Shown: one piece after another, positions 1 to 46,939 of the stretch
How the letters are laid out: each line of letters starts with the position of its first letter
Numbering within the stretch: position 1 is the stretch's first letter
From: Scytonema tolypothrichoides VB-61278
GTDB lineage: Bacteria > Cyanobacteriota > Cyanobacteriia > Cyanobacteriales > Nostocaceae
DNA length: 46,939 nt
Reading direction: 5' to 3'
Assembly (NCBI RefSeq): GCF_000828085.3
Contig: NZ_JXCA02000016.1
Coordinates: 467,987 to 514,925 of the forward strand
The notes under the pieces: model-generated
What the model was told of the DNA's origin: nothing
The model's database searches: none
The model's input: the letters and a program-made list of their open reading frames with translations, nothing else
Made by a program: the position numbers and the translations under genes

Positions 1-35
1 GGACAAAAACTACCAAATATCCTTACTTTCGTGTC

Positions 36-100
36 AAAAAAAATAAATCCCCAGCAGCGAGTAGCCAACTAGGGAAGTGAGTTATCAGGGTGCATTTACA
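36..100 (-). ncRNA. nsiR1: NsiR1 copy 1 (diverged)
   Basis: The conserved core reads GTAAATGCACCCTGATAAC on the minus strand (83-101 region). The terminator stem pairs TCCCCAG at about 48-54 with CTAGGGA near 69-75 with one mismatch, followed by a T-rich run (36-47). No TCCGGA is found at the expected upstream distance; the region is AT-rich. The RNA may be poorly transcribed or dead. Confidence 0.6.
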
Positions 101-147
101 TGTATGATGTTTTATAAAATACTAAAAATTCTGCTTGTCTTATTTGT

Positions 148-213
148 CAAAAATAAATAAAATCCAGTAAGTGGAAGCCGACTAAAAAAGTGAGTGCTCA
201 GGGTACATTGACC
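148..213 (-). ncRNA. nsiR1: NsiR1 copy 2 (degenerate)
   Basis: The core is recognisable (GGTCAATGTACCCTGAGCAC on the minus strand), but the terminator hairpin has largely lost pairing and no TCCGGA box precedes it. It is probably a decayed unit of the array. Confidence 0.45.
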
Positions 214-288
214 AGTTTTATGTTTTATGAATCACTAAGTGTTTGACACAAAAAGCGTGAAAATGAGAGTGATAGTTGTGTCAGTCAG

Positions 289-350
289 AAAAAATCCCCT
301 AGCAGCCGAAAGTCCACTAGGGGTGTCAGTTATCAGGGTGCATCTACCAA
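289..350 (-). ncRNA. nsiR1: NsiR1 copy 3
   Basis: The conserved GGTAGATGCACC is at 337-348. A perfect 7-bp terminator stem pairs CCCCTAG (296-302) with CTAGGGG (317-323), followed by a T-run (289-294 on the minus strand). The promoter has TAGAAC as -10 (357-362) and TCCGGT (378-383), one base from TCCGGA, 15 bp upstream. The start is estimated near 349-350 by alignment with copy 4. Confidence 0.83.
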
Positions 351-508
351 TACTATGTTCTATAAAGAACGGCTTGAACCGGATAAATTCTGCAAAATAG
401 AGGTAAAAAATATTTTGCTTTGATCTACCATGAAAAAAAGCAGAGGGCAAAAGAAATAAGGATTTTCATCAGTGATTCTGTAGTGAAAGTTCAAGAACCA
501 TTAAAAAT

Positions 509-570
509 AAAAAAACCCCAAGTAGCCGAATGTCCACTAGGGGTGTCAGTTATCAGGGTGCATCTACCAA
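509..570 (-). ncRNA. nsiR1: NsiR1 copy 4 (best conserved)
   Basis: The core GGTAGATGCACC is at 557-568. The terminator stem CCCCTAG/CTTGGGG (537-543 with 516-522) is followed by a run of seven T. The promoter has TAGAAC (577-582) and a perfect TCCGGA (598-603) separated by 15 bp. TCCGGA near -35 is the motif reported for differentiation-induced (DIF+) promoters in Nostoc 7120, and NsiR1 is a known member. This is the copy most likely to be expressed in proheterocysts. Confidence 0.87.
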
Positions 571-786
571 TACTATGTTCTAGAGATAACGACTTTCTCC
601 GGATGATTTTGTATATCAGAAATAATTGATATTTTTTGTAAATTATCACAAAAACTCAGAGGGTGTGAACAAATGAGTTAATTATCAGGAGAAAATTAAT
701 TTGGATGTAGAGGTGCCGGGAAATGATTTTCCCAAGAAACCCCAAAGCCCCTACTCTTAGCATGAAAATGAAATCACCAAAGACAG

Positions 787-843
787 AAAAACTCCCAAAA
801 GGTGTTAACCTACATGGGAGTCAAGATCAAGGTGCATCTACCA
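787..843 (-). ncRNA. nsiR1: NsiR1 copy 5 (hetF-proximal)
   Basis: The core GGTAGATGCACC (831-842) is perfect. The terminator stem CTCCCA/TGGGAG (815-820 with 792-797) differs in sequence from copies 3 and 4 but keeps the pairing, a compensatory pattern that supports an RNA. A T-run follows (787-791). The promoter has CAGAAC (852-857) and TCCGGA (874-879) with a 16-bp spacer. Confidence 0.85.
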
Positions 844-1094
844 GTAAGAAAGTTCTGGGCTAAACTGACAAGATCCGGATAAAGTTATGAAAGAAGATTG
901 GTTCTGAATCTAAAATTGTAGTACAAGAACTCAATCTATGGAATGTACTTTTATGAACAAAGAATTTTTTCTCTGCGATACCCCAGAGGTTTCAGCAATT
1001 CACCCAGACTTTTAACCTAGTCGGAGAGAAGACAGCATGAATGATGACTCGTGGCCCCGTGAATGCTTGCAGATCAAAGCTGATGAGCAAAACA

Positions 1095-1140
1095 ACACGA
1101 ATCAGAAACAATCAGTGCCAGGATGCATCTAAGGTATAAG
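1095..1140 (+). promoter_or_regulatory. NsiR1-like remnant in hetF leader, possible sRNA target
   Basis: The hetF leader holds ATCAGTGCCAGGATGCATCT (1111-1130), resembling the array unit (ATCAGGGTGCATCTACC) but with no terminator hairpin or TCCGGA nearby. In hetF mRNA the TGCATCT stretch (1124-1130) can pair with AGATGCA of NsiR1. It lies about 80 nt upstream of the hetF start codon. NsiR1 is known to act on hetF in Nostoc 7120; that this remnant is the contact site is inference. Confidence 0.5.
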
Positions 1141-1208
1141 AAAAAGCAAAACATCGACTTGAAACTTTCGGGTTTCAAACCAGATTTAGGAGGCAAACAG
1201 GAGCAGTT

Positions 1209-3806
1209 GTGACCCAGGAATTTCACATTTCCGTAACCCCAGTAGGGCAAAATGACTACTTGGTGCGCACGGAACAAGTCGCGCCTGGGGTGCCATTAGC
1301 AGAAGAACTGGTGACTTGGCCTGTGGCTGATTGGTTGACGGCTGCGGGACATTTGATGAATGACCCGTTAAAGTCGGTGCTGCAGGGAGATGCGATCGCA
1401 CGAAACTCCGTCAACTTGGTGGCGTTGGGTCAGCAACTTTATAATGCACTGTTTCAAGGCACTCTCAGAGATAGTTGGATTACGGCACAAGGAATAGCCC
1501 AAAACCACCAACAGGTGTTGCGTTTGCGATTAGGGCTGAAAGATACTAAATTAGCACGTCTTCCTTGGGAAGTCATGCATGCAGGTGATCGCCCGATTGC
1601 CACCGGACCCTATATCGCCTTTTCTCGCTACCAAAATGGAATTGGTAGAACCTCTCGTCTGCCGTCAACAGGTATGCCAGCACCAGCAGAGGAAGGTGGG
1701 CTAAAGGTATTGATGGCAATTGCTTCTCCCACAGATATGGTGCGTCTAGATCTACTCAAACAAGAAGCCATCAAACTCCAAGCCGAACTTCACCCAGGCG
1801 AAAGTGGCAATTATCTGCCGCACAATATAGAACTGACCCTGTTAGAACAACCAGGGCGAGAAGAGTTGACACAAGCCTTAGAACAAGGACGATACCATGT
1901 TCTGCACTACTCCGGTCACAGTAACATAGGTCCTAACGGCGGAGAAATTTATCTTGTCAGTAGCAGAACTGGTTTAAGGGAAACCCTCAGTGGTGACGAC
2001 TTAGCAGGCTTGTTGGTCAACAATAATATCCAAATGGCAGTGTTTAACTCTTGCCTAGGAACATATGCCGCCACCTCCTCTGGTGGAGTAAGAGACACAG
2101 GGGAACGTAATTTGACAGAAAGCTTGGTGAAGCGGGGCATCAGGAGTGTTTTGGCAATGTCAGAACGTATTCCTGATGAAGTGGCACTACTGCTAACACA
2201 ATTGTTTTACCGCAATCTTTCTCACGGATATCCTGTGGATTTGTGCGTGAGTCGGATGCGCCAAGGATTGATTGCTGCTTATGGTTCCCACCAACTATAC
2301 TGGGCACTACCAACTCTTTATATCCAGCCAGGATTTGACGGCTATCTTAGCCCAGAAGTATCGTTACCTCAAGGTGAGGAGTTATTTAACGAGTATAATC
2401 CCTCTTTAAAGACCTCAGCAATAATTTACTCAGATCAGGCAAACGATGTCAGTATGCCTTTACCTCTTGAGGATATGTTACCATCATCTCTGGCAAGAGA
2501 CTCATTCGATGATCTAGACTTGCTAGGGGAAGAGACCTGGGGCGATCTGATTGATGAAATTGAGTACGATGACCCTACTTATGAAGAAGATTCCGCGATT
2601 GTTTCAGATTTGTTCCGTCAGCTAGATCAACAAAAGACATCTGAACAATCTTCCATGAAAGCGGAACTAGTGCAATTTGGGGAAGATAGTCTTGACGATA
2701 AAGAAGTTTCAGGTGAAATAGCTTCGCTGGAAAATAATCTCGGGATGTGGGAAGAAGTCCGTGAAGCAGCATCCAATCGTAGACAGCAGGACGCAGAACC
2801 TGACGAATTTCTGTCCAATAGTCAACTGAGTCGCCAACAAGAGTTTGACTTGCAAGCAGACTGGGAAAACTCAAATGTCGGGCCATTAACTCAGACGACC
2901 GCCATTCGCGTACCAACAGCCAAACCAAAACAAGGCAAAAGACGTAAAGTATCGCGGGATCGTGTAGGAGTCAGTGCAATCGCCCTTGTGGGAGCAGCCC
3001 TTTGCGCCATCGCAGCCGTTGTCGGTTTCAACTGGTGGTCACATAATCAACAAATACCGGTCTTTTCTCCTGAGTCTCAACAAGAAAGCCGCAGCACCCC
3101 TCAAGCCAATTTTAAAACGACTGAAACTAAAGTTGTTAGTACGATCGCCACCGACAAATTGAGTAAAGGGGACTTGCAAATAGGACTTGAAGCTGTGGAA
3201 GAATTGCTTAATCGTAATGTACTTCCTGACGCTCAAGCCGCCCTTAACGCCATTCCCGAACAGTTTGCAGACAATCCATCAGTCCACTTCTTCAAGGGAC
3301 GATTAGCATGGCAATTGATCAAGACAGGAGACAATAGATATAGCGTCGATGATGCCCGTCGTTATTGGGAAAGTGCGCTCAAAACTGAACCAGACTCAAT
3401 TTTGTATAATAATGCTTTGGGCTTTGCTTACTACGCACAAGGTAACCTTAACCGAGCATATGACTATTGGTTTAAAGCGTTGAGTTTCGCAGTTAGAGAC
3501 CAGCAGAGTAATTCGGCTGCTTCTGCGACAACATTTTTACCCTCAAAGCCAGTCCCTCGGGATGCTTTAACAGCTTATGCCGGGTTAGCTATTGGTTTGT
3601 ATAAAAATGCAAACAACCAACCAGATGGAAAACGCGAGCAATATCTGAATGAAGCCATTAAACTGCGTCAAATGATCATTAAAGATGACCCAGTCAATTT
3701 TGAGATTAAAGAATTGACGAAAAATTGGCTTTGGACGGACAATAGTTTACAAGATTGGAAAACACTCCTCCAACTAAAAAGTCAGCGTTCCACACTTCAA
3801 AATTGA
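1209..3806 (+). CDS. hetF: HetF, CHAT/caspase-like heterocyst regulator
   Basis: HetF is a CHAT (caspase-HetF-associated-with-TPR) protease needed for heterocyst differentiation and normal cell division; in Nostoc it keeps the master regulator HetR under control. The 865-residue product has the CHAT fold in its N-terminal half, with the His of YSGHS at residue 237 and the Cys of FNSCLG at residue 282, the expected catalytic dyad. An acidic linker (about 390-560) follows, then one transmembrane helix (about 585-610) and a C-terminal part with TPR-like helices (about 660-830). The start is GTG, supported by AGGAG 5 nt upstream; another AGGAGG lies at 1188-1193. The NsiR1 array directly upstream on the opposite strand is the known hetF context, so control by antisense sRNA is expected. 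A Hanks-type kinase follows on the same strand 314 bp downstream. Identification is firm. Confidence 0.95.
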   Translation: MTQEFHISVTPVGQNDYLVRTEQVAPGVPLAEELVTWPVADWLTAAGHLMNDPLKSVLQGDAIARNSVNLVALGQQLYNALFQGTLRDSWITAQGIAQNHQQVLRLRLGLKDTKLARLPWEVMHAGDRPIATGPYIAFSRYQNGIGRTSRLPSTGMPAPAEEGGLKVLMAIASPTDMVRLDLLKQEAIKLQAELHPGESGNYLPHNIELTLLEQPGREELTQALEQGRYHVLHYSGHSNIGPNGGEIYLVSSRTGLRETLSGDDLAGLLVNNNIQMAVFNSCLGTYAATSSGGVRDTGERNLTESLVKRGIRSVLAMSERIPDEVALLLTQLFYRNLSHGYPVDLCVSRMRQGLIAAYGSHQLYWALPTLYIQPGFDGYLSPEVSLPQGEELFNEYNPSLKTSAIIYSDQANDVSMPLPLEDMLPSSLARDSFDDLDLLGEETWGDLIDEIEYDDPTYEEDSAIVSDLFRQLDQQKTSEQSSMKAELVQFGEDSLDDKEVSGEIASLENNLGMWEEVREAASNRRQQDAEPDEFLSNSQLSRQQEFDLQADWENSNVGPLTQTTAIRVPTAKPKQGKRRKVSRDRVGVSAIALVGAALCAIAAVVGFNWWSHNQQIPVFSPESQQESRSTPQANFKTTETKVVSTIATDKLSKGDLQIGLEAVEELLNRNVLPDAQAALNAIPEQFADNPSVHFFKGRLAWQLIKTGDNRYSVDDARRYWESALKTEPDSILYNNALGFAYYAQGNLNRAYDYWFKALSFAVRDQQSNSAASATTFLPSKPVPRDALTAYAGLAIGLYKNANNQPDGKREQYLNEAIKLRQMIIKDDPVNFEIKELTKNWLWTDNSLQDWKTLLQLKSQRSTLQN

Positions 3807-4120
3807 CCAAGAAAGAATTCAGAACTTAGAAGTCAGTAATCAGAAGGAGAAGTAGTAAAAAATATACAAAGCAATTCATTCATTTCTTTCAAAAAGAAAA
3901 AATGTATTTCATCAAGTAGGCGCGTAGAAATACGGCGTTATTATTTAAATCCCCGCGCATTTCTTTTTGGGGATGTCTTCCTAGCTGCGGAGTTCTAACA
4001 ACTGAGTTCTTCTTAAGATATTTTTTACTAATATTCCCCATCATCTTTGAACGTGCCAAAATAAAAACATATGAAAGCCTAGCCTACGTCTGACGGCTAC
4101 GCGAAAGCCATATTTGTCAC
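3807..4120 (+). other. hetF-kinase intergenic region
   Basis: No gene is seen here. A weak hairpin pairs ATCCCC (3949-3954) with GGGGAT (3969-3974) around a long loop and could end hetF transcription, but the T-run is inside the loop, so it is doubtful. Near 4078-4110 is a short palindromic repeat (GGCTACGCGAAAGCC type) of a kind common in Nostocales genomes. The kinase start codon has no clear Shine-Dalgarno sequence. Confidence 0.4.
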
Positions 4121-5344
4121 ATGAGCTATTGCTTAAATCCCAATTGCCCCAAGCCTGTCAACATCAATAATGAAAAATTCTGCCAGACGTGTGGTTCCAA
4201 GTTACTGCTCAAAGAGCGCTATGGTGCCATCAAACCAATAGGACAGGGTGGTTTTGGCAGAACCTTCTTGGCTGTAGATGAGGATAAACCATCCAAACCA
4301 CGCTGCGTCATTAAGCAATTCTACCCCCAAGCTCAAGGTACCAGCACAGTCCAGAAAGCAGTAGAGTTGTTTACCCAAGAGGCAATGCGCTTGGATGAAT
4401 TGGGCAAGCATCCCCAAATTCCAGAACTATTAGCTTATTTTACTCAAGATGATAGGCAGTATCTTGTACAAGAATTTATTGACGGACTGAACTTAGCCCA
4501 GGAATTAGAACAAAAAGGTGCTTTTAATGAAGCTCAAATTTGGCAACTGCTGAATGATTTATTACTAGTGCTGCAATTTTGTCATGCAAGACAAGTCATT
4601 CACCGAGATATTAAGCCAGAAAATATTATTTGTCGTATAACCCCCCGAACCTCGGGGGGAACAAGGGGGGATCTGGTTTTGGTAGATTTTGGTGCTGCGA
4701 AAGAAGCAACCTACACAGCTTTAAACCGAACAGGAACTAGTATCGGTAGTCCAGAATATGTTGCTCCTGAACAAATTAGAGGAAGAGCTCTTTTTGCCAG
4801 TGATATATACAGCTTAGGTGTCACCTGTGTTCATCTGTTAACTCAACGCTCTCCTTTTGACTTATACGATATCAACAACGACGCTTGGATTTGGCAACAA
4901 TATCTCACAAGCCCAGTTAGCAATGAGTTGAGCCGTATTTTGGACAAAATGCTACAAAGCATTCCCGTTCGACGTTACCAAACTGTAGATGAAGTCCTCA
5001 AAGAGTTAAATCAAAAGCCACAATTAGCCCCAATACCCGTAAACTCGGTCAAACCTGTTACTCCATCAAGACCTATTTCCACACCTGTTTCTACCAATCA
5101 AGTGACCACTCAAATAGACACAGAATTAGAGGAAATGAAAACGCTATTTATTCAAGGTGGAAAATCCAAAACTAATAAGGCTCATAATGTTCAGCCTCAG
5201 CTACAAACACCCAAGCCGTCTTCTAGTAAAAGCAAAATAGATGAAGAATTGGAACAGTTAAAGGCTAATCCGCTGTCTTTTAGTAAAAGCGAAATAGATG
5301 AAGAATTGGAAGAATTAAAGGCTAAGTATAAAAAAGGTGAATGA
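4121..5344 (+). CDS. Zinc-ribbon Hanks-type serine/threonine kinase
   Basis: This is a soluble 407-residue Ser/Thr kinase. A short N-terminal zinc ribbon has four Cys (4, 9, 21, 24), an arrangement usual in cyanobacterial kinases of this class. The kinase core has the glycine loop GQGGFG (41-46), VIK lysine 65, HRDIKPEN (catalytic Asp 163), DFG (Asp 189) and the SPEYVAPEQ activation segment, so it should be active. The C-terminal tail (about 310-407) is low in complexity and carries three related acidic helices (IDTELEEMK, IDEELEQLK, IDEELEELK). There is no transmembrane segment. Between the catalytic loop and DFG is an unusual glycine/arginine-rich insert of about ten residues encoded by a C/G-rich palindrome (see the repeat at 4641-4670). 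Proximity to hetF is suggestive, but the substrate is unknown. Confidence 0.9.
   Translation: MSYCLNPNCPKPVNINNEKFCQTCGSKLLLKERYGAIKPIGQGGFGRTFLAVDEDKPSKPRCVIKQFYPQAQGTSTVQKAVELFTQEAMRLDELGKHPQIPELLAYFTQDDRQYLVQEFIDGLNLAQELEQKGAFNEAQIWQLLNDLLLVLQFCHARQVIHRDIKPENIICRITPRTSGGTRGDLVLVDFGAAKEATYTALNRTGTSIGSPEYVAPEQIRGRALFASDIYSLGVTCVHLLTQRSPFDLYDINNDAWIWQQYLTSPVSNELSRILDKMLQSIPVRRYQTVDEVLKELNQKPQLAPIPVNSVKPVTPSRPISTPVSTNQVTTQIDTELEEMKTLFIQGGKSKTNKAHNVQPQLQTPKPSSSKSKIDEELEQLKANPLSFSKSEIDEELEELKAKYKKGE
4641..4670 (+). repeat. C/G-rich palindromic repeat inserted in kinase gene
   Basis: CCCCCCGAAC followed by GGGGGG, then another GGGGGG block, lies within the kinase reading frame. It encodes roughly residues 174-184 (TPRTSGGTRG), a stretch absent from typical kinases at this point. 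C6/G6 palindromes of this sort occur as intergenic repeats in Nostocales. The frame is kept, so the protein remains full length. Confidence 0.55.
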
Positions 5345-5663
5345 TAGATAGTACATCGTAAAAAATTATATAGTATTTTAATTTTTTTTACATAACTTAA
5401 TAATAATTATCGAAGCAAGGCTTTCTAAGCTGAACTTTTGTATTACAAATAAAGTGGGGAAAAATTGACAAATTTTACTTAACCTTAAAAAGGAAAATTG
5501 TAGGGGAGCCAGTGCGTTGGACGGGTTTCCCGGCTTGAAGCATCTGGCGTTGGGCATTGCCCATAAAAGGTTATGTAATAGAGATTTGAGATATTGCTAA
5601 GCAATGCCCACCTTACAGAAAACTGCTGTAAGTGCATGACAGCTTCATAAAAAGGAGATTAAT
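5345..5663 (+). other. Repeat-bearing intergenic region
   Basis: No gene is seen here. The stretch 5510-5620 holds dispersed repeat sequence: a GGGTTTCCCGGCTTGAAGC block, and TTGGGCATTGCCCA (about 5552-5565) with a later AATGCCCACC that can form a hairpin with it. AAGGAG (5652-5656) is the ribosome binding site of the aldehyde dehydrogenase gene. Confidence 0.5.
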
Positions 5664-7166
5664 ATGTCAACTTTAATTCAAGAAGCAGTTGGAATTTCTG
5701 TCAGCGACCAAGTGTCGAAATTTTTAACTCAGCCATTGAAACTACTGATTGGGGGAAAATGGGTTGAGTCTGCCAGTGGTCAAACCTTTCCTGTATATAA
5801 TCCGGCTACAGGTCATGTCATCACTCATGCGGCTTCTGGTGACAGCGAAGATATTAATCGAGCAGTACAAGCTGCACGTCAAGCGTTTGAAAGTGGTCCT
5901 TGGTCAAGACTCACTGTTTCAGAACGCGGACGACTCATTTGGAAACTAGCGGACTTAATAGAAGCAAACCTGGAAGAATTTGCCGAATTAGAATCCCTGG
6001 ATAATGGTAAACCAATCAGTGTTGCTCGTGTTGCCGATGTGCCAGGTGCGGTTGACTTGTTTCGCTACATGGCAGGATGGGCGACAAAAATTGAAGGAAA
6101 TACGATTCCTATCTCTGCTGGGACTCAATATTTTGCTTACACTGTGCGCGAACCTGTTGGAGTTGTCGGACAAATCATACCTTGGAATTTCCCCCTGTTA
6201 ATGGCTGCATGGAAATTAGGTCCGGCTTTAGCTGCTGGCTGCACAATCGTTTTGAAACCAGCTGAACAAACCCCCATCTCAGCTATTCGCTTAGGCGAAT
6301 TAATCTGTGAAGCTGGATTTCCTGATGGTGTGGTCAACATTGTGACTGGTTATGGTGAAACTGCGGGTGCTCCCCTAGCCGCACATCCCGATGTTGATAA
6401 AGTTGCCTTTACTGGGTCAACTGAAGTGGGTAGATTGATTGTCCAAGCTGCTGCTGGTAACCTCAAAAAAGTTTCTCTAGAACTAGGTGGTAAATCACCC
6501 AACGTCGTATTCAAAGATGCTGATTTAGAGACAGCGATTAAGGGCGCAGCCAATTCTATCTTCTTCAATCATGGTCAATGTTGTAATGCTGGTTCAAGAC
6601 TTTACATTCAACAAGACATTTTTGACCAAGTGGTAGAAGGTGTTGCTGCTGAAGCCAAGAAAATTAAAATTGGACCAGGACTTGACCCCAGCACAGAAAT
6701 GGGACCACTGATCTCTGATGAGCAACTCGACCGAGTTTATGGTTATATACAGTCAGGTTTTACTGAAGGTGCAAAAGCCGTAACTGGTGGACAGCTTATT
6801 GGCAACCAGGGCTATTTTGTGGAGCCGACAGTGCTGATTGATACTAAGCAAACAATGAAGGTGGTACAAGAGGAGATATTTGGTCCAGTCGTAACGGCGA
6901 TGCCTTTTAAAGACATGGATGAACTTGTCCCGGTAGCCAATGATAGCACTTATGGCTTAGCGGCAGGAATCTGGACTAACGATATATCAAAAGCTCATCG
7001 TTTAGCATCTAAATTGCGTGCTGGTACGGTTTGGATTAACTGCTATCACATCTTTGATGCTGCTTTGCCCTTTGGCGGCTACAAGCAGTCAGGATGGGGT
7101 CGAGACATGGGACACAATGCGCTAGAGCTTTACACTGAGGTCAAATCTGTTTGTGTGAAGCTTTGA
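5664..7166 (+). CDS. NAD(P)-dependent aldehyde dehydrogenase
   Basis: This 500-residue protein belongs to the ALDH superfamily (class 1/2 type, the length typical for the family). It oxidises an aldehyde to its carboxylate with NAD(P)+ in the cytosol. Visible motifs are the cofactor-binding IIPWNFPL, the GSTEVG turn, the general-base Glu in LELGGKSPNVV, and the catalytic Cys in FFNHGQCCNAGSR. The C-terminal LPFGGYKQSGWGRD motif is also intact. The closest recognisable type is betaine/retinal-like aldehyde dehydrogenase, but the substrate cannot be told from sequence. A good AAGGAG lies 7 nt before ATG. The gene ends at a strong bidirectional terminator shared with convergent gnd, so it is probably monocistronic. 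Confidence 0.92.
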   Translation: MSTLIQEAVGISVSDQVSKFLTQPLKLLIGGKWVESASGQTFPVYNPATGHVITHAASGDSEDINRAVQAARQAFESGPWSRLTVSERGRLIWKLADLIEANLEEFAELESLDNGKPISVARVADVPGAVDLFRYMAGWATKIEGNTIPISAGTQYFAYTVREPVGVVGQIIPWNFPLLMAAWKLGPALAAGCTIVLKPAEQTPISAIRLGELICEAGFPDGVVNIVTGYGETAGAPLAAHPDVDKVAFTGSTEVGRLIVQAAAGNLKKVSLELGGKSPNVVFKDADLETAIKGAANSIFFNHGQCCNAGSRLYIQQDIFDQVVEGVAAEAKKIKIGPGLDPSTEMGPLISDEQLDRVYGYIQSGFTEGAKAVTGGQLIGNQGYFVEPTVLIDTKQTMKVVQEEIFGPVVTAMPFKDMDELVPVANDSTYGLAAGIWTNDISKAHRLASKLRAGTVWINCYHIFDAALPFGGYKQSGWGRDMGHNALELYTEVKSVCVKL

Positions 7167-7176
7167 TTCAAAAAAA

Positions 7177-7203
7177 AGTGACTCTGAGTTTTTCAGAGTC
7201 ACT
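7177..7203. terminator. Bidirectional terminator between ALDH gene and gnd
   Basis: A perfect 11-bp stem pairs AGTGACTCTGA (7177-7187) with TCAGAGTCACT (7193-7203). A run of A on the left gives a T-run for the minus-strand transcript (gnd), and CAAAATTTT follows on the right for the plus strand. Confidence 0.85.
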
Positions 7204-7291
7204 CAAAATTTTCAACTGAAGCTTGTGAAACTACCGTAGAACTTGAAGGTGTCGTTGGTTGTCTAGCTTGCAGTTGTTCTAGTATTTCAGT

Positions 7292-8722
7292 TTACACAGA
7301 TGCTTCAGTAATGGGTACCCATTCTGTATGGAAGCTACCAGGCTTATCGACACGTTCGTAGGTGTGTGCGCCGAAGTAGTCGCGTTGAGCTTGTGTGAGG
7401 TTTTGAGGTAGGCGATCGCGACGATAGCTATCAAAGTAATCCAAAGATGCACTAAATGCGGGCACTGGAATTCCCAGTTTAGCGGCTGTTACCAACACTT
7501 CACGCCAAGCTGTTTGTCTGTCAAGAATTGTCTGCTTGAATTCCGGGGCTAACAGGAGGTTAGGCAGTGCTGGATTTTCGCCAAACGCATTCTTAATCTT
7601 GTTCAAAAATCCAGCGCGAATAATACAGCCACCTTTCCAAATCCGAGCCAATTCACCCAGTTTCAAATTCCAGTTATAGGTTTGAGATGCTTTAGAAAGC
7701 AGCGCCATTCCTTGGGCGTAAGAACAGATTTTCGAGCAGTAGAGGGCGTCACGCACCTTGTTGATAAACTCTTTGGTATCTCCGTCATACTTGCCAGTAG
7801 GACCTGTGAGTACCTTCGATGCTGCAACCCGTTCTTGTTTGTAGGAAGAGATGATGCGACCATTAACTGCTGCGATAATTGTTGGTATGGAAACACCCAA
7901 TTCCAAAGCAGTCTGTACTGTCCAACGTCCGGTTCCCTTTTGACCTGCGGAGTCAACAATCAAATCTACCAAAGGTAAATTTGTGTCTGGGTCAATGTAG
8001 GGGAAAATGTTTGCCGTAATTTCAATCAAAAACGAATTGAGTTCGTCTGTGGTGTTCCATTGGGCAAAAACTTCGTGGAGTTGATTATGGTCAAGTCCTG
8101 CGGCATTTTTCAGTAAATCGTAGGCTTCTGCAATCAGCTGCATATCGCCGTACTCAATACCATTGTGTACCATTTTGACGTAATGACCAGAACCACCAGG
8201 ACCAATGTAAGTCACACAGGGACCATCATCGACTTGGGCGGCAATTTTTGTAAAAATTGGCTCCAGATACTGGTAAGAGCTTTGCGTACCTCCTGGCATT
8301 AAGGAAGGACCATTGAGTGCTCCTTCTTCACCACCGCTAACGCCCATACCAATGAACCGAAACCCAGCGGGTTCTAATTCTTGGGTGCGTCGATCCGTAT
8401 CTTCAAACCAAGAGTTGCCACCATCGATAATAATGTCGCCTTCGTCCAGCAAGGGTTTGAGCTGACCAATCACTGCATCTACAGGTTTACCTGCTTGCAC
8501 CATGATTAAAATTCTTCTGGGACGTTCCAAGGAGCCAACGAACTCTTCTAGAGTAAAAGCAGCTTTAGCGTTTCTTCCTTGGGCACGCTCAGCCATGAAT
8601 TTATCAGTTTTGTCGCGCGAGCGGTTGTAAACTGCGATTGGAAAGCCGTTACGTTCAACGTTTAGAGCGATATTTTCACCCATAACAGCTAGACCAATCA
8701 CACCAAAGCTTTGCTGTGTCAT
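7292..8722 (-). CDS. gnd: 6-phosphogluconate dehydrogenase (decarboxylating)
   Basis: Gnd catalyses 6-phosphogluconate + NADP+ to ribulose 5-phosphate + CO2 + NADPH, the second oxidative step of the pentose phosphate pathway. This pathway supplies reductant in the dark and in heterocysts. The 476-residue length is typical. The N-terminal dinucleotide fold starts GVIGLAVMGENIALN with NRS after the second strand (NADP-type). The catalytic region shows SGGEEGALNGPSLMPGG, the KMVHNGIEYGDMQ helix and the GTGRWT motif. A single ATG start is preceded by a normal intergenic region. It is transcribed toward the ALDH gene and stops at the shared terminator. Confidence 0.97.
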   Translation of the reverse strand: MTQQSFGVIGLAVMGENIALNVERNGFPIAVYNRSRDKTDKFMAERAQGRNAKAAFTLEEFVGSLERPRRILIMVQAGKPVDAVIGQLKPLLDEGDIIIDGGNSWFEDTDRRTQELEPAGFRFIGMGVSGGEEGALNGPSLMPGGTQSSYQYLEPIFTKIAAQVDDGPCVTYIGPGGSGHYVKMVHNGIEYGDMQLIAEAYDLLKNAAGLDHNQLHEVFAQWNTTDELNSFLIEITANIFPYIDPDTNLPLVDLIVDSAGQKGTGRWTVQTALELGVSIPTIIAAVNGRIISSYKQERVAASKVLTGPTGKYDGDTKEFINKVRDALYCSKICSYAQGMALLSKASQTYNWNLKLGELARIWKGGCIIRAGFLNKIKNAFGENPALPNLLLAPEFKQTILDRQTAWREVLVTAAKLGIPVPAFSASLDYFDSYRRDRLPQNLTQAQRDYFGAHTYERVDKPGSFHTEWVPITEASV

Positions 8723-9018
8723 AAAATTCTGGCTAACTCTTGCAGATTCTCTTTATCTTTAAGGGTAGTCTGAGATTTCTGCTTCTCTCCTAAAGAAGAC
8801 ATTAAGACTTCCTAAACTCAGCCAAAATATTCCACCGACATAGATAAAAAATTTTAATTTGTATCTGATTCAACAACTTTCTGGCAAAATTTGCAAAATT
8901 GAGATATTTAGTTAAACGATGGGGGATTCAATACTTAAAATTGAGTACTTATACTCACAATTCCTCATCATCAATCCCAAATCCCTAGTAAAATGTCACA
9001 GTAAGGAGTCACCACAAA
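8723..9018. promoter_or_regulatory. Divergent promoter region of gnd and ycf66-like gene
   Basis: This 296-bp AT-rich spacer separates the divergent gnd and ycf66-like genes and must contain both promoters. I see no clear operator or RNA element. AAGGAG at about 9002-9007 is the likely ribosome binding site for the plus-strand gene. Confidence 0.4.
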
Positions 9019-9762
9019 ATGCTGGCATATATCCTGGCGTTGACTGTTGGTCTTGGAAGTATAGCGCTTTACATAGCAGCTTTCTTTTTTCCTGAAATCC
9101 ACCGTAAGAATGATTTTATCTGGAGTGGTGTAGGGCTGTTCTACGCCTTGGTCTTATGGATATTTGCCCGACGCATTAGTGGAGGTCTTTTGCTCGGTCA
9201 TGTGGCGAGTGTGGCTCTTTTAGGCTGGTTTGGCTGGCAAACACTGTCATTACGTCGTCAAATTACACCAAAGATACAACAAACCCAAATACCCAGCACA
9301 GAGGTAGTAAAAACAAATATTCAGCAGCAGGTTTCTCAGTTGTCACTTCTACAAAAACTTGCTCAGTTACCAAAAGCTATTGGTAGTCGTTTTTCCGGGG
9401 TGAAAGACCGAGCGCAAACTGTGGGTAAAAAGACACCCGAAAAGTCTAAAACGACACATACTCCTGTACCCACAGCCAAACCTGTAGTTGAGATTGTCGA
9501 TGAACGCATTCCAGTCGCAGACGAACCAGCAGTTACCCCGCCTGCTACCACTGATACCGAAGCAAAAACCCCAACAGCAGAACTACCAGCACCTCCAGTC
9601 GTAGAGGTTATCCCGCAAGAAGCTGTTTTACCAAATGTCCTATCTGCGGAATTGGTGGAAGCGGATCTTGCACACACGGAAACTGAGGAAAAAACAGTTC
9701 TAGAGGAGGAAGTTACTCGCCCAGCAGATGCGCCACCGAAGAACCAGGCTGAAGGTTCATAA
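9019..9762 (+). CDS. Ycf66 family membrane protein
   Basis: Ycf66 proteins are conserved in cyanobacteria and some plastids and have no settled function. The 247-residue product has an N-terminal membrane domain with three hydrophobic helices (about 1-24, 32-50 and 54-72), matching the family pattern (MLAYILALTVGLGSIALY and the FIWSGVGLFYALVLW segment). It is followed by a long hydrophilic tail rich in Pro, Thr, Glu and Val (about 130-247) that is probably disordered. The tail is longer than in the plastid homologues. The gene stands alone between divergent gnd and ileS downstream. Confidence 0.88.
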   Translation: MLAYILALTVGLGSIALYIAAFFFPEIHRKNDFIWSGVGLFYALVLWIFARRISGGLLLGHVASVALLGWFGWQTLSLRRQITPKIQQTQIPSTEVVKTNIQQQVSQLSLLQKLAQLPKAIGSRFSGVKDRAQTVGKKTPEKSKTTHTPVPTAKPVVEIVDERIPVADEPAVTPPATTDTEAKTPTAELPAPPVVEVIPQEAVLPNVLSAELVEADLAHTETEEKTVLEEEVTRPADAPPKNQAEGS

Positions 9763-9795
9763 TTCTTGTTATGGGCGATCGCACTACCACAGCGC

Positions 9796-9815
9796 TTGTG
9801 GGCGACCGCCCACAA
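9796..9815 (+). terminator. Possible terminator after ycf66-like gene
   Basis: An 8-bp stem TTGTGGGC/GCCCACAA with a GACC loop is followed by ATTTTGC. The T-run is short, so termination is only probable. Confidence 0.45.
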
Positions 9816-9837
9816 ATTTTGCACCTCAAACTAAAAT

Positions 9838-9943
9838 TCCATCAGATTTAGTACCAGCTATAGAACTGGGAGTAGACAAGTTATTGCACCCTTAGCGTTT
9901 GCAGATGTCGGGCTTGCTATTAGTGAAATGCTGCGACCAGTGT
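9838..9943 (+). pseudogene. Short coding remnant of unknown origin
   Basis: Between the ycf66-like gene and ileS, one frame reads SDLVPAIELGVDKLL and an adjacent frame continues APLAFADVGLAISEMLRPV before a stop. Together they look like the C-terminal end of a once-intact protein with a frameshift near 9885-9890. I do not recognise the family. The rest of 9816-10120 holds only the ileS leader. Confidence 0.3.
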
Positions 9944-10120
9944 AACTTCTAGACTGTGCTAGAGACGACTGTTCCCAAGAAGCAGTAAAGACGAGAATTC
10001 ACTGTTACAATACGACAAGTTCCCCAATTTACCAAGGATGCAAAGCATCCTACTAGTTGAAAAGCTTCTCACCAATATCATAGATGAGAAGAAGACATTA
10101 TTATTCCTTGGCATGAAATC

Positions 10121-12994
10121 GTGACAGAAACTGGAAAATACAAAGATACCGTAAATTTACCCAAAACGAACTTTGATATGCGAGCGAACGCTGTCAAGCG
10201 GGAGCCAGAAATCCAGAAGTTTTGGGAAGAAAATAAAATTTATGAACGCCTGTCTCAAAATAATCCAGGCGAGTTATTTATATTGCACGACGGACCACCT
10301 TACGCAAATGGTTCTCTCCATCTTGGTCACGCTTTAAATAAAATTCTTAAAGACATTATTAACCGCTATCAACTGCTGCGCGGGCGGAAAGTTCGCTACA
10401 TACCTGGTTGGGATTGTCACGGTTTGCCAATTGAACTCAAAGTTTTGCAGAATATGAAGTCGGCAGAACGGCAAAACTTGACGCCTCTGCAGCTACGTCA
10501 CAAAGCGAAAGAATTTGCCCTTTCGACGATCAATGAACAGCGTGACAGTTTCAAACGCTATGGAATTTGGGGTGATTGGGAACATCCGTATTTGACTTTG
10601 AAACCAGAATATGAGGCGGCTCAAGTTGGTGTTTTCGGTCAAATGGTGTTAAAAGGCTACATCTATCGTGGTTTGAAGCCAGTACACTGGAGTCCCAGTT
10701 CTAATACAGCGTTGGCAGAAGCTGAGTTGGAGTATCCTGAAGGTCACACTTCGCGTAGTATCTATGTGGCTTTCCCAATGACGGGTTTATCGGAGACGGT
10801 AAAACCTGCACTTGGAGAATTTTTGCCTGACTTGCGTGTAGCTATTTGGACGACGACGCCTTGGACAATTCCCGCTAACTTGGCTGTTGCTCTTAATCCA
10901 TCTTTAAATTACGCAGTTGTTGAATGTAAAGAGGTTGCATCCGAGAATTCTACAAAGTATCTAATTGTTGCGGCTGATTTGGTGGAACGTCTATCTGAGG
11001 TTCTGGGAACTCAGCTAACAGTAAAAGCCACAGTTAAAGGGAAAGATTTAGAACACTCTACTTACCGTCATCCTTTGTTTGACCGCGAAAGTCCGATTGT
11101 CATCGGCGGTGATTATGTGACCACTGAATCAGGTACTGGTTTGGTACACACTGCTCCTGGTCATGGTCAAGAAGACTACATAGTAGGTCAGCGGTATGGT
11201 TTACCTATCCTTGCACCAGTAGATGACAATGGAAACTTTACCGAGGAAGCGGGACAGTTTGCTGGGTTGAATGTTCTGGGTGATGGAAATCAAGCGGTAA
11301 TTGATGCGTTGACGGCGGCGAGTTCTCTCCTGAAGGAGGAAGCTTATGTCCATAAATATCCTTATGACTGGCGGACGAAGAAACCAACGATTTTCCGGGC
11401 GACTGAACAGTGGTTTGCAAGCGTTGAAGGATTTCGGGATGAGGCGCTGAAGGCGATCGCCACAGTAAAATGGATTCCCGCCCAAGGCGAAAACCGCATC
11501 ACACCAATGGTTGCAGAACGTTCTGACTGGTGTATCTCCCGTCAGCGCAATTGGGGTGTCCCAATTCCTGTTTTTTATGATGAAGAAAACGGTGAACCTC
11601 TACTGAATGAAGAAACCATTTCTCATGTTCAAGGAATCTTTGCCGAAAAGGGTTCTGATGCTTGGTGGGAACTTTCAGTTGAGGAGTTATTACCAGAAAA
11701 ATACCACAACAACGGTCGGTCTTACCGTAAGGGGACTGATACGATGGATGTGTGGTTTGATTCTGGTTCATCCTGGGCAGCTGTCGCTCAACAGCGATCA
11801 GAATTGCGGTATCCTGCTGATATGTATCTGGAAGGTTCAGACCAGCATCGCGGTTGGTTCCAGTCAAGTTTGCTCACCAGTGTAGCAGTGAACGACTGTG
11901 CACCTTATAAAACGGTGTTGACTCACGGCTTTATCTTAGATGAACAAGGGCGCAAGCAAAGTAAGTCTTTGGGAAATACGGTTGAACCGAAAGTCGTGAT
12001 TGAAGGTGGGAAAAATCAGAAAGAAGAACCCGCCTATGGTGTAGACGTGTTGCGTTTATGGGTGTCGTCAGTAGATTACACCTCAGATGTTCCTCTTGGT
12101 AAAAATATCCTCAAGCAACTGACGGATATCAGAAACAAGATTCGCAATACAGCGCGATTCTTGTTGGGTAACTTGCACGATTTTGATCCGGAGAAAGACG
12201 CAGTACCCTTCGAGGAATTACCGCAGCTTGATCGCTATATGCTGCACCGGATGACGGAAGTCTTTAAGGAAGTGACACAAGCGTTTGAGAGTTTCCAATT
12301 CTTCCGCTTTTTCCAAACAATTCAAAATTTCTGCGTGGTTGATTTATCCAACTTCTATCTGGATGCTGCGAAGGATAGACTGTACATCAGTGCGCCAAAT
12401 GGTTTCCGGCGTCGTAGCTGTCAAACGGTGCTGAAGATTGCTTTGGAAAATTTAGCACGGGCGATCGCCCCCGTACTATGCCACATGGCAGAAGACATCT
12501 GGCAATTTCTCCCTTACGAGACACCTTACAAGTCAGTGTTTGAAGCTGGTTGGGTGCAGTTGGAGGAAAAGTGGCAAAATCCAGAATTAGCAGTCGTGTG
12601 GCAGCAATTGCGACAACTGCGCACTGAGGTTAACAAAGTTCTGGAAGAAGCCAGAGTCAAGAAAATGATTGGTTCTTCCCTGGAAGCTAAGGTGTTGCTG
12701 TATGTAGCAGATGAGCAGTTACGCTCCACAGTAAAATCACTGAATGCAAGTCAGAATGGAATAGATGAACTGCGTTACTTGTTTATCACCTCTGGGGTAG
12801 AGTTATTGGATTCTCCGGAAGCGGTGCAAGGATTGGAGTACAAATTGCAGTCCGATGCATGGGAAATTGGAATTGTGAATGCAGAGGGGCAGAAGTGCGA
12901 TAGGTGCTGGAACTACTCAACTCATGTCGGAGAGTCAGCTGAACATCCCCTGATTTGCGAACGTTGTGTTTCTGCTTTAGCAGGAGAGTTTTAA
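10121..12994 (+). CDS. ileS: Isoleucyl-tRNA synthetase
   Basis: IleS is the class I synthetase that charges tRNA-Ile and edits misactivated valine. The 957-residue length fits the bacterial form. The Rossmann catalytic domain carries the HIGH-type motif HLGH (in PYANGSLHLGHALN) and the KMSKS-type loop KQSKS (in GRKQSKSLGNTV). The large CP1 editing domain lies between them, including TTTPWTIPANLA. The anticodon-binding domain follows, and the C-terminus has a zinc finger (CDRCW...CERC). The start is GTG at 10121, matching the conserved N-terminus (DTVNLPKTNFDMRANA). No T-box leader is seen, as expected for a cyanobacterium. Confidence 0.98.
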   Translation: MTETGKYKDTVNLPKTNFDMRANAVKREPEIQKFWEENKIYERLSQNNPGELFILHDGPPYANGSLHLGHALNKILKDIINRYQLLRGRKVRYIPGWDCHGLPIELKVLQNMKSAERQNLTPLQLRHKAKEFALSTINEQRDSFKRYGIWGDWEHPYLTLKPEYEAAQVGVFGQMVLKGYIYRGLKPVHWSPSSNTALAEAELEYPEGHTSRSIYVAFPMTGLSETVKPALGEFLPDLRVAIWTTTPWTIPANLAVALNPSLNYAVVECKEVASENSTKYLIVAADLVERLSEVLGTQLTVKATVKGKDLEHSTYRHPLFDRESPIVIGGDYVTTESGTGLVHTAPGHGQEDYIVGQRYGLPILAPVDDNGNFTEEAGQFAGLNVLGDGNQAVIDALTAASSLLKEEAYVHKYPYDWRTKKPTIFRATEQWFASVEGFRDEALKAIATVKWIPAQGENRITPMVAERSDWCISRQRNWGVPIPVFYDEENGEPLLNEETISHVQGIFAEKGSDAWWELSVEELLPEKYHNNGRSYRKGTDTMDVWFDSGSSWAAVAQQRSELRYPADMYLEGSDQHRGWFQSSLLTSVAVNDCAPYKTVLTHGFILDEQGRKQSKSLGNTVEPKVVIEGGKNQKEEPAYGVDVLRLWVSSVDYTSDVPLGKNILKQLTDIRNKIRNTARFLLGNLHDFDPEKDAVPFEELPQLDRYMLHRMTEVFKEVTQAFESFQFFRFFQTIQNFCVVDLSNFYLDAAKDRLYISAPNGFRRRSCQTVLKIALENLARAIAPVLCHMAEDIWQFLPYETPYKSVFEAGWVQLEEKWQNPELAVVWQQLRQLRTEVNKVLEEARVKKMIGSSLEAKVLLYVADEQLRSTVKSLNASQNGIDELRYLFITSGVELLDSPEAVQGLEYKLQSDAWEIGIVNAEGQKCDRCWNYSTHVGESAEHPLICERCVSALAGEF

Positions 12995-13053
12995 CTGCTT
13001 TGTATATTTGCAGGATAAGCAACTGTTGAAAGTGGAATGAGCGTCTCGCCAGT

Positions 13054-13069
13054 CCCTAATATTTTAGGG
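13054..13069. terminator. Hairpin between convergent ileS and barrel protein gene
   Basis: The stem CCCTAA/TTAGGG with a TATT loop lies between the stop codons of the convergent genes. There is no strong T-run, so it may be a weak terminator or a repeat hairpin. Confidence 0.4.
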
Positions 13070-13147
13070 GCAGGTCCGACGCCCACCTCACATTTAGTTG
13101 ACATCGCCACCTTCAATTGCCCAACAGTTAACTAATGTATCTATCGC

Positions 13148-13855
13148 TCAGAAGAGGCGGAAGTTGTAGCCAAGACCAATTTGCAGTCCCACATCAGTGT
13201 CATCATCCAAAAACCCTACATTCACTTGAGCTGTTGCTGTTAAGTTTTGTGATATTGGGACATCTACGCCACCAGTAACCAGCCCATTAATATCAAAATC
13301 GCCCTTTACAAGCGCACCACCACCAACAAAAGGAAAGGCAAGGACTTGTCCAGATGACTGATTCCTGATGGGAATGCCAAAAGTTAGAGCATACGTCGAG
13401 ACGGCAGTGCGGCTACCAAATACTACAGCTGTACTATGCAAAGACAAGTTATCGGTGAGTCTGTTTTTACTGAGAATTGCAAAGCCACCACTTCCCAAAG
13501 CTGTCTGATCACCACTTAAACCAATGCTTCCACCTATACCAATATAGTCGTTGTTACTTGGTGCATTGCGTTCCGGCTCAGCAGTCTGAGCCACAGGCAC
13601 TGTGGTTGTTCCTTGAGTCGCTTCCTGAGATATCAACTGAGCATTGATTTGCAGAACACCTGCTTTTGACCTCAAGTTGTCAGCAGTATTAAGTCCTGCT
13701 GGCTGCACGTCTTTGAGATTGGAAACGGATGTTAACTGCTGAGTAATTGGTTTAGTAGTCGTTTGGGGTTCTGCTAAAGCGCAGTTTGCAGAGAGCAAAG
13801 TAGCACCTGACAATACTGGAATAGCTTTTAAAACATTCCATAAAAGTCTTGACAT
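13148..13855 (-). CDS. Putative outer-membrane beta-barrel protein
   Basis: A secreted protein of 235 residues from the preferred ATG at 13855; the open frame extends upstream to 13927. The preferred start gives a normal signal peptide: MSRLLWN, a hydrophobic core (VLKAIPVLSGATLLSA) and cleavage after CALA. A Thr/Gln-rich linker follows, then about 130 residues of Gly-rich alternating strands (IGIGGSIGLSG, GSGGFAILSK, LTATAQVNVGF), ending GLGYNFRLF with a C-terminal Phe, the usual outer-membrane barrel signature. No enzymatic motif is visible. It may be a small porin-like or adhesion barrel of the cyanobacterial outer membrane. It converges on ileS. Confidence 0.7.
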   Translation of the reverse strand: MSRLLWNVLKAIPVLSGATLLSANCALAEPQTTTKPITQQLTSVSNLKDVQPAGLNTADNLRSKAGVLQINAQLISQEATQGTTTVPVAQTAEPERNAPSNNDYIGIGGSIGLSGDQTALGSGGFAILSKNRLTDNLSLHSTAVVFGSRTAVSTYALTFGIPIRNQSSGQVLAFPFVGGGALVKGDFDINGLVTGGVDVPISQNLTATAQVNVGFLDDDTDVGLQIGLGYNFRLF

Positions 13856-14083
13856 GATTTTGTTCTGACTCACACCTAGTTTTGTCGAAAATCGGTTTGG
13901 AAAAAGTAGTGACAGCCACAATGCCAAACCTTACAGGAAGGAGCTAAACAACGAGGCTAATCTGGAAAGGTTCAGTACAAAATTTTTTGTGTCAAACCCT
14001 TCAAGTGTATTGTAGTTTCCTAATACTAATTCTGTGTAAAGATGCGCCGAAATAAAAATAGGTGCGTGCTAAAGGTGAGGGTC

Positions 14084-14209
14084 ATGAGCCGTCGGTTTCA
14101 AGTTGAGATTTCTCAAAGCCAACAAGAGTTGGAAAAAGCCCTCAAACATGCCACGACAGCAAGCAGCAAAGAAAGATTACAAATGCTCTACTTGCGACGT
14201 ATCAGATAG
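14084..14209 (+). pseudogene. IS630-type transposase N-terminal remnant
   Basis: The 41-codon frame (MSRRFQVEISQSQQELEKAL then KERLQMLYL) resembles the N-terminal helix-turn-helix start of an IS630-type transposase. It stops at TAG before the rest of the protein and runs up against the end of the P450 gene. Nothing else of the element is recognisable. A second, different IS630-type remnant lies at 16976-17269. Confidence 0.5.
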
Positions 14210-14218
14210 CTTTGACCG

Positions 14219-15358
14219 TTAAAGCAGGACAGGCAAGGATTTAACTCCATATAGATCCATTGAGGGAATAAACTCTAGCGCAGTGTTTGGGGCAATGTGT
14301 AGATTTGGCAGGCGTTTTAGCACAGCATTCAGCACAATTTTGCCTTCTAAACGAGCTAAGGGTGCGCCCAAGCAAAAGTGAATGCCGTTGCCAAAAGACA
14401 AATGTGGATTTGGGTTGCGATCGACGACAAATTGATCTGGGCGATCAAACTGAGTTTCATCTCGATTTGCTGACCCGATCCAAAGCGTTACCATTTGTCC
14501 TGCCGGAATCGTCTGTCCCCCCAGTTGGGTTTCGACTTTGGTAAATCGTTCTATCGCCTGGACAGGTGAGCGATAGCGCAGTACTTCCTCGATCGCAAAC
14601 GGCAGCAATTGAGGTTCTTGCTTCAGCCCCTCAAAGGTTTCTGGATATTCGTTAAAGCAAAGAATGGCATTCCCCAGCAGGTTGGTTGTGGTTTCATTGC
14701 CAGCCACCAGCAGCACCATGCAAAAATCCACCAATTCTTGAGCTGTCAGGGTTTCACCTGCCTCATGTGCTGCAATTAGATCGCTAATCAGGTCTTTGCC
14801 AGGATTTTGTCGCCGTTGCCCTAGCAGATGTCGGAAGTAGTCAGCCATTGCTTTCAGTGCGCTCGGATCGTACACCACAATGCCATCTGACCAGCGTTTG
14901 AAGTCATCTTGATCTTCAATGGGAACACCCAAAATTTCAGAGATCACAATGACTGGCAGTGGAATTGCCAAGTCATGCATGAAATCCATCCGTTCTTGCC
15001 CTTGAACTTTATCAATCAGTTCATGGGTAATTTGAGTAATGCGCGGTGCTAATTCTTCTACCCGACGAGCAGTGAATACCTTTGCAACAAGCGATCGCAG
15101 TGATCGATGTTTGGGTGGATCAGTGGAGATCAGACTTTGAGTAAGGTCGGTTTGCTCTGGTGGATGTGGTGTTTTAGATGAAAATATTTGCCAATCTGCA
15201 AATACCTGTTTCACATCCTCATAGCGGAATACCATCCAGCTTTGCTGCTTTGCGTCATAGAAAACGGGCGAAAAACGGCGCATCTTGGCATACCAGGGAA
15301 AAGGATTGCTCAACAGTTCAGTGTTTGGTGTTGTAATCGATGGTTGATTGGCTTGCAT
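14219..15358 (-). CDS. Cytochrome P450
   Basis: A soluble bacterial class P450 mono-oxygenase of 379 residues, slightly short but complete. The I-helix oxygen-activation motif AGNETTT is at 219-225, ExxR at Glu 258/Arg 261, and the heme-binding loop FGNGIHFCLG has the thiolate Cys at 329. There is no membrane anchor, so it must depend on a ferredoxin and reductase encoded elsewhere. The substrate is unknown; the type resembles bacterial P450s of secondary metabolism and hydroxylation. A strong AAGGAG lies just before the ATG. It lies 105 bp downstream of a small exporter gene and a TetR gene on the same strand, suggesting that a compound is sensed, modified and exported by the three products. 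Confidence 0.93.
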   Translation of the reverse strand: MQANQPSITTPNTELLSNPFPWYAKMRRFSPVFYDAKQQSWMVFRYEDVKQVFADWQIFSSKTPHPPEQTDLTQSLISTDPPKHRSLRSLVAKVFTARRVEELAPRITQITHELIDKVQGQERMDFMHDLAIPLPVIVISEILGVPIEDQDDFKRWSDGIVVYDPSALKAMADYFRHLLGQRRQNPGKDLISDLIAAHEAGETLTAQELVDFCMVLLVAGNETTTNLLGNAILCFNEYPETFEGLKQEPQLLPFAIEEVLRYRSPVQAIERFTKVETQLGGQTIPAGQMVTLWIGSANRDETQFDRPDQFVVDRNPNPHLSFGNGIHFCLGAPLARLEGKIVLNAVLKRLPNLHIAPNTALEFIPSMDLYGVKSLPVLL

Positions 15359-15409
15359 AATAGATCTCCTTGTGAAAAAATTTGCAGGTTGAATCGAGCC
15401 CGGTTCTCG

Positions 15410-15424
15410 CCATCTGGCAGATGG
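15410..15424. repeat. 15-bp palindrome upstream of P450 gene
   Basis: CCATCTGGCAGATGG has 7-bp arms around a central G. It lies in the 105-bp gap between the exporter gene and the P450 gene, about 50 bp before the P450 start. It could be an operator, a short hairpin in the mRNA or a processing site; nothing in the sequence decides between them. Confidence 0.4.
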
Positions 15425-15463
15425 GTGACGAATCAGTTAGAAACTAAATGTTGGAGTTGAGGC

Positions 15464-15919
15464 TTAATGGTGCATGAACCAACTCACGCCAGAGGCAATC
15501 GCCACAGCCGTAACCACTCCATAGAGAGTGATGCCAATGAACGAAAATAGGAGTATTTGTCTGGGATTAATGCCGATTATGGGGGCAACAACGGCGATCG
15601 TCCAACTGCCCAGAATCGGGGTCATGAGAATGAGAAACCAGGCTCCATAGCGATCAAAAGCACGTTTTACTCTTTGTCCACCACGTCTTTCCATTTGTGA
15701 GAGCCAAGCGCGTAATTGCGGAATCCGCATCAGGCGGCTATAGCCCCACAGGAGCAAAGGAATGGGAGTAAAGTTGCCAAACACTCCCCAAACCACCGAT
15801 GAAACCGGATCGAGTTTCATTGCCATCCCCGCTGCGACTGCGGCGTAAACCTCAAAATAGGGGAAAAACCCAACCGACCAGGTTGTGAGTGCTTTGGTCA
15901 TGTACTGAGCTATCAGCAT
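15464..15919 (-). CDS. Small multidrug export protein family membrane protein
   Basis: A 151-residue integral membrane protein. It has hydrophobic helices at about 13-35, 40-60, 92-114 and 120-147, with a basic cytosolic loop between (RLMRIPQLRAWLSQMERRGGQRVKRAF). The pattern (SVGFFPYFEVYAAV near the N-terminus, the FGNFTPIPLLLWGY block and the RYGAWFLILMTPILGSW block) is that of the small multidrug export family (COG2426/PF06695). Direct transport has been little studied, so export is a family label rather than a proven role. It sits between tetR (109 bp upstream) and the P450 gene (105 bp downstream). A second possible start (Met 7) exists. Confidence 0.8.
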   Translation of the reverse strand: MLIAQYMTKALTTWSVGFFPYFEVYAAVAAGMAMKLDPVSSVVWGVFGNFTPIPLLLWGYSRLMRIPQLRAWLSQMERRGGQRVKRAFDRYGAWFLILMTPILGSWTIAVVAPIIGINPRQILLFSFIGITLYGVVTAVAIASGVSWFMHH

Positions 15920-16028
15920 GATGAGTATCCGATTTAAGGTGGTAAATCATGAAAATTTGCAGAACAAATTGACTGAATGAACTGGAATCATCAGCGTTGA
16001 ATCAACAGACTAGAAAAAATCAGCTAGC

Positions 16029-16598
16029 TCATTCGGTCGTTCGCGTCATAGCAAGCAAAGTTTCCACAACTTGAGTGAGACGAGATTCGTCTAGAGTGCC
16101 AACCTGGAACACTTCTGAGAGCCACAGACCATCGCTCGCCAACTGAATAATAGTTGCCTTCGTCGGGTCAATGCCACTGGTTTCAAACCGCTGTCGCCAC
16201 TGCTGGTCATAGACTTTGGCAATTTCCAACACATTGGGCGAGTCAGCCGCAATTGAGGAAAGACGGGCAATTAATGCCAGCGATTGTTTGCTAAACCGTA
16301 GCGTTGCTCGAATGTATGCCCGCACCCACTGCCCCGGTGTCCCCGGTGCATCATCCTGCTCAAACTCTACTTGCAGGACGGCTTCAAAATCCTGAATTAG
16401 TTGTTCAACCATACCTCCCATCAACGCATCTTTATTTGGGAAATGATAGAGTAGTCCTCCCTTGCTGATTCCAGCTTGTTGAGCAACAGCATCCAGTGTT
16501 AATGCTTCAACGCCCTTGTTAATTACAACTTGACTGGCAGCTCGCACAAGTGCTTCACGAGTGGCTGATCGAGATTTTGACTTTTTGGTATCAACCAT
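16029..16598 (-). CDS. TetR/AcrR family repressor
   Basis: A one-component regulator of about 189 residues from ATG 16598; the frame can also begin at a TTG at 16655, which is less likely. The helix-turn-helix is clear (ALTLDAVAQQAGISKGGLLYHFPNKDALM), followed by an all-helical ligand-binding and dimerisation domain. It is first in a minus-strand unit with the small exporter and the P450. Its promoter contains an inverted repeat in the -35/-10 spacer (see 16695-16723), so it should repress itself and probably the unit until a ligand binds. The ligand is unknown, perhaps the P450 substrate. Confidence 0.92.
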   Translation of the reverse strand: MVDTKKSKSRSATREALVRAASQVVINKGVEALTLDAVAQQAGISKGGLLYHFPNKDALMGGMVEQLIQDFEAVLQVEFEQDDAPGTPGQWVRAYIRATLRFSKQSLALIARLSSIAADSPNVLEIAKVYDQQWRQRFETSGIDPTKATIIQLASDGLWLSEVFQVGTLDESRLTQVVETLLAMTRTTE

Positions 16599-16694
16599 AG
16601 AAATGACTTTGCAAGTACCAAGGAATATAGGTGTATTACACTCGTGAACAATCAAGAGTTAGATTGCCAAAAGCGTGTAAGTACTCACAAGTTT

Positions 16695-16723
16695 ACTATA
16701 CCGTCTGGACGGTTTTGTGTCAA
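16695..16723 (-). promoter_or_regulatory. tetR promoter with embedded operator
   Basis: On the minus strand TTGACA (16718-16723) and TATAGT (16695-16700) are separated by exactly 17 bp, a near-consensus sigma-70-type promoter. The inverted repeat ACCGTC-N2-GACGGT (16700-16713) fills the spacer, the usual place for a TetR operator. Binding would block polymerase. The predicted start is near 16688. Confidence 0.8.
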
Positions 16724-16729
16724 CCATTC

Positions 16730-16975
16730 ATAGCATTTCAATTTTTGATGGCTACAAATTCTGATGATACTGCAACTATCGGTGAGAGAGTAAGACAAAG
16801 CGCTTTTTGTCAATCAGTTAAAATACTCATACCAATTCTTTATGAAGCTACACTAAATAAAGCTTCAAGAATGAAATCGTAAAAAGTCAGAGAAGCTATT
16901 ACCTCAGGTCATATGGCAGCTTTGGTGAGCAACAAGCCAAGACTTTGTTTCTTATATTCTGCAATTCTAGCCGCC
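16730..16975. other. Non-coding stretch between tetR promoter and IS remnant
   Basis: I see no convincing gene here. A short plus-strand frame (from ATG 16749) lacks any recognisable domain or good ribosome binding site. An ATACCAATTC half-repeat near 16829-16838 matches the arms of the inverted-repeat element at 39916-40016. Confidence 0.35.
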
Positions 16976-17269
16976 TTAAAGAACAACGCGATCGTACCTC
17001 TTCCCGGCGTTTCCCATAACCTCCCAGGCATTACTTTCCCACCGTCTTAGGGTTGCTCTAATTGTGTGCTCGTGGCACTCAAAAATCTTAGCGATACGCA
17101 TGATTGCGTCTGCGCCCTGCGCAATCGCTGGTACTGTCCATCCTTGGGCATTGAGTCGCAACATATGAGCGCGGTCGCGCGTACGTTGAGGTACTGTAGT
17201 CGCAACGCGTAATTCTGACATAGTACGGTCTTGTTCATCAGTCAATACAATCTGAGTCGGAGGAGGCAT
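16976..17269 (-). pseudogene. IS630-type transposase N-terminal remnant with internal repeat
   Basis: The 97-codon frame begins like the DNA-binding N-terminus of an IS630-type transposase (LTDEQDRTMSELRVATTVPQ, then RDRAHMLRLNAQGW and FECHEHTIRATLRRWE). The DDE catalytic domain is missing, so it is a remnant. Within the helix-turn-helix, the expected AIAKIFECHE is interrupted by ten extra residues encoded by a palindromic repeat (17091-17128). The frame degenerates after residue 80. Confidence 0.75.
17091..17128 (+). repeat. 38-bp palindromic repeat splitting a HIP1 site
   Basis: The element starts GCGAT and ends ATCGC, with ACGCATGATTGCGTC and GCGCCCTGCGC hairpin segments inside. Removing 17096-17125 (exactly 30 bp, ten codons) leaves GCGATCGC, a HIP1 octamer, and restores the transposase motif. 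The same family occurs at 31559-31595 and 46071-46135. Confidence 0.7.
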
Positions 17270-17351
17270 ATAGGGCGGTGACTCAACAAAATTTATACCT
17301 TCCTTCTATCTTAATATTTAATTGAAGCCACCTACTTGATGTACAGGGAAG

Positions 17352-18245
17352 CTAATCAGATGGTAGCTTTTGCAATAACTCTTGAGTTAATTGATAAAAT
17401 GCTTTTGACCCTGCTGTGCCGGGATTGTTCAAAACAACAGGCATAAAACTGTCAACAGCCTTAGCAACATTCACATCAACTGGTATTTGTGTCTGACAAA
17501 TTTTTGCATCGCCAAAATCTTGATGAACGCGCTGCATGACTTGTTTGTAATATCTTCCGCTGAGAAAGTTAGCGTTAGACATTGTAAAGATGATTCCCAG
17601 CATTTGTATATCTATATGTACTTCATGTTCGTGACTTTCTTTCAACTGGGCGATGCGTCTTTCCAATAATTGAATACCCACAACGGATAATGGTTCTGGT
17701 TTAGCAGGAAGTATATAGTAATTACTAGTTGCTAAAGCACTACGAGTCAAAAGATTATATCCAGGAGCGCAGTCTAAGATGATAAAATCATATTCTTGCC
17801 GAATGGGTTCTAAGATTTTTCCAACCAAAACTCTTTCAAAACGATTCCAAATCGTTTCAAATTCATTCTCACCCAAACTGACTGCTTGTTGATGCAGCAT
17901 TTCTGAGACAACAAATTCATCGTACAAGTCAATATCTCCTGGTAATAAATCTAGTCCAGGGAGATTGCAAACTTGAGGCTGAATAATATCTCGAATTGTC
18001 AATTTTGCTCTTGACGAAGGGCTAATAACGTCATCTATCAAATATCTCAATGTCCGTTTGTTTTTGCGAAGCTTCGCAAAGTCCAAAGGGGACATAAGAC
18101 TGAGTGTGGCACTAATTTGGCTATCTAAGTCAAGGACAAGCACCCGCTTGTTATAATTTTTGACTAAACAAGTCGCCATATTCACTGTGAGGGTGGTTTT
18201 GCCAACTCCGCCCTTCATATTTGCAGTAGCAATAACATATCCCAT
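17352..18245 (-). CDS. ParA/MinD-type ATPase
   Basis: A 297-residue ParA-family P-loop ATPase with the deviant Walker A KGGVGKTT (residues 11-18), LDLDSQ after the second strand and the Walker B-like region FIILDCAPG. It is soluble, with no N-terminal DNA-binding domain. ParA proteins usually position plasmids, chromosomes or large protein complexes using ATP-driven nucleoid binding. No ParB gene or parS-like site is visible nearby, so classic partition is not supported. It lies 236 bp downstream of the exonuclease/Cas4/FtsK fusion on the same strand, so it may belong to that cluster as a positioning factor (inference) or be independently transcribed. Confidence 0.9.
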   Translation of the reverse strand: MGYVIATANMKGGVGKTTLTVNMATCLVKNYNKRVLVLDLDSQISATLSLMSPLDFAKLRKNKRTLRYLIDDVISPSSRAKLTIRDIIQPQVCNLPGLDLLPGDIDLYDEFVVSEMLHQQAVSLGENEFETIWNRFERVLVGKILEPIRQEYDFIILDCAPGYNLLTRSALATSNYYILPAKPEPLSVVGIQLLERRIAQLKESHEHEVHIDIQMLGIIFTMSNANFLSGRYYKQVMQRVHQDFGDAKICQTQIPVDVNVAKAVDSFMPVVLNNPGTAGSKAFYQLTQELLQKLPSD

Positions 18246-18481
18246 TGGTTAATTCCTCTAATAAAGCCTTCTCATGTACTTAACGCCAACGTTTCATTAT
18301 AGATATAAAATTTTTGCTAATTTTAATATTTCTAAATTGTCAAGAGTATGACCTCAACCAGACTTTTTCAATTAAAGTAGTCAAAATTATAGCAGTGAGT
18401 GGTACATTAGTGAAGGAATTTTAAGTGTATCACTAACAGCTTCCGTACTTGTAGTCCAGCTGTAGATACTCAGTAAAGTTG

Positions 18482-21079
18482 CTAGATCAACGGTAGTCGA
18501 ATCTCAGTCGCTAATAAACTTTGTAAGCGATCCAATTGAGAACCTATTTGGTAGAGTAAATCGCCTTTCCCTAATAAACGAGCACCGGCTGTTTGTTTAC
18601 CTCCCAAAATAATAGCTGAATCTGCTTCACTAGCAGTTCTCAGTGCAACCCTCCCTGGTAAATTTGAGCGAATAATTGGGGTGACAATACCAGCTTCCGG
18701 GCGTTGAGTGGCGATAATTAGATGAATTCCTGCGGCTCTTGCCATTGCACCCAGTCGTTTTATACTTTGTTCTAATGCTGTGCGAGACTCCTTTTCTGCC
18801 ATGAAATCAGCGTATTCATCAAAGATGCAGACAATTCTAGGCAAAGGCTGACGAGAACGTTGATTATAAGTACTCAAGTCAGCGCATTTTGCTTTTTCAA
18901 ACCGCTGATAGCGCGATTCCATTTCTGTGAGGAGTTCTTGCATGAGTTCAATGGCGCGATCGCTGTCTTTCACAACAGGAGAATACAACCACTGCATCCG
19001 TTCAAACTCAGGAAATGTCACTCGTTTAGGATCAACGAGGGCGATTTGCAAATGTGCAGGGGAATGACGCAAGATGAGACTGAGAAGAAGCGATCGCAAA
19101 TACTCACTCTTCCCACTTCCAGTTGTCCCCCCAACCAAAAAGTGACACGTATTTGGATCAGACAAATCAGCTTCTATCAGTTGTCCCTCCAAATTTACCC
19201 CAATTGCAATTTTTACAGGTGCTGTTGCTGGTAAAACTTGCGATTTTATATAATTCTCAAACTTAGCAACTTGTCTGTCGGGACGAGGTAAATCAATACT
19301 GACATATCCCGCTTGAGGGGAAATCAGAGGCGGATTTGCTAACCCCAATTGAACTTGCAAATCTGCTGATAACTTTAGTATGGAGTTCACCTTAACACCA
19401 AGTTGAGGTTTAAGTTTCACTCGAACAAAAGCTGGACCAACAGCCGCCCCGTGGTAATCTACATTAATACCAAAAGATTGCAGCGTGTTCACTAAATCTT
19501 GTCCCATCTCATCAACATTATATGGTTGCTGATGATTGTTTTCCGTCTCCTCATCCTGCTCAACTTTTTCTTGTGGATTCTCTTCGTAGAATGATTCCTC
19601 ACCTTGAGATTCCACAAAGTAACTTTGACACTTTTGCTGCTGTGGACAAATTTTGCACAAGTGAGGCTGGGTTGTTAAAGGTGGAGAATTAGGTAATGGT
19701 GGTTCCCAAGTCAACCATTGACGCATTTGCTGTAATTTATAAGGAATCAACTGATGTACTGTATTTTCCAGTTGTTCCCAGGAATACTGATACTCTTTGA
19801 ATTCTGGCAAAACACAGTAAACTGCTGAGTCAACAGCTACTTTTTTCTTTTGCCACAGCATATAACTATAAAGCGCAACTTGAGCTAATTGTGCTGATGG
19901 ATCGGCTGGTTGATAAGTTTTAAATTCCACCACACAAAGGCGCTTTTTTTCAAAATTGTAGACTAAGCAATCAAATTCTCCTGCTAGCCGTTGCTGTGTG
20001 TCATCCGGCAGATTAAAGTAGTACTCAAGCTTGCGCTCTTCAGTGATAAAAGTGTCACGAATAAGTGTTTCTGCACTGCAGTAGCGACGATTGATGATTA
20101 GCAATTGAGCAAACTGTTTGATGAGTCCTTGTAATCCCTGCCAAACTTTGAATAATGCTTGTGCTTGACTATGGTCTTTTTTTATGCTTTCTTGTAAATG
20201 AGAATAAAACTTTATTTCATAAAAAATTTCTTGTAGACGAGAGGCTATTTCTTCTATCTGTGATTGTGGTGTGGTTGACTTCAAAAAATCTACAAATCGA
20301 GGTTCCTGAGCAAGCAAATCCACAAAATCATTAGCGAATTGATGAAAAGTGTTACCAATTCCAACAGCATTTTCTGGTGGCAAAAATAATGTATTGCCTC
20401 CAAAGCGCTGATTGAGATAAAATAAGCGTGGGCATTCAAAAGCAACTCGGACTTTTGTAGCGCTTAAAGATAATTGTTCAGATTTTTTTCTTGATTTTGA
20501 ACCATTAGCTACCATATCAAAAATACTACTTACAGCATTAGGGTTAGAAATTTCCAATAAGCGACGATGGACAGCAGCCAGATAGACTGTATCCATCGCA
20601 GCATAGTTTAGTTGTTTTTGTGTGAGAGGTCGTTTTCCCCAGTCGCTTCCCTGTTCTTCTTTATCTACATTAGAGAATTGACAAAGTTCTGTTGCTAAAG
20701 TTTTCAGTTGTAGATTAGAAACTTGCAAAACTTCGGGGGTAATTTTTCGGGCTAACTTCAGCGTACAGGTAACATTTGGTGCTTGCTTACCTCCGAGATA
20801 TTTTAAATCAAAGCTGGCGTTATGAAAGACCTTTTCTATTTGAGGATTAGCTATAATTTGATTAATAAAATATGCTGCTAAATCAGGTTTGTTCAATACA
20901 TCGAGGATAAAAGCAGAGTCACTTGTTAAGTTTGTCGGTTCAGCTAGAACTTGAATGAGCGACAGTCTGGGATAGTAAGTATCCCAGTCAGCGATTTCTG
21001 TATCTACCCATAGGGTTTTAGCCGAGGCGAATTTGTCTATTTGCGCCCGGATTTCAGTAGCTTGTGTGAGGTATTGCAT
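18482..21079 (-). CDS. DEDDy exonuclease-Cas4-like nuclease-FtsK motor fusion
   Basis: An 865-residue protein with three enzymatic modules. Residues 1-190 form an RNase D/DnaQ-like 3'-5' exonuclease with all DEDDy residues: Asp 26, Glu 28, Asp 91 (HNASFD), Tyr 159 and Asp 163 (YAAMD). Residues 205-490 are a Cas4/RecB-like PD-(D/E)XK nuclease: His 246, Asp 370 (GEFD), Glu 385-x-Lys 387 (VEFK), and four Cys for a 4Fe-4S cluster (216, 475, 478, 484). After an acidic linker (495-520), residues 525-865 resemble FtsK/SpoIIIE: a beta-type domain, Walker A GGTTGSGKS (650-658), Walker B IVCIFDE (Asp 754) and ATQRP (790-794). There is no membrane domain or winged gamma domain. It follows the AAA ATPase by 22 bp. 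A DNA-translocating nuclease is the natural reading; the cellular role is unknown. Confidence 0.9.
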   Translation of the reverse strand: MQYLTQATEIRAQIDKFASAKTLWVDTEIADWDTYYPRLSLIQVLAEPTNLTSDSAFILDVLNKPDLAAYFINQIIANPQIEKVFHNASFDLKYLGGKQAPNVTCTLKLARKITPEVLQVSNLQLKTLATELCQFSNVDKEEQGSDWGKRPLTQKQLNYAAMDTVYLAAVHRRLLEISNPNAVSSIFDMVANGSKSRKKSEQLSLSATKVRVAFECPRLFYLNQRFGGNTLFLPPENAVGIGNTFHQFANDFVDLLAQEPRFVDFLKSTTPQSQIEEIASRLQEIFYEIKFYSHLQESIKKDHSQAQALFKVWQGLQGLIKQFAQLLIINRRYCSAETLIRDTFITEERKLEYYFNLPDDTQQRLAGEFDCLVYNFEKKRLCVVEFKTYQPADPSAQLAQVALYSYMLWQKKKVAVDSAVYCVLPEFKEYQYSWEQLENTVHQLIPYKLQQMRQWLTWEPPLPNSPPLTTQPHLCKICPQQQKCQSYFVESQGEESFYEENPQEKVEQDEETENNHQQPYNVDEMGQDLVNTLQSFGINVDYHGAAVGPAFVRVKLKPQLGVKVNSILKLSADLQVQLGLANPPLISPQAGYVSIDLPRPDRQVAKFENYIKSQVLPATAPVKIAIGVNLEGQLIEADLSDPNTCHFLVGGTTGSGKSEYLRSLLLSLILRHSPAHLQIALVDPKRVTFPEFERMQWLYSPVVKDSDRAIELMQELLTEMESRYQRFEKAKCADLSTYNQRSRQPLPRIVCIFDEYADFMAEKESRTALEQSIKRLGAMARAAGIHLIIATQRPEAGIVTPIIRSNLPGRVALRTASEADSAIILGGKQTAGARLLGKGDLLYQIGSQLDRLQSLLATEIRLPLI

Positions 21080-21101
21080 TGGCTAAAATTTAAAACAAAA
21101 A

Positions 21102-23240
21102 TCATATTTTAGCTATGAAACAAATTAATTGGTCTTGTAGCTTAGCTTTTGGATTAATAATTTTAACTTTCTGTTCCTGACACAAGAGTTCAATCAATAG
21201 TTGAACATCAGGTTCTTTAACGAAAGAAAACTGACTGCTAGATTGTGTCATTAAAGTTGGTACACCCATGTAACCTTGGGTTTTGATTAGATTTAATAAG
21301 AAATCTTTGACAAGTCTTAGATCTTGTTTTCCATTTCTATGTTCTGGTTCAGGATCTTGTTTATAAACGATTCCTAAATCTTGTAACAAAGTACATTTTT
21401 CTAAAATTTTTGACTCACGGATTAAAGATTGTAATTGTTGTAAAGTAATAGTCTTACCTGCAATAACTAATTCCTGAGCAAGTGCAGAATTGACTAAGCT
21501 GTGATACGTCCCCAAATAATGAACAGAAGTCAAATGTGGCTTGAGATGACGATGATTAGTATAGGTGAAAATCTGTTTGTAGAGCTGATTTCCAGCAAGA
21601 TCTGGTTTCCCTAATCCTCCAGCCCGAATTAAGTACATAGTTTGGCAGAGATTTTGCTGAATCGCTTTCTGACAAGCACTCATCACATTGAAAAAACTTG
21701 TCATATGTGAATCTTCTGTCCAGACTATTCCTACTCGTTCACCCTTACCAGGTTGTTGATAACTTAGGGAATAACTGGCGTACTTTCCACTTATGAGTTT
21801 GGTCTTAATTCCTTGTACTTCTAAGGCGGCTAGAGCTTCTTGCAACATCCCAATAAGTTCGGGAGCAGCTAACAGAGTAATTTTGGTGATTTTCTCCTGA
21901 ACTTTTTTATATTCTTTTTGCCATAGCAACTTGAATTCTGCTTCACTTTTCTCACTCTCATTCGGCTGATTAATAATTATCGGCGTTTCAGGAGTATTAG
22001 GTTTTTGAGTGACACGGGCAATAACTTTTTTATTATTGCCTGTCTGTTGTGATGTCAGAATTACCAAAGGTTTAGTAGTATCAGTTGTTTTCGTGTTTAA
22101 TATTGAAAGTTTATACTTTTGATACTCCTGTTTACCCAATTTTAGTGCATTTCTGGGCAGAGTTTTGCCACCAGGAAAATTCTCCTCTAATAATTGCCTC
22201 TTTAAAGGGAAAATAGGAGAAGTAGGCTGAGAGTTTGCTTCGTGGTGTAATGCCTTCAACCTATAAGCCCAGAGAGCTTCTGCTTGATCTAGTGTAATAA
22301 GTTTTAACTGAATTGATCGTTCAATCCTAGCTCTATCAGCAGTTTGAATGCGAGCATTATTTCTCTTCCAGGTATCAGTAATGACACTTATGATGACAAG
22401 AAAATTTTTGAGATAGTTATTATGGATAGTTGTATTAACATTAAATAAAACCTGAAAATCCTGAGATCCATCTGGTAAGCGAGGAATGTTGTCTAAATTA
22501 TCAAAACATAAAACGATAGGCTGAGTTTCAGTAGCAATCTTGCCAAAGTTAGCTAAGATATTTTTAGCTGCATCTTCTGAATCAATACAGTGTTTGACTT
22601 TCAACTCTTGCATAGACTCTTCACTCAAGTTATCCCCTTTTAACCACTCGCAGGCTAACGGGTATAGTTCTGGATTTGTCAGATCATGCAACACACCAAA
22701 AAAAATGTCAGCATTGTAAATGCCTGCTTGTTTATAGGTTTGCTTAAGATGCTTGATGAATTTTTGGCGATCGCTTTGTAATAATAGCCAGATACTATCA
22801 TTAAAAAATCTCTGCTGAAGATTGCGTTGCGTAAAGGCAGATAAGCTTTTTAGCCATAACATCAACTGAGATTCTTGCTCACCTTCTGGCACTTGAATTA
22901 AACTATCAACTGTGTAGCGTAGGACATGACGCCAGATGTAATCGCTATCAGCCCAAGGATCAATATAGGCAAAAAACGCTTTGGGGTTAAAGGTGCGTTT
23001 GAGCCGACCTAATAAATAACTTTTACCAGAACCTGGGTCACCTAAAAGCAACACACTACGACTACGATTGTCTGTGGAAACTAAATCTAATAGCTCTTCA
23101 AATGCAGCTATTGTTTCTTGATGAATTGACTCAACCATTAACATTGAGTCTTGTTGTTCTCCCCAAAAGTTACCGGGTTTCAAATTTGTCAGGTCAAAAG
23201 GGTTTACCTCGCGTTTAATGATGTCGTTTATGGATGGCAT
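21102..23240 (-). CDS. Large AAA-type ATPase with uncharacterised C-terminus
   Basis: A soluble 712-residue protein. The N-terminal P-loop module has Walker A GDPGSGKS (67-74), Walker B VLCFDNLD (Asp 247) and an arginine-rich ARIERSIQLK segment followed by a helical lid, the layout of Orc/STAND-like AAA ATPases. Residues 370-440 are a low-complexity linker. Residues 440-600 form an alpha/beta domain I do not recognise (GIVWTEDSHMTSFFNVMSA, then MYLIRAGGLGKP). The C-terminus (about 635-705) looks like a winged helix. It lies 59 bp after the winged-helix gene and 22 bp before the FtsK fusion, so the three are probably one operon. It may load or switch the fusion nuclease (inference). Confidence 0.8.
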   Translation of the reverse strand: MPSINDIIKREVNPFDLTNLKPGNFWGEQQDSMLMVESIHQETIAAFEELLDLVSTDNRSRSVLLLGDPGSGKSYLLGRLKRTFNPKAFFAYIDPWADSDYIWRHVLRYTVDSLIQVPEGEQESQLMLWLKSLSAFTQRNLQQRFFNDSIWLLLQSDRQKFIKHLKQTYKQAGIYNADIFFGVLHDLTNPELYPLACEWLKGDNLSEESMQELKVKHCIDSEDAAKNILANFGKIATETQPIVLCFDNLDNIPRLPDGSQDFQVLFNVNTTIHNNYLKNFLVIISVITDTWKRNNARIQTADRARIERSIQLKLITLDQAEALWAYRLKALHHEANSQPTSPIFPLKRQLLEENFPGGKTLPRNALKLGKQEYQKYKLSILNTKTTDTTKPLVILTSQQTGNNKKVIARVTQKPNTPETPIIINQPNESEKSEAEFKLLWQKEYKKVQEKITKITLLAAPELIGMLQEALAALEVQGIKTKLISGKYASYSLSYQQPGKGERVGIVWTEDSHMTSFFNVMSACQKAIQQNLCQTMYLIRAGGLGKPDLAGNQLYKQIFTYTNHRHLKPHLTSVHYLGTYHSLVNSALAQELVIAGKTITLQQLQSLIRESKILEKCTLLQDLGIVYKQDPEPEHRNGKQDLRLVKDFLLNLIKTQGYMGVPTLMTQSSSQFSFVKEPDVQLLIELLCQEQKVKIINPKAKLQDQLICFIAKI

Positions 23241-23299
23241 AGTTGTATTGAGGTGAGAATAGCGAACTGAGTTTTAGTGTGAAAAAGACTGATATATTG

Positions 23300-24151
23300 C
23301 TAGTTGACGCTGATAAAGAACACTGGACCACCAATATTCTGGATAATTCCAGCATCAATTTGTTCTGGAGTATAGGCGTTAGCTTCTTGCAAGGTACTTA
23401 ACTCAATTTGGTCACTCGCTTGCAGACGATAAAGTGCTTTATCAACTTCTTCCCGCGATAGCGGAGGTTGTAACTTTTGCCGCAAATGAAAGATTGGCAA
23501 ATAATTGTCAGTACCCAGTTCCCGATCCAATCTCCGGATAGTTTCTAAAATTTCTTCGTCAGTCAAATTGACAATTGTTACAGCAGCCGATTCTTCACTC
23601 TTGTGTGCTGAAGTACAGACTTCCTCAGGCTTACTATGTAGAGATTTCCGCAAAAAGCGCAGGTAATTATTCAGCAAATCCAAGTTAATCGTTGCAGCGC
23701 CCTTCGGACTATAATCTTCCCGTAAATACTCCAGTCCTCGTTCAGTCAGCCATACCTCAGCTTTAGTCTTTTTGATTTTGGATTCAGCGTCAATCAATCC
23801 CCGTTCACTCAGAGTTTTCAATATCTCCTCTTTCTCAGGCGCTTTCAATGACGACATTTTGATTTTGCTAGGGGAGACTTTACCAGCAGCTTTACTTATC
23901 TTTTCCAGCACCTTGAGTTCTTGGTCTGTGATAGGTAACTGAGCTTGTTCAAGTTTAAGCAGGGCGTTACCAGGTGGTAAAATCTTAACTGAGGCAATCT
24001 CGCGGGAATAGTCTAGTAGTTCGCGATCGCCTAAACTTTGACAAATTCTATCTTTACCCTTAAAAGATTTAAAACCACTAGCACTAAGACTTGACCGATA
24101 ATTGGCACATCCTAGTAACTTGAGTAGAAACTTTAACTCATTTGTATCCAT
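23300..24151 (-). CDS. Protein with several predicted winged-helix modules
   Basis: A 283-residue soluble protein with no enzymatic motif. Three segments look like winged-helix or related DNA/protein-binding domains: about 1-65; 75-147 (ELKVLEKISKAAGKVSPSKI, ending WLTERGLEYL); and 197-272 (LTDEEILETIRRLDREL then LSREEVDKALYRL). A charged linker joins the last two. It is the first gene of the presumed operon with the AAA ATPase and the exonuclease/Cas4/FtsK protein, so it is a candidate DNA-recognition or regulatory subunit. The gene is preceded by a 376-bp divergent intergenic region. Function is unknown. Confidence 0.7.
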   Translation of the reverse strand: MDTNELKFLLKLLGCANYRSSLSASGFKSFKGKDRICQSLGDRELLDYSREIASVKILPPGNALLKLEQAQLPITDQELKVLEKISKAAGKVSPSKIKMSSLKAPEKEEILKTLSERGLIDAESKIKKTKAEVWLTERGLEYLREDYSPKGAATINLDLLNNYLRFLRKSLHSKPEEVCTSAHKSEESAAVTIVNLTDEEILETIRRLDRELGTDNYLPIFHLRQKLQPPLSREEVDKALYRLQASDQIELSTLQEANAYTPEQIDAGIIQNIGGPVFFISVN

Positions 24152-24527
24152 ACGGATTTTCGCTTGTATTTAAATCAGCACCACTCTAGCCCAAATGGCA
24201 ATAATTGACACCTCTTTTTATCCTAACTAGATTTTAGGTATTTAAACAGGGTGAGTGTTATCCAAATATCAATTAAGTTATGTCCTGCAGACACGCTACT
24301 ATGCTGGGCACATTTAAAGCGAGAGTTCATAAACACAACATATTACAATGTAATATAAAATTCTGTTCGTGCCTTTGTGATATCTAGATTGGGAAACCCT
24401 CCTGTAGTACTGGCTCCTTTTTGCGTGAGGTATGGAGTCATACCTGTTAAAAATATCCGGAAAACAAGTCTCATGAATGGAATAGCTATCTCAGCATCAT
24501 GAGAAAAGATGCACATCGGGGGCTAAT
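24152..24527. promoter_or_regulatory. Divergent region between nuclease operon and Z-alpha-like gene
   Basis: This spacer must hold promoters for both directions. Its main feature is the perfect palindrome ATATTACA-A-TGTAATAT (24340-24356), a plausible operator near the middle. No gene is seen. Confidence 0.5.
24340..24356. promoter_or_regulatory. 17-bp palindrome, candidate operator
   Basis: The 8-bp arms ATATTACA/TGTAATAT flank a single A. The site lies 189 bp from the winged-helix gene start and 172 bp from the plus-strand gene start. The symmetry suggests a dimeric regulator, which could be encoded elsewhere. Confidence 0.5.
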
Positions 24528-25307
24528 ATGGATAATTTAGAATCGAAAATTATTGAAATTTTAAAGCTTGGTACTCCTCTAAGAGCAATACACATTGCTA
24601 ATAAGCTTGGAGTTGAAAGAAGAGAAATAAACCATTACCTATACTCTTCATTGAAGCATTTAGTAGTTCAAGACAGTGACTATAGATGGTTATTGAAGAC
24701 AAATCAAGCAAGCAATATTCAACGTCCTTCAACTCAATCGCCAACTTCTGATACTAAGTCATCACAACCTGCAAGACAAAATAACCTATATAGCTTTACG
24801 AAACAAGAGATTAAACAAGATAGTCCAATTAAATCACCAACTTCTCAAACTCCATCATCACAACCTGTCAAGCACGAGAACTTACAGAGATTTCATGAAA
24901 AATATTTTAAACAAAATAGTCAACCTCAGCCATCTCCAACGCCTCAAACTCCATCATCACAACCTGTAAGGAAAACTAATCCTTATGATATTCTCAACAG
25001 AGAACTTGCTCAAGCATCTCCAGAAGAGAAAGTGAAAATTTTAGAGAATGTTTTTAGGCAAGAGCAATTCACAAAACTAGAAGATGAGGAAATTAATGCT
25101 CTCCAATCAATTTTAGACCAATCTAGGCGTGAAATAGATATAGCTAAAACAGCATATACACAAGGTAAACTCAGCACGCGAACAAATAATCCTATTGTGA
25201 TTGCAGCTTTGTCAATTGCATTAACTTTAGGTACACTTTTTCTTATCAGTCAATTTATGCCAAAATCAACTAACCAACCTGCTCCAACATTTCCACAAAG
25301 TCAGTAA
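24528..25307 (+). CDS. Tail-anchored protein with Z-alpha-like winged helix
   Basis: A 259-residue protein. Residues 1-56 form a small winged helix; ERREINHYLYS (30-40) and Trp 54 line up with the Z-DNA-binding Z-alpha motif (K/R-K/R-x-I-N-x-x-L-Y ... W of ADAR1/ZBP1), keeping Asn 35, Tyr 39 and Trp 54. The middle (60-150) is a Ser/Pro/Gln linker in which the QTPSSQPV unit recurs. A charged helical region (150-215) is followed by one transmembrane helix (about 223-245) and a short tail, so the N-terminus should be cytosolic. It is transcribed divergently from the nuclease operon. Whether it binds Z-DNA or Z-RNA is untested; it could be an ordinary winged helix. Confidence 0.75.
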   Translation: MDNLESKIIEILKLGTPLRAIHIANKLGVERREINHYLYSSLKHLVVQDSDYRWLLKTNQASNIQRPSTQSPTSDTKSSQPARQNNLYSFTKQEIKQDSPIKSPTSQTPSSQPVKHENLQRFHEKYFKQNSQPQPSPTPQTPSSQPVRKTNPYDILNRELAQASPEEKVKILENVFRQEQFTKLEDEEINALQSILDQSRREIDIAKTAYTQGKLSTRTNNPIVIAALSIALTLGTLFLISQFMPKSTNQPAPTFPQSQ

Positions 25308-25327
25308 ATATAATAATTGCATCTCCC

Positions 25328-26275
25328 CTACCCCTTCACCCTTCTCACCAAACCAAACCCCCAAGAACGCAACCCCACAGGTAACACCGACAACCCCAAC
25401 CCAATCCACGCCTTAGCAGGAGAAAAAGATTTCCCTGCTAAAACTAACTCTCTTCCTTTTTGCGTTTCACCCTTCTCAATCAACCGTAACCCTAACAATA
25501 ACTGTGTTTCTGTAAGACGCTGTTGTCTAATTTTCTCCAGCTTCTCAGGCTCAAATTGATAACTTTCCAAATACCGTAACTTATCAGATAAATAAGGAAT
25601 CGCCCTGTCAATCCCTTGCTGTTGTGCATGGAAGCGATATTCCATCAACAATTCTGGTAGATAATAACCTTTCTTTCCTGCCAAAGCCAGTCGCACAAAT
25701 AAATCATTATCCTCACAATTTTGCCAATTAGGCTGCATAAATCCTAATTCTTGTAAGGCAGAACGGCGAAATAATGTAGCACCAATTTGAAAGCTTTGAT
25801 TCACAAAGACAACTTCCAATAAATTATCAACAACACCCTCTGCTAAATTCGCCCTACCCCAGCGGCGAGAATTTTCTTGTGTTGTCGTCTCATCTCGGAT
25901 ATTGTTAATATCAATCACCCAGTGGTCAGTTCCAACAAAATCAATACTAGAGTCTTTCTCCAAAATTGCAGTAGTACGTGATAGGAAATCAGAAGTTAAT
26001 CTGTCATCATCATCAAATTTTATAAAATATTCGCCCGTTGCAGCATCAAAGCCAGAACGCATATTATTGCTTTTACCAATATTTTGCTGATGACGGATGT
26101 ATTTGACGCGGCTATCTGTGTATTGCGACATGAGTTTAGGAGTACTATCCCCAGAACCGTCATCACAAACAATTAGCTCAAAGTCTTGATAAGTCTGCTG
26201 GAGTACGCTTTCAATTGCGAAAGGCAGCAGATTAACACGATTAAAAGTCGGAATGCAAACACTGACTTTAGGCAT
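25328..26275 (-). CDS. Glycosyltransferase family 2
   Basis: A cytosolic 315-residue GT-A inverting glycosyltransferase. It starts PKVSVCIPTFNRVNLL, has the nucleotide-sugar DDGS at 38-41 and the metal-binding DDDD in YFIKFDDDDRL (about residues 90-95). No transmembrane segment is evident. The donor and acceptor cannot be told. It lies 26 bp downstream of the GT-A-like gene at 26302 on the same strand, so the two are probably cotranscribed. With the other nearby transferases it suggests an extracellular polysaccharide or sheath role. Confidence 0.92.
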   Translation of the reverse strand: MPKVSVCIPTFNRVNLLPFAIESVLQQTYQDFELIVCDDGSGDSTPKLMSQYTDSRVKYIRHQQNIGKSNNMRSGFDAATGEYFIKFDDDDRLTSDFLSRTTAILEKDSSIDFVGTDHWVIDINNIRDETTTQENSRRWGRANLAEGVVDNLLEVVFVNQSFQIGATLFRRSALQELGFMQPNWQNCEDNDLFVRLALAGKKGYYLPELLMEYRFHAQQQGIDRAIPYLSDKLRYLESYQFEPEKLEKIRQQRLTETQLLLGLRLIEKGETQKGRELVLAGKSFSPAKAWIGLGLSVLPVGLRSWGFGLVRRVKG

Positions 26276-26301
26276 TTTTGTAATAGTAGGGTTGAGAAAA
26301 G

Positions 26302-27336
26302 CTAAACTGAAGAAATAGTTCTTTCAATTCTACTCTTAACCTTTTGGATGAATCGATTGGTTTTATCCACCATACTCGGTGGCTTGAGTTGCTGAGGTCG
26401 TTTTTCTGGTTCTTTCAGAAATCGATAGTGTAAAAATTCATTTTTGTAACGAATATCAACGTTTTCACCTTGACACAACCGAGTAAAATCAATGGCAGAA
26501 TAATTCATGTAATGTAGACGATGAATTGGTTTTAATCCATCTTGGTTGTAGAGGACATTATTGATATTTACAAAAGGGTCGGCGTCGGCACAATTGCCAG
26601 TTATGTCTTGCCCATTAGGACTGAGGGTAAAGTTAAAAAGTGGTCTATTGCATCGCAAAGTCATATAACTAAATAAGTCCGCATCACACCACCAAGACCG
26701 CTCATTAATCCAGGTAAACTCCTGGTTGATCACCAAGTACTCTCTGAGTATCTCTAGCTCATCTTTGCCAAAAATTCCCTTTTTTGAACCAAAGAAACTG
26801 GAGCAATGTAATAGTGGTCTGACCTGGGATTCTGGCAATTTTATTGCCTTTTCAATCCGCTCAAAGTTGAGTGCTGCAACAGGAGTTGACTTGCCATGTT
26901 CCCAGTCATCAAACACAAAGTCGTAGTCGTCTAACTTTTCTAAAACCCTATCCAGCGAACTCATTGCCAAACTGTCGGCATCGTAAAACACAAATCGTTT
27001 AAAGTTGCCATCAAAGGCACACATTTTCCTCAATAAATTACTTTGTTTGTACCATTTTCTAGAGTGACCTTGCTTTAGCTGGCTAGCCTGGGGATGGGCA
27101 TTCCAAACTTGATTATAAAAATTTTCCCAGCGTTGCATTGAGCTTTTGTTCTCAAACAAGGTGACATTAGGTCGAGAACTTACCTCTAGCTTCACTAGCT
27201 CTAGTCTCTCATCATAGGGAATAATACAAATCGGAATATTTGGGCTAACATTCACTTCAATGCTATTTAGTAATGCCACTAATTGATTATAAACAATATC
27301 ATTGGCAAGTGTGTAAATACCAAAATCTTCCATCAT
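26302..27336 (-). CDS. Npun_R2821/Npun_R2822-like glycosyltransferase-type protein
   Basis: A 344-residue soluble protein that resembles the cyanobacterial Npun_R2821/Npun_R2822 family. It begins with a beta-alpha fold (FGIYTLANDIVYNQLVALLN) and has RFVFYDADSLAM, a DxD-like motif typical of GT-A transferases that bind nucleotide sugars through a metal. A second acidic region (DYDFVFDDWEHG) and a WWCDADLFSY motif follow. Catalysis has not been shown for the family as far as I know, so the transferase role is inferred from fold motifs. AAGGA lies 7 nt before the first of two ATGs. It precedes the GT2 gene. Confidence 0.72.
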   Translation of the reverse strand: MMEDFGIYTLANDIVYNQLVALLNSIEVNVSPNIPICIIPYDERLELVKLEVSSRPNVTLFENKSSMQRWENFYNQVWNAHPQASQLKQGHSRKWYKQSNLLRKMCAFDGNFKRFVFYDADSLAMSSLDRVLEKLDDYDFVFDDWEHGKSTPVAALNFERIEKAIKLPESQVRPLLHCSSFFGSKKGIFGKDELEILREYLVINQEFTWINERSWWCDADLFSYMTLRCNRPLFNFTLSPNGQDITGNCADADPFVNINNVLYNQDGLKPIHRLHYMNYSAIDFTRLCQGENVDIRYKNEFLHYRFLKEPEKRPQQLKPPSMVDKTNRFIQKVKSRIERTISSV

Positions 27337-27473
27337 GAAATATCCTTGGTTGATTCACGTGGTTTATCAAAAAAATAAATTTATAAGTCGTCAAATGATG
27401 ATATAAATTGTGAGGACAAGTCATCCTATATGTATAGTAAACCGAAATGACTTGTGAAAATTCAAAAACTAAA

Positions 27474-27503
27474 ATACCCGACTTTTTACCATAAGTCGGG
27501 TAT
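27474..27503 (-). terminator. Orphan terminator-like hairpin
   Basis: A perfect 11-bp stem ATACCCGACTT/AAGTCGGGTAT has an 8-nt loop. On the minus strand it is followed by TTTTAG and further T-rich sequence, terminator-like for transcription toward 27336. No recognised minus-strand gene ends here. It lies in the 333-bp divergent gap that also holds both genes' promoters. Confidence 0.5.
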
Positions 27504-27629
27504 CAAGTTTGCTCACAAATGATTTAGGAGTGCTATATCACCGCTTTTGTTATTATAGGACTCCTATAGAACTCCAATTTAATTTTTACGAAGCTAGGTT
27601 ACACTTTTATTGTTTTTCCCCTGTTCCCT

Positions 27630-27660
27630 ATTAAGCGTTCCCTATTCCCTATTCCCTATA
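27630..27660 (+). repeat. TTCCCTA heptanucleotide repeat
   Basis: Three to four copies of TTCCCTA-type units sit directly upstream of the GT4 gene start. Reading through them adds a spurious N-terminus (residues FFPCSLLSVPYSLF) to that gene. This is the STRR class of heterocystous cyanobacteria. Confidence 0.75.
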
Positions 27661-27669
27661 ATTAGGTTT

Positions 27670-28893
27670 ATGAACATCTTAATGCTATCTTCCACGTTTC
27701 CCTATCCTCCTACACGAGGCGGAACCCAGGTAAGGACATTTCATTTACTTAAGTATCTCAGTCAAAACCATGTTATTACGCTGGTGACTCAACGAGAGCC
27801 TGATGTGACAGATACAGAAGTCGTAGAATTACGGAATTATGTTGATAACTTAATTGTTTTTAATCGCCCTCAAGACACGAGTAAATCTGGAAGAATACTA
27901 AAAAAAATCCAGCGCTTTTATTCTTTTATACAACAAGGAACACCACCAAGTGTGTTAAACCGCTACTCAAGCGAGATGCAAACTTGGATTGATAACTTTG
28001 TGGAAGCGGGGAAATGTGATGTTATTACCTGTGAACATAGCGTCAATGAAATTTATGTGCGAGCGCATTTTCAAAAACATCTTAGAACTATAGTTAATGT
28101 TCATAGTTCAGTCTACGGTACTTGTCGCAACCAGCTAAAAACGGGCATTTCGGAAAATAGATTTCGCGATAAACTCTATTTACCACTTTTGCGTCGTTAT
28201 GAACAACGCTACTGCTCTAAATTCTCGGCAATTGTGGTGACAACAGAAGAAGATAGGGTTCAAATGCAAGAATTTAACCCGAAGAGCCAAATTCAAGTTA
28301 TTCCCAATGGGGTAGATTTAGTTTCTTTTCCCTACCGCACTTATGACCCAGATGGACATCGTATCATTTTCATTGGTGCAATGGATAATTTAGCAAACAT
28401 TGATGCTGTTTGCTTTTTTAGCAACGAAGTCTTAAGCGAAATTCAAAAGCTTTACCCTGATACCACTTTTGATATTGTTGGTTCTCGTCCTGCGCCAGAA
28501 GTTTTAGCACTCAAAGAAAAACCCGGAATTACTGTTACCGGGCGTGTTCCTTCTATGGTAGAATATCTGCACAAAGCAACAGTCTGCGTTGTGCCTATGC
28601 GGACGGGGTTTGGGATTAAAAATAAAACTTTAGAGGCGATCGCTGCAGGTGTACCAGTCGTAGCAAGTGACCGTGGTTTAGAAGGACTAACTGTAGATGA
28701 TCCAAATATACCACTAAGGGCGTTACGAGCAAATCAGCCTACAGAATACGTTACAGCTATCAGTCAATTATTTGAAAATTCGCAATTGCGAGCAGAATTG
28801 TCTCGTAACGGCAGACAATTCGTAGAAAGTCAATTCACTTGGGAAAGCGCAGGTAAACGCTATGAGGAAGTCCTGACAAATACTGGATTGTGA
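27670..28893 (+). CDS. Glycosyltransferase family 4-like
   Basis: A GT-B glycosyltransferase of 407 residues from ATG 27670. The N-terminal domain begins MNILMLSSTFPYPPTRGGTQ, the usual GGxxxR acceptor-side start. The C-terminal domain has the IPNGVDL turn, the GRVPSMVEYL loop and the TGFGIKNKTLEAIAAGVPVV donor-binding motif with the conserved Glu. The frame is open back to 27610, but those residues come from a TTCCCTA repeat, and the conserved N-terminus begins at 27670. It is divergent from the GT2 pair and convergent with the secreted beta-helix gene. Probable role: assembly of a cell-surface polysaccharide; the exact sugar is unknown. Confidence 0.9.
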   Translation: MNILMLSSTFPYPPTRGGTQVRTFHLLKYLSQNHVITLVTQREPDVTDTEVVELRNYVDNLIVFNRPQDTSKSGRILKKIQRFYSFIQQGTPPSVLNRYSSEMQTWIDNFVEAGKCDVITCEHSVNEIYVRAHFQKHLRTIVNVHSSVYGTCRNQLKTGISENRFRDKLYLPLLRRYEQRYCSKFSAIVVTTEEDRVQMQEFNPKSQIQVIPNGVDLVSFPYRTYDPDGHRIIFIGAMDNLANIDAVCFFSNEVLSEIQKLYPDTTFDIVGSRPAPEVLALKEKPGITVTGRVPSMVEYLHKATVCVVPMRTGFGIKNKTLEAIAAGVPVVASDRGLEGLTVDDPNIPLRALRANQPTEYVTAISQLFENSQLRAELSRNGRQFVESQFTWESAGKRYEEVLTNTGL

Positions 28894-28907
28894 TTTTATA
28901 TCGTTTC

Positions 28908-30740
28908 TTAGGACTTGTTATCGGTCACGGCGTTCGGCCAATTACCCTCGATAATATTATTATTTTGAACGCTGTTCGTATAGATTGGCGTAACAACATT
29001 ATCGATTTTGTTTCCTGTGACTGTAATCCCTCCACTTGCCTGATCCAGATAAACACCGGAGATCGGATAGCCTGCAGCCCAGGGAGAGCGAACAAGATGG
29101 TGAATATAATTATTTGAAATCAAGGTATTATACTGGTTAGACAAAGTATAAATACCCGCACCGTCATCAAGGGTGTTCATGACGTTATAAATTTCGTTGT
29201 TCCTGATAATGTTCCTTTTTAGCTTGTGGATATCCTTCGTCCATCCCCAGCCGATGCTGATGCCTGTGTAAGGGAGATTCCACAGTTTATTGTTTTCAAT
29301 GGTCATGTTTTCGACAAAACCAGCGAAAATTCCTACCGAATTTGGATAGTCCTGACCGAGGGCGGTAAGGGTATTGTTGTTGATTAATACATTGCGAATC
29401 GTCGCTGTTGCAGGTTCCGAGTGCAAAAGGGTATCCATAACAATGCCTTGTCCCCCCAGGTTCTCGAAATGACTGTCCCTAATGGAGAGGTTTTCAACAT
29501 CCGTAGAAGCATTGACGCCTGAAGCACTCATATTACGGAAGGTGCATTTCTCAAAGCTGACGTTTTGGGTGTAAGACAGTTCTACCCCTGCGATCATCGT
29601 CGTATCGCCCCATACGTGCTTTGTGCTAACTTCTGTACCAGCTTGCCCACCGATAAATCCTTTTTGCGAAGGTCCTGTCCAATTGGCATCCTGAAAAACG
29701 ATACCCTGAAAAACAATATTCTGTACTGGTTTTTCAGCAGTTCCGGCAATTTTTACAATGTGATCAAGACGCGGGGCAATAACAGTTGTTCGGGACATGT
29801 CTTCGCCTGGGCGGGCTATGTAATATAAGGTGTGTGCTTCCTTATCGAGATAAAACTCTCCCTTGTCGTCAAGAAATTCATAAGCATTCTCAAAATAATA
29901 CGAGAGTTCTGGCTCCAAAAATTGGGTATTGACCATAAAAGCCAGATCCCTGCCTGGATTCTGCAGCGCGACAGAAGCAATGTTGCCATTTATAGTAAAG
30001 TCTTCAACTTTAAATCTGTTGATAGTCCAGTGTCTGAAAACTATCATTTCTGCTTCGCTGAGTTTCTTCCATCGATTGATCTCGCTTGGCTTTACTTCCA
30101 CCCTTTTATTGGGTATATCCCAATTAACAACACGAAAATAACTGCCAGTGTTTGGTTGTCGGGCGCGGATAGCTGGAACGCCATTGATGAACAGCCGACG
30201 GAAATCCTGGTTATCCACAGCAGTCTGAAAAACCTTTCCGTCCTGAGTTTGCCATCCCGTAATCACCTTACCGCCTGAAAGTTCAACTTTTCCGGGTGTT
30301 TGGGCTCGAAAAATGATCGAATGCCCGTTGAAACCACTGTCCTGTGTTCCTAGGGTAAAAGTATCTGACAGGTAATAGGTGCCGTTTTTTAGAATGACGG
30401 TAATATCGGTTTTCATCGAGGTATTGATGGAACGCACATACTGCTGCGCACTTGTCAGAGTGCAGGGTGCTGTGCTTGTACAGGCATTCCCCTTGCCGTC
30501 AGGGCTGACATATAGCGTTCTTCTCTGATTGGCAAAGTTGTTTTGTTCTGAGTTGGGAGAAACCATCACAAAACTCGACAACTTTGTAAATAAGTTACTC
30601 GTAAGACTAGCCAATCCTGGCTGTGTTTGGCTACCTATTGAAAAGAATATCAACATCAATGACCCAAAAATCTGCCATGCTGGAAAGGTTGTCCCGTTTT
30701 GTCGGGGAAAAAGGAAGCGCTTAAGCTTATGATTCTTCAT
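28908..30740 (-). CDS. Secreted right-handed beta-helix protein
   Basis: A 610-residue exported protein. A hydrophobic segment near residues 22-45 (IFGSLMLIFFSIGSQTQPG) serves as signal peptide or anchor. After TLYVSPDGKGNACTS, a DUF1565-like start common in extracellular parallel beta-helix proteins, repeated helix rungs follow (IVFQGIVFQDANW, VENLSIRDSHFENLGGQGI, IRNVLINNNTLTALG, MTIENNKLWNLPYTGI, HKLKRNIIRNNEIYNV). Such folds occur in polysaccharide lyases, epimerases and adhesins; no single catalytic motif can be assigned here. Its place next to glycosyltransferases suits modification or degradation of surface polysaccharide. Start chosen: ATG 30740 just before the positively charged MKNHKLKRFLF. 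Confidence 0.82.
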   Translation of the reverse strand: MKNHKLKRFLFPRQNGTTFPAWQIFGSLMLIFFSIGSQTQPGLASLTSNLFTKLSSFVMVSPNSEQNNFANQRRTLYVSPDGKGNACTSTAPCTLTSAQQYVRSINTSMKTDITVILKNGTYYLSDTFTLGTQDSGFNGHSIIFRAQTPGKVELSGGKVITGWQTQDGKVFQTAVDNQDFRRLFINGVPAIRARQPNTGSYFRVVNWDIPNKRVEVKPSEINRWKKLSEAEMIVFRHWTINRFKVEDFTINGNIASVALQNPGRDLAFMVNTQFLEPELSYYFENAYEFLDDKGEFYLDKEAHTLYYIARPGEDMSRTTVIAPRLDHIVKIAGTAEKPVQNIVFQGIVFQDANWTGPSQKGFIGGQAGTEVSTKHVWGDTTMIAGVELSYTQNVSFEKCTFRNMSASGVNASTDVENLSIRDSHFENLGGQGIVMDTLLHSEPATATIRNVLINNNTLTALGQDYPNSVGIFAGFVENMTIENNKLWNLPYTGISIGWGWTKDIHKLKRNIIRNNEIYNVMNTLDDGAGIYTLSNQYNTLISNNYIHHLVRSPWAAGYPISGVYLDQASGGITVTGNKIDNVVTPIYTNSVQNNNIIEGNWPNAVTDNKS

Positions 30741-31014
30741 TCAGTAAAACTTGCTTTTGAAAACAAACATCTGTAGTTTTCCCTTGGTGCAAAACTTCAA
30801 AAAACAACTCGGCGATCGCCCTTCATCCCGAGATGCCTTGTTTTCAGTTGGACAAGTAATACTGATACCCGCGTTGCATTCAAAGATAGTAGGTGGGTTG
30901 CTTCATCTCCCCCCATTTTTAAATGCTGTTTCTGAACGCAGATTTGTACAAAAAAACAGAACTATCAATGTAGCGCTTAGCGAAAAAAATATTTATTGTC
31001 AACGCCCTACGTTA

Positions 31015-31127
31015 GGGGTGTAGGGGGAACCTCATACCACAATAGAGTGCAAACCGCTATGGAGTGCGTATCGGTCTGGGCTTGTACCCCCTCCGGGTGA
31101 AAGGACTGTGCATTTCCCCTACACCCC
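31015..31127. repeat. Inverted-repeat element with 12-bp perfect arms
   Basis: GGGGTGTAGGGG (31015-31026) is the exact reverse complement of CCCCTACACCCC (31116-31127), enclosing 89 bp. It could be a tiny MITE-like element or a large hairpin. It encodes nothing recognisable. Confidence 0.5.
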
Positions 31128-31558
31128 ACACCCCCACAACGCGCTTGTGCTAAGAAAGCGGGAAGCCGCCTCCGGCGTCTAAGCCTGTGAAACCCGACGG
31201 CAGATCCTCCCCTTACACCCCTTCTTGGTCGGAACTCAGAAGTTGGAAGTCGGAAGTTGTAAGTAAAAAGCACGCTTTCTGTGTCGCTTTTAAATTTAGT
31301 GCATCGTACTTCATGCACGAACAATCTCGTGTGTTATCCACCGGATGCAATTGCCTCATTTCGCCAACGCCCGCAGCATCCGTAACGACCCCGGATAAGC
31401 ACAAAGTAGAAACAGCTGCAAAAATTTAGCAAGGTGCGGCACTAAGTATAGAGGGCACGCACTTGCATTTGCATCATTGCTGTAAGAATCTGGTCAGTTC
31501 TCACACGCTTTTTTTATCCGATTTATACTGATTTGAAAAGTGAAATCAACTATGAACT

Positions 31559-31595
31559 GCGATACGCCTTTGGCGTCTGCCCTTTGGGCAATCGC
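31559..31595 (+). repeat. GCGATAC...ATCGC palindromic repeat
   Basis: GCGATACGCCTTTGGCGTC leads into TGCCCTTTGGGCA and ends ATCGC. It contains two small palindromes (CGCCTTTGGCG and GCCCTTTGGGC). It is the intergenic relative of the elements inside coding sequence at 17091-17128 and 46071-46135. Confidence 0.65.
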
Positions 31596-31888
31596 AACAC
31601 AGCAACAGACGCAATCATGCGTCTCCCTAGATTCGCACTAGTACACGTCGGCATAAATAAACCACTCATTCCACATCAATGAAACGCTTACGCTGTAATC
31701 ATTTTGAACTTTGAATTTTGAATGAGCGAATTCCGCCTTGCGGTACTAGGGCATTCCCTAACTTCGCTCGTAGAGACTGCCCACAGTTCCGGTCTAAAAA
31801 TTTGCTTGCACAACAACCACCGCTTTCAATTGCGTGCTCGTCATGATATTGTGACTATATGCGGCTAGCACCGTTACCGAAAACTAAC

Positions 31889-32071
31889 TTATTCCTCCTT
31901 ATTTAATATTGATTTTTCCGTCTTCATACTTTGCAACTGTTTTAGCAAGCAATCGACTTCTGCCTGCAAATGCATAAATTTTGTTAACTGCTCAGCTTGG
32001 TAGTAACACTTGTTTAGTTTACTTGCCAAGACACTTTGGGTTTCTTTTTCTGACACACTAGATGTAGACAT
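31889..32071 (-). CDS. Small coiled-coil protein, hypothetical
   Basis: A 60-residue hydrophilic, mainly helical protein (QAEQLTKFMHLQAEVDCLLKQLQ) with heptad-like spacing and no membrane segment or known motif. It is included because upstream on the minus strand lies a good -10-like TATTATAAT, it has an ATG start, and its codon content and helical composition look coding. The function is unknown. It is separated from thrC by 428 bp and divergent from it. Confidence 0.5.
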   Translation of the reverse strand: MSTSSVSEKETQSVLASKLNKCYYQAEQLTKFMHLQAEVDCLLKQLQSMKTEKSILNKEE

Positions 32072-32499
32072 TGACGTATCTATCCATAAATCAACTCACA
32101 CCATTAGAGATATTATAATAGGCGAGTTTTAAGAATCATTAAATAATTGTATATTTTTCTCGCACAAATTTAACATCTCTCAAAGGATGCTTGAAAAGTA
32201 TTCATCTGTCGTGCTGTTACCGTAGCGGCAACGTGTACAAGCATGTTACGCCCGATCAGCAACTTCTTGCTGATGGAGTTATCTTCGACTTTGCCGCACT
32301 TCAATATGACAATTTTGACTTTAACAAACATCCTTTAGAATTGTATTTTAGGAGACTGCACATCTTACAGTTTTGTTCCAAAGAACAATTTCACCAATCC
32401 ATAGATGTTAGATGCACCCCCTTGCGCTTGCATAGCTCAGAAGGTGCAAAATAAATACTAGATACTGTTTTCAATTGGAGCTAAGAGCTTTTAAATATC
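32072..32499. other. Leader region of thrC
   Basis: This divergent intergenic region lies between the small coiled-coil gene and thrC. A plus-strand frame (32191-32454, TTG start) is open, but it lacks a clear ribosome binding site and any recognisable domain, so I do not call it a gene. No riboswitch structure is recognised. Confidence 0.4.
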
Positions 32500-33591
32500 G
32501 TGACTTTGAGCCTGTCTGCTGCTAAATCTCATCGCCAACCCTGGCTTGGACTTATAGAACAATATCGCGAGTACTTGCCTGTCAACGAAAAAACACCAGT
32601 TGTCACTCTACTGGAGGGCAATACACCATTAATACCTGTTCCCTCTATTGCACAACTTGTTGGTAGACAAGTGCGTGTCTTTGTCAAATACGATGGTCTT
32701 AACCCCACAGGTAGCTTTAAAGACCGAGGGATGACATTGGCAATTTCTAAGGCAAAGGAAGCTGGAGCAAAAGCGGTTATCTGTGCCAGTACGGGCAATA
32801 CCTCAGCAGCAGCAGCAGCTTATGCTCGCCGTGGAGGAATGCGTGCCTTTGTTTTAATTCCCGATGGCTACGTGGCGCTGGGCAAGTTGGCACAGGCGTT
32901 GCTGTATGGGGCAGAAGTCCTGGCGATCAAAGGTAATTTTGACCAAGCGCTAGAAATTGTGCGCGAGATGGCCGAAACTTATCCAGTCACTTTGGTAAAC
33001 TCTGTCAATCCTTACCGCTTAGAAGGTCAAAAAACAGGGGCGTTTGAAATTGTTGATGTTTTGGGTAATGCCCCAGACTGGCTGTGCATTCCAGTGGGGA
33101 ATGCGGGAAATATCACAGCATATTGGATGGGTTTTTGTCAATATCATCAAGCCCAAAAGTGCGATCGCCTACCTAAGATGATGGGATTCCAAGCAGCAGG
33201 TGCAGCTCCCCTTGTGACAGGTCAGCCAGTGGCACATCCAGAAACCATAGCCACAGCAATTCGTATTGGCAAGCCCGCCAGCTGGGAAAAAGCTGTTGCA
33301 GCCCAACAAGCAAGCACGGGCAAATTCCACGCCGTCACGGATGCGGAAATACTTGATGCTTATCGCCTTTTGGCATCACAAGAAGGGATTTTCTGCGAAC
33401 CCGCTAGCGCCGCTTCCGTCGCTGGTTTGTTACAAGTCAAAGACCAAGTTCCTACAGGCGCGACAGTCGTTTGCGTCCTGACTGGTAATGGTCTCAAAGA
33501 TCCAGATACAGCTATCAAACACAGCCATAGCAAATTTAAACAAGGCATTGAGCCAGAACTGTTAGCAGTCGCAGAGGCAATGGGATTTTAG
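32500..33591 (+). CDS. thrC: Threonine synthase
   Basis: ThrC is the PLP enzyme that converts O-phosphohomoserine to L-threonine and phosphate. The 363-residue length is normal for the short bacterial form. The PLP lysine is Lys 72 in [11 protein letters not shown], the phosphate-binding [14 protein letters not shown] loop follows, and the later [13 protein letters not shown] and [11 protein letters not shown] motifs are present. The start is GTG at 32500, chosen because the conserved N-terminus ([13 protein letters not shown]) follows closely. No hom or thrB is adjacent, as usual in cyanobacteria. Confidence 0.95.
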
Positions 33592-33671
33592 AAGAGTAAA
33601 GGACAAGGAGATAAACAGACAAGGGGACAAAGGGAATAAATAACAATAACTTTCTTATCTCCCCATCTCCC

Positions 33672-34130
33672 CTATCTCTCCTCCCTCTCCTCCCTCTCCT
33701 TTGTCAAACCATCTATAGCATCAGCAAGAGCTGTGGTTAAACTTTTGCGCGTTTGAGTGTGGTTGTCTTGTTCTGTTTTCAAAGCTTGTAGCAGGCGATC
33801 GCGTTCTTTAGTAACCAAAATCAGTTTTGCTTGCAATTCTTCCACAGATTTTAGTTGTTCGACTTGTTGTTCAATCACTGTTGCAGCAGTGGGATCATCA
33901 AGTCGTGCGTCCTCAATACCTTTAATTTGCTGTATTTCTGCTTTTAAAGACGCGATTGTCTGCTGCGCCATCTGAGCATCTGTACGGCGTTGTTCTGCTT
34001 CGATGTTGTAAAGTTTGCGCCATTTTTCGCCACTTTGCCACCCTGCCTCCTGTTCGGCTTGAAGTTCCGCAATCTGCTGTTTGAGGGCTTTAATTTCTGC
34101 TAACCACTGTGATGTTAATTCTTGAGTCAT
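33672..34130 (-). CDS. Coiled-coil protein, conserved hypothetical type
   Basis: A 152-residue protein that is almost entirely coiled coil (LAEIKALKQQIAELQAEQEA and VEELQAKLILVTKERDRLLQ). It has no Cys, no signal and no transmembrane helix. The C-terminal tail (EREEREER) is encoded by a CTCCCTCTCCT-type tandem repeat at 33677-33708, so the end of the protein has probably been extended or shuffled by repeat slippage. The function is unknown; it could be a structural or scaffold partner. It is convergent with thrC and divergent from the DUF4112 gene. Confidence 0.75.
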   Translation of the reverse strand: MTQELTSQWLAEIKALKQQIAELQAEQEAGWQSGEKWRKLYNIEAEQRRTDAQMAQQTIASLKAEIQQIKGIEDARLDDPTAATVIEQQVEQLKSVEELQAKLILVTKERDRLLQALKTEQDNHTQTRKSLTTALADAIDGLTKEREEREER

Positions 34131-34411
34131 AAATGCCTACTACCACTTCGTTGCAATTCAAAATTCACGTATTACCGAAATTTTCAGCCGAGAAAACCCC
34201 GGGTGGTGACTTCTCTAAAAATTAAAAATATGCCCTACAGGCAGGCACCTTACAAAAAGATTTTCTTTTTGACTGCTTGAGATGGTACTTTTTGTTACAC
34301 AAGCTGTCCGATTTTAACGAAGTTTTACAATACCAAAGATCAAGTATTCCCATGCCCAATTAGAGAGTTAAAATATTTAACGGTTTAAAAAACTCAAATC
34401 TAAATGCCCTA

Positions 34412-34939
34412 ATGTCTGAAATTCCCCCTTCCTACCCCATAATTGAACCTGATGTTAAAGCACCAACTTTAAGAAGGCTGCGTCAGTTAAGCCGCGTACT
34501 CGATAGAGCTATTACCGTTCCAGGAACGCAAGTTAGTGTCGGTTTAGATCCAATTTTAGGATTAATACCTGTTGGTGGTGATTTTTTAGGAGTCATGCTT
34601 TCAGCATACATTGTTCTTGAAGCTGCACGGTTAGGAGCACCTGCGGCTACTTTAAGTAGAATGGTGTTAAATATCATTATTGATGGCTTGGTAGGCGCAA
34701 TACCCGTAGCAGGAGACTTGTTTGATTTCGCCTGGAAAGCGAACGAGCGTAATATTAGGCTACTGGAAGATCATCTGAGGTTTCCTAGCCAGAGGAAGAG
34801 GGCAGATAAGTGGTTTGTATTTGGGGTTTTTATTGTATTGTTCATAGTTGCTATTGGATTAGTCACATTTACCGTCATACTTATCAGACTGCTTGGAGAA
34901 CTCTTTGGAATGTTACAGGGACTGTTAACTGGCGGTTAA
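34412..34939 (+). CDS. DUF4112 family membrane protein
   Basis: A 175-residue protein of the DUF4112 family, widespread in bacteria with no assigned function. The family core is clear: LRQLSRVLDRAITVPGTQ, VGLDPILGLIPVGGDF with its repeated counterpart LVGAIPVAGDLFDFAWKAN, and the LGAPAATLSRM link between. Two G-rich hydrophobic hairpins and a strong C-terminal transmembrane segment (about 137-160) suggest an inner or thylakoid membrane location. ATG 34412 is the first plausible start. A dense tract of ACAGGGA and ACTGATA repeats follows the stop codon. Confidence 0.88.
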   Translation: MSEIPPSYPIIEPDVKAPTLRRLRQLSRVLDRAITVPGTQVSVGLDPILGLIPVGGDFLGVMLSAYIVLEAARLGAPAATLSRMVLNIIIDGLVGAIPVAGDLFDFAWKANERNIRLLEDHLRFPSQRKRADKWFVFGVFIVLFIVAIGLVTFTVILIRLLGELFGMLQGLLTGG

Positions 34940-34945
34940 AACAGT

Positions 34946-35070
34946 GAACAGGGAACAGTGGACAGGGAACAGGGAACAGGGAACAGGGAACAGGGAACAG
35001 GGCAACAAGTACTGATAACTGATAACTGATAACTGATAACTGGTAACTGGTAACTGGTAACTGATAACTG
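34946..35070 (+). repeat. STRR tract: ACAGGGA then ACTGATA/ACTGGTA units
   Basis: About eight ACAGGGA-type heptamers (34946-35003) are followed by about eight ACTGATA or ACTGGTA heptamers (35011-35070). It fills the DUF4112-hydrolase gap. Heptanucleotide STRRs of this kind are typical of heterocystous cyanobacteria. The same ACTGATA unit recurs at about 36155-36180 and 41465-41488. Confidence 0.9.
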
Positions 35071-35094
35071 GTTGAATAAGTCACAATAAAATTA

Positions 35095-36045
35095 ATGAAA
35101 GACTGGTGGCAAGAGACTTTCCCGAAAGGTCGGCAAAATCTTATAATTACTGATGCGAATGGGTATCCTGTTAAAATCGCTTACGGTGAAAAAGGAACAG
35201 GTAAACCCTTATTCCTGTTACATGGTGTTGGCAGTTGGAGCTACAATTGGCGTCATAGTGTCCAGCCTCTCTCTGAGCATTTTCGAGTCATTTGTTTTGA
35301 TGCCAAAGGTTACGGGTTTTCCGAAAAACCTGTGTCTCGTCGGGAACAGAGTGGTCATCAAATCATCGAATTTGAAAGAATTATTCTTTCCTTATGCGAT
35401 GAACCCGTTGTTCTTGTCGCAGAATCTTTAGGTGCATTAATTGCTCTTGGTCTTGCTCAAGCGAATCCTCAGTTAATTGCACGACTTGTAGTCTTGAATG
35501 TACCTATTTTTCCCCAACGTTTACCTCATTGGGGAATGTCGTTACTTTCTCAAATACCTTTAGAAATGGTGCAAGCGATCGACTCCTCTGGTCTAGCGCA
35601 TCTATTTGCACCACTCGTCAGAGAAATTATGGCAATAGAAAGGCGTGGAGTCTTGTACGATCCATCAATACTGACACAAGAAGATGTTTACTGGATAACT
35701 TATCCTTACACTGAAATTCCAGGAACTCTTGCAAAGGTGGCTGAAGAGTTACAAATCGCAGCGCGAGAAATTGAACACTTGCAAACCAATAAACCGAATC
35801 TCATCAGTAAAATTCAGGAGAATCTTGGTGCAATTAAGTGTCCTACCCTAATTTTATGGGGCGAACAAGATAGTTGGTTTCCTGCTAGCGATGGGGAAAA
35901 ATTGCGTCAGCGTCTTCTGGATGCAAGATTACAAATTTTACCAAACTGCTGTCATGATGCGTCCACTGGTGCTTCAGAAGCAGTGAATGCAGCAATTGTT
36001 CATTTCTTGCAGGAAACCAATTTTTCTCAAACTAGTAGGACATAA
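35095..36045 (+). CDS. Alpha/beta-fold hydrolase
   Basis: A 316-residue single-domain alpha/beta hydrolase. It has the oxyanion HGVGSWSYNW loop, the nucleophile elbow VAESLGAL (Ser in the x-E-S-x-G form), a cap-like helical insertion (about 145-230), the acid in LWGEQDSWFPAS and the catalytic His in CCHDAST. No signal peptide is seen, so it is cytosolic. The family includes esterases, haloalkane-like enzymes and lipases; the substrate cannot be assigned. The start ATG lies 24 bp after an STRR tract, so the promoter may be within or before the repeats. Confidence 0.88.
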   Translation: MKDWWQETFPKGRQNLIITDANGYPVKIAYGEKGTGKPLFLLHGVGSWSYNWRHSVQPLSEHFRVICFDAKGYGFSEKPVSRREQSGHQIIEFERIILSLCDEPVVLVAESLGALIALGLAQANPQLIARLVVLNVPIFPQRLPHWGMSLLSQIPLEMVQAIDSSGLAHLFAPLVREIMAIERRGVLYDPSILTQEDVYWITYPYTEIPGTLAKVAEELQIAAREIEHLQTNKPNLISKIQENLGAIKCPTLILWGEQDSWFPASDGEKLRQRLLDARLQILPNCCHDASTGASEAVNAAIVHFLQETNFSQTSRT

Positions 36046-36180
36046 TTTTTAAAAACCGTATTTTCATTCCTCATGGAACTTGCGTTGAATAAGCGTTTTA
36101 CAGAAAACAAAAACACGGGTTTTGACGATTAAGGACTACTAGTGAACAGTTACCAACTAATAACTGATAACTGATAACTG

Positions 36181-37545
36181 TTAAACCACTCGATTCTGGC
36201 GGATACATTCCGCGTACCATTCAAAGCTCGCTTTTGGGATGCGTCTTTGTGTTTCGTAGTCCACATAAACAATCCCAAAGCGTCGGGAGTATCCCCAAGC
36301 CCACTCAAAATTATCCATCAAACTCCACAAGAAATATCCTTTCAAAGGATACCCTTCACTCACGGCGCGATGCGCTGACTTGAGATGCTGTCGTAAATAC
36401 ATAATTCTGTCAGTATCAAGAACTTCACCAGTTGCATTAACTTCATCTTGAGCCGCACAGCCGCTCTCGGTGATGTAGACTGGTAAGTCATGACGCCCCA
36501 CTGTTTCGCTAATATGACGAACACCCCAATAAATACTTTCAGGTAAGATATTTAGCCAGGGCATATACATTTGTGGGTAGCCTTTGGGAAAGTTGAGAAA
36601 TTCGTAACCTAGTTCATTATCAGCAGCACGAACATAAGTGCCAGTGTAGATGTTAAGACCAAGGGAATCAAGGGGTTGGTGAATGATTTCTAAATCACCT
36701 GGTTCTATATTTGGGGCATCTTTTTTCAATTTGTCCAGCATTACTGAACTGTAGGTACCAGTCAGGACAGGAAAAATAATGCCACCATTTTGCCCGCAGG
36801 TATGGAAGGCGTTTTTTGCTGCTGCAATATTCACAGGAGATTCGTTGATCGGAACTGTGACAGCAATGTTATCCACTAAAGCAACTTGACAAGGAACAGG
36901 TGAAGCAGCGCGGATGGCTTGACACCCCAACCCATGAGCAAGTAAAGCATGGTGAGAAGTTTGCCAAACTTGCTTTCGACTCCTGACTTGCTTTCCGGGG
37001 GCGTGGGAAGGTTTGTGCTTGACGTCATAACTCATGTGGGTAAAACAGGGGATTTCATTGAGAGTCATCCAGTGGGTGATGCGATCGCCCAACCCCCTGA
37101 CCGCCGTGACATAATCAGCGTAATCGTACGCCATTTGGCGATTTTGCCAAGAACCGTACAAGTCTTCTAATGCTTGAGGGCTATCCCAATGAAATAAGGT
37201 TGCGTGGGGAGTGATGCCGTATTCGTGCAAACAATCCACCAAACGTTTGTAGAAATCGATGCCCTCTTGATTTACTCTGCCACGACCATCAGGAATGATG
37301 CGAGTCCATGCGATACTAAAACGATAGTGTTTTATGCCCAATTCTGCCAGAAGCTGCACATCTGCTTTATAGCGATGGTAGTGATCGCAGGCTACAGCAC
37401 CTGTATCGCCATTCAAAACCCTTCCTGAAGTAGCGCTGAAAGTATCCCACACGCTGGGTTTACGTCCACCTTCTCGATATGCGCCTTCAATTTGATAGGC
37501 AGCAGTCGCAGTACCCCAGCAAAAATCTTCTGGAAACTTATACAT
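36181..37545 (-). CDS. GH1 beta-glucosidase
   Basis: A 454-residue cytosolic glycoside hydrolase family 1 enzyme that should hydrolyse beta-glucosides or related glycosides with retention. The start ATG 37545 gives MYKFPEDFCWGTATAAYQIE; a GTG two codons upstream (37551) is an alternative. The acid/base Glu is in TLNEIP (residue 164), the nucleophile Glu in ITESG (residue 360), and the C-terminal LMDNFEWAWGYSRRFG motif is intact. The usual family length is about 450. It stands alone between intergenic repeats (ACTGATA) and a small plus-strand gene. The physiological glycoside is unknown; cyanobacterial GH1 enzymes may process stored or released glucosides. Confidence 0.94.
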   Translation of the reverse strand: MYKFPEDFCWGTATAAYQIEGAYREGGRKPSVWDTFSATSGRVLNGDTGAVACDHYHRYKADVQLLAELGIKHYRFSIAWTRIIPDGRGRVNQEGIDFYKRLVDCLHEYGITPHATLFHWDSPQALEDLYGSWQNRQMAYDYADYVTAVRGLGDRITHWMTLNEIPCFTHMSYDVKHKPSHAPGKQVRSRKQVWQTSHHALLAHGLGCQAIRAASPVPCQVALVDNIAVTVPINESPVNIAAAKNAFHTCGQNGGIIFPVLTGTYSSVMLDKLKKDAPNIEPGDLEIIHQPLDSLGLNIYTGTYVRAADNELGYEFLNFPKGYPQMYMPWLNILPESIYWGVRHISETVGRHDLPVYITESGCAAQDEVNATGEVLDTDRIMYLRQHLKSAHRAVSEGYPLKGYFLWSLMDNFEWAWGYSRRFGIVYVDYETQRRIPKASFEWYAECIRQNRVV

Positions 37546-37681
37546 AACCACAATTTTAGATCACGTCACTATTTTCTTGGATTCAGGCTAAATTCAGTTA
37601 TTGTAAAGATTTGTAAAAGAAATACGAAATTTCTGATGAAGAAGTTGTAGTTGTGATCAGACCCAATAGATTTTTCCGGCT

Positions 37682-37888
37682 ATGGTGTTAATCCGTGACG
37701 TCGTTCAAAAGGCTATAGTAACTGGATATCTCAGTGTAGCAGCAGAAGAACAATTGCGAAATCTTCTGAAGACAAAGTATGAGTTGGAAGATTTCAATGC
37801 TTTCATGACGTTGCAAGAGGCTGCTAGTTTAGGGAAGATTCGACAGGAGTCTCGTGAGTTAAGACTGTGCCAGCAGCAGATGCAATAA
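37682..37888 (+). CDS. Small conserved-type hypothetical protein
   Basis: A 68-residue hydrophilic protein (MVLIRDVVQKAIVTGYLSV then AEEQLRNLLKTKYELEDFNAF). It is predicted helical, with no Cys pairs or membrane segment; two Met-containing helices are followed by a basic tail. It is included because it has a compact, well-composed frame, its own intergenic promoter space, and a strong terminator 60 bp downstream. It resembles small proteins I associate with Nostocales genomes, but I cannot name the family. The function is unknown. Confidence 0.6.
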   Translation: MVLIRDVVQKAIVTGYLSVAAEEQLRNLLKTKYELEDFNAFMTLQEAASLGKIRQESRELRLCQQQMQ

Positions 37889-37947
37889 TTTTTTATCAAT
37901 GCGCTCAAATAATTGCTAAAATAAGGATTGTGTTAGTGTCACTTAAT

Positions 37948-38000
37948 AGACAGACTCTGTGCGCAACTTCAAGAGTCTGTCTTTGTCGTTTTTTATTTTT
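37948..38000 (+). terminator. Strong Rho-independent terminator
   Basis: A perfect 11-bp stem AGACAGACTCT (37948-37958)/AGAGTCTGTCT (37972-37982) with a 13-nt loop is followed by a T-rich run (37983-38000). It ends the transcript of the small gene at 37682-37888. Confidence 0.85.
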
Positions 38001-38068
38001 CCGGAATTTAGTTCTCACAGAGTGATGATCTAAATAGAGATTTGAGCACATAGATGAAAGGACAAGCA

Positions 38069-38140
38069 ATGATTGCAGATTTATCGATGCCTCAAAAATC
38101 ACAAATCCCGAAACGACAATCATATTGGTCAATGCTATGA
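38069..38140 (+). CDS. Possible 23-residue leader ORF
   Basis: MIADLSMPQKSQIPKRQSYW is followed by three residues and TGA. AAAGGA lies 7 nt before the ATG. The stop overlaps the ATG of the next small frame as ATGA, the usual sign of translational coupling. It could be a real micro-ORF or chance. Confidence 0.35.
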   Translation: MIADLSMPQKSQIPKRQSYWSML

Positions 38141-38304
38141 CTACCTTAGAAATCAACTCCAACAAACAAGACAACAAATCCGCGAAGAAAAAACAAAAGT
38201 GTTTTGGCTACACGAATATTGGTACTCCTTTAACACCTTTGCGCCCACGTCAGATGAAACAGCAGCAACATGAGTTACTGAGTGATTGGGATCATGCAAG
38301 TTAA
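38137..38304 (+). CDS. Possible 55-residue basic protein
   Basis: A short basic polypeptide (KKKQKCFGYTNIGTPLTPLR, ending SDWDHAS) overlapping the stop of the 23-residue leader by ATGA. No domain is recognised. It lies between a strong terminator and the convergent PPK2 gene, the right place for a small independent transcript. It is listed because of the coupling and the composition; it could be non-coding. Confidence 0.4.
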   Translation: MTTLEINSNKQDNKSAKKKQKCFGYTNIGTPLTPLRPRQMKQQQHELLSDWDHAS

Positions 38305-38415
38305 TTCCGCTTCATGAAGGCGTACTGCTCTTGAGCCTCTTCAGAACTGCCTACATTTATGATAACTTCGGTACAGGGGCGGGGCAATTTATTGAGTGGT
38401 GGCGATGTCATAAGC

Positions 38416-39282
38416 TTACTCTTCATTTTCTAGCATTTGTTTCGCTTGCAAAAGGTACTGTTTATGTTCCTCACTAACTGTTGGGTATTGGAGATTGAGT
38501 TCTTTTAACTTAGTGCAAATGATGTTCGCAACAGCGAGGCGTGTAAACCATTTATGATCAGCAGGAATAATGTACCAAGGTGCCCAAGAAGTGCTGGTGT
38601 GATTGAAAACGTCTTCATAAGCGTGCATGTAATCATTCCAAAAAGCTCGTTCTTGGGCATCATTAATAGAAAACTTCCAATGTTTCTCTGGCAATTTAAT
38701 TCTGTCTAAAAAACGTTTTTTCTGCTCATCTTTGGAAACATTAAGAAAAAACTTCAGAACAACAATTCCATTATTTACTAGATATTTTTCAAAATTATTA
38801 ATTTCCTCAAAGCGCTGCTTCCATATTTGATTTCCCTCTGGAATGTGGGGAAGTTGTTGCTTTTTGAGAAATCCTGGATGAACCCGAACCACAAGGACTT
38901 CTTCATAATACGAGCGATTAAAAATTCCAATTCGACCTCTTTCAGGCAAGGCTTTTGTGCTTCGCCAAAGATAGTCATGGTCTAATTCTTCAGTGCTTGG
39001 TGTCTTAAAACTAAATACCTGACATCCTTGTGGGTTGACACCTGACATAACATGTTTGATCGTACTATCTTTACCAGCAGCATCCATTGCTTGAAAAATA
39101 ATCAACAAGGCATAAGTGTTTTGAGCATAAAGAACATTTTGGTATTTCTTAAGCTGTTGAATATCAGCTTCTAATTTGCCTTGTGCATCGGCCTTATTTT
39201 GAAAATGACCTGTATAGTTAGAGTCATAATCTTTCAAAGAAATTTTAGAACCAGGTTTAACAATAAAAGGAGCTACGTTCAT
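38416..39282 (-). CDS. PPK2 family polyphosphate kinase
   Basis: A 288-residue PPK2 enzyme, which transfers phosphate between polyphosphate and nucleotides, usually making ATP or GTP from diphosphates (or monophosphates in some classes). The P-loop-like AMDAAGKDSTIKHV, the lid region with PEHWKFSINDAQERAFW and the Walker B-like FNRSYYEEVL are present; the single-domain length matches class I/III. Its ATG overlaps the stop of the upstream membrane-protein gene by 4 bp (ATGA), so the two are translationally coupled. Soluble. Polyphosphate is a major phosphate and energy store in cyanobacteria; the class-specific substrate is not decided. Confidence 0.93.
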   Translation of the reverse strand: MNVAPFIVKPGSKISLKDYDSNYTGHFQNKADAQGKLEADIQQLKKYQNVLYAQNTYALLIIFQAMDAAGKDSTIKHVMSGVNPQGCQVFSFKTPSTEELDHDYLWRSTKALPERGRIGIFNRSYYEEVLVVRVHPGFLKKQQLPHIPEGNQIWKQRFEEINNFEKYLVNNGIVVLKFFLNVSKDEQKKRFLDRIKLPEKHWKFSINDAQERAFWNDYMHAYEDVFNHTSTSWAPWYIIPADHKWFTRLAVANIICTKLKELNLQYPTVSEEHKQYLLQAKQMLENEE

Positions 39283-39764
39283 AATTTATCCGACTTTTTT
39301 TGCTGTTGGGCAGAACGCATTGCTTCTCGCCCAAGAATAAACATCCCCGCGACGCCCAAACAAACAAACCAGACGTACTGATACCAATATTTGCCAATTT
39401 GCTGAACTGTACTCAGTTCTGGATGTAGCGTGTTGAGGTACAGCAACAGCACAACTATCATCAAAGCCCCAAACCCTACAAAGCTTAAACCAACGCGAAT
39501 ACGTGCAGGTTGCAATTCCCAGTCGCTAATCTTGTCTAAATCAATCTCAGCTAAATCCTGCAAAAAGTCCTCTGCGACGAACGAAGCTGTTTGCAAGCGC
39601 CTAGCCACCTTTGGTGACAACATCGGTACAATTGCCCCGACTGCAGGACGACGCAACAAAGCTTCAGTATCTCGCAGCAATTCTAGAGGCTTACGAGGAA
39701 CTACCGACTGAGCTAATTCTACCTTTTGTGAAGCAGTTCGGGTGGTTTGGGGTTCAAAGTCCAT
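39279..39764 (-). CDS. Two-helix membrane protein, conserved hypothetical
   Basis: A 161-residue protein. A hydrophilic N-terminal half (KPLELLRDTEALLRRPAVG then LQTASFVAEDFLQDLAE) is followed by two transmembrane helices (about 91-110 and 126-146) and a basic C-terminus. The N-terminal half should be cytosolic. No known domain is recognised. The coupling with PPK2 (4-bp overlap) suggests it helps place or regulate polyphosphate kinase at the membrane, but this is context only. Confidence 0.8.
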   Translation of the reverse strand: MDFEPQTTRTASQKVELAQSVVPRKPLELLRDTEALLRRPAVGAIVPMLSPKVARRLQTASFVAEDFLQDLAEIDLDKISDWELQPARIRVGLSFVGFGALMIVVLLLYLNTLHPELSTVQQIGKYWYQYVWFVCLGVAGMFILGREAMRSAQQQKKSDKL

Positions 39765-40108
39765 AATCGTCTTTCAACCAGCTAGCAGCCACTGAGGCAA
39801 ATAAGAAAAATTTGTCTTTTACTTTATTCTACAGAGCGTTACGAGAATGTGAGAAACCAGGGAGAAATTTAGCTTGATCAGTACTATCGTGTCAGACTTT
39901 AGTCCTCGCACCATAATACCAATTCAAACGCTCATTCAAAATTCAAAATTAAGAAAGCCTAAGATAACGAGAGTTTGGGACTGTGTATCTGTGGCATTCT
40001 TTTTTCAAATTGGTATAACTTTCTGGATGTATTGAAGCCCGCGCTGTACTCGTAGAGTCAGCGTCGGGAGGATGTTACGAAAAGCTGAGGGCTGGCAAAT
40101 ACCTGCTA
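39765..40108. other. Intergenic region with inverted-repeat element
   Basis: No gene is seen. ATACCAATT (39916-39924) and AATTGGTAT (40008-40016) form the ends of a roughly 100-bp inverted-repeat element, with a TTCAAAA tandem stretch inside. Its half-site also occurs near 16829. The rest is ordinary spacer. Confidence 0.5.
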
Positions 40109-40666
40109 TCAAGCAGCTGTTTTTTGCAACTCCTCAAGTCGCGCCAGAACTTCTTTACTGTGGATAGTTGGATTGACTTTGACAAAAGTTTCACGCAGAA
40201 TACCTTGTGGGTCAATAATAAAGCTGTGACGCACAGATACAAAGCCCAACCAAGAACCATATGCCTTGCTCACTGCACCAGTGGTATCAGCTAACAGAGG
40301 AAATTTGAGTCCTTCTGAATCACAAAATTCCGCATGGGAATCAACATCATCAGCACTGACGCCAATAATTTGAGCTTTTTTTTCGATGTATTTGGGCAAA
40401 TCTTGCTGAAAGCGACGAGCTTCGATGGTACAACCAGAGGTAAAGTCTTTGGGATAAAAGTAGAGGACGACCCACTGACCGCGTAAGTCAGAAAGCGATA
40501 TCGTACCATTACCAGTGTTTGTTGGCAAGGTAAAGTCTGGCGCAGGTTGATTAATTGCGGGAAGTTTACCGCCAAGTGCATCAGCAGTTGGGACAAAATT
40601 GAACCAACTGACGATCGCCAAACATGCGGTAAATAATATGCTTAAAAAAGTGCGACGGGAAATCAT
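40109..40666 (-). CDS. Exported peroxiredoxin (BCP/PrxQ type)
   Basis: A 185-residue peroxiredoxin from ATG 40666; the frame is open to 40690. The N-terminus MISRRTFLSILFTACLAIVS carries a twin-arginine (SRRTFL) motif and hydrophobic core, with ADA-LGG as the likely cleavage site, so the enzyme should act in the thylakoid lumen or periplasm. The BCP/PrxQ core shows APDFTLP, VVLYFYPKDFTSGC (peroxidatic Cys 79) and IGVSADD. The resolving Cys usually five residues later is Arg here; the other mature Cys is 115 (EFCDSEG), so it may use an atypical or 1-Cys mechanism. It reduces peroxides, including lipid peroxides. It lies 36 bp downstream of the SipA-like gene on the same strand, likely one operon. 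Confidence 0.9.
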   Translation of the reverse strand: MISRRTFLSILFTACLAIVSWFNFVPTADALGGKLPAINQPAPDFTLPTNTGNGTISLSDLRGQWVVLYFYPKDFTSGCTIEARRFQQDLPKYIEKKAQIIGVSADDVDSHAEFCDSEGLKFPLLADTTGAVSKAYGSWLGFVSVRHSFIIDPQGILRETFVKVNPTIHSKEVLARLEELQKTAA

Positions 40667-40702
40667 TATGTATGCAGACCAGAAACACAACTTAAAATAA
40701 GT

Positions 40703-40966
40703 TTACAATTTCTCGTTGCTATTCTCAGAATTTTGAGAATCTGAAGCGGTTTCCACGCTTTCGATATATTGACTGTCGAGGAGAAAGGCTCCTCTTGTAA
40801 AGCGAATACCCCAGTATCCACCAGGACGACGGTCCAGGACTATACCTTCTTCACCAATGGAAATCACGTCGGGAGGGCGAAGCATGGGCATAGGTTCAGC
40901 AGTTTTCACGTAGGGGGGTAGCGCTACGACGCGGACTTTACTACCAATGGCAAATTCTTTGGACAT
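40703..40966 (-). CDS. sipA: SipA-like protein (DUF3148)
   Basis: An 87-residue SH3-like barrel protein of the DUF3148 family. SipA binds the histidine kinase NblS (Hik33) and stimulates it, linking the kinase to high-light and nutrient stress responses. The family signature EFAIGSKVRVVALPPYVKTA, PMPMLRPPDVISIGEEGIV and RRPGGYWGIRF is almost unchanged. A Ser/Asn-rich tail (about 73-87) extends beyond the core. It lies directly upstream of the exported peroxiredoxin, a fitting partner for a light-stress regulator. Identification rests on strong motif identity; function is by family. Confidence 0.88.
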   Translation of the reverse strand: MSKEFAIGSKVRVVALPPYVKTAEPMPMLRPPDVISIGEEGIVLDRRPGGYWGIRFTRGAFLLDSQYIESVETASDSQNSENSNEKL

Positions 40967-41491
40967 GTTGAGTGAGTTTTGAGTGTTAGAACGAGGTATT
41001 TTTTGGGAATTGTTTCTTCAGCTACTCGCTTCGGTACCAAAAGATTACTGATTTTAAAACCGCACGAGGCAAGAGAGAACACAGAGAAAATACGCTTCGC
41101 TACCAGAGCTAATTTTAGAGCACCGAAGGGAGTAATCGAGTTTTAGGCAGACCCAATGCCATAATTTGATAATCTCAGAAAAGTGATGTCAGAGGTTATT
41201 GACAGATGAAGCTATAAACTGCTCAACACAGTTATAGCAGTCGCCACAATTGTTAGGACATTTCCCTGTTAAGAGTTAAGCGTTAAGAGTTAAGAGTTCC
41301 CTCTTAATCAAAGTACGATGTCCTAAACGATATGTCTGTTGCTATACCAGTAACAGCCGCAGTTCCGAGTTATAACTATATAGTTCCTTGCCAGGTGCGA
41401 GTCCCCCACAACTACTGCGTGGATTGTTTCAAGTGGGGTTGAAATCCCCATTTGAAACCTGGTCACTGATAACTGATAACTGTTCACTGTT
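40967..41491. other. Intergenic region with STRRs and a hairpin
   Basis: No gene is seen. It contains GTTAAGA-type heptamers (about 41273-41300), a perfect-but-one 13-bp hairpin (41426-41458) and an ACTGATA tract (41465-41488) just beyond the amidase stop codon. Confidence 0.5.
41426..41458 (-). terminator. Hairpin downstream of amidase gene
   Basis: GTTTCAAGTGGGG (41426-41438) pairs with CCCCATTTGAAAC (41446-41458) with one G-U in 13 pairs. It follows the amidase stop by 33 bp on the minus strand. No T-run follows, so it may stabilise the 3' end rather than terminate by itself. Confidence 0.4.
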
Positions 41492-42970
41492 TTAATAACC
41501 AGATGGACGTTGGAAGTTACCAATGACTTTGTTAAGTTCAGTGGCGATCGCCAACAATTCCATCTCTCCCCATCGCTTACCTACAATTTGCATTCCAATC
41601 GTTAACCCGTCTTGTGTCTGTCCGATAGGTATCACAACGACTGGATGCCCTGTGAGGCTGAATAGCATTGTGTAAGCACCAGAAGCCATAAAATAAGGTA
41701 CTTTTTTGCCATCCACTTCCACCGCTTCACCTTTAGGGCGGTGCGTAAATGCGGTTGTCATTGCTACAGGACACAACCAGACATCCCATTGTAAGAGTTC
41801 TTCTTCCATTTGGGCAATCAGGCGATCACGCTCTTGCAATGCCTGAAAGTAACCTTTCATCGTTGGGTTCAAGAATGTGGGTAGAACTCCAGTTATACTG
41901 TAGAGCGATCGCAGTGACCTATCCCCTTGAGTCCACTCGCGAAACATCACAGAAATTGTCTTCCCAAGTGCATCCAAATTCACAGGTTGAGAGTAAAGCA
42001 TAGTATAGGCGACAACAACGTTGTAGAGTTGCAAAGCACCGGCAAAATCAAACCCTGGTGGAACCCATGACTCAATGTGAACGCCCGTTTGTGCCAAAGT
42101 ATTTGCAACAGCCTGCATTGCTAAACGAATTTCTGAAGAAACTGTAAAGCCTGGAAATCCATCTGTCCAAGCAATTCGCAGCGCTTGTAAGCTTTGAGGA
42201 ACAGGAGTATCCAGGCCAACAGGTGGAATTTCAGGTTGACGTAAATCAGACCCCGCGATGAGTTGTAGGCATAGAGTTAAATCTTCAATCGAACGGGCGA
42301 AGGGTCCAGCAGTCAGCATTTGACGAATGCATCTAGGCATCCCTGGAACTTCCGGAATGTGACCTGCTGTCGAGACGCGGCGATCAGTTGGTTTGAGTCC
42401 AAAGACTCCACACAAATGAGCAGGCTGACGAATCGAACCTGCAATATCACTACCTAAGTCTAGAGGCGAAAGCCCAGCAGCAACAGCAGCAGCACTCCCA
42501 CCAGAACTCCCACCTGCTGTGTAATCTAGGTTCCAAGGATTATTGACACGGGGAAAAAGGTCGTTTGTACTTTGGTAGTCGCTAGCAAGTTCAGCTGGGT
42601 TGGTTTTACCTACGATAATCGCCCCAGCAGCACGCAGGCGAGCAACAGCGGTTGCGTCTTGTTTAGGAATGTAGTCTTTGAGAGGTTTATAGCCTGCAGT
42701 CGTGCGAAGTCCAGCCGTTTCAAATATGTCTTTAATCGTGATGGGTACTCCATGAAGAACGCCCCAGTTCTCGCCTCGTGCCAAAGCTTCATCTGCTTGT
42801 TTTGCTCGTTGACGGGCGCGTTCTTCATCTAGGGTGCAAATAGCGTTGAGTTTGGTGTTATACTTGACTATATGTCTTAAATGTGCATCTAAAACTTCAA
42901 CAGCAGAGACCTCTCGCTCACGAATCATCCCAGCAAGCTTATGAGCAGGCGTAAACACTAAATCGGTCAT
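41492..42970 (-). CDS. Amidase signature family amidohydrolase
   Basis: A 492-residue amidase that hydrolyses carboxamides. The Ser-cisSer-Lys triad is visible: Lys 80 (ITIKDIF), cis-Ser 155 in GGSSGGSAAAV and nucleophile Ser 179 in GSDIAGSIR. It is not the GatA subunit by context (no gatB/gatC). The substrate is unknown; many stand-alone members act on aliphatic or aryl amides or on peptide-like compounds. AGGAG lies 6 nt before the ATG. It is divergent from a TetR gene across a shared inverted repeat (43054-43080), so it is probably repressed by that regulator. Confidence 0.92.
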   Translation of the reverse strand: MTDLVFTPAHKLAGMIREREVSAVEVLDAHLRHIVKYNTKLNAICTLDEERARQRAKQADEALARGENWGVLHGVPITIKDIFETAGLRTTAGYKPLKDYIPKQDATAVARLRAAGAIIVGKTNPAELASDYQSTNDLFPRVNNPWNLDYTAGGSSGGSAAAVAAGLSPLDLGSDIAGSIRQPAHLCGVFGLKPTDRRVSTAGHIPEVPGMPRCIRQMLTAGPFARSIEDLTLCLQLIAGSDLRQPEIPPVGLDTPVPQSLQALRIAWTDGFPGFTVSSEIRLAMQAVANTLAQTGVHIESWVPPGFDFAGALQLYNVVVAYTMLYSQPVNLDALGKTISVMFREWTQGDRSLRSLYSITGVLPTFLNPTMKGYFQALQERDRLIAQMEEELLQWDVWLCPVAMTTAFTHRPKGEAVEVDGKKVPYFMASGAYTMLFSLTGHPVVVIPIGQTQDGLTIGMQIVGKRWGEMELLAIATELNKVIGNFQRPSGY

Positions 42971-43053
42971 AATGACTCCTGTGAAATATAGGAGGAAAAG
43001 ACTCTAGGGGGAAGTCGCGACAGTGCAGAACTTGATAAAGTTAATTATATTCA

Positions 43054-43080
43054 CTTTTAGTTAATTTAGTTAACTAAAAG
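43054..43080. promoter_or_regulatory. Operator between amidase and tetR genes
   Basis: A perfect 11-bp inverted repeat CTTTTAGTTAA (43054-43064)/TTAACTAAAAG (43070-43080) with a 5-bp spacer lies in the middle of the divergent region. This is the expected arrangement for TetR-type control of itself and the neighbour. AT-rich promoter sequence surrounds it. Confidence 0.78.
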
Positions 43081-43145
43081 AACTTATTTGAAAAAAGAAT
43101 GGGACAGATACACACTCCCAAACCCTTGTTATCTTAGGCTTTCTT

Positions 43146-43186
43146 CCAGATTGAATTTTGAACTTTGAATTTTGAATTTTGAATTG
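43146..43186 (+). repeat. TTTTGAA heptanucleotide repeat next to tetR start
   Basis: Four to five TTGAATTTTGAA-type units end 6 bp before the tetR ATG and displace any Shine-Dalgarno sequence. The same motif occurs near 31708-31728 and in inverted orientation near 39933-39950. Confidence 0.8.
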
Positions 43187-43191
43187 CTATT

Positions 43192-43785
43192 ATGGGTCGT
43201 CCCACGAAAGAAAAATCTCTAACACAACAGGATGTGATTTCAGCTGCGATCGCCTGCTTAGAAAAAGAGGGAGAATCTGCTCTTGGGGTGAATCGAGTCG
43301 CGCGGGAATTGGGAATCAAACCACCGGCGATTTACAAACATCTCGATGGAAATGCAGGACTCCGGCGAGCAGTGGTATTGGCAATTTGGCGAAAATATTT
43401 AACCTACAGCCAGCAACAAATGGCTGGACTGAGTGAACCGAATGCTTTGTTAAGAGCAGGCGGACATGCAACTCGTAACTTTGCGCGATCGCATCCAGCA
43501 CTGTACAAGGTGATGATGCAATTTCAGCTACAGCCAACCGAACCGGATGCTGCTGCACTCATACAAGAATCTCTTGGCTTACTCAAAAAGTCACTACAAT
43601 TGTATAATTTAAATGACAGCCAATTAATTGATGTCATGCGGATGGTGAAGGCTGCGATTTATGGTTTCATTAGCCTAGAACAAGCAGGATTAATGACACT
43701 GGAGCACTCAACGGATACCAGTTATGAAGTTATGCTTAATGCTCTCATTGTTGCGATCGAGCATATCAAACATGGGAGCGCTTAG
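43192..43785 (+). CDS. TetR/AcrR family regulator
   Basis: A 197-residue TetR-type repressor. The helix-turn-helix lies at about 28-55 (VNRVARELGIKPPAIYKHL), followed by a C-terminal ligand domain of the WHG-like type (LRAGGHATRNFARSHPALYKVMM). Start ATG 43192 follows a TTTTGAA tandem repeat with no clear Shine-Dalgarno sequence, but MGRPTKEKSLTQ is a typical family start. It is divergent from the amidase gene and shares an 11-bp perfect inverted repeat with it. The likely job is to sense an amide-type compound or its product; the ligand is unknown. Confidence 0.92.
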   Translation: MGRPTKEKSLTQQDVISAAIACLEKEGESALGVNRVARELGIKPPAIYKHLDGNAGLRRAVVLAIWRKYLTYSQQQMAGLSEPNALLRAGGHATRNFARSHPALYKVMMQFQLQPTEPDAAALIQESLGLLKKSLQLYNLNDSQLIDVMRMVKAAIYGFISLEQAGLMTLEHSTDTSYEVMLNALIVAIEHIKHGSA

Positions 43786-43814
43786 TCTACAAGGTTGTCT
43801 GGGCGCTTATTCTT

Positions 43815-46190
43815 TTACCGAGAAGAACCAACAGAAAAACCCCGACGTGCAGGTTTCACGCTAGCTAACTCCACCTGAAAACTGACCTTACCGCTCATTT
43901 CACCACTTTTCGCTTCCAATGTCCAGTTACCAGGGCGTAAAGTCCAGAATACAGAATCAGATGAATTTGTAGTTAACTTCTGACCATTCAACCACCACTC
44001 CACCGGTACTGTGGTTGTTCCTGCAATCTTAAATTCCAGTCTTTGTCTTGTTTCATCACCAGGATATACTAGGAAAACATCATCCTGATGAGGAGACAGA
44101 ATCTTCAGTTTGTCAGAACTTGTACTATATTGGTTCTGCCTTGCGAACCACTGATCATATTCACTAGACTTAGTGAAATTGTTTTGATGTTCGTAGTTGT
44201 CAACGTCTTGTGCGTAAAAATATTCCTGTACGACTGAGGAACAATCTGGTGTAGGTCGTAACCCAGAAGTTGCACAAATAGGTAGTTGTACTAAGCCTTC
44301 AGGAGGGGAAAAACTTGCTGGTTCTTGATCCTCATGCAGGTGTAGCATGATTCGATTCCACAAAGGTGCTGCGCCCATGACTCCGGAAACTTGACGCATG
44401 GGATCGCCATCGAAATTACCTACCCATGTGGCTACGGTGTAATCAGTTGTAAAACCAACTGTCCAAGTATCGCGAAAATTTGAGGAAGTCCCTGTTTTCA
44501 CAGCTGCAGGAAATGGTAGACTCAAGACTGAGTCTATACCAAAGGCTGTTGCACGGGCGTGGCGATCGCTCAACATATCGGTAATGAGTTGCCATGTTAC
44601 ACCAGAAGTTGGGAGATAAGGAGATTTGTTACTCTCTGTCGTGCTGTCTAACCTAGTCACAACAGAAGTCGGTTGTCCCTGTCGTGCCATTGTGACATAA
44701 GCTTTTGCAAGTTCCCATAAACTGACTTCGCCACTACCGAGAGTCAATCCTAAACCATAGTATTCTGCGCTTTGAGTCAGATGTTCAAACCCCAATTGGT
44801 GGAGACGATCCAAAAAAGTTTGCACACCAATTTTTTCCAATACCCTTACAGCGGGAACATTGAGCGAATTTGCCAAAGCTACACGCACGCGCACTGGTCC
44901 AAGAAAGCTTTTACTATAATCTGTAGGACTGTAGAGTTTTGCGCCAGGTATCGCATAGTGAGCAGGGACATCTGCCAAAATTGTATTAGGACGAATCAAG
45001 TTTTTTTCCAAAGCCAATTCATACAGAAATGGCTTGAGAGTTGAACCTGGTTGACGCAACGCTTGCACACCATCATTTCTTCCCGAATTGACTTCATTAA
45101 AATAGTCAGGCGAACCGACATAAGCCAAAACTTCTCCACTGTGGTTATCAATCACCAAAGCAGCTGCATCATGGACATTGTGAACAGCGAGATTGGAAAT
45201 AACCTGTTGCACTTGCGCTTCGACAAACTGCTGCAAGGAACGATCTATAGTCGTGCGGGTAGGAGATGATTTTTCTAGCTTCTGGGGCTGACTCGCTAGC
45301 CAAAACAAAAAGTGTGGTGCTGCAAGAATTCCTCGTTGGCGAGACTGAAACGAAATTTCTTCAGCGTATGCGCGTTCTGATTGGGAGTGAGTGATGTATC
45401 CATCTTGTACCATACGATTGAGGACGTATTTCTGCCGCTGCTTGAGGCGTTGATAATGCTTAAGTGGATCAAAGTAAGTGGGATTATTAGGAATAGCAGC
45501 GAGGAGACTCGCTTGAGCAAGATTTAAATCATTCGCGGGTATGGAAAAATAAGTACGAGCTGCTGCTTCTACACCATAGATGTTCCCTCCCATTGGGAGA
45601 CGATTGACGTAAGCAGAAAAGATTTCATCTTTGTTCATCCCAGCAACCAACCGCCAAGAAAACCAAATTTCCTGAACTTTACCTGACAGAGTGCGAGAAA
45701 CTGGATCTAACATCCGCGCTAGCTGCATGGTAATTGTAGAAGCACCAGAAACAATCTGCTTGGAATAAATTGCGTCTTTAAATGCACGGGCTGCTGCTTT
45801 GAGATCTAACGCCCCATGATGATAAAAGTCTCCATCTTCGGCAGCAAGAATAGCATGGATAAAATCAGGAGAAACTTGATTTAATGGCACCACAGATGTA
45901 TGCTCTTGGTCACGGGTGAGTAAAGTTCCTAGTGGTAAGCTATTGCGGTCTGTAAATTCGAGTGCTAATTTTTGTTGTCTAATGTCTGTGGCGTGAATAG
46001 GAGCTAAATATGGAAGTAAACGCACTGTCACGCATAGTAACAGTAACGCAAGGACAAACTTGTAAGTTCTGCGTTTGCCCTTTGGGCGACTCCCTCTGGG
46101 AGTATCGCCTTTGACGCTGCGCTTTGCACAATCGCGCTGATGCCAAATTTTCTTTCTTATTTCGATAAGCCACCCCAAAGCTAATTTCAT
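43815..46190 (-). CDS. pbpC: Penicillin-binding protein 1C
   Basis: A 791-residue bifunctional class A enzyme that polymerises and crosslinks peptidoglycan. After a basic cytosolic tail and one transmembrane helix (about 44-62), the GT51 domain has EDGDFYHHGALD (catalytic Glu 118) and ASTITMQLARML. The transpeptidase domain has SxxK at Ser 383-Lys 386 (GSTLKPF), SLN at 442-444 and KTGT at 565-568. The C-terminus (about 640-780) is the BiPBP_C domain typical of PBP1C. Residues 19-40 of the tail are encoded by a dispersed palindromic repeat (46071-46135) and are unlikely to be ancestral. AAGGAA lies about 9 nt before the ATG. It converges on the tetR gene. Confidence 0.94.
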   Translation of the reverse strand: MKLALGWLIEIRKKIWHQRDCAKRSVKGDTPRGSRPKGKRRTYKFVLALLLLCVTVRLLPYLAPIHATDIRQQKLALEFTDRNSLPLGTLLTRDQEHTSVVPLNQVSPDFIHAILAAEDGDFYHHGALDLKAAARAFKDAIYSKQIVSGASTITMQLARMLDPVSRTLSGKVQEIWFSWRLVAGMNKDEIFSAYVNRLPMGGNIYGVEAAARTYFSIPANDLNLAQASLLAAIPNNPTYFDPLKHYQRLKQRQKYVLNRMVQDGYITHSQSERAYAEEISFQSRQRGILAAPHFLFWLASQPQKLEKSSPTRTTIDRSLQQFVEAQVQQVISNLAVHNVHDAAALVIDNHSGEVLAYVGSPDYFNEVNSGRNDGVQALRQPGSTLKPFLYELALEKNLIRPNTILADVPAHYAIPGAKLYSPTDYSKSFLGPVRVRVALANSLNVPAVRVLEKIGVQTFLDRLHQLGFEHLTQSAEYYGLGLTLGSGEVSLWELAKAYVTMARQGQPTSVVTRLDSTTESNKSPYLPTSGVTWQLITDMLSDRHARATAFGIDSVLSLPFPAAVKTGTSSNFRDTWTVGFTTDYTVATWVGNFDGDPMRQVSGVMGAAPLWNRIMLHLHEDQEPASFSPPEGLVQLPICATSGLRPTPDCSSVVQEYFYAQDVDNYEHQNNFTKSSEYDQWFARQNQYSTSSDKLKILSPHQDDVFLVYPGDETRQRLEFKIAGTTTVPVEWWLNGQKLTTNSSDSVFWTLRPGNWTLEAKSGEMSGKVSFQVELASVKPARRGFSVGSSR
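46071..46135 (+). repeat. 65-bp palindromic repeat inside pbpC
   Basis: The element begins GCGTTTGCCCTTTGGGCGAC, contains CTCCCTCTGGGAG, and ends with GCGCTTTGCACAATCGC. It shares the GCCCTTTGGGC and ATCGC-end pieces with the repeat at 31559-31595. It is in frame and encodes about 21 basic residues of the cytosolic tail. Confidence 0.7.
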
Positions 46191-46632
46191 AGCGCGAATT
46201 CCTTGCCAAGGAAAACATACCTTAATTTTTGCGCTGTCGTGATGACAAAATCAGGAAATATTTCAAAGCTGTAACAGTAGAAATCCGAAAGTCAACTTAT
46301 AGCAGTTCTCAATTGGGTGGAACACTAGTTATTTGTAGGGGCAAAGGCAATGCCCATTGGTGTCAACTTAAGCCCAAACCCTTATTGTAATTACGTCATA
46401 TCATGCCTCATTATACTTGCCCACAATTGTCGCTCGACCTCACCCCGGTAAAGCGTAGCTTTACGTCCCCTCTCCTTTAAGGCTACGGTGTACACACAAG
46501 TCATCGAATGACTCAAAACTTCCTCGAAACCTCACCCTGCCCTATCGGGCATCCCTCTCCTTATAAAGGCTACGGTGTACACACAAGTGGTAGTAAACTA
46601 CTAACACAAGGAGTTGTGGGGAGTATTTGGCG
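46191..46632. other. Repeat-rich intergenic region before IS4 element
   Basis: No gene is seen. A direct repeat of about 23 bp (AAGGCTACGGTGTACACACAA core) occurs at about 46479-46501 and 46564-46586, each after a CCCTCTCCTT block. CTCACCCCGGTAAAGCGTAGC-type dispersed repeats are also present. The left end of the adjacent insertion sequence should lie between about 46590 and 46630 but cannot be fixed without a second copy. Confidence 0.5.
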
Positions 46633-46939
46633 GTGGAAAATCCAATAAAGATTCACGCTCAACAGTGCCAGGGAAAAGCATTTGGAGACCCGCGACTGGT
46701 AAAAAGGGGGCAGCATTATACTCAGCGATGGAAAAACATCAATCAGTCAGTATTCGTCAAATAAGTAAAAATAGAGCTGAACAAGTAGGGTATTACCGCT
46801 TTTTAGAGAATAAGAATGTGAGGGTAGGGGAATTAGTCCGTAGCTTATCAGACCAATGCTTGTTACAGGTAGAAGGAAAACATATATTGGCAATTAGCGA
46901 CAGTAGCGAAATCAATTTGCAGTCTCATGCAGGTAGATT
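46633..46939 (+). mobile_element. IS4-type transposase, frameshifted and cut by window end
   Basis: A frame from GTG 46633 gives an IS4-like N-terminus (QCQGKAFGDPRLVKRG) and ends at a stop at about 46761. The expected continuation (AALYSAMEKHQSVSIRQISK, GYYRFLENKNVRVGEL, ILAISDSSEIN) is in the -1 frame and stays open to the window edge. The switch falls at the homopolymer AAAAAGGGGG (46701-46710). The simplest reading is a pseudogenised or misread single-base indel; programmed frameshifting is less likely because no canonical slippery heptamer is seen. The first catalytic Asp region (ISDSSEIN) is in view; the rest lies outside the window. Confidence 0.75.

What the first reader, a model, noticed from the sequence alone, without database searches (positions are those of the whole stretch)
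18482..21079. One polypeptide joining a DEDDy exonuclease, a Cas4-like Fe-S nuclease and an FtsK motor
All catalytic residues of three modules appear intact: Asp 26/Glu 28/Asp 91/Tyr 159/Asp 163 (DEDDy), Cys 216/475/478/484 plus His 246/Asp 370/Glu 385/Lys 387 (Cas4-like), and Walker A 650-658 with Asp 754 (FtsK). FtsK motors are normally membrane bound or paired with a separate nuclease (as HerA with NurA). A soluble motor fused to two nucleases of different polarity and cofactor would be a self-contained DNA-degrading or end-processing machine. I know of no described protein with this architecture.
Basis: partly seen in the sequence, partly recalled or inferred. Interest (0 to 1): 0.85.

Follow-up and report, generated by a model that had tools for sequence, protein, structure and literature searches.

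The report
Predicted cyanobacterial DNA-pumping nuclease system
A cyanobacterial protein that joins two nucleic-acid-cutting enzymes to a DNA-pumping motor is real and sits in a three-gene operon that looks like a defence system against invading DNA, of a class predicted in print in 2024.

Summary
An 865-aa ORF on the MINUS strand (18482-21079) joins a DEDDy (RNase D/NrnC-like) exonuclease, a Cas4/RecB-like PD-(D/E)XK nuclease with four conserved cysteines, and FtsK-alpha plus an FtsK motor. Catalytic residues are unchanged in 28 of 30 aligned copies. It is one real gene.

It is not self-contained: it is the third gene of an operon (winged-helix protein, Orc1/Cdc6-like AAA+ ATPase, FtsK-nuclease). 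All 56 near-full copies among 79 loci fetched with the ATPase lie beside it. This matches the Orc/CDC6 class of "HerA/FtsK capture" anti-invader systems predicted in 2024, some with a 3'-5' exonuclease fused to FtsK.

New here: the ATPase and the winged-helix tail are exchanged as a cassette between near-identical operons (dS 1.3-1.9 in the ATPase N half against 0.11-0.33 in the nuclease and motor modules). In 9 of 12 genomes examined without a full copy, a REase-ParA/ParB pair lies at the corresponding ParA site. The motor groups with FtsK of cyanobacterial plasmids. Most likely a counter-invader, perhaps anti-plasmid, system; no activity has been shown. A new variant of a predicted kind.

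The parts
18482..21079 (-). FtsK-nuclease fusion, 865 aa (P0001)
20525..21079 (-). module 1: DEDDy 3'-5' exonuclease (about aa 1-185), RNase D/NrnC-like
19610..20470 (-). module 2: Cas4/RecB-like PD-(D/E)XK nuclease with cysteines 216/475/478/484 (about aa 204-490)
19286..19558 (-). FtsK alpha domain (aa 508-598)
18521..19222 (-). FtsK motor (about aa 620-853), Walker A at 19106-19132
   Evidence: no FtsK_gamma match in the genome
21102..23240 (-). Orc1/Cdc6-like AAA+ ATPase, 712 aa (P0002): AAA+ about 1-340, alpha/beta insert about 430-620, winged-helix-like C-terminal end about 640-710
   Evidence: AAA_16 in 22 of 22 members; model pLDDT 84; all 11 Foldseek hits with E up to 0.001 are Cdc6/ORC, best E 1.5e-4
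23300..24151 (-). winged-helix protein, 283 aa, about three wHTH-like units (P0003)
   Evidence: model pLDDT 76, pTM 0.47; weak winged-helix hits only
21152..23452 (-). exchangeable cassette at its widest (3' end of P0003 plus nearly all of P0002), as seen against L152; ends approximate

Best explanation
The operon is a cyanobacterial counter-invader system of the Orc/CDC6 'HerA/FtsK capture' class. Proposed action: (1) the winged-helix protein and the Orc/Cdc6-like ATPase bind and judge the target DNA, or a structure that an invading element forms while it is copied or moved; (2) the ATPase loads the soluble FtsK ring on that DNA; (3) the ring pumps the DNA past its own Cas4-like nuclease, which cuts it, while the DEDDy exonuclease trims 3' ends or degrades fragments. 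The ATPase with the winged-helix tail is the specificity module and is swapped by recombination; the motor-nuclease is the constant effector. Shown here: domain content, operon, conservation of residues, cassette exchange, patchy presence, decay and replacement at one site. Inferred: every step of the action, and the target (plasmids are my favoured one).
For: Domains. Operon: all 56 near-full copies among the 79 loci lie beside the ATPase gene; the loci were fetched with the ATPase, so this counts copies given an ATPase. The domain set matches the published class. Cassette exchange: in WIN/L152, WIN/L123 and L101/L107 nucleotide identity falls from 86-98% to about 42-76% at the end of P0003 and is 82-100% in P0001; in these pairs dS is 1.3-1.9 in the ATPase N half, 0.11-0.33 in the three P0001 modules and 0.15-0.20 in P0003 1-200. 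WIN/L082 shows no drop (lowest window 82%). Over all 57 rows, distances of P0001 follow P0003 (r 0.84) but hardly the ATPase N half (r 0.31). Patchy: ATPase in 34 of 59 genomes. Remnants and breaks: L184 (G004), L061, L090, L119, L127, L132, L133. The motor groups with FtsK of cyanobacterial plasmids, support 99/99. A relative without the DEDDy part lies on a conjugative plasmid.
Against: No activity is known. None of 10 other window ORFs scanned matched a PADLOC family (the remaining ORFs were not scanned), so no defence island was seen. No gene that would mark self DNA was seen among the 15 window proteins scanned, so how self is spared is open. The operon is mostly chromosomal and inherited within one order, often near ParA (38 of 57 loci), and one scan found no viral contig that encodes the ATPase. 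dN/dS of the ATPase is low (0.10-0.32): the variation is exchange of alleles, not an excess of amino-acid changes. The pairs were chosen for contrast. G018 has an intact P0001 almost 1 Mb from its only ATPase gene.
Confidence: 0.68

Rival explanations
1. Housekeeping: the protein is this lineage's stand-in for a missing chromosomal FtsK, pumping chromosome DNA at division and clearing trapped or linked DNA with its nucleases.
For: In G000 the only FtsK_alpha match is P0001, and FtsK_gamma is over the cut-off in 0 of 40 genomes (one sub-threshold match, G042) while it rings in 8 of 14 control genomes. ParA lies in the fetched stretch in 38 of 57 loci with a P0001 covering 85% or more.
Against: 19 of 40 genomes have no FtsK_alpha match at all, so it is not needed. 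No membrane segment and no gamma domain. Swapping of the ATPase and decay of the gene in several genomes do not fit a housekeeping part. ParA P0004 is present in 55 of 59 genomes, with or without the operon, so it is a neighbour rather than a partner.
Confidence: 0.12
2. DNA repair: an end-resection machine working like HerA-NurA or AddAB, with the ATPase as loader.
For: A motor plus nucleases with intact residues; nuclease domains with this kind of cysteine set occur in AddB, Dna2 and Cas4 (recalled).
Against: Patchy presence, ATPase allele exchange and replacement at one site. The HerA model DUF87 stays below its cut-off (E 0.014).
Confidence: 0.1
3. A mobile-element or plasmid-maintenance module that has settled in chromosomes and serves its own upkeep against other elements rather than the host.
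For: Motor akin to FtsK of plasmids, a relative on a conjugative plasmid, and a site shared with a ParB/REase-ParA pair.
Against: No recombinase or replication gene was recognised beside the operon in the window (by eye), and most copies found are chromosomal.
Confidence: 0.1

Closest known systems
Orc/CDC6-linked 'HerA/FtsK capture' systems (Rakesh, Aravind, Krishnan 2024, PMC10853773; abstract and sections 22, 26, 27 read)
   Same: Orc/Cdc6 ATPase with C-terminal wHTH, FtsK with FtsK-alpha, REase, protein with several wHTH, and in some a 3'-5' exonuclease fused to HerA/FtsK.
   Different: Here exonuclease, Cas4-like nuclease, FtsK-alpha and motor are one polypeptide. The published inactive-REase insert of the ATPase is only suggested by the order of helices and strands in my model. 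'cyanobacteri' does not occur in that paper's main text. Cassette exchange and site sharing are not in the sections that I read.
SspH of SspFGH / DndH of DndFGH
   Same: Three-gene layout with a Walker A ATPase and a protein ending in an FtsK-like motor (PMC8092258, passages); SspH is the best PADLOC hit (227 bits).
   Different: Only the last fifth of SspH aligns (1364-1741 of 1766). On the motor tree the four SspH rows form their own clade and P0001 groups with plasmid FtsK.
FtsK of cyanobacterial plasmids (676-725 aa in the four used)
   Same: FtsK-alpha plus motor, 35-38% identity over the motor part; joined with P0001 at 99/99. Two of the four come from named plasmids, one from a 57-kb contig.
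   Different: No nuclease module found in the two scanned. The fourth (G136) lies on a 6.8-Mb contig, so this type is not confined to plasmids.
Canonical FtsK/SpoIIIE
   Same: Alpha domain and motor; solved FtsK 2iuu matches at E 3.6e-62.
   Different: No membrane part, no gamma domain.
HerA-NurA
   Same: A pump coupled to a nuclease, as a way of working (recalled; listings).
   Different: Other motor family (DUF87 below cut-off) and other nuclease families.

Membership tests
Orc/CDC6 HerA/FtsK capture system | Orc/Cdc6 family AAA+ ATPase | tested here: met
   all 11 PDB hits with E up to 0.001 are Cdc6/ORC chains, best E 1.5e-4; TM by target length 0.31-0.42, so a fold-level likeness only
Orc/CDC6 HerA/FtsK capture system | inactive REase inserted between AAA+ and C-terminal wHTH | tested here: inconclusive
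   an alpha/beta insert at about 430-620 and a wHTH-like end in the model; the insert was not searched on its own
Orc/CDC6 HerA/FtsK capture system | active REase | tested here: met
   by sequence only: PDDEXK_1 51.9 bits against a cut-off of 22, residues kept in 28 of 30; cutting not shown
Orc/CDC6 HerA/FtsK capture system | HerA/FtsK motor, in one set with FtsK-alpha | tested here: met
[quoted passage not shown]
   model pLDDT 76, pTM 0.47; no PDB hit with E up to 0.001
Orc/CDC6 HerA/FtsK capture system | action against invading DNA | not testable with these tools
   also unproven for the class in the sections read
SspFGH / DndFGH | large SspH/DndH with its own N-terminal region and a motor of that clade | tested here: not met
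   only the C-terminal part aligns; motor outside the SspH clade
SspFGH / DndFGH | phosphorothioate modification genes in the genome | not tested
   none matched among 15 window proteins scanned with PADLOC; the genome was not searched for them
Canonical FtsK | N-terminal membrane segments | tested here: not met
   no 19-residue window above 1.6
Canonical FtsK | gamma domain | tested here: not met
   no match in G000
HerA-NurA | HerA (DUF87) motor | tested here: not met
   DUF87 15.9 bits against a cut-off of 23.2

The most novel reading that the evidence does not exclude
Anti-plasmid immunity built from plasmid parts: a motor related to FtsK of plasmids is fused to two nucleases, and a swappable Orc/Cdc6-wHTH cassette, exchanged between strains like a restriction specificity subunit, sets which replicons are captured; it competes for one chromosomal site with a second segregation-derived module, a restriction-nuclease/ParA fusion with ParB.
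Probability: 0.3. Interest if true: 0.85.

Novelty: new variant of a known kind. Interest (0 to 1): 0.6.

Why it matters
The class is so far a prediction in print, as far as the sections read show. This family gives it a natural series: 204 relatives of the ATPase in one scan, intact and broken copies, versions without the exonuclease, one with a protein kinase inserted, and near-identical operons that differ mainly in the presumed recognition cassette. Such pairs would be ready-made tests of what the Orc/Cdc6 ATPase recognises, and of whether plasmid segregation machinery has been turned into immunity in cyanobacteria in whose genomes no FtsK_gamma match was found.

Tried and rejected
Two-gene or frame-shift artefact: rejected, since near-full fusions occur in 30 of 59 genomes. 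SspH membership: suggested by PADLOC, not borne out by the motor tree. ParA P0004 as a component: rejected (55 of 59 genomes). P0005 as a component: rejected, also present at sites without the operon (L176, L180, L184). Condensin MksE reading of P0003: one member of 18, not pursued. No solved structure matched the ATPase profile by sequence (E up to 0.1). Viral origin: none found (one scan). Defence island: no PADLOC hit in 10 other window ORFs. P0001 itself was not folded: both prediction jobs went to P0002 and P0003. A direct repeat that I first noted at the ends of the insert in L061 (and my note) did not stand: the 9-bp word lies off one junction, and only 7 bp are shared at the junctions. 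Literature: searches listed no title on this exact protein in the held library (two returned nothing); figures and supplements were not available. The Fisher test treats related genomes as independent, so its p value is too small. The count of type changes on the P0001 tree (23 for ten N-half types) came without a shuffle comparison. In one search, 22 of 79 loci without a P0001 covering 85% or more were dropped; one more row fell out for lack of P0003. In one search only two candidates per genome were scored, so its counts may be low. One search kept 79 loci of 204 relatives.

Full report
What is there. The ORF is on the minus strand, 18482-21079, 865 aa. The gene order on that strand is P0003 (23300-24151), 59 nt, P0002 (21102-23240), 22 nt, P0001. 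Pfam gives four domains above cut-off in P0001: DEDDy exonuclease, PD-(D/E)XK nuclease, FtsK alpha and FtsK motor. A profile of 31 rows hits solved FtsK (E 3.6e-62), a reconstructed diDNase ancestor (1.6e-16), NrnC, Rrp6 and RNase D. The Cas4-like part had no solved relative of its own at E 0.001 or better in that search; it rests on PDDEXK_1 (51.9 bits, cut-off 22), on Cas4 and Dna2 models below their cut-offs, on PADLOC Cas4 hits and on the conserved residues.

Conservation. The residues printed are the same in 28 of 30. L076 has E385D. L042 (1121 aa) carries a protein kinase domain between exonuclease and Cas4-like part (Pkinase E 1.5e-34); its fused Cas4-like part has lost the histidine, the aspartate and the lysine but keeps the cysteines, and a separate 287-aa Cas4-like gene upstream in the same cluster keeps histidine, aspartate, lysine and the four cysteines, with Asp for Glu385. 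That is a natural hint that the nuclease activity matters. Against it stands L062: P0003, P0002 and a lone 301-aa Cas4-like gene that lacks the histidine and other residues, with no FtsK part found by blastp in the stretch. Walker A position 652 differs in L052 and L060, position 650 in L042. dN/dS over four pairs is 0.12-0.23 (DEDDy), 0.11-0.26 (Cas4-like) and 0.06-0.11 (FtsK).

Distribution. Of 59 genomes, 30 have a near-full fusion, 4 fragments and 25 none (my count of the rows). Over the phylum, in 386 genomes drawn evenly, I count 33 with a near-full fusion, all in the window's order (rows, two candidates scored per genome). Copies without the DEDDy part: G202 (L071), L141, and the conjugative plasmid pPSE7367.01, where the match covers residues 204-860 at 59.5% beside a P0002 relative at 42%. 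A scan with the ATPase found 204 relatives; 79 loci were kept, and by my reading every title names a cyanobacterium. Of these 79, 56 have a near-full P0001 beside P0002, 1 lacks only the DEDDy part, 6 have partial copies, 4 are cut by the contig end and 12 have no substantial P0001 in the stretch. Among the 12, L134 ends soon after P0002, L105 holds only a 208-aa N-terminal ORF close to the contig end, and five carry a sister form P0003-P0002-P0002' without P0001 (L140, L143, L146, L153, L160). In G018 P0001 and the ATPase are almost 1 Mb apart.

The partners. P0002 is an AAA+ protein (AAA_16 in 22 of 22 members, KAP in 14, BrxC/D in 6). Its model (pLDDT 84) matches Cdc6/ORC chains best: all 11 hits with E up to 0.001, best 1.5e-4, TM by target length 0.31-0.42, so a fold-level likeness. 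P0003 looks like a row of winged helices at modest confidence; no PDB hit reached E 0.001.

Cassette exchange. Among 57 rows, P0001 distances follow P0003 (r 0.84) and ParA (r 0.74, 39 rows) but hardly the ATPase N half (r 0.31); the C half is between (r 0.74). L101 and L107 share 97% of P0001 and 97% of ParA but 62% and 74% of the two ATPase halves. Along the operon, nucleotide identity drops at about base 700, inside the last third of P0003, in WIN/L123, WIN/L152 and L101/L107, and recovers at about 2250, 3000 and 2700; WIN/L082 shows no drop. dS is 1.3-1.9 in the ATPase N half and 0.5-1.3 in its C half, 0.67-0.79 in P0003 201-283, 0.15-0.20 in P0003 1-200 and 0.11-0.33 in the P0001 modules of these pairs (the 30-codon linker: 0.06-0.41). 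This is replacement by a distant allele with recombination ends inside the operon. The pairs were picked because they contrast; the correlations use all rows.

The site. Twelve ParA loci were read, from 12 of the 29 genomes without a full P0001. In nine (L174, L175, L176, L178, L179, L180, L181, L183 and L184) ParA is flanked by a ParB-like gene and a gene that fuses an HSDR_N-like nuclease end to ParA; in seven of the nine the far side also shares a gene with the window's neighbourhood (a glycosyltransferase-like gene or P0005), in L178 and L181 only the ParA side does. Pfam on the L184 pair: HSDR_N_2 E 2.6e-7, AAA_31 E 3.5e-55, ParB_N E 1.4e-8. L184 is G004, of the window's own genus: only the last 236 residues of P0001 remain there, in a 290-aa ORF with a nucleotidyltransferase-like start. 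In L177, L182 and L185 no such pair was seen beside ParA; in those genomes the REase-ParA gene lies elsewhere. In L127 and L132 such a pair follows a P0001 cut to exonuclease plus Cas4-like part; in L133 a 491-aa ParA relative lies at the like place. Over 59 genomes, 4 of 30 with a full P0001 and 20 of 29 without it match the REase-ParA protein at E up to 1e-60 (some matches are broken or partial; Fisher p 1.6e-5, uncorrected for kinship). The two are not strictly exclusive: G002 (ParA part only, with a stop), G026 (in two frames), G027 and G058 have both.

The motor. Twelve P0001 motors and four cyanobacterial FtsK proteins form a 99/99 supported set apart from ten others (four SspH, FtsK/SpoIIIE and plasmid or DndD-linked FtsK of other bacteria). 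Several long branches make the deeper order unsafe, and one of the four, from G136, lies on a 6.8-Mb contig. G000 has no other FtsK_alpha match. A review's table notes assign the chromosomal FtsK-like genes of three model cyanobacteria to the YjgR/HerA clade and place another Anabaena gene on a plasmid (PMC7766704, passages only).

Literature. PMC10853773 (abstract, sections 22, 26 and 27 read in full; passages by term) predicts the class. PMC12839542 (abstract and passages) restates it. PMC8092258 (passages) reports SspFGH action and notes that the SspH C-terminal end is FtsK-like. No passage seen gives an experiment on an Orc/CDC6-FtsK system.

Judgement. What is added here is the cyanobacterial series, the cassette exchange and the shared site. 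I put 0.68 on counter-invader action and 0.3 on the anti-plasmid version.

Noticed in passing
L184:4814-6939, L174:6463-8558 and the like: A ParB-like gene beside a fusion of a type I restriction (HSDR_N-like) nuclease end to a ParA ATPase lies where other genomes hold the FtsK-nuclease operon; it may be another system made from segregation parts.
   Followed up: partly
L061, about 3870-11080: P0001 of G343 is split at the Walker A glycine codons by a roughly 7-kb insert that carries a tyrosine recombinase gene (Phage_integrase E 8e-39); 7 bp are shared at the junctions. In placement it recalls the excision elements of heterocyst-forming cyanobacteria (recalled, untested).
   Followed up: partly
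L042:10508-13873: 1121-aa version with a protein kinase domain inserted between the exonuclease and a degenerate Cas4-like part.
   Followed up: partly
L140, L143, L146, L153, L160; also L141, L147, L154, L158: Sister operon form with two tandem Orc/Cdc6-like ATPase genes and no FtsK-nuclease, in the last four next to the P0001 form or a cut-off copy of it; its effector is unknown.
   Followed up: no
window 16976-17269, minus strand: 97-aa ORF with a homeodomain-like HTH_23 match (E 3.9e-10), perhaps the start of a transposase and a remnant of an insertion sequence.
   Followed up: partly
window 24528-25307, plus strand: P0005: a winged-helix-like N-terminal end (z-alpha E 0.0022, below cut-off) and one hydrophobic segment, with a match to the last 52 residues of a PADLOC ZorC model (E 1.4e-7); a flanking gene, also present without the operon.
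   Followed up: partly
G018: P0001 at C1:2399619-2402231, P0002 at C1:1451643-1453742: Intact FtsK-nuclease gene almost 1 Mb from the only ATPase match of that genome.
   Followed up: no
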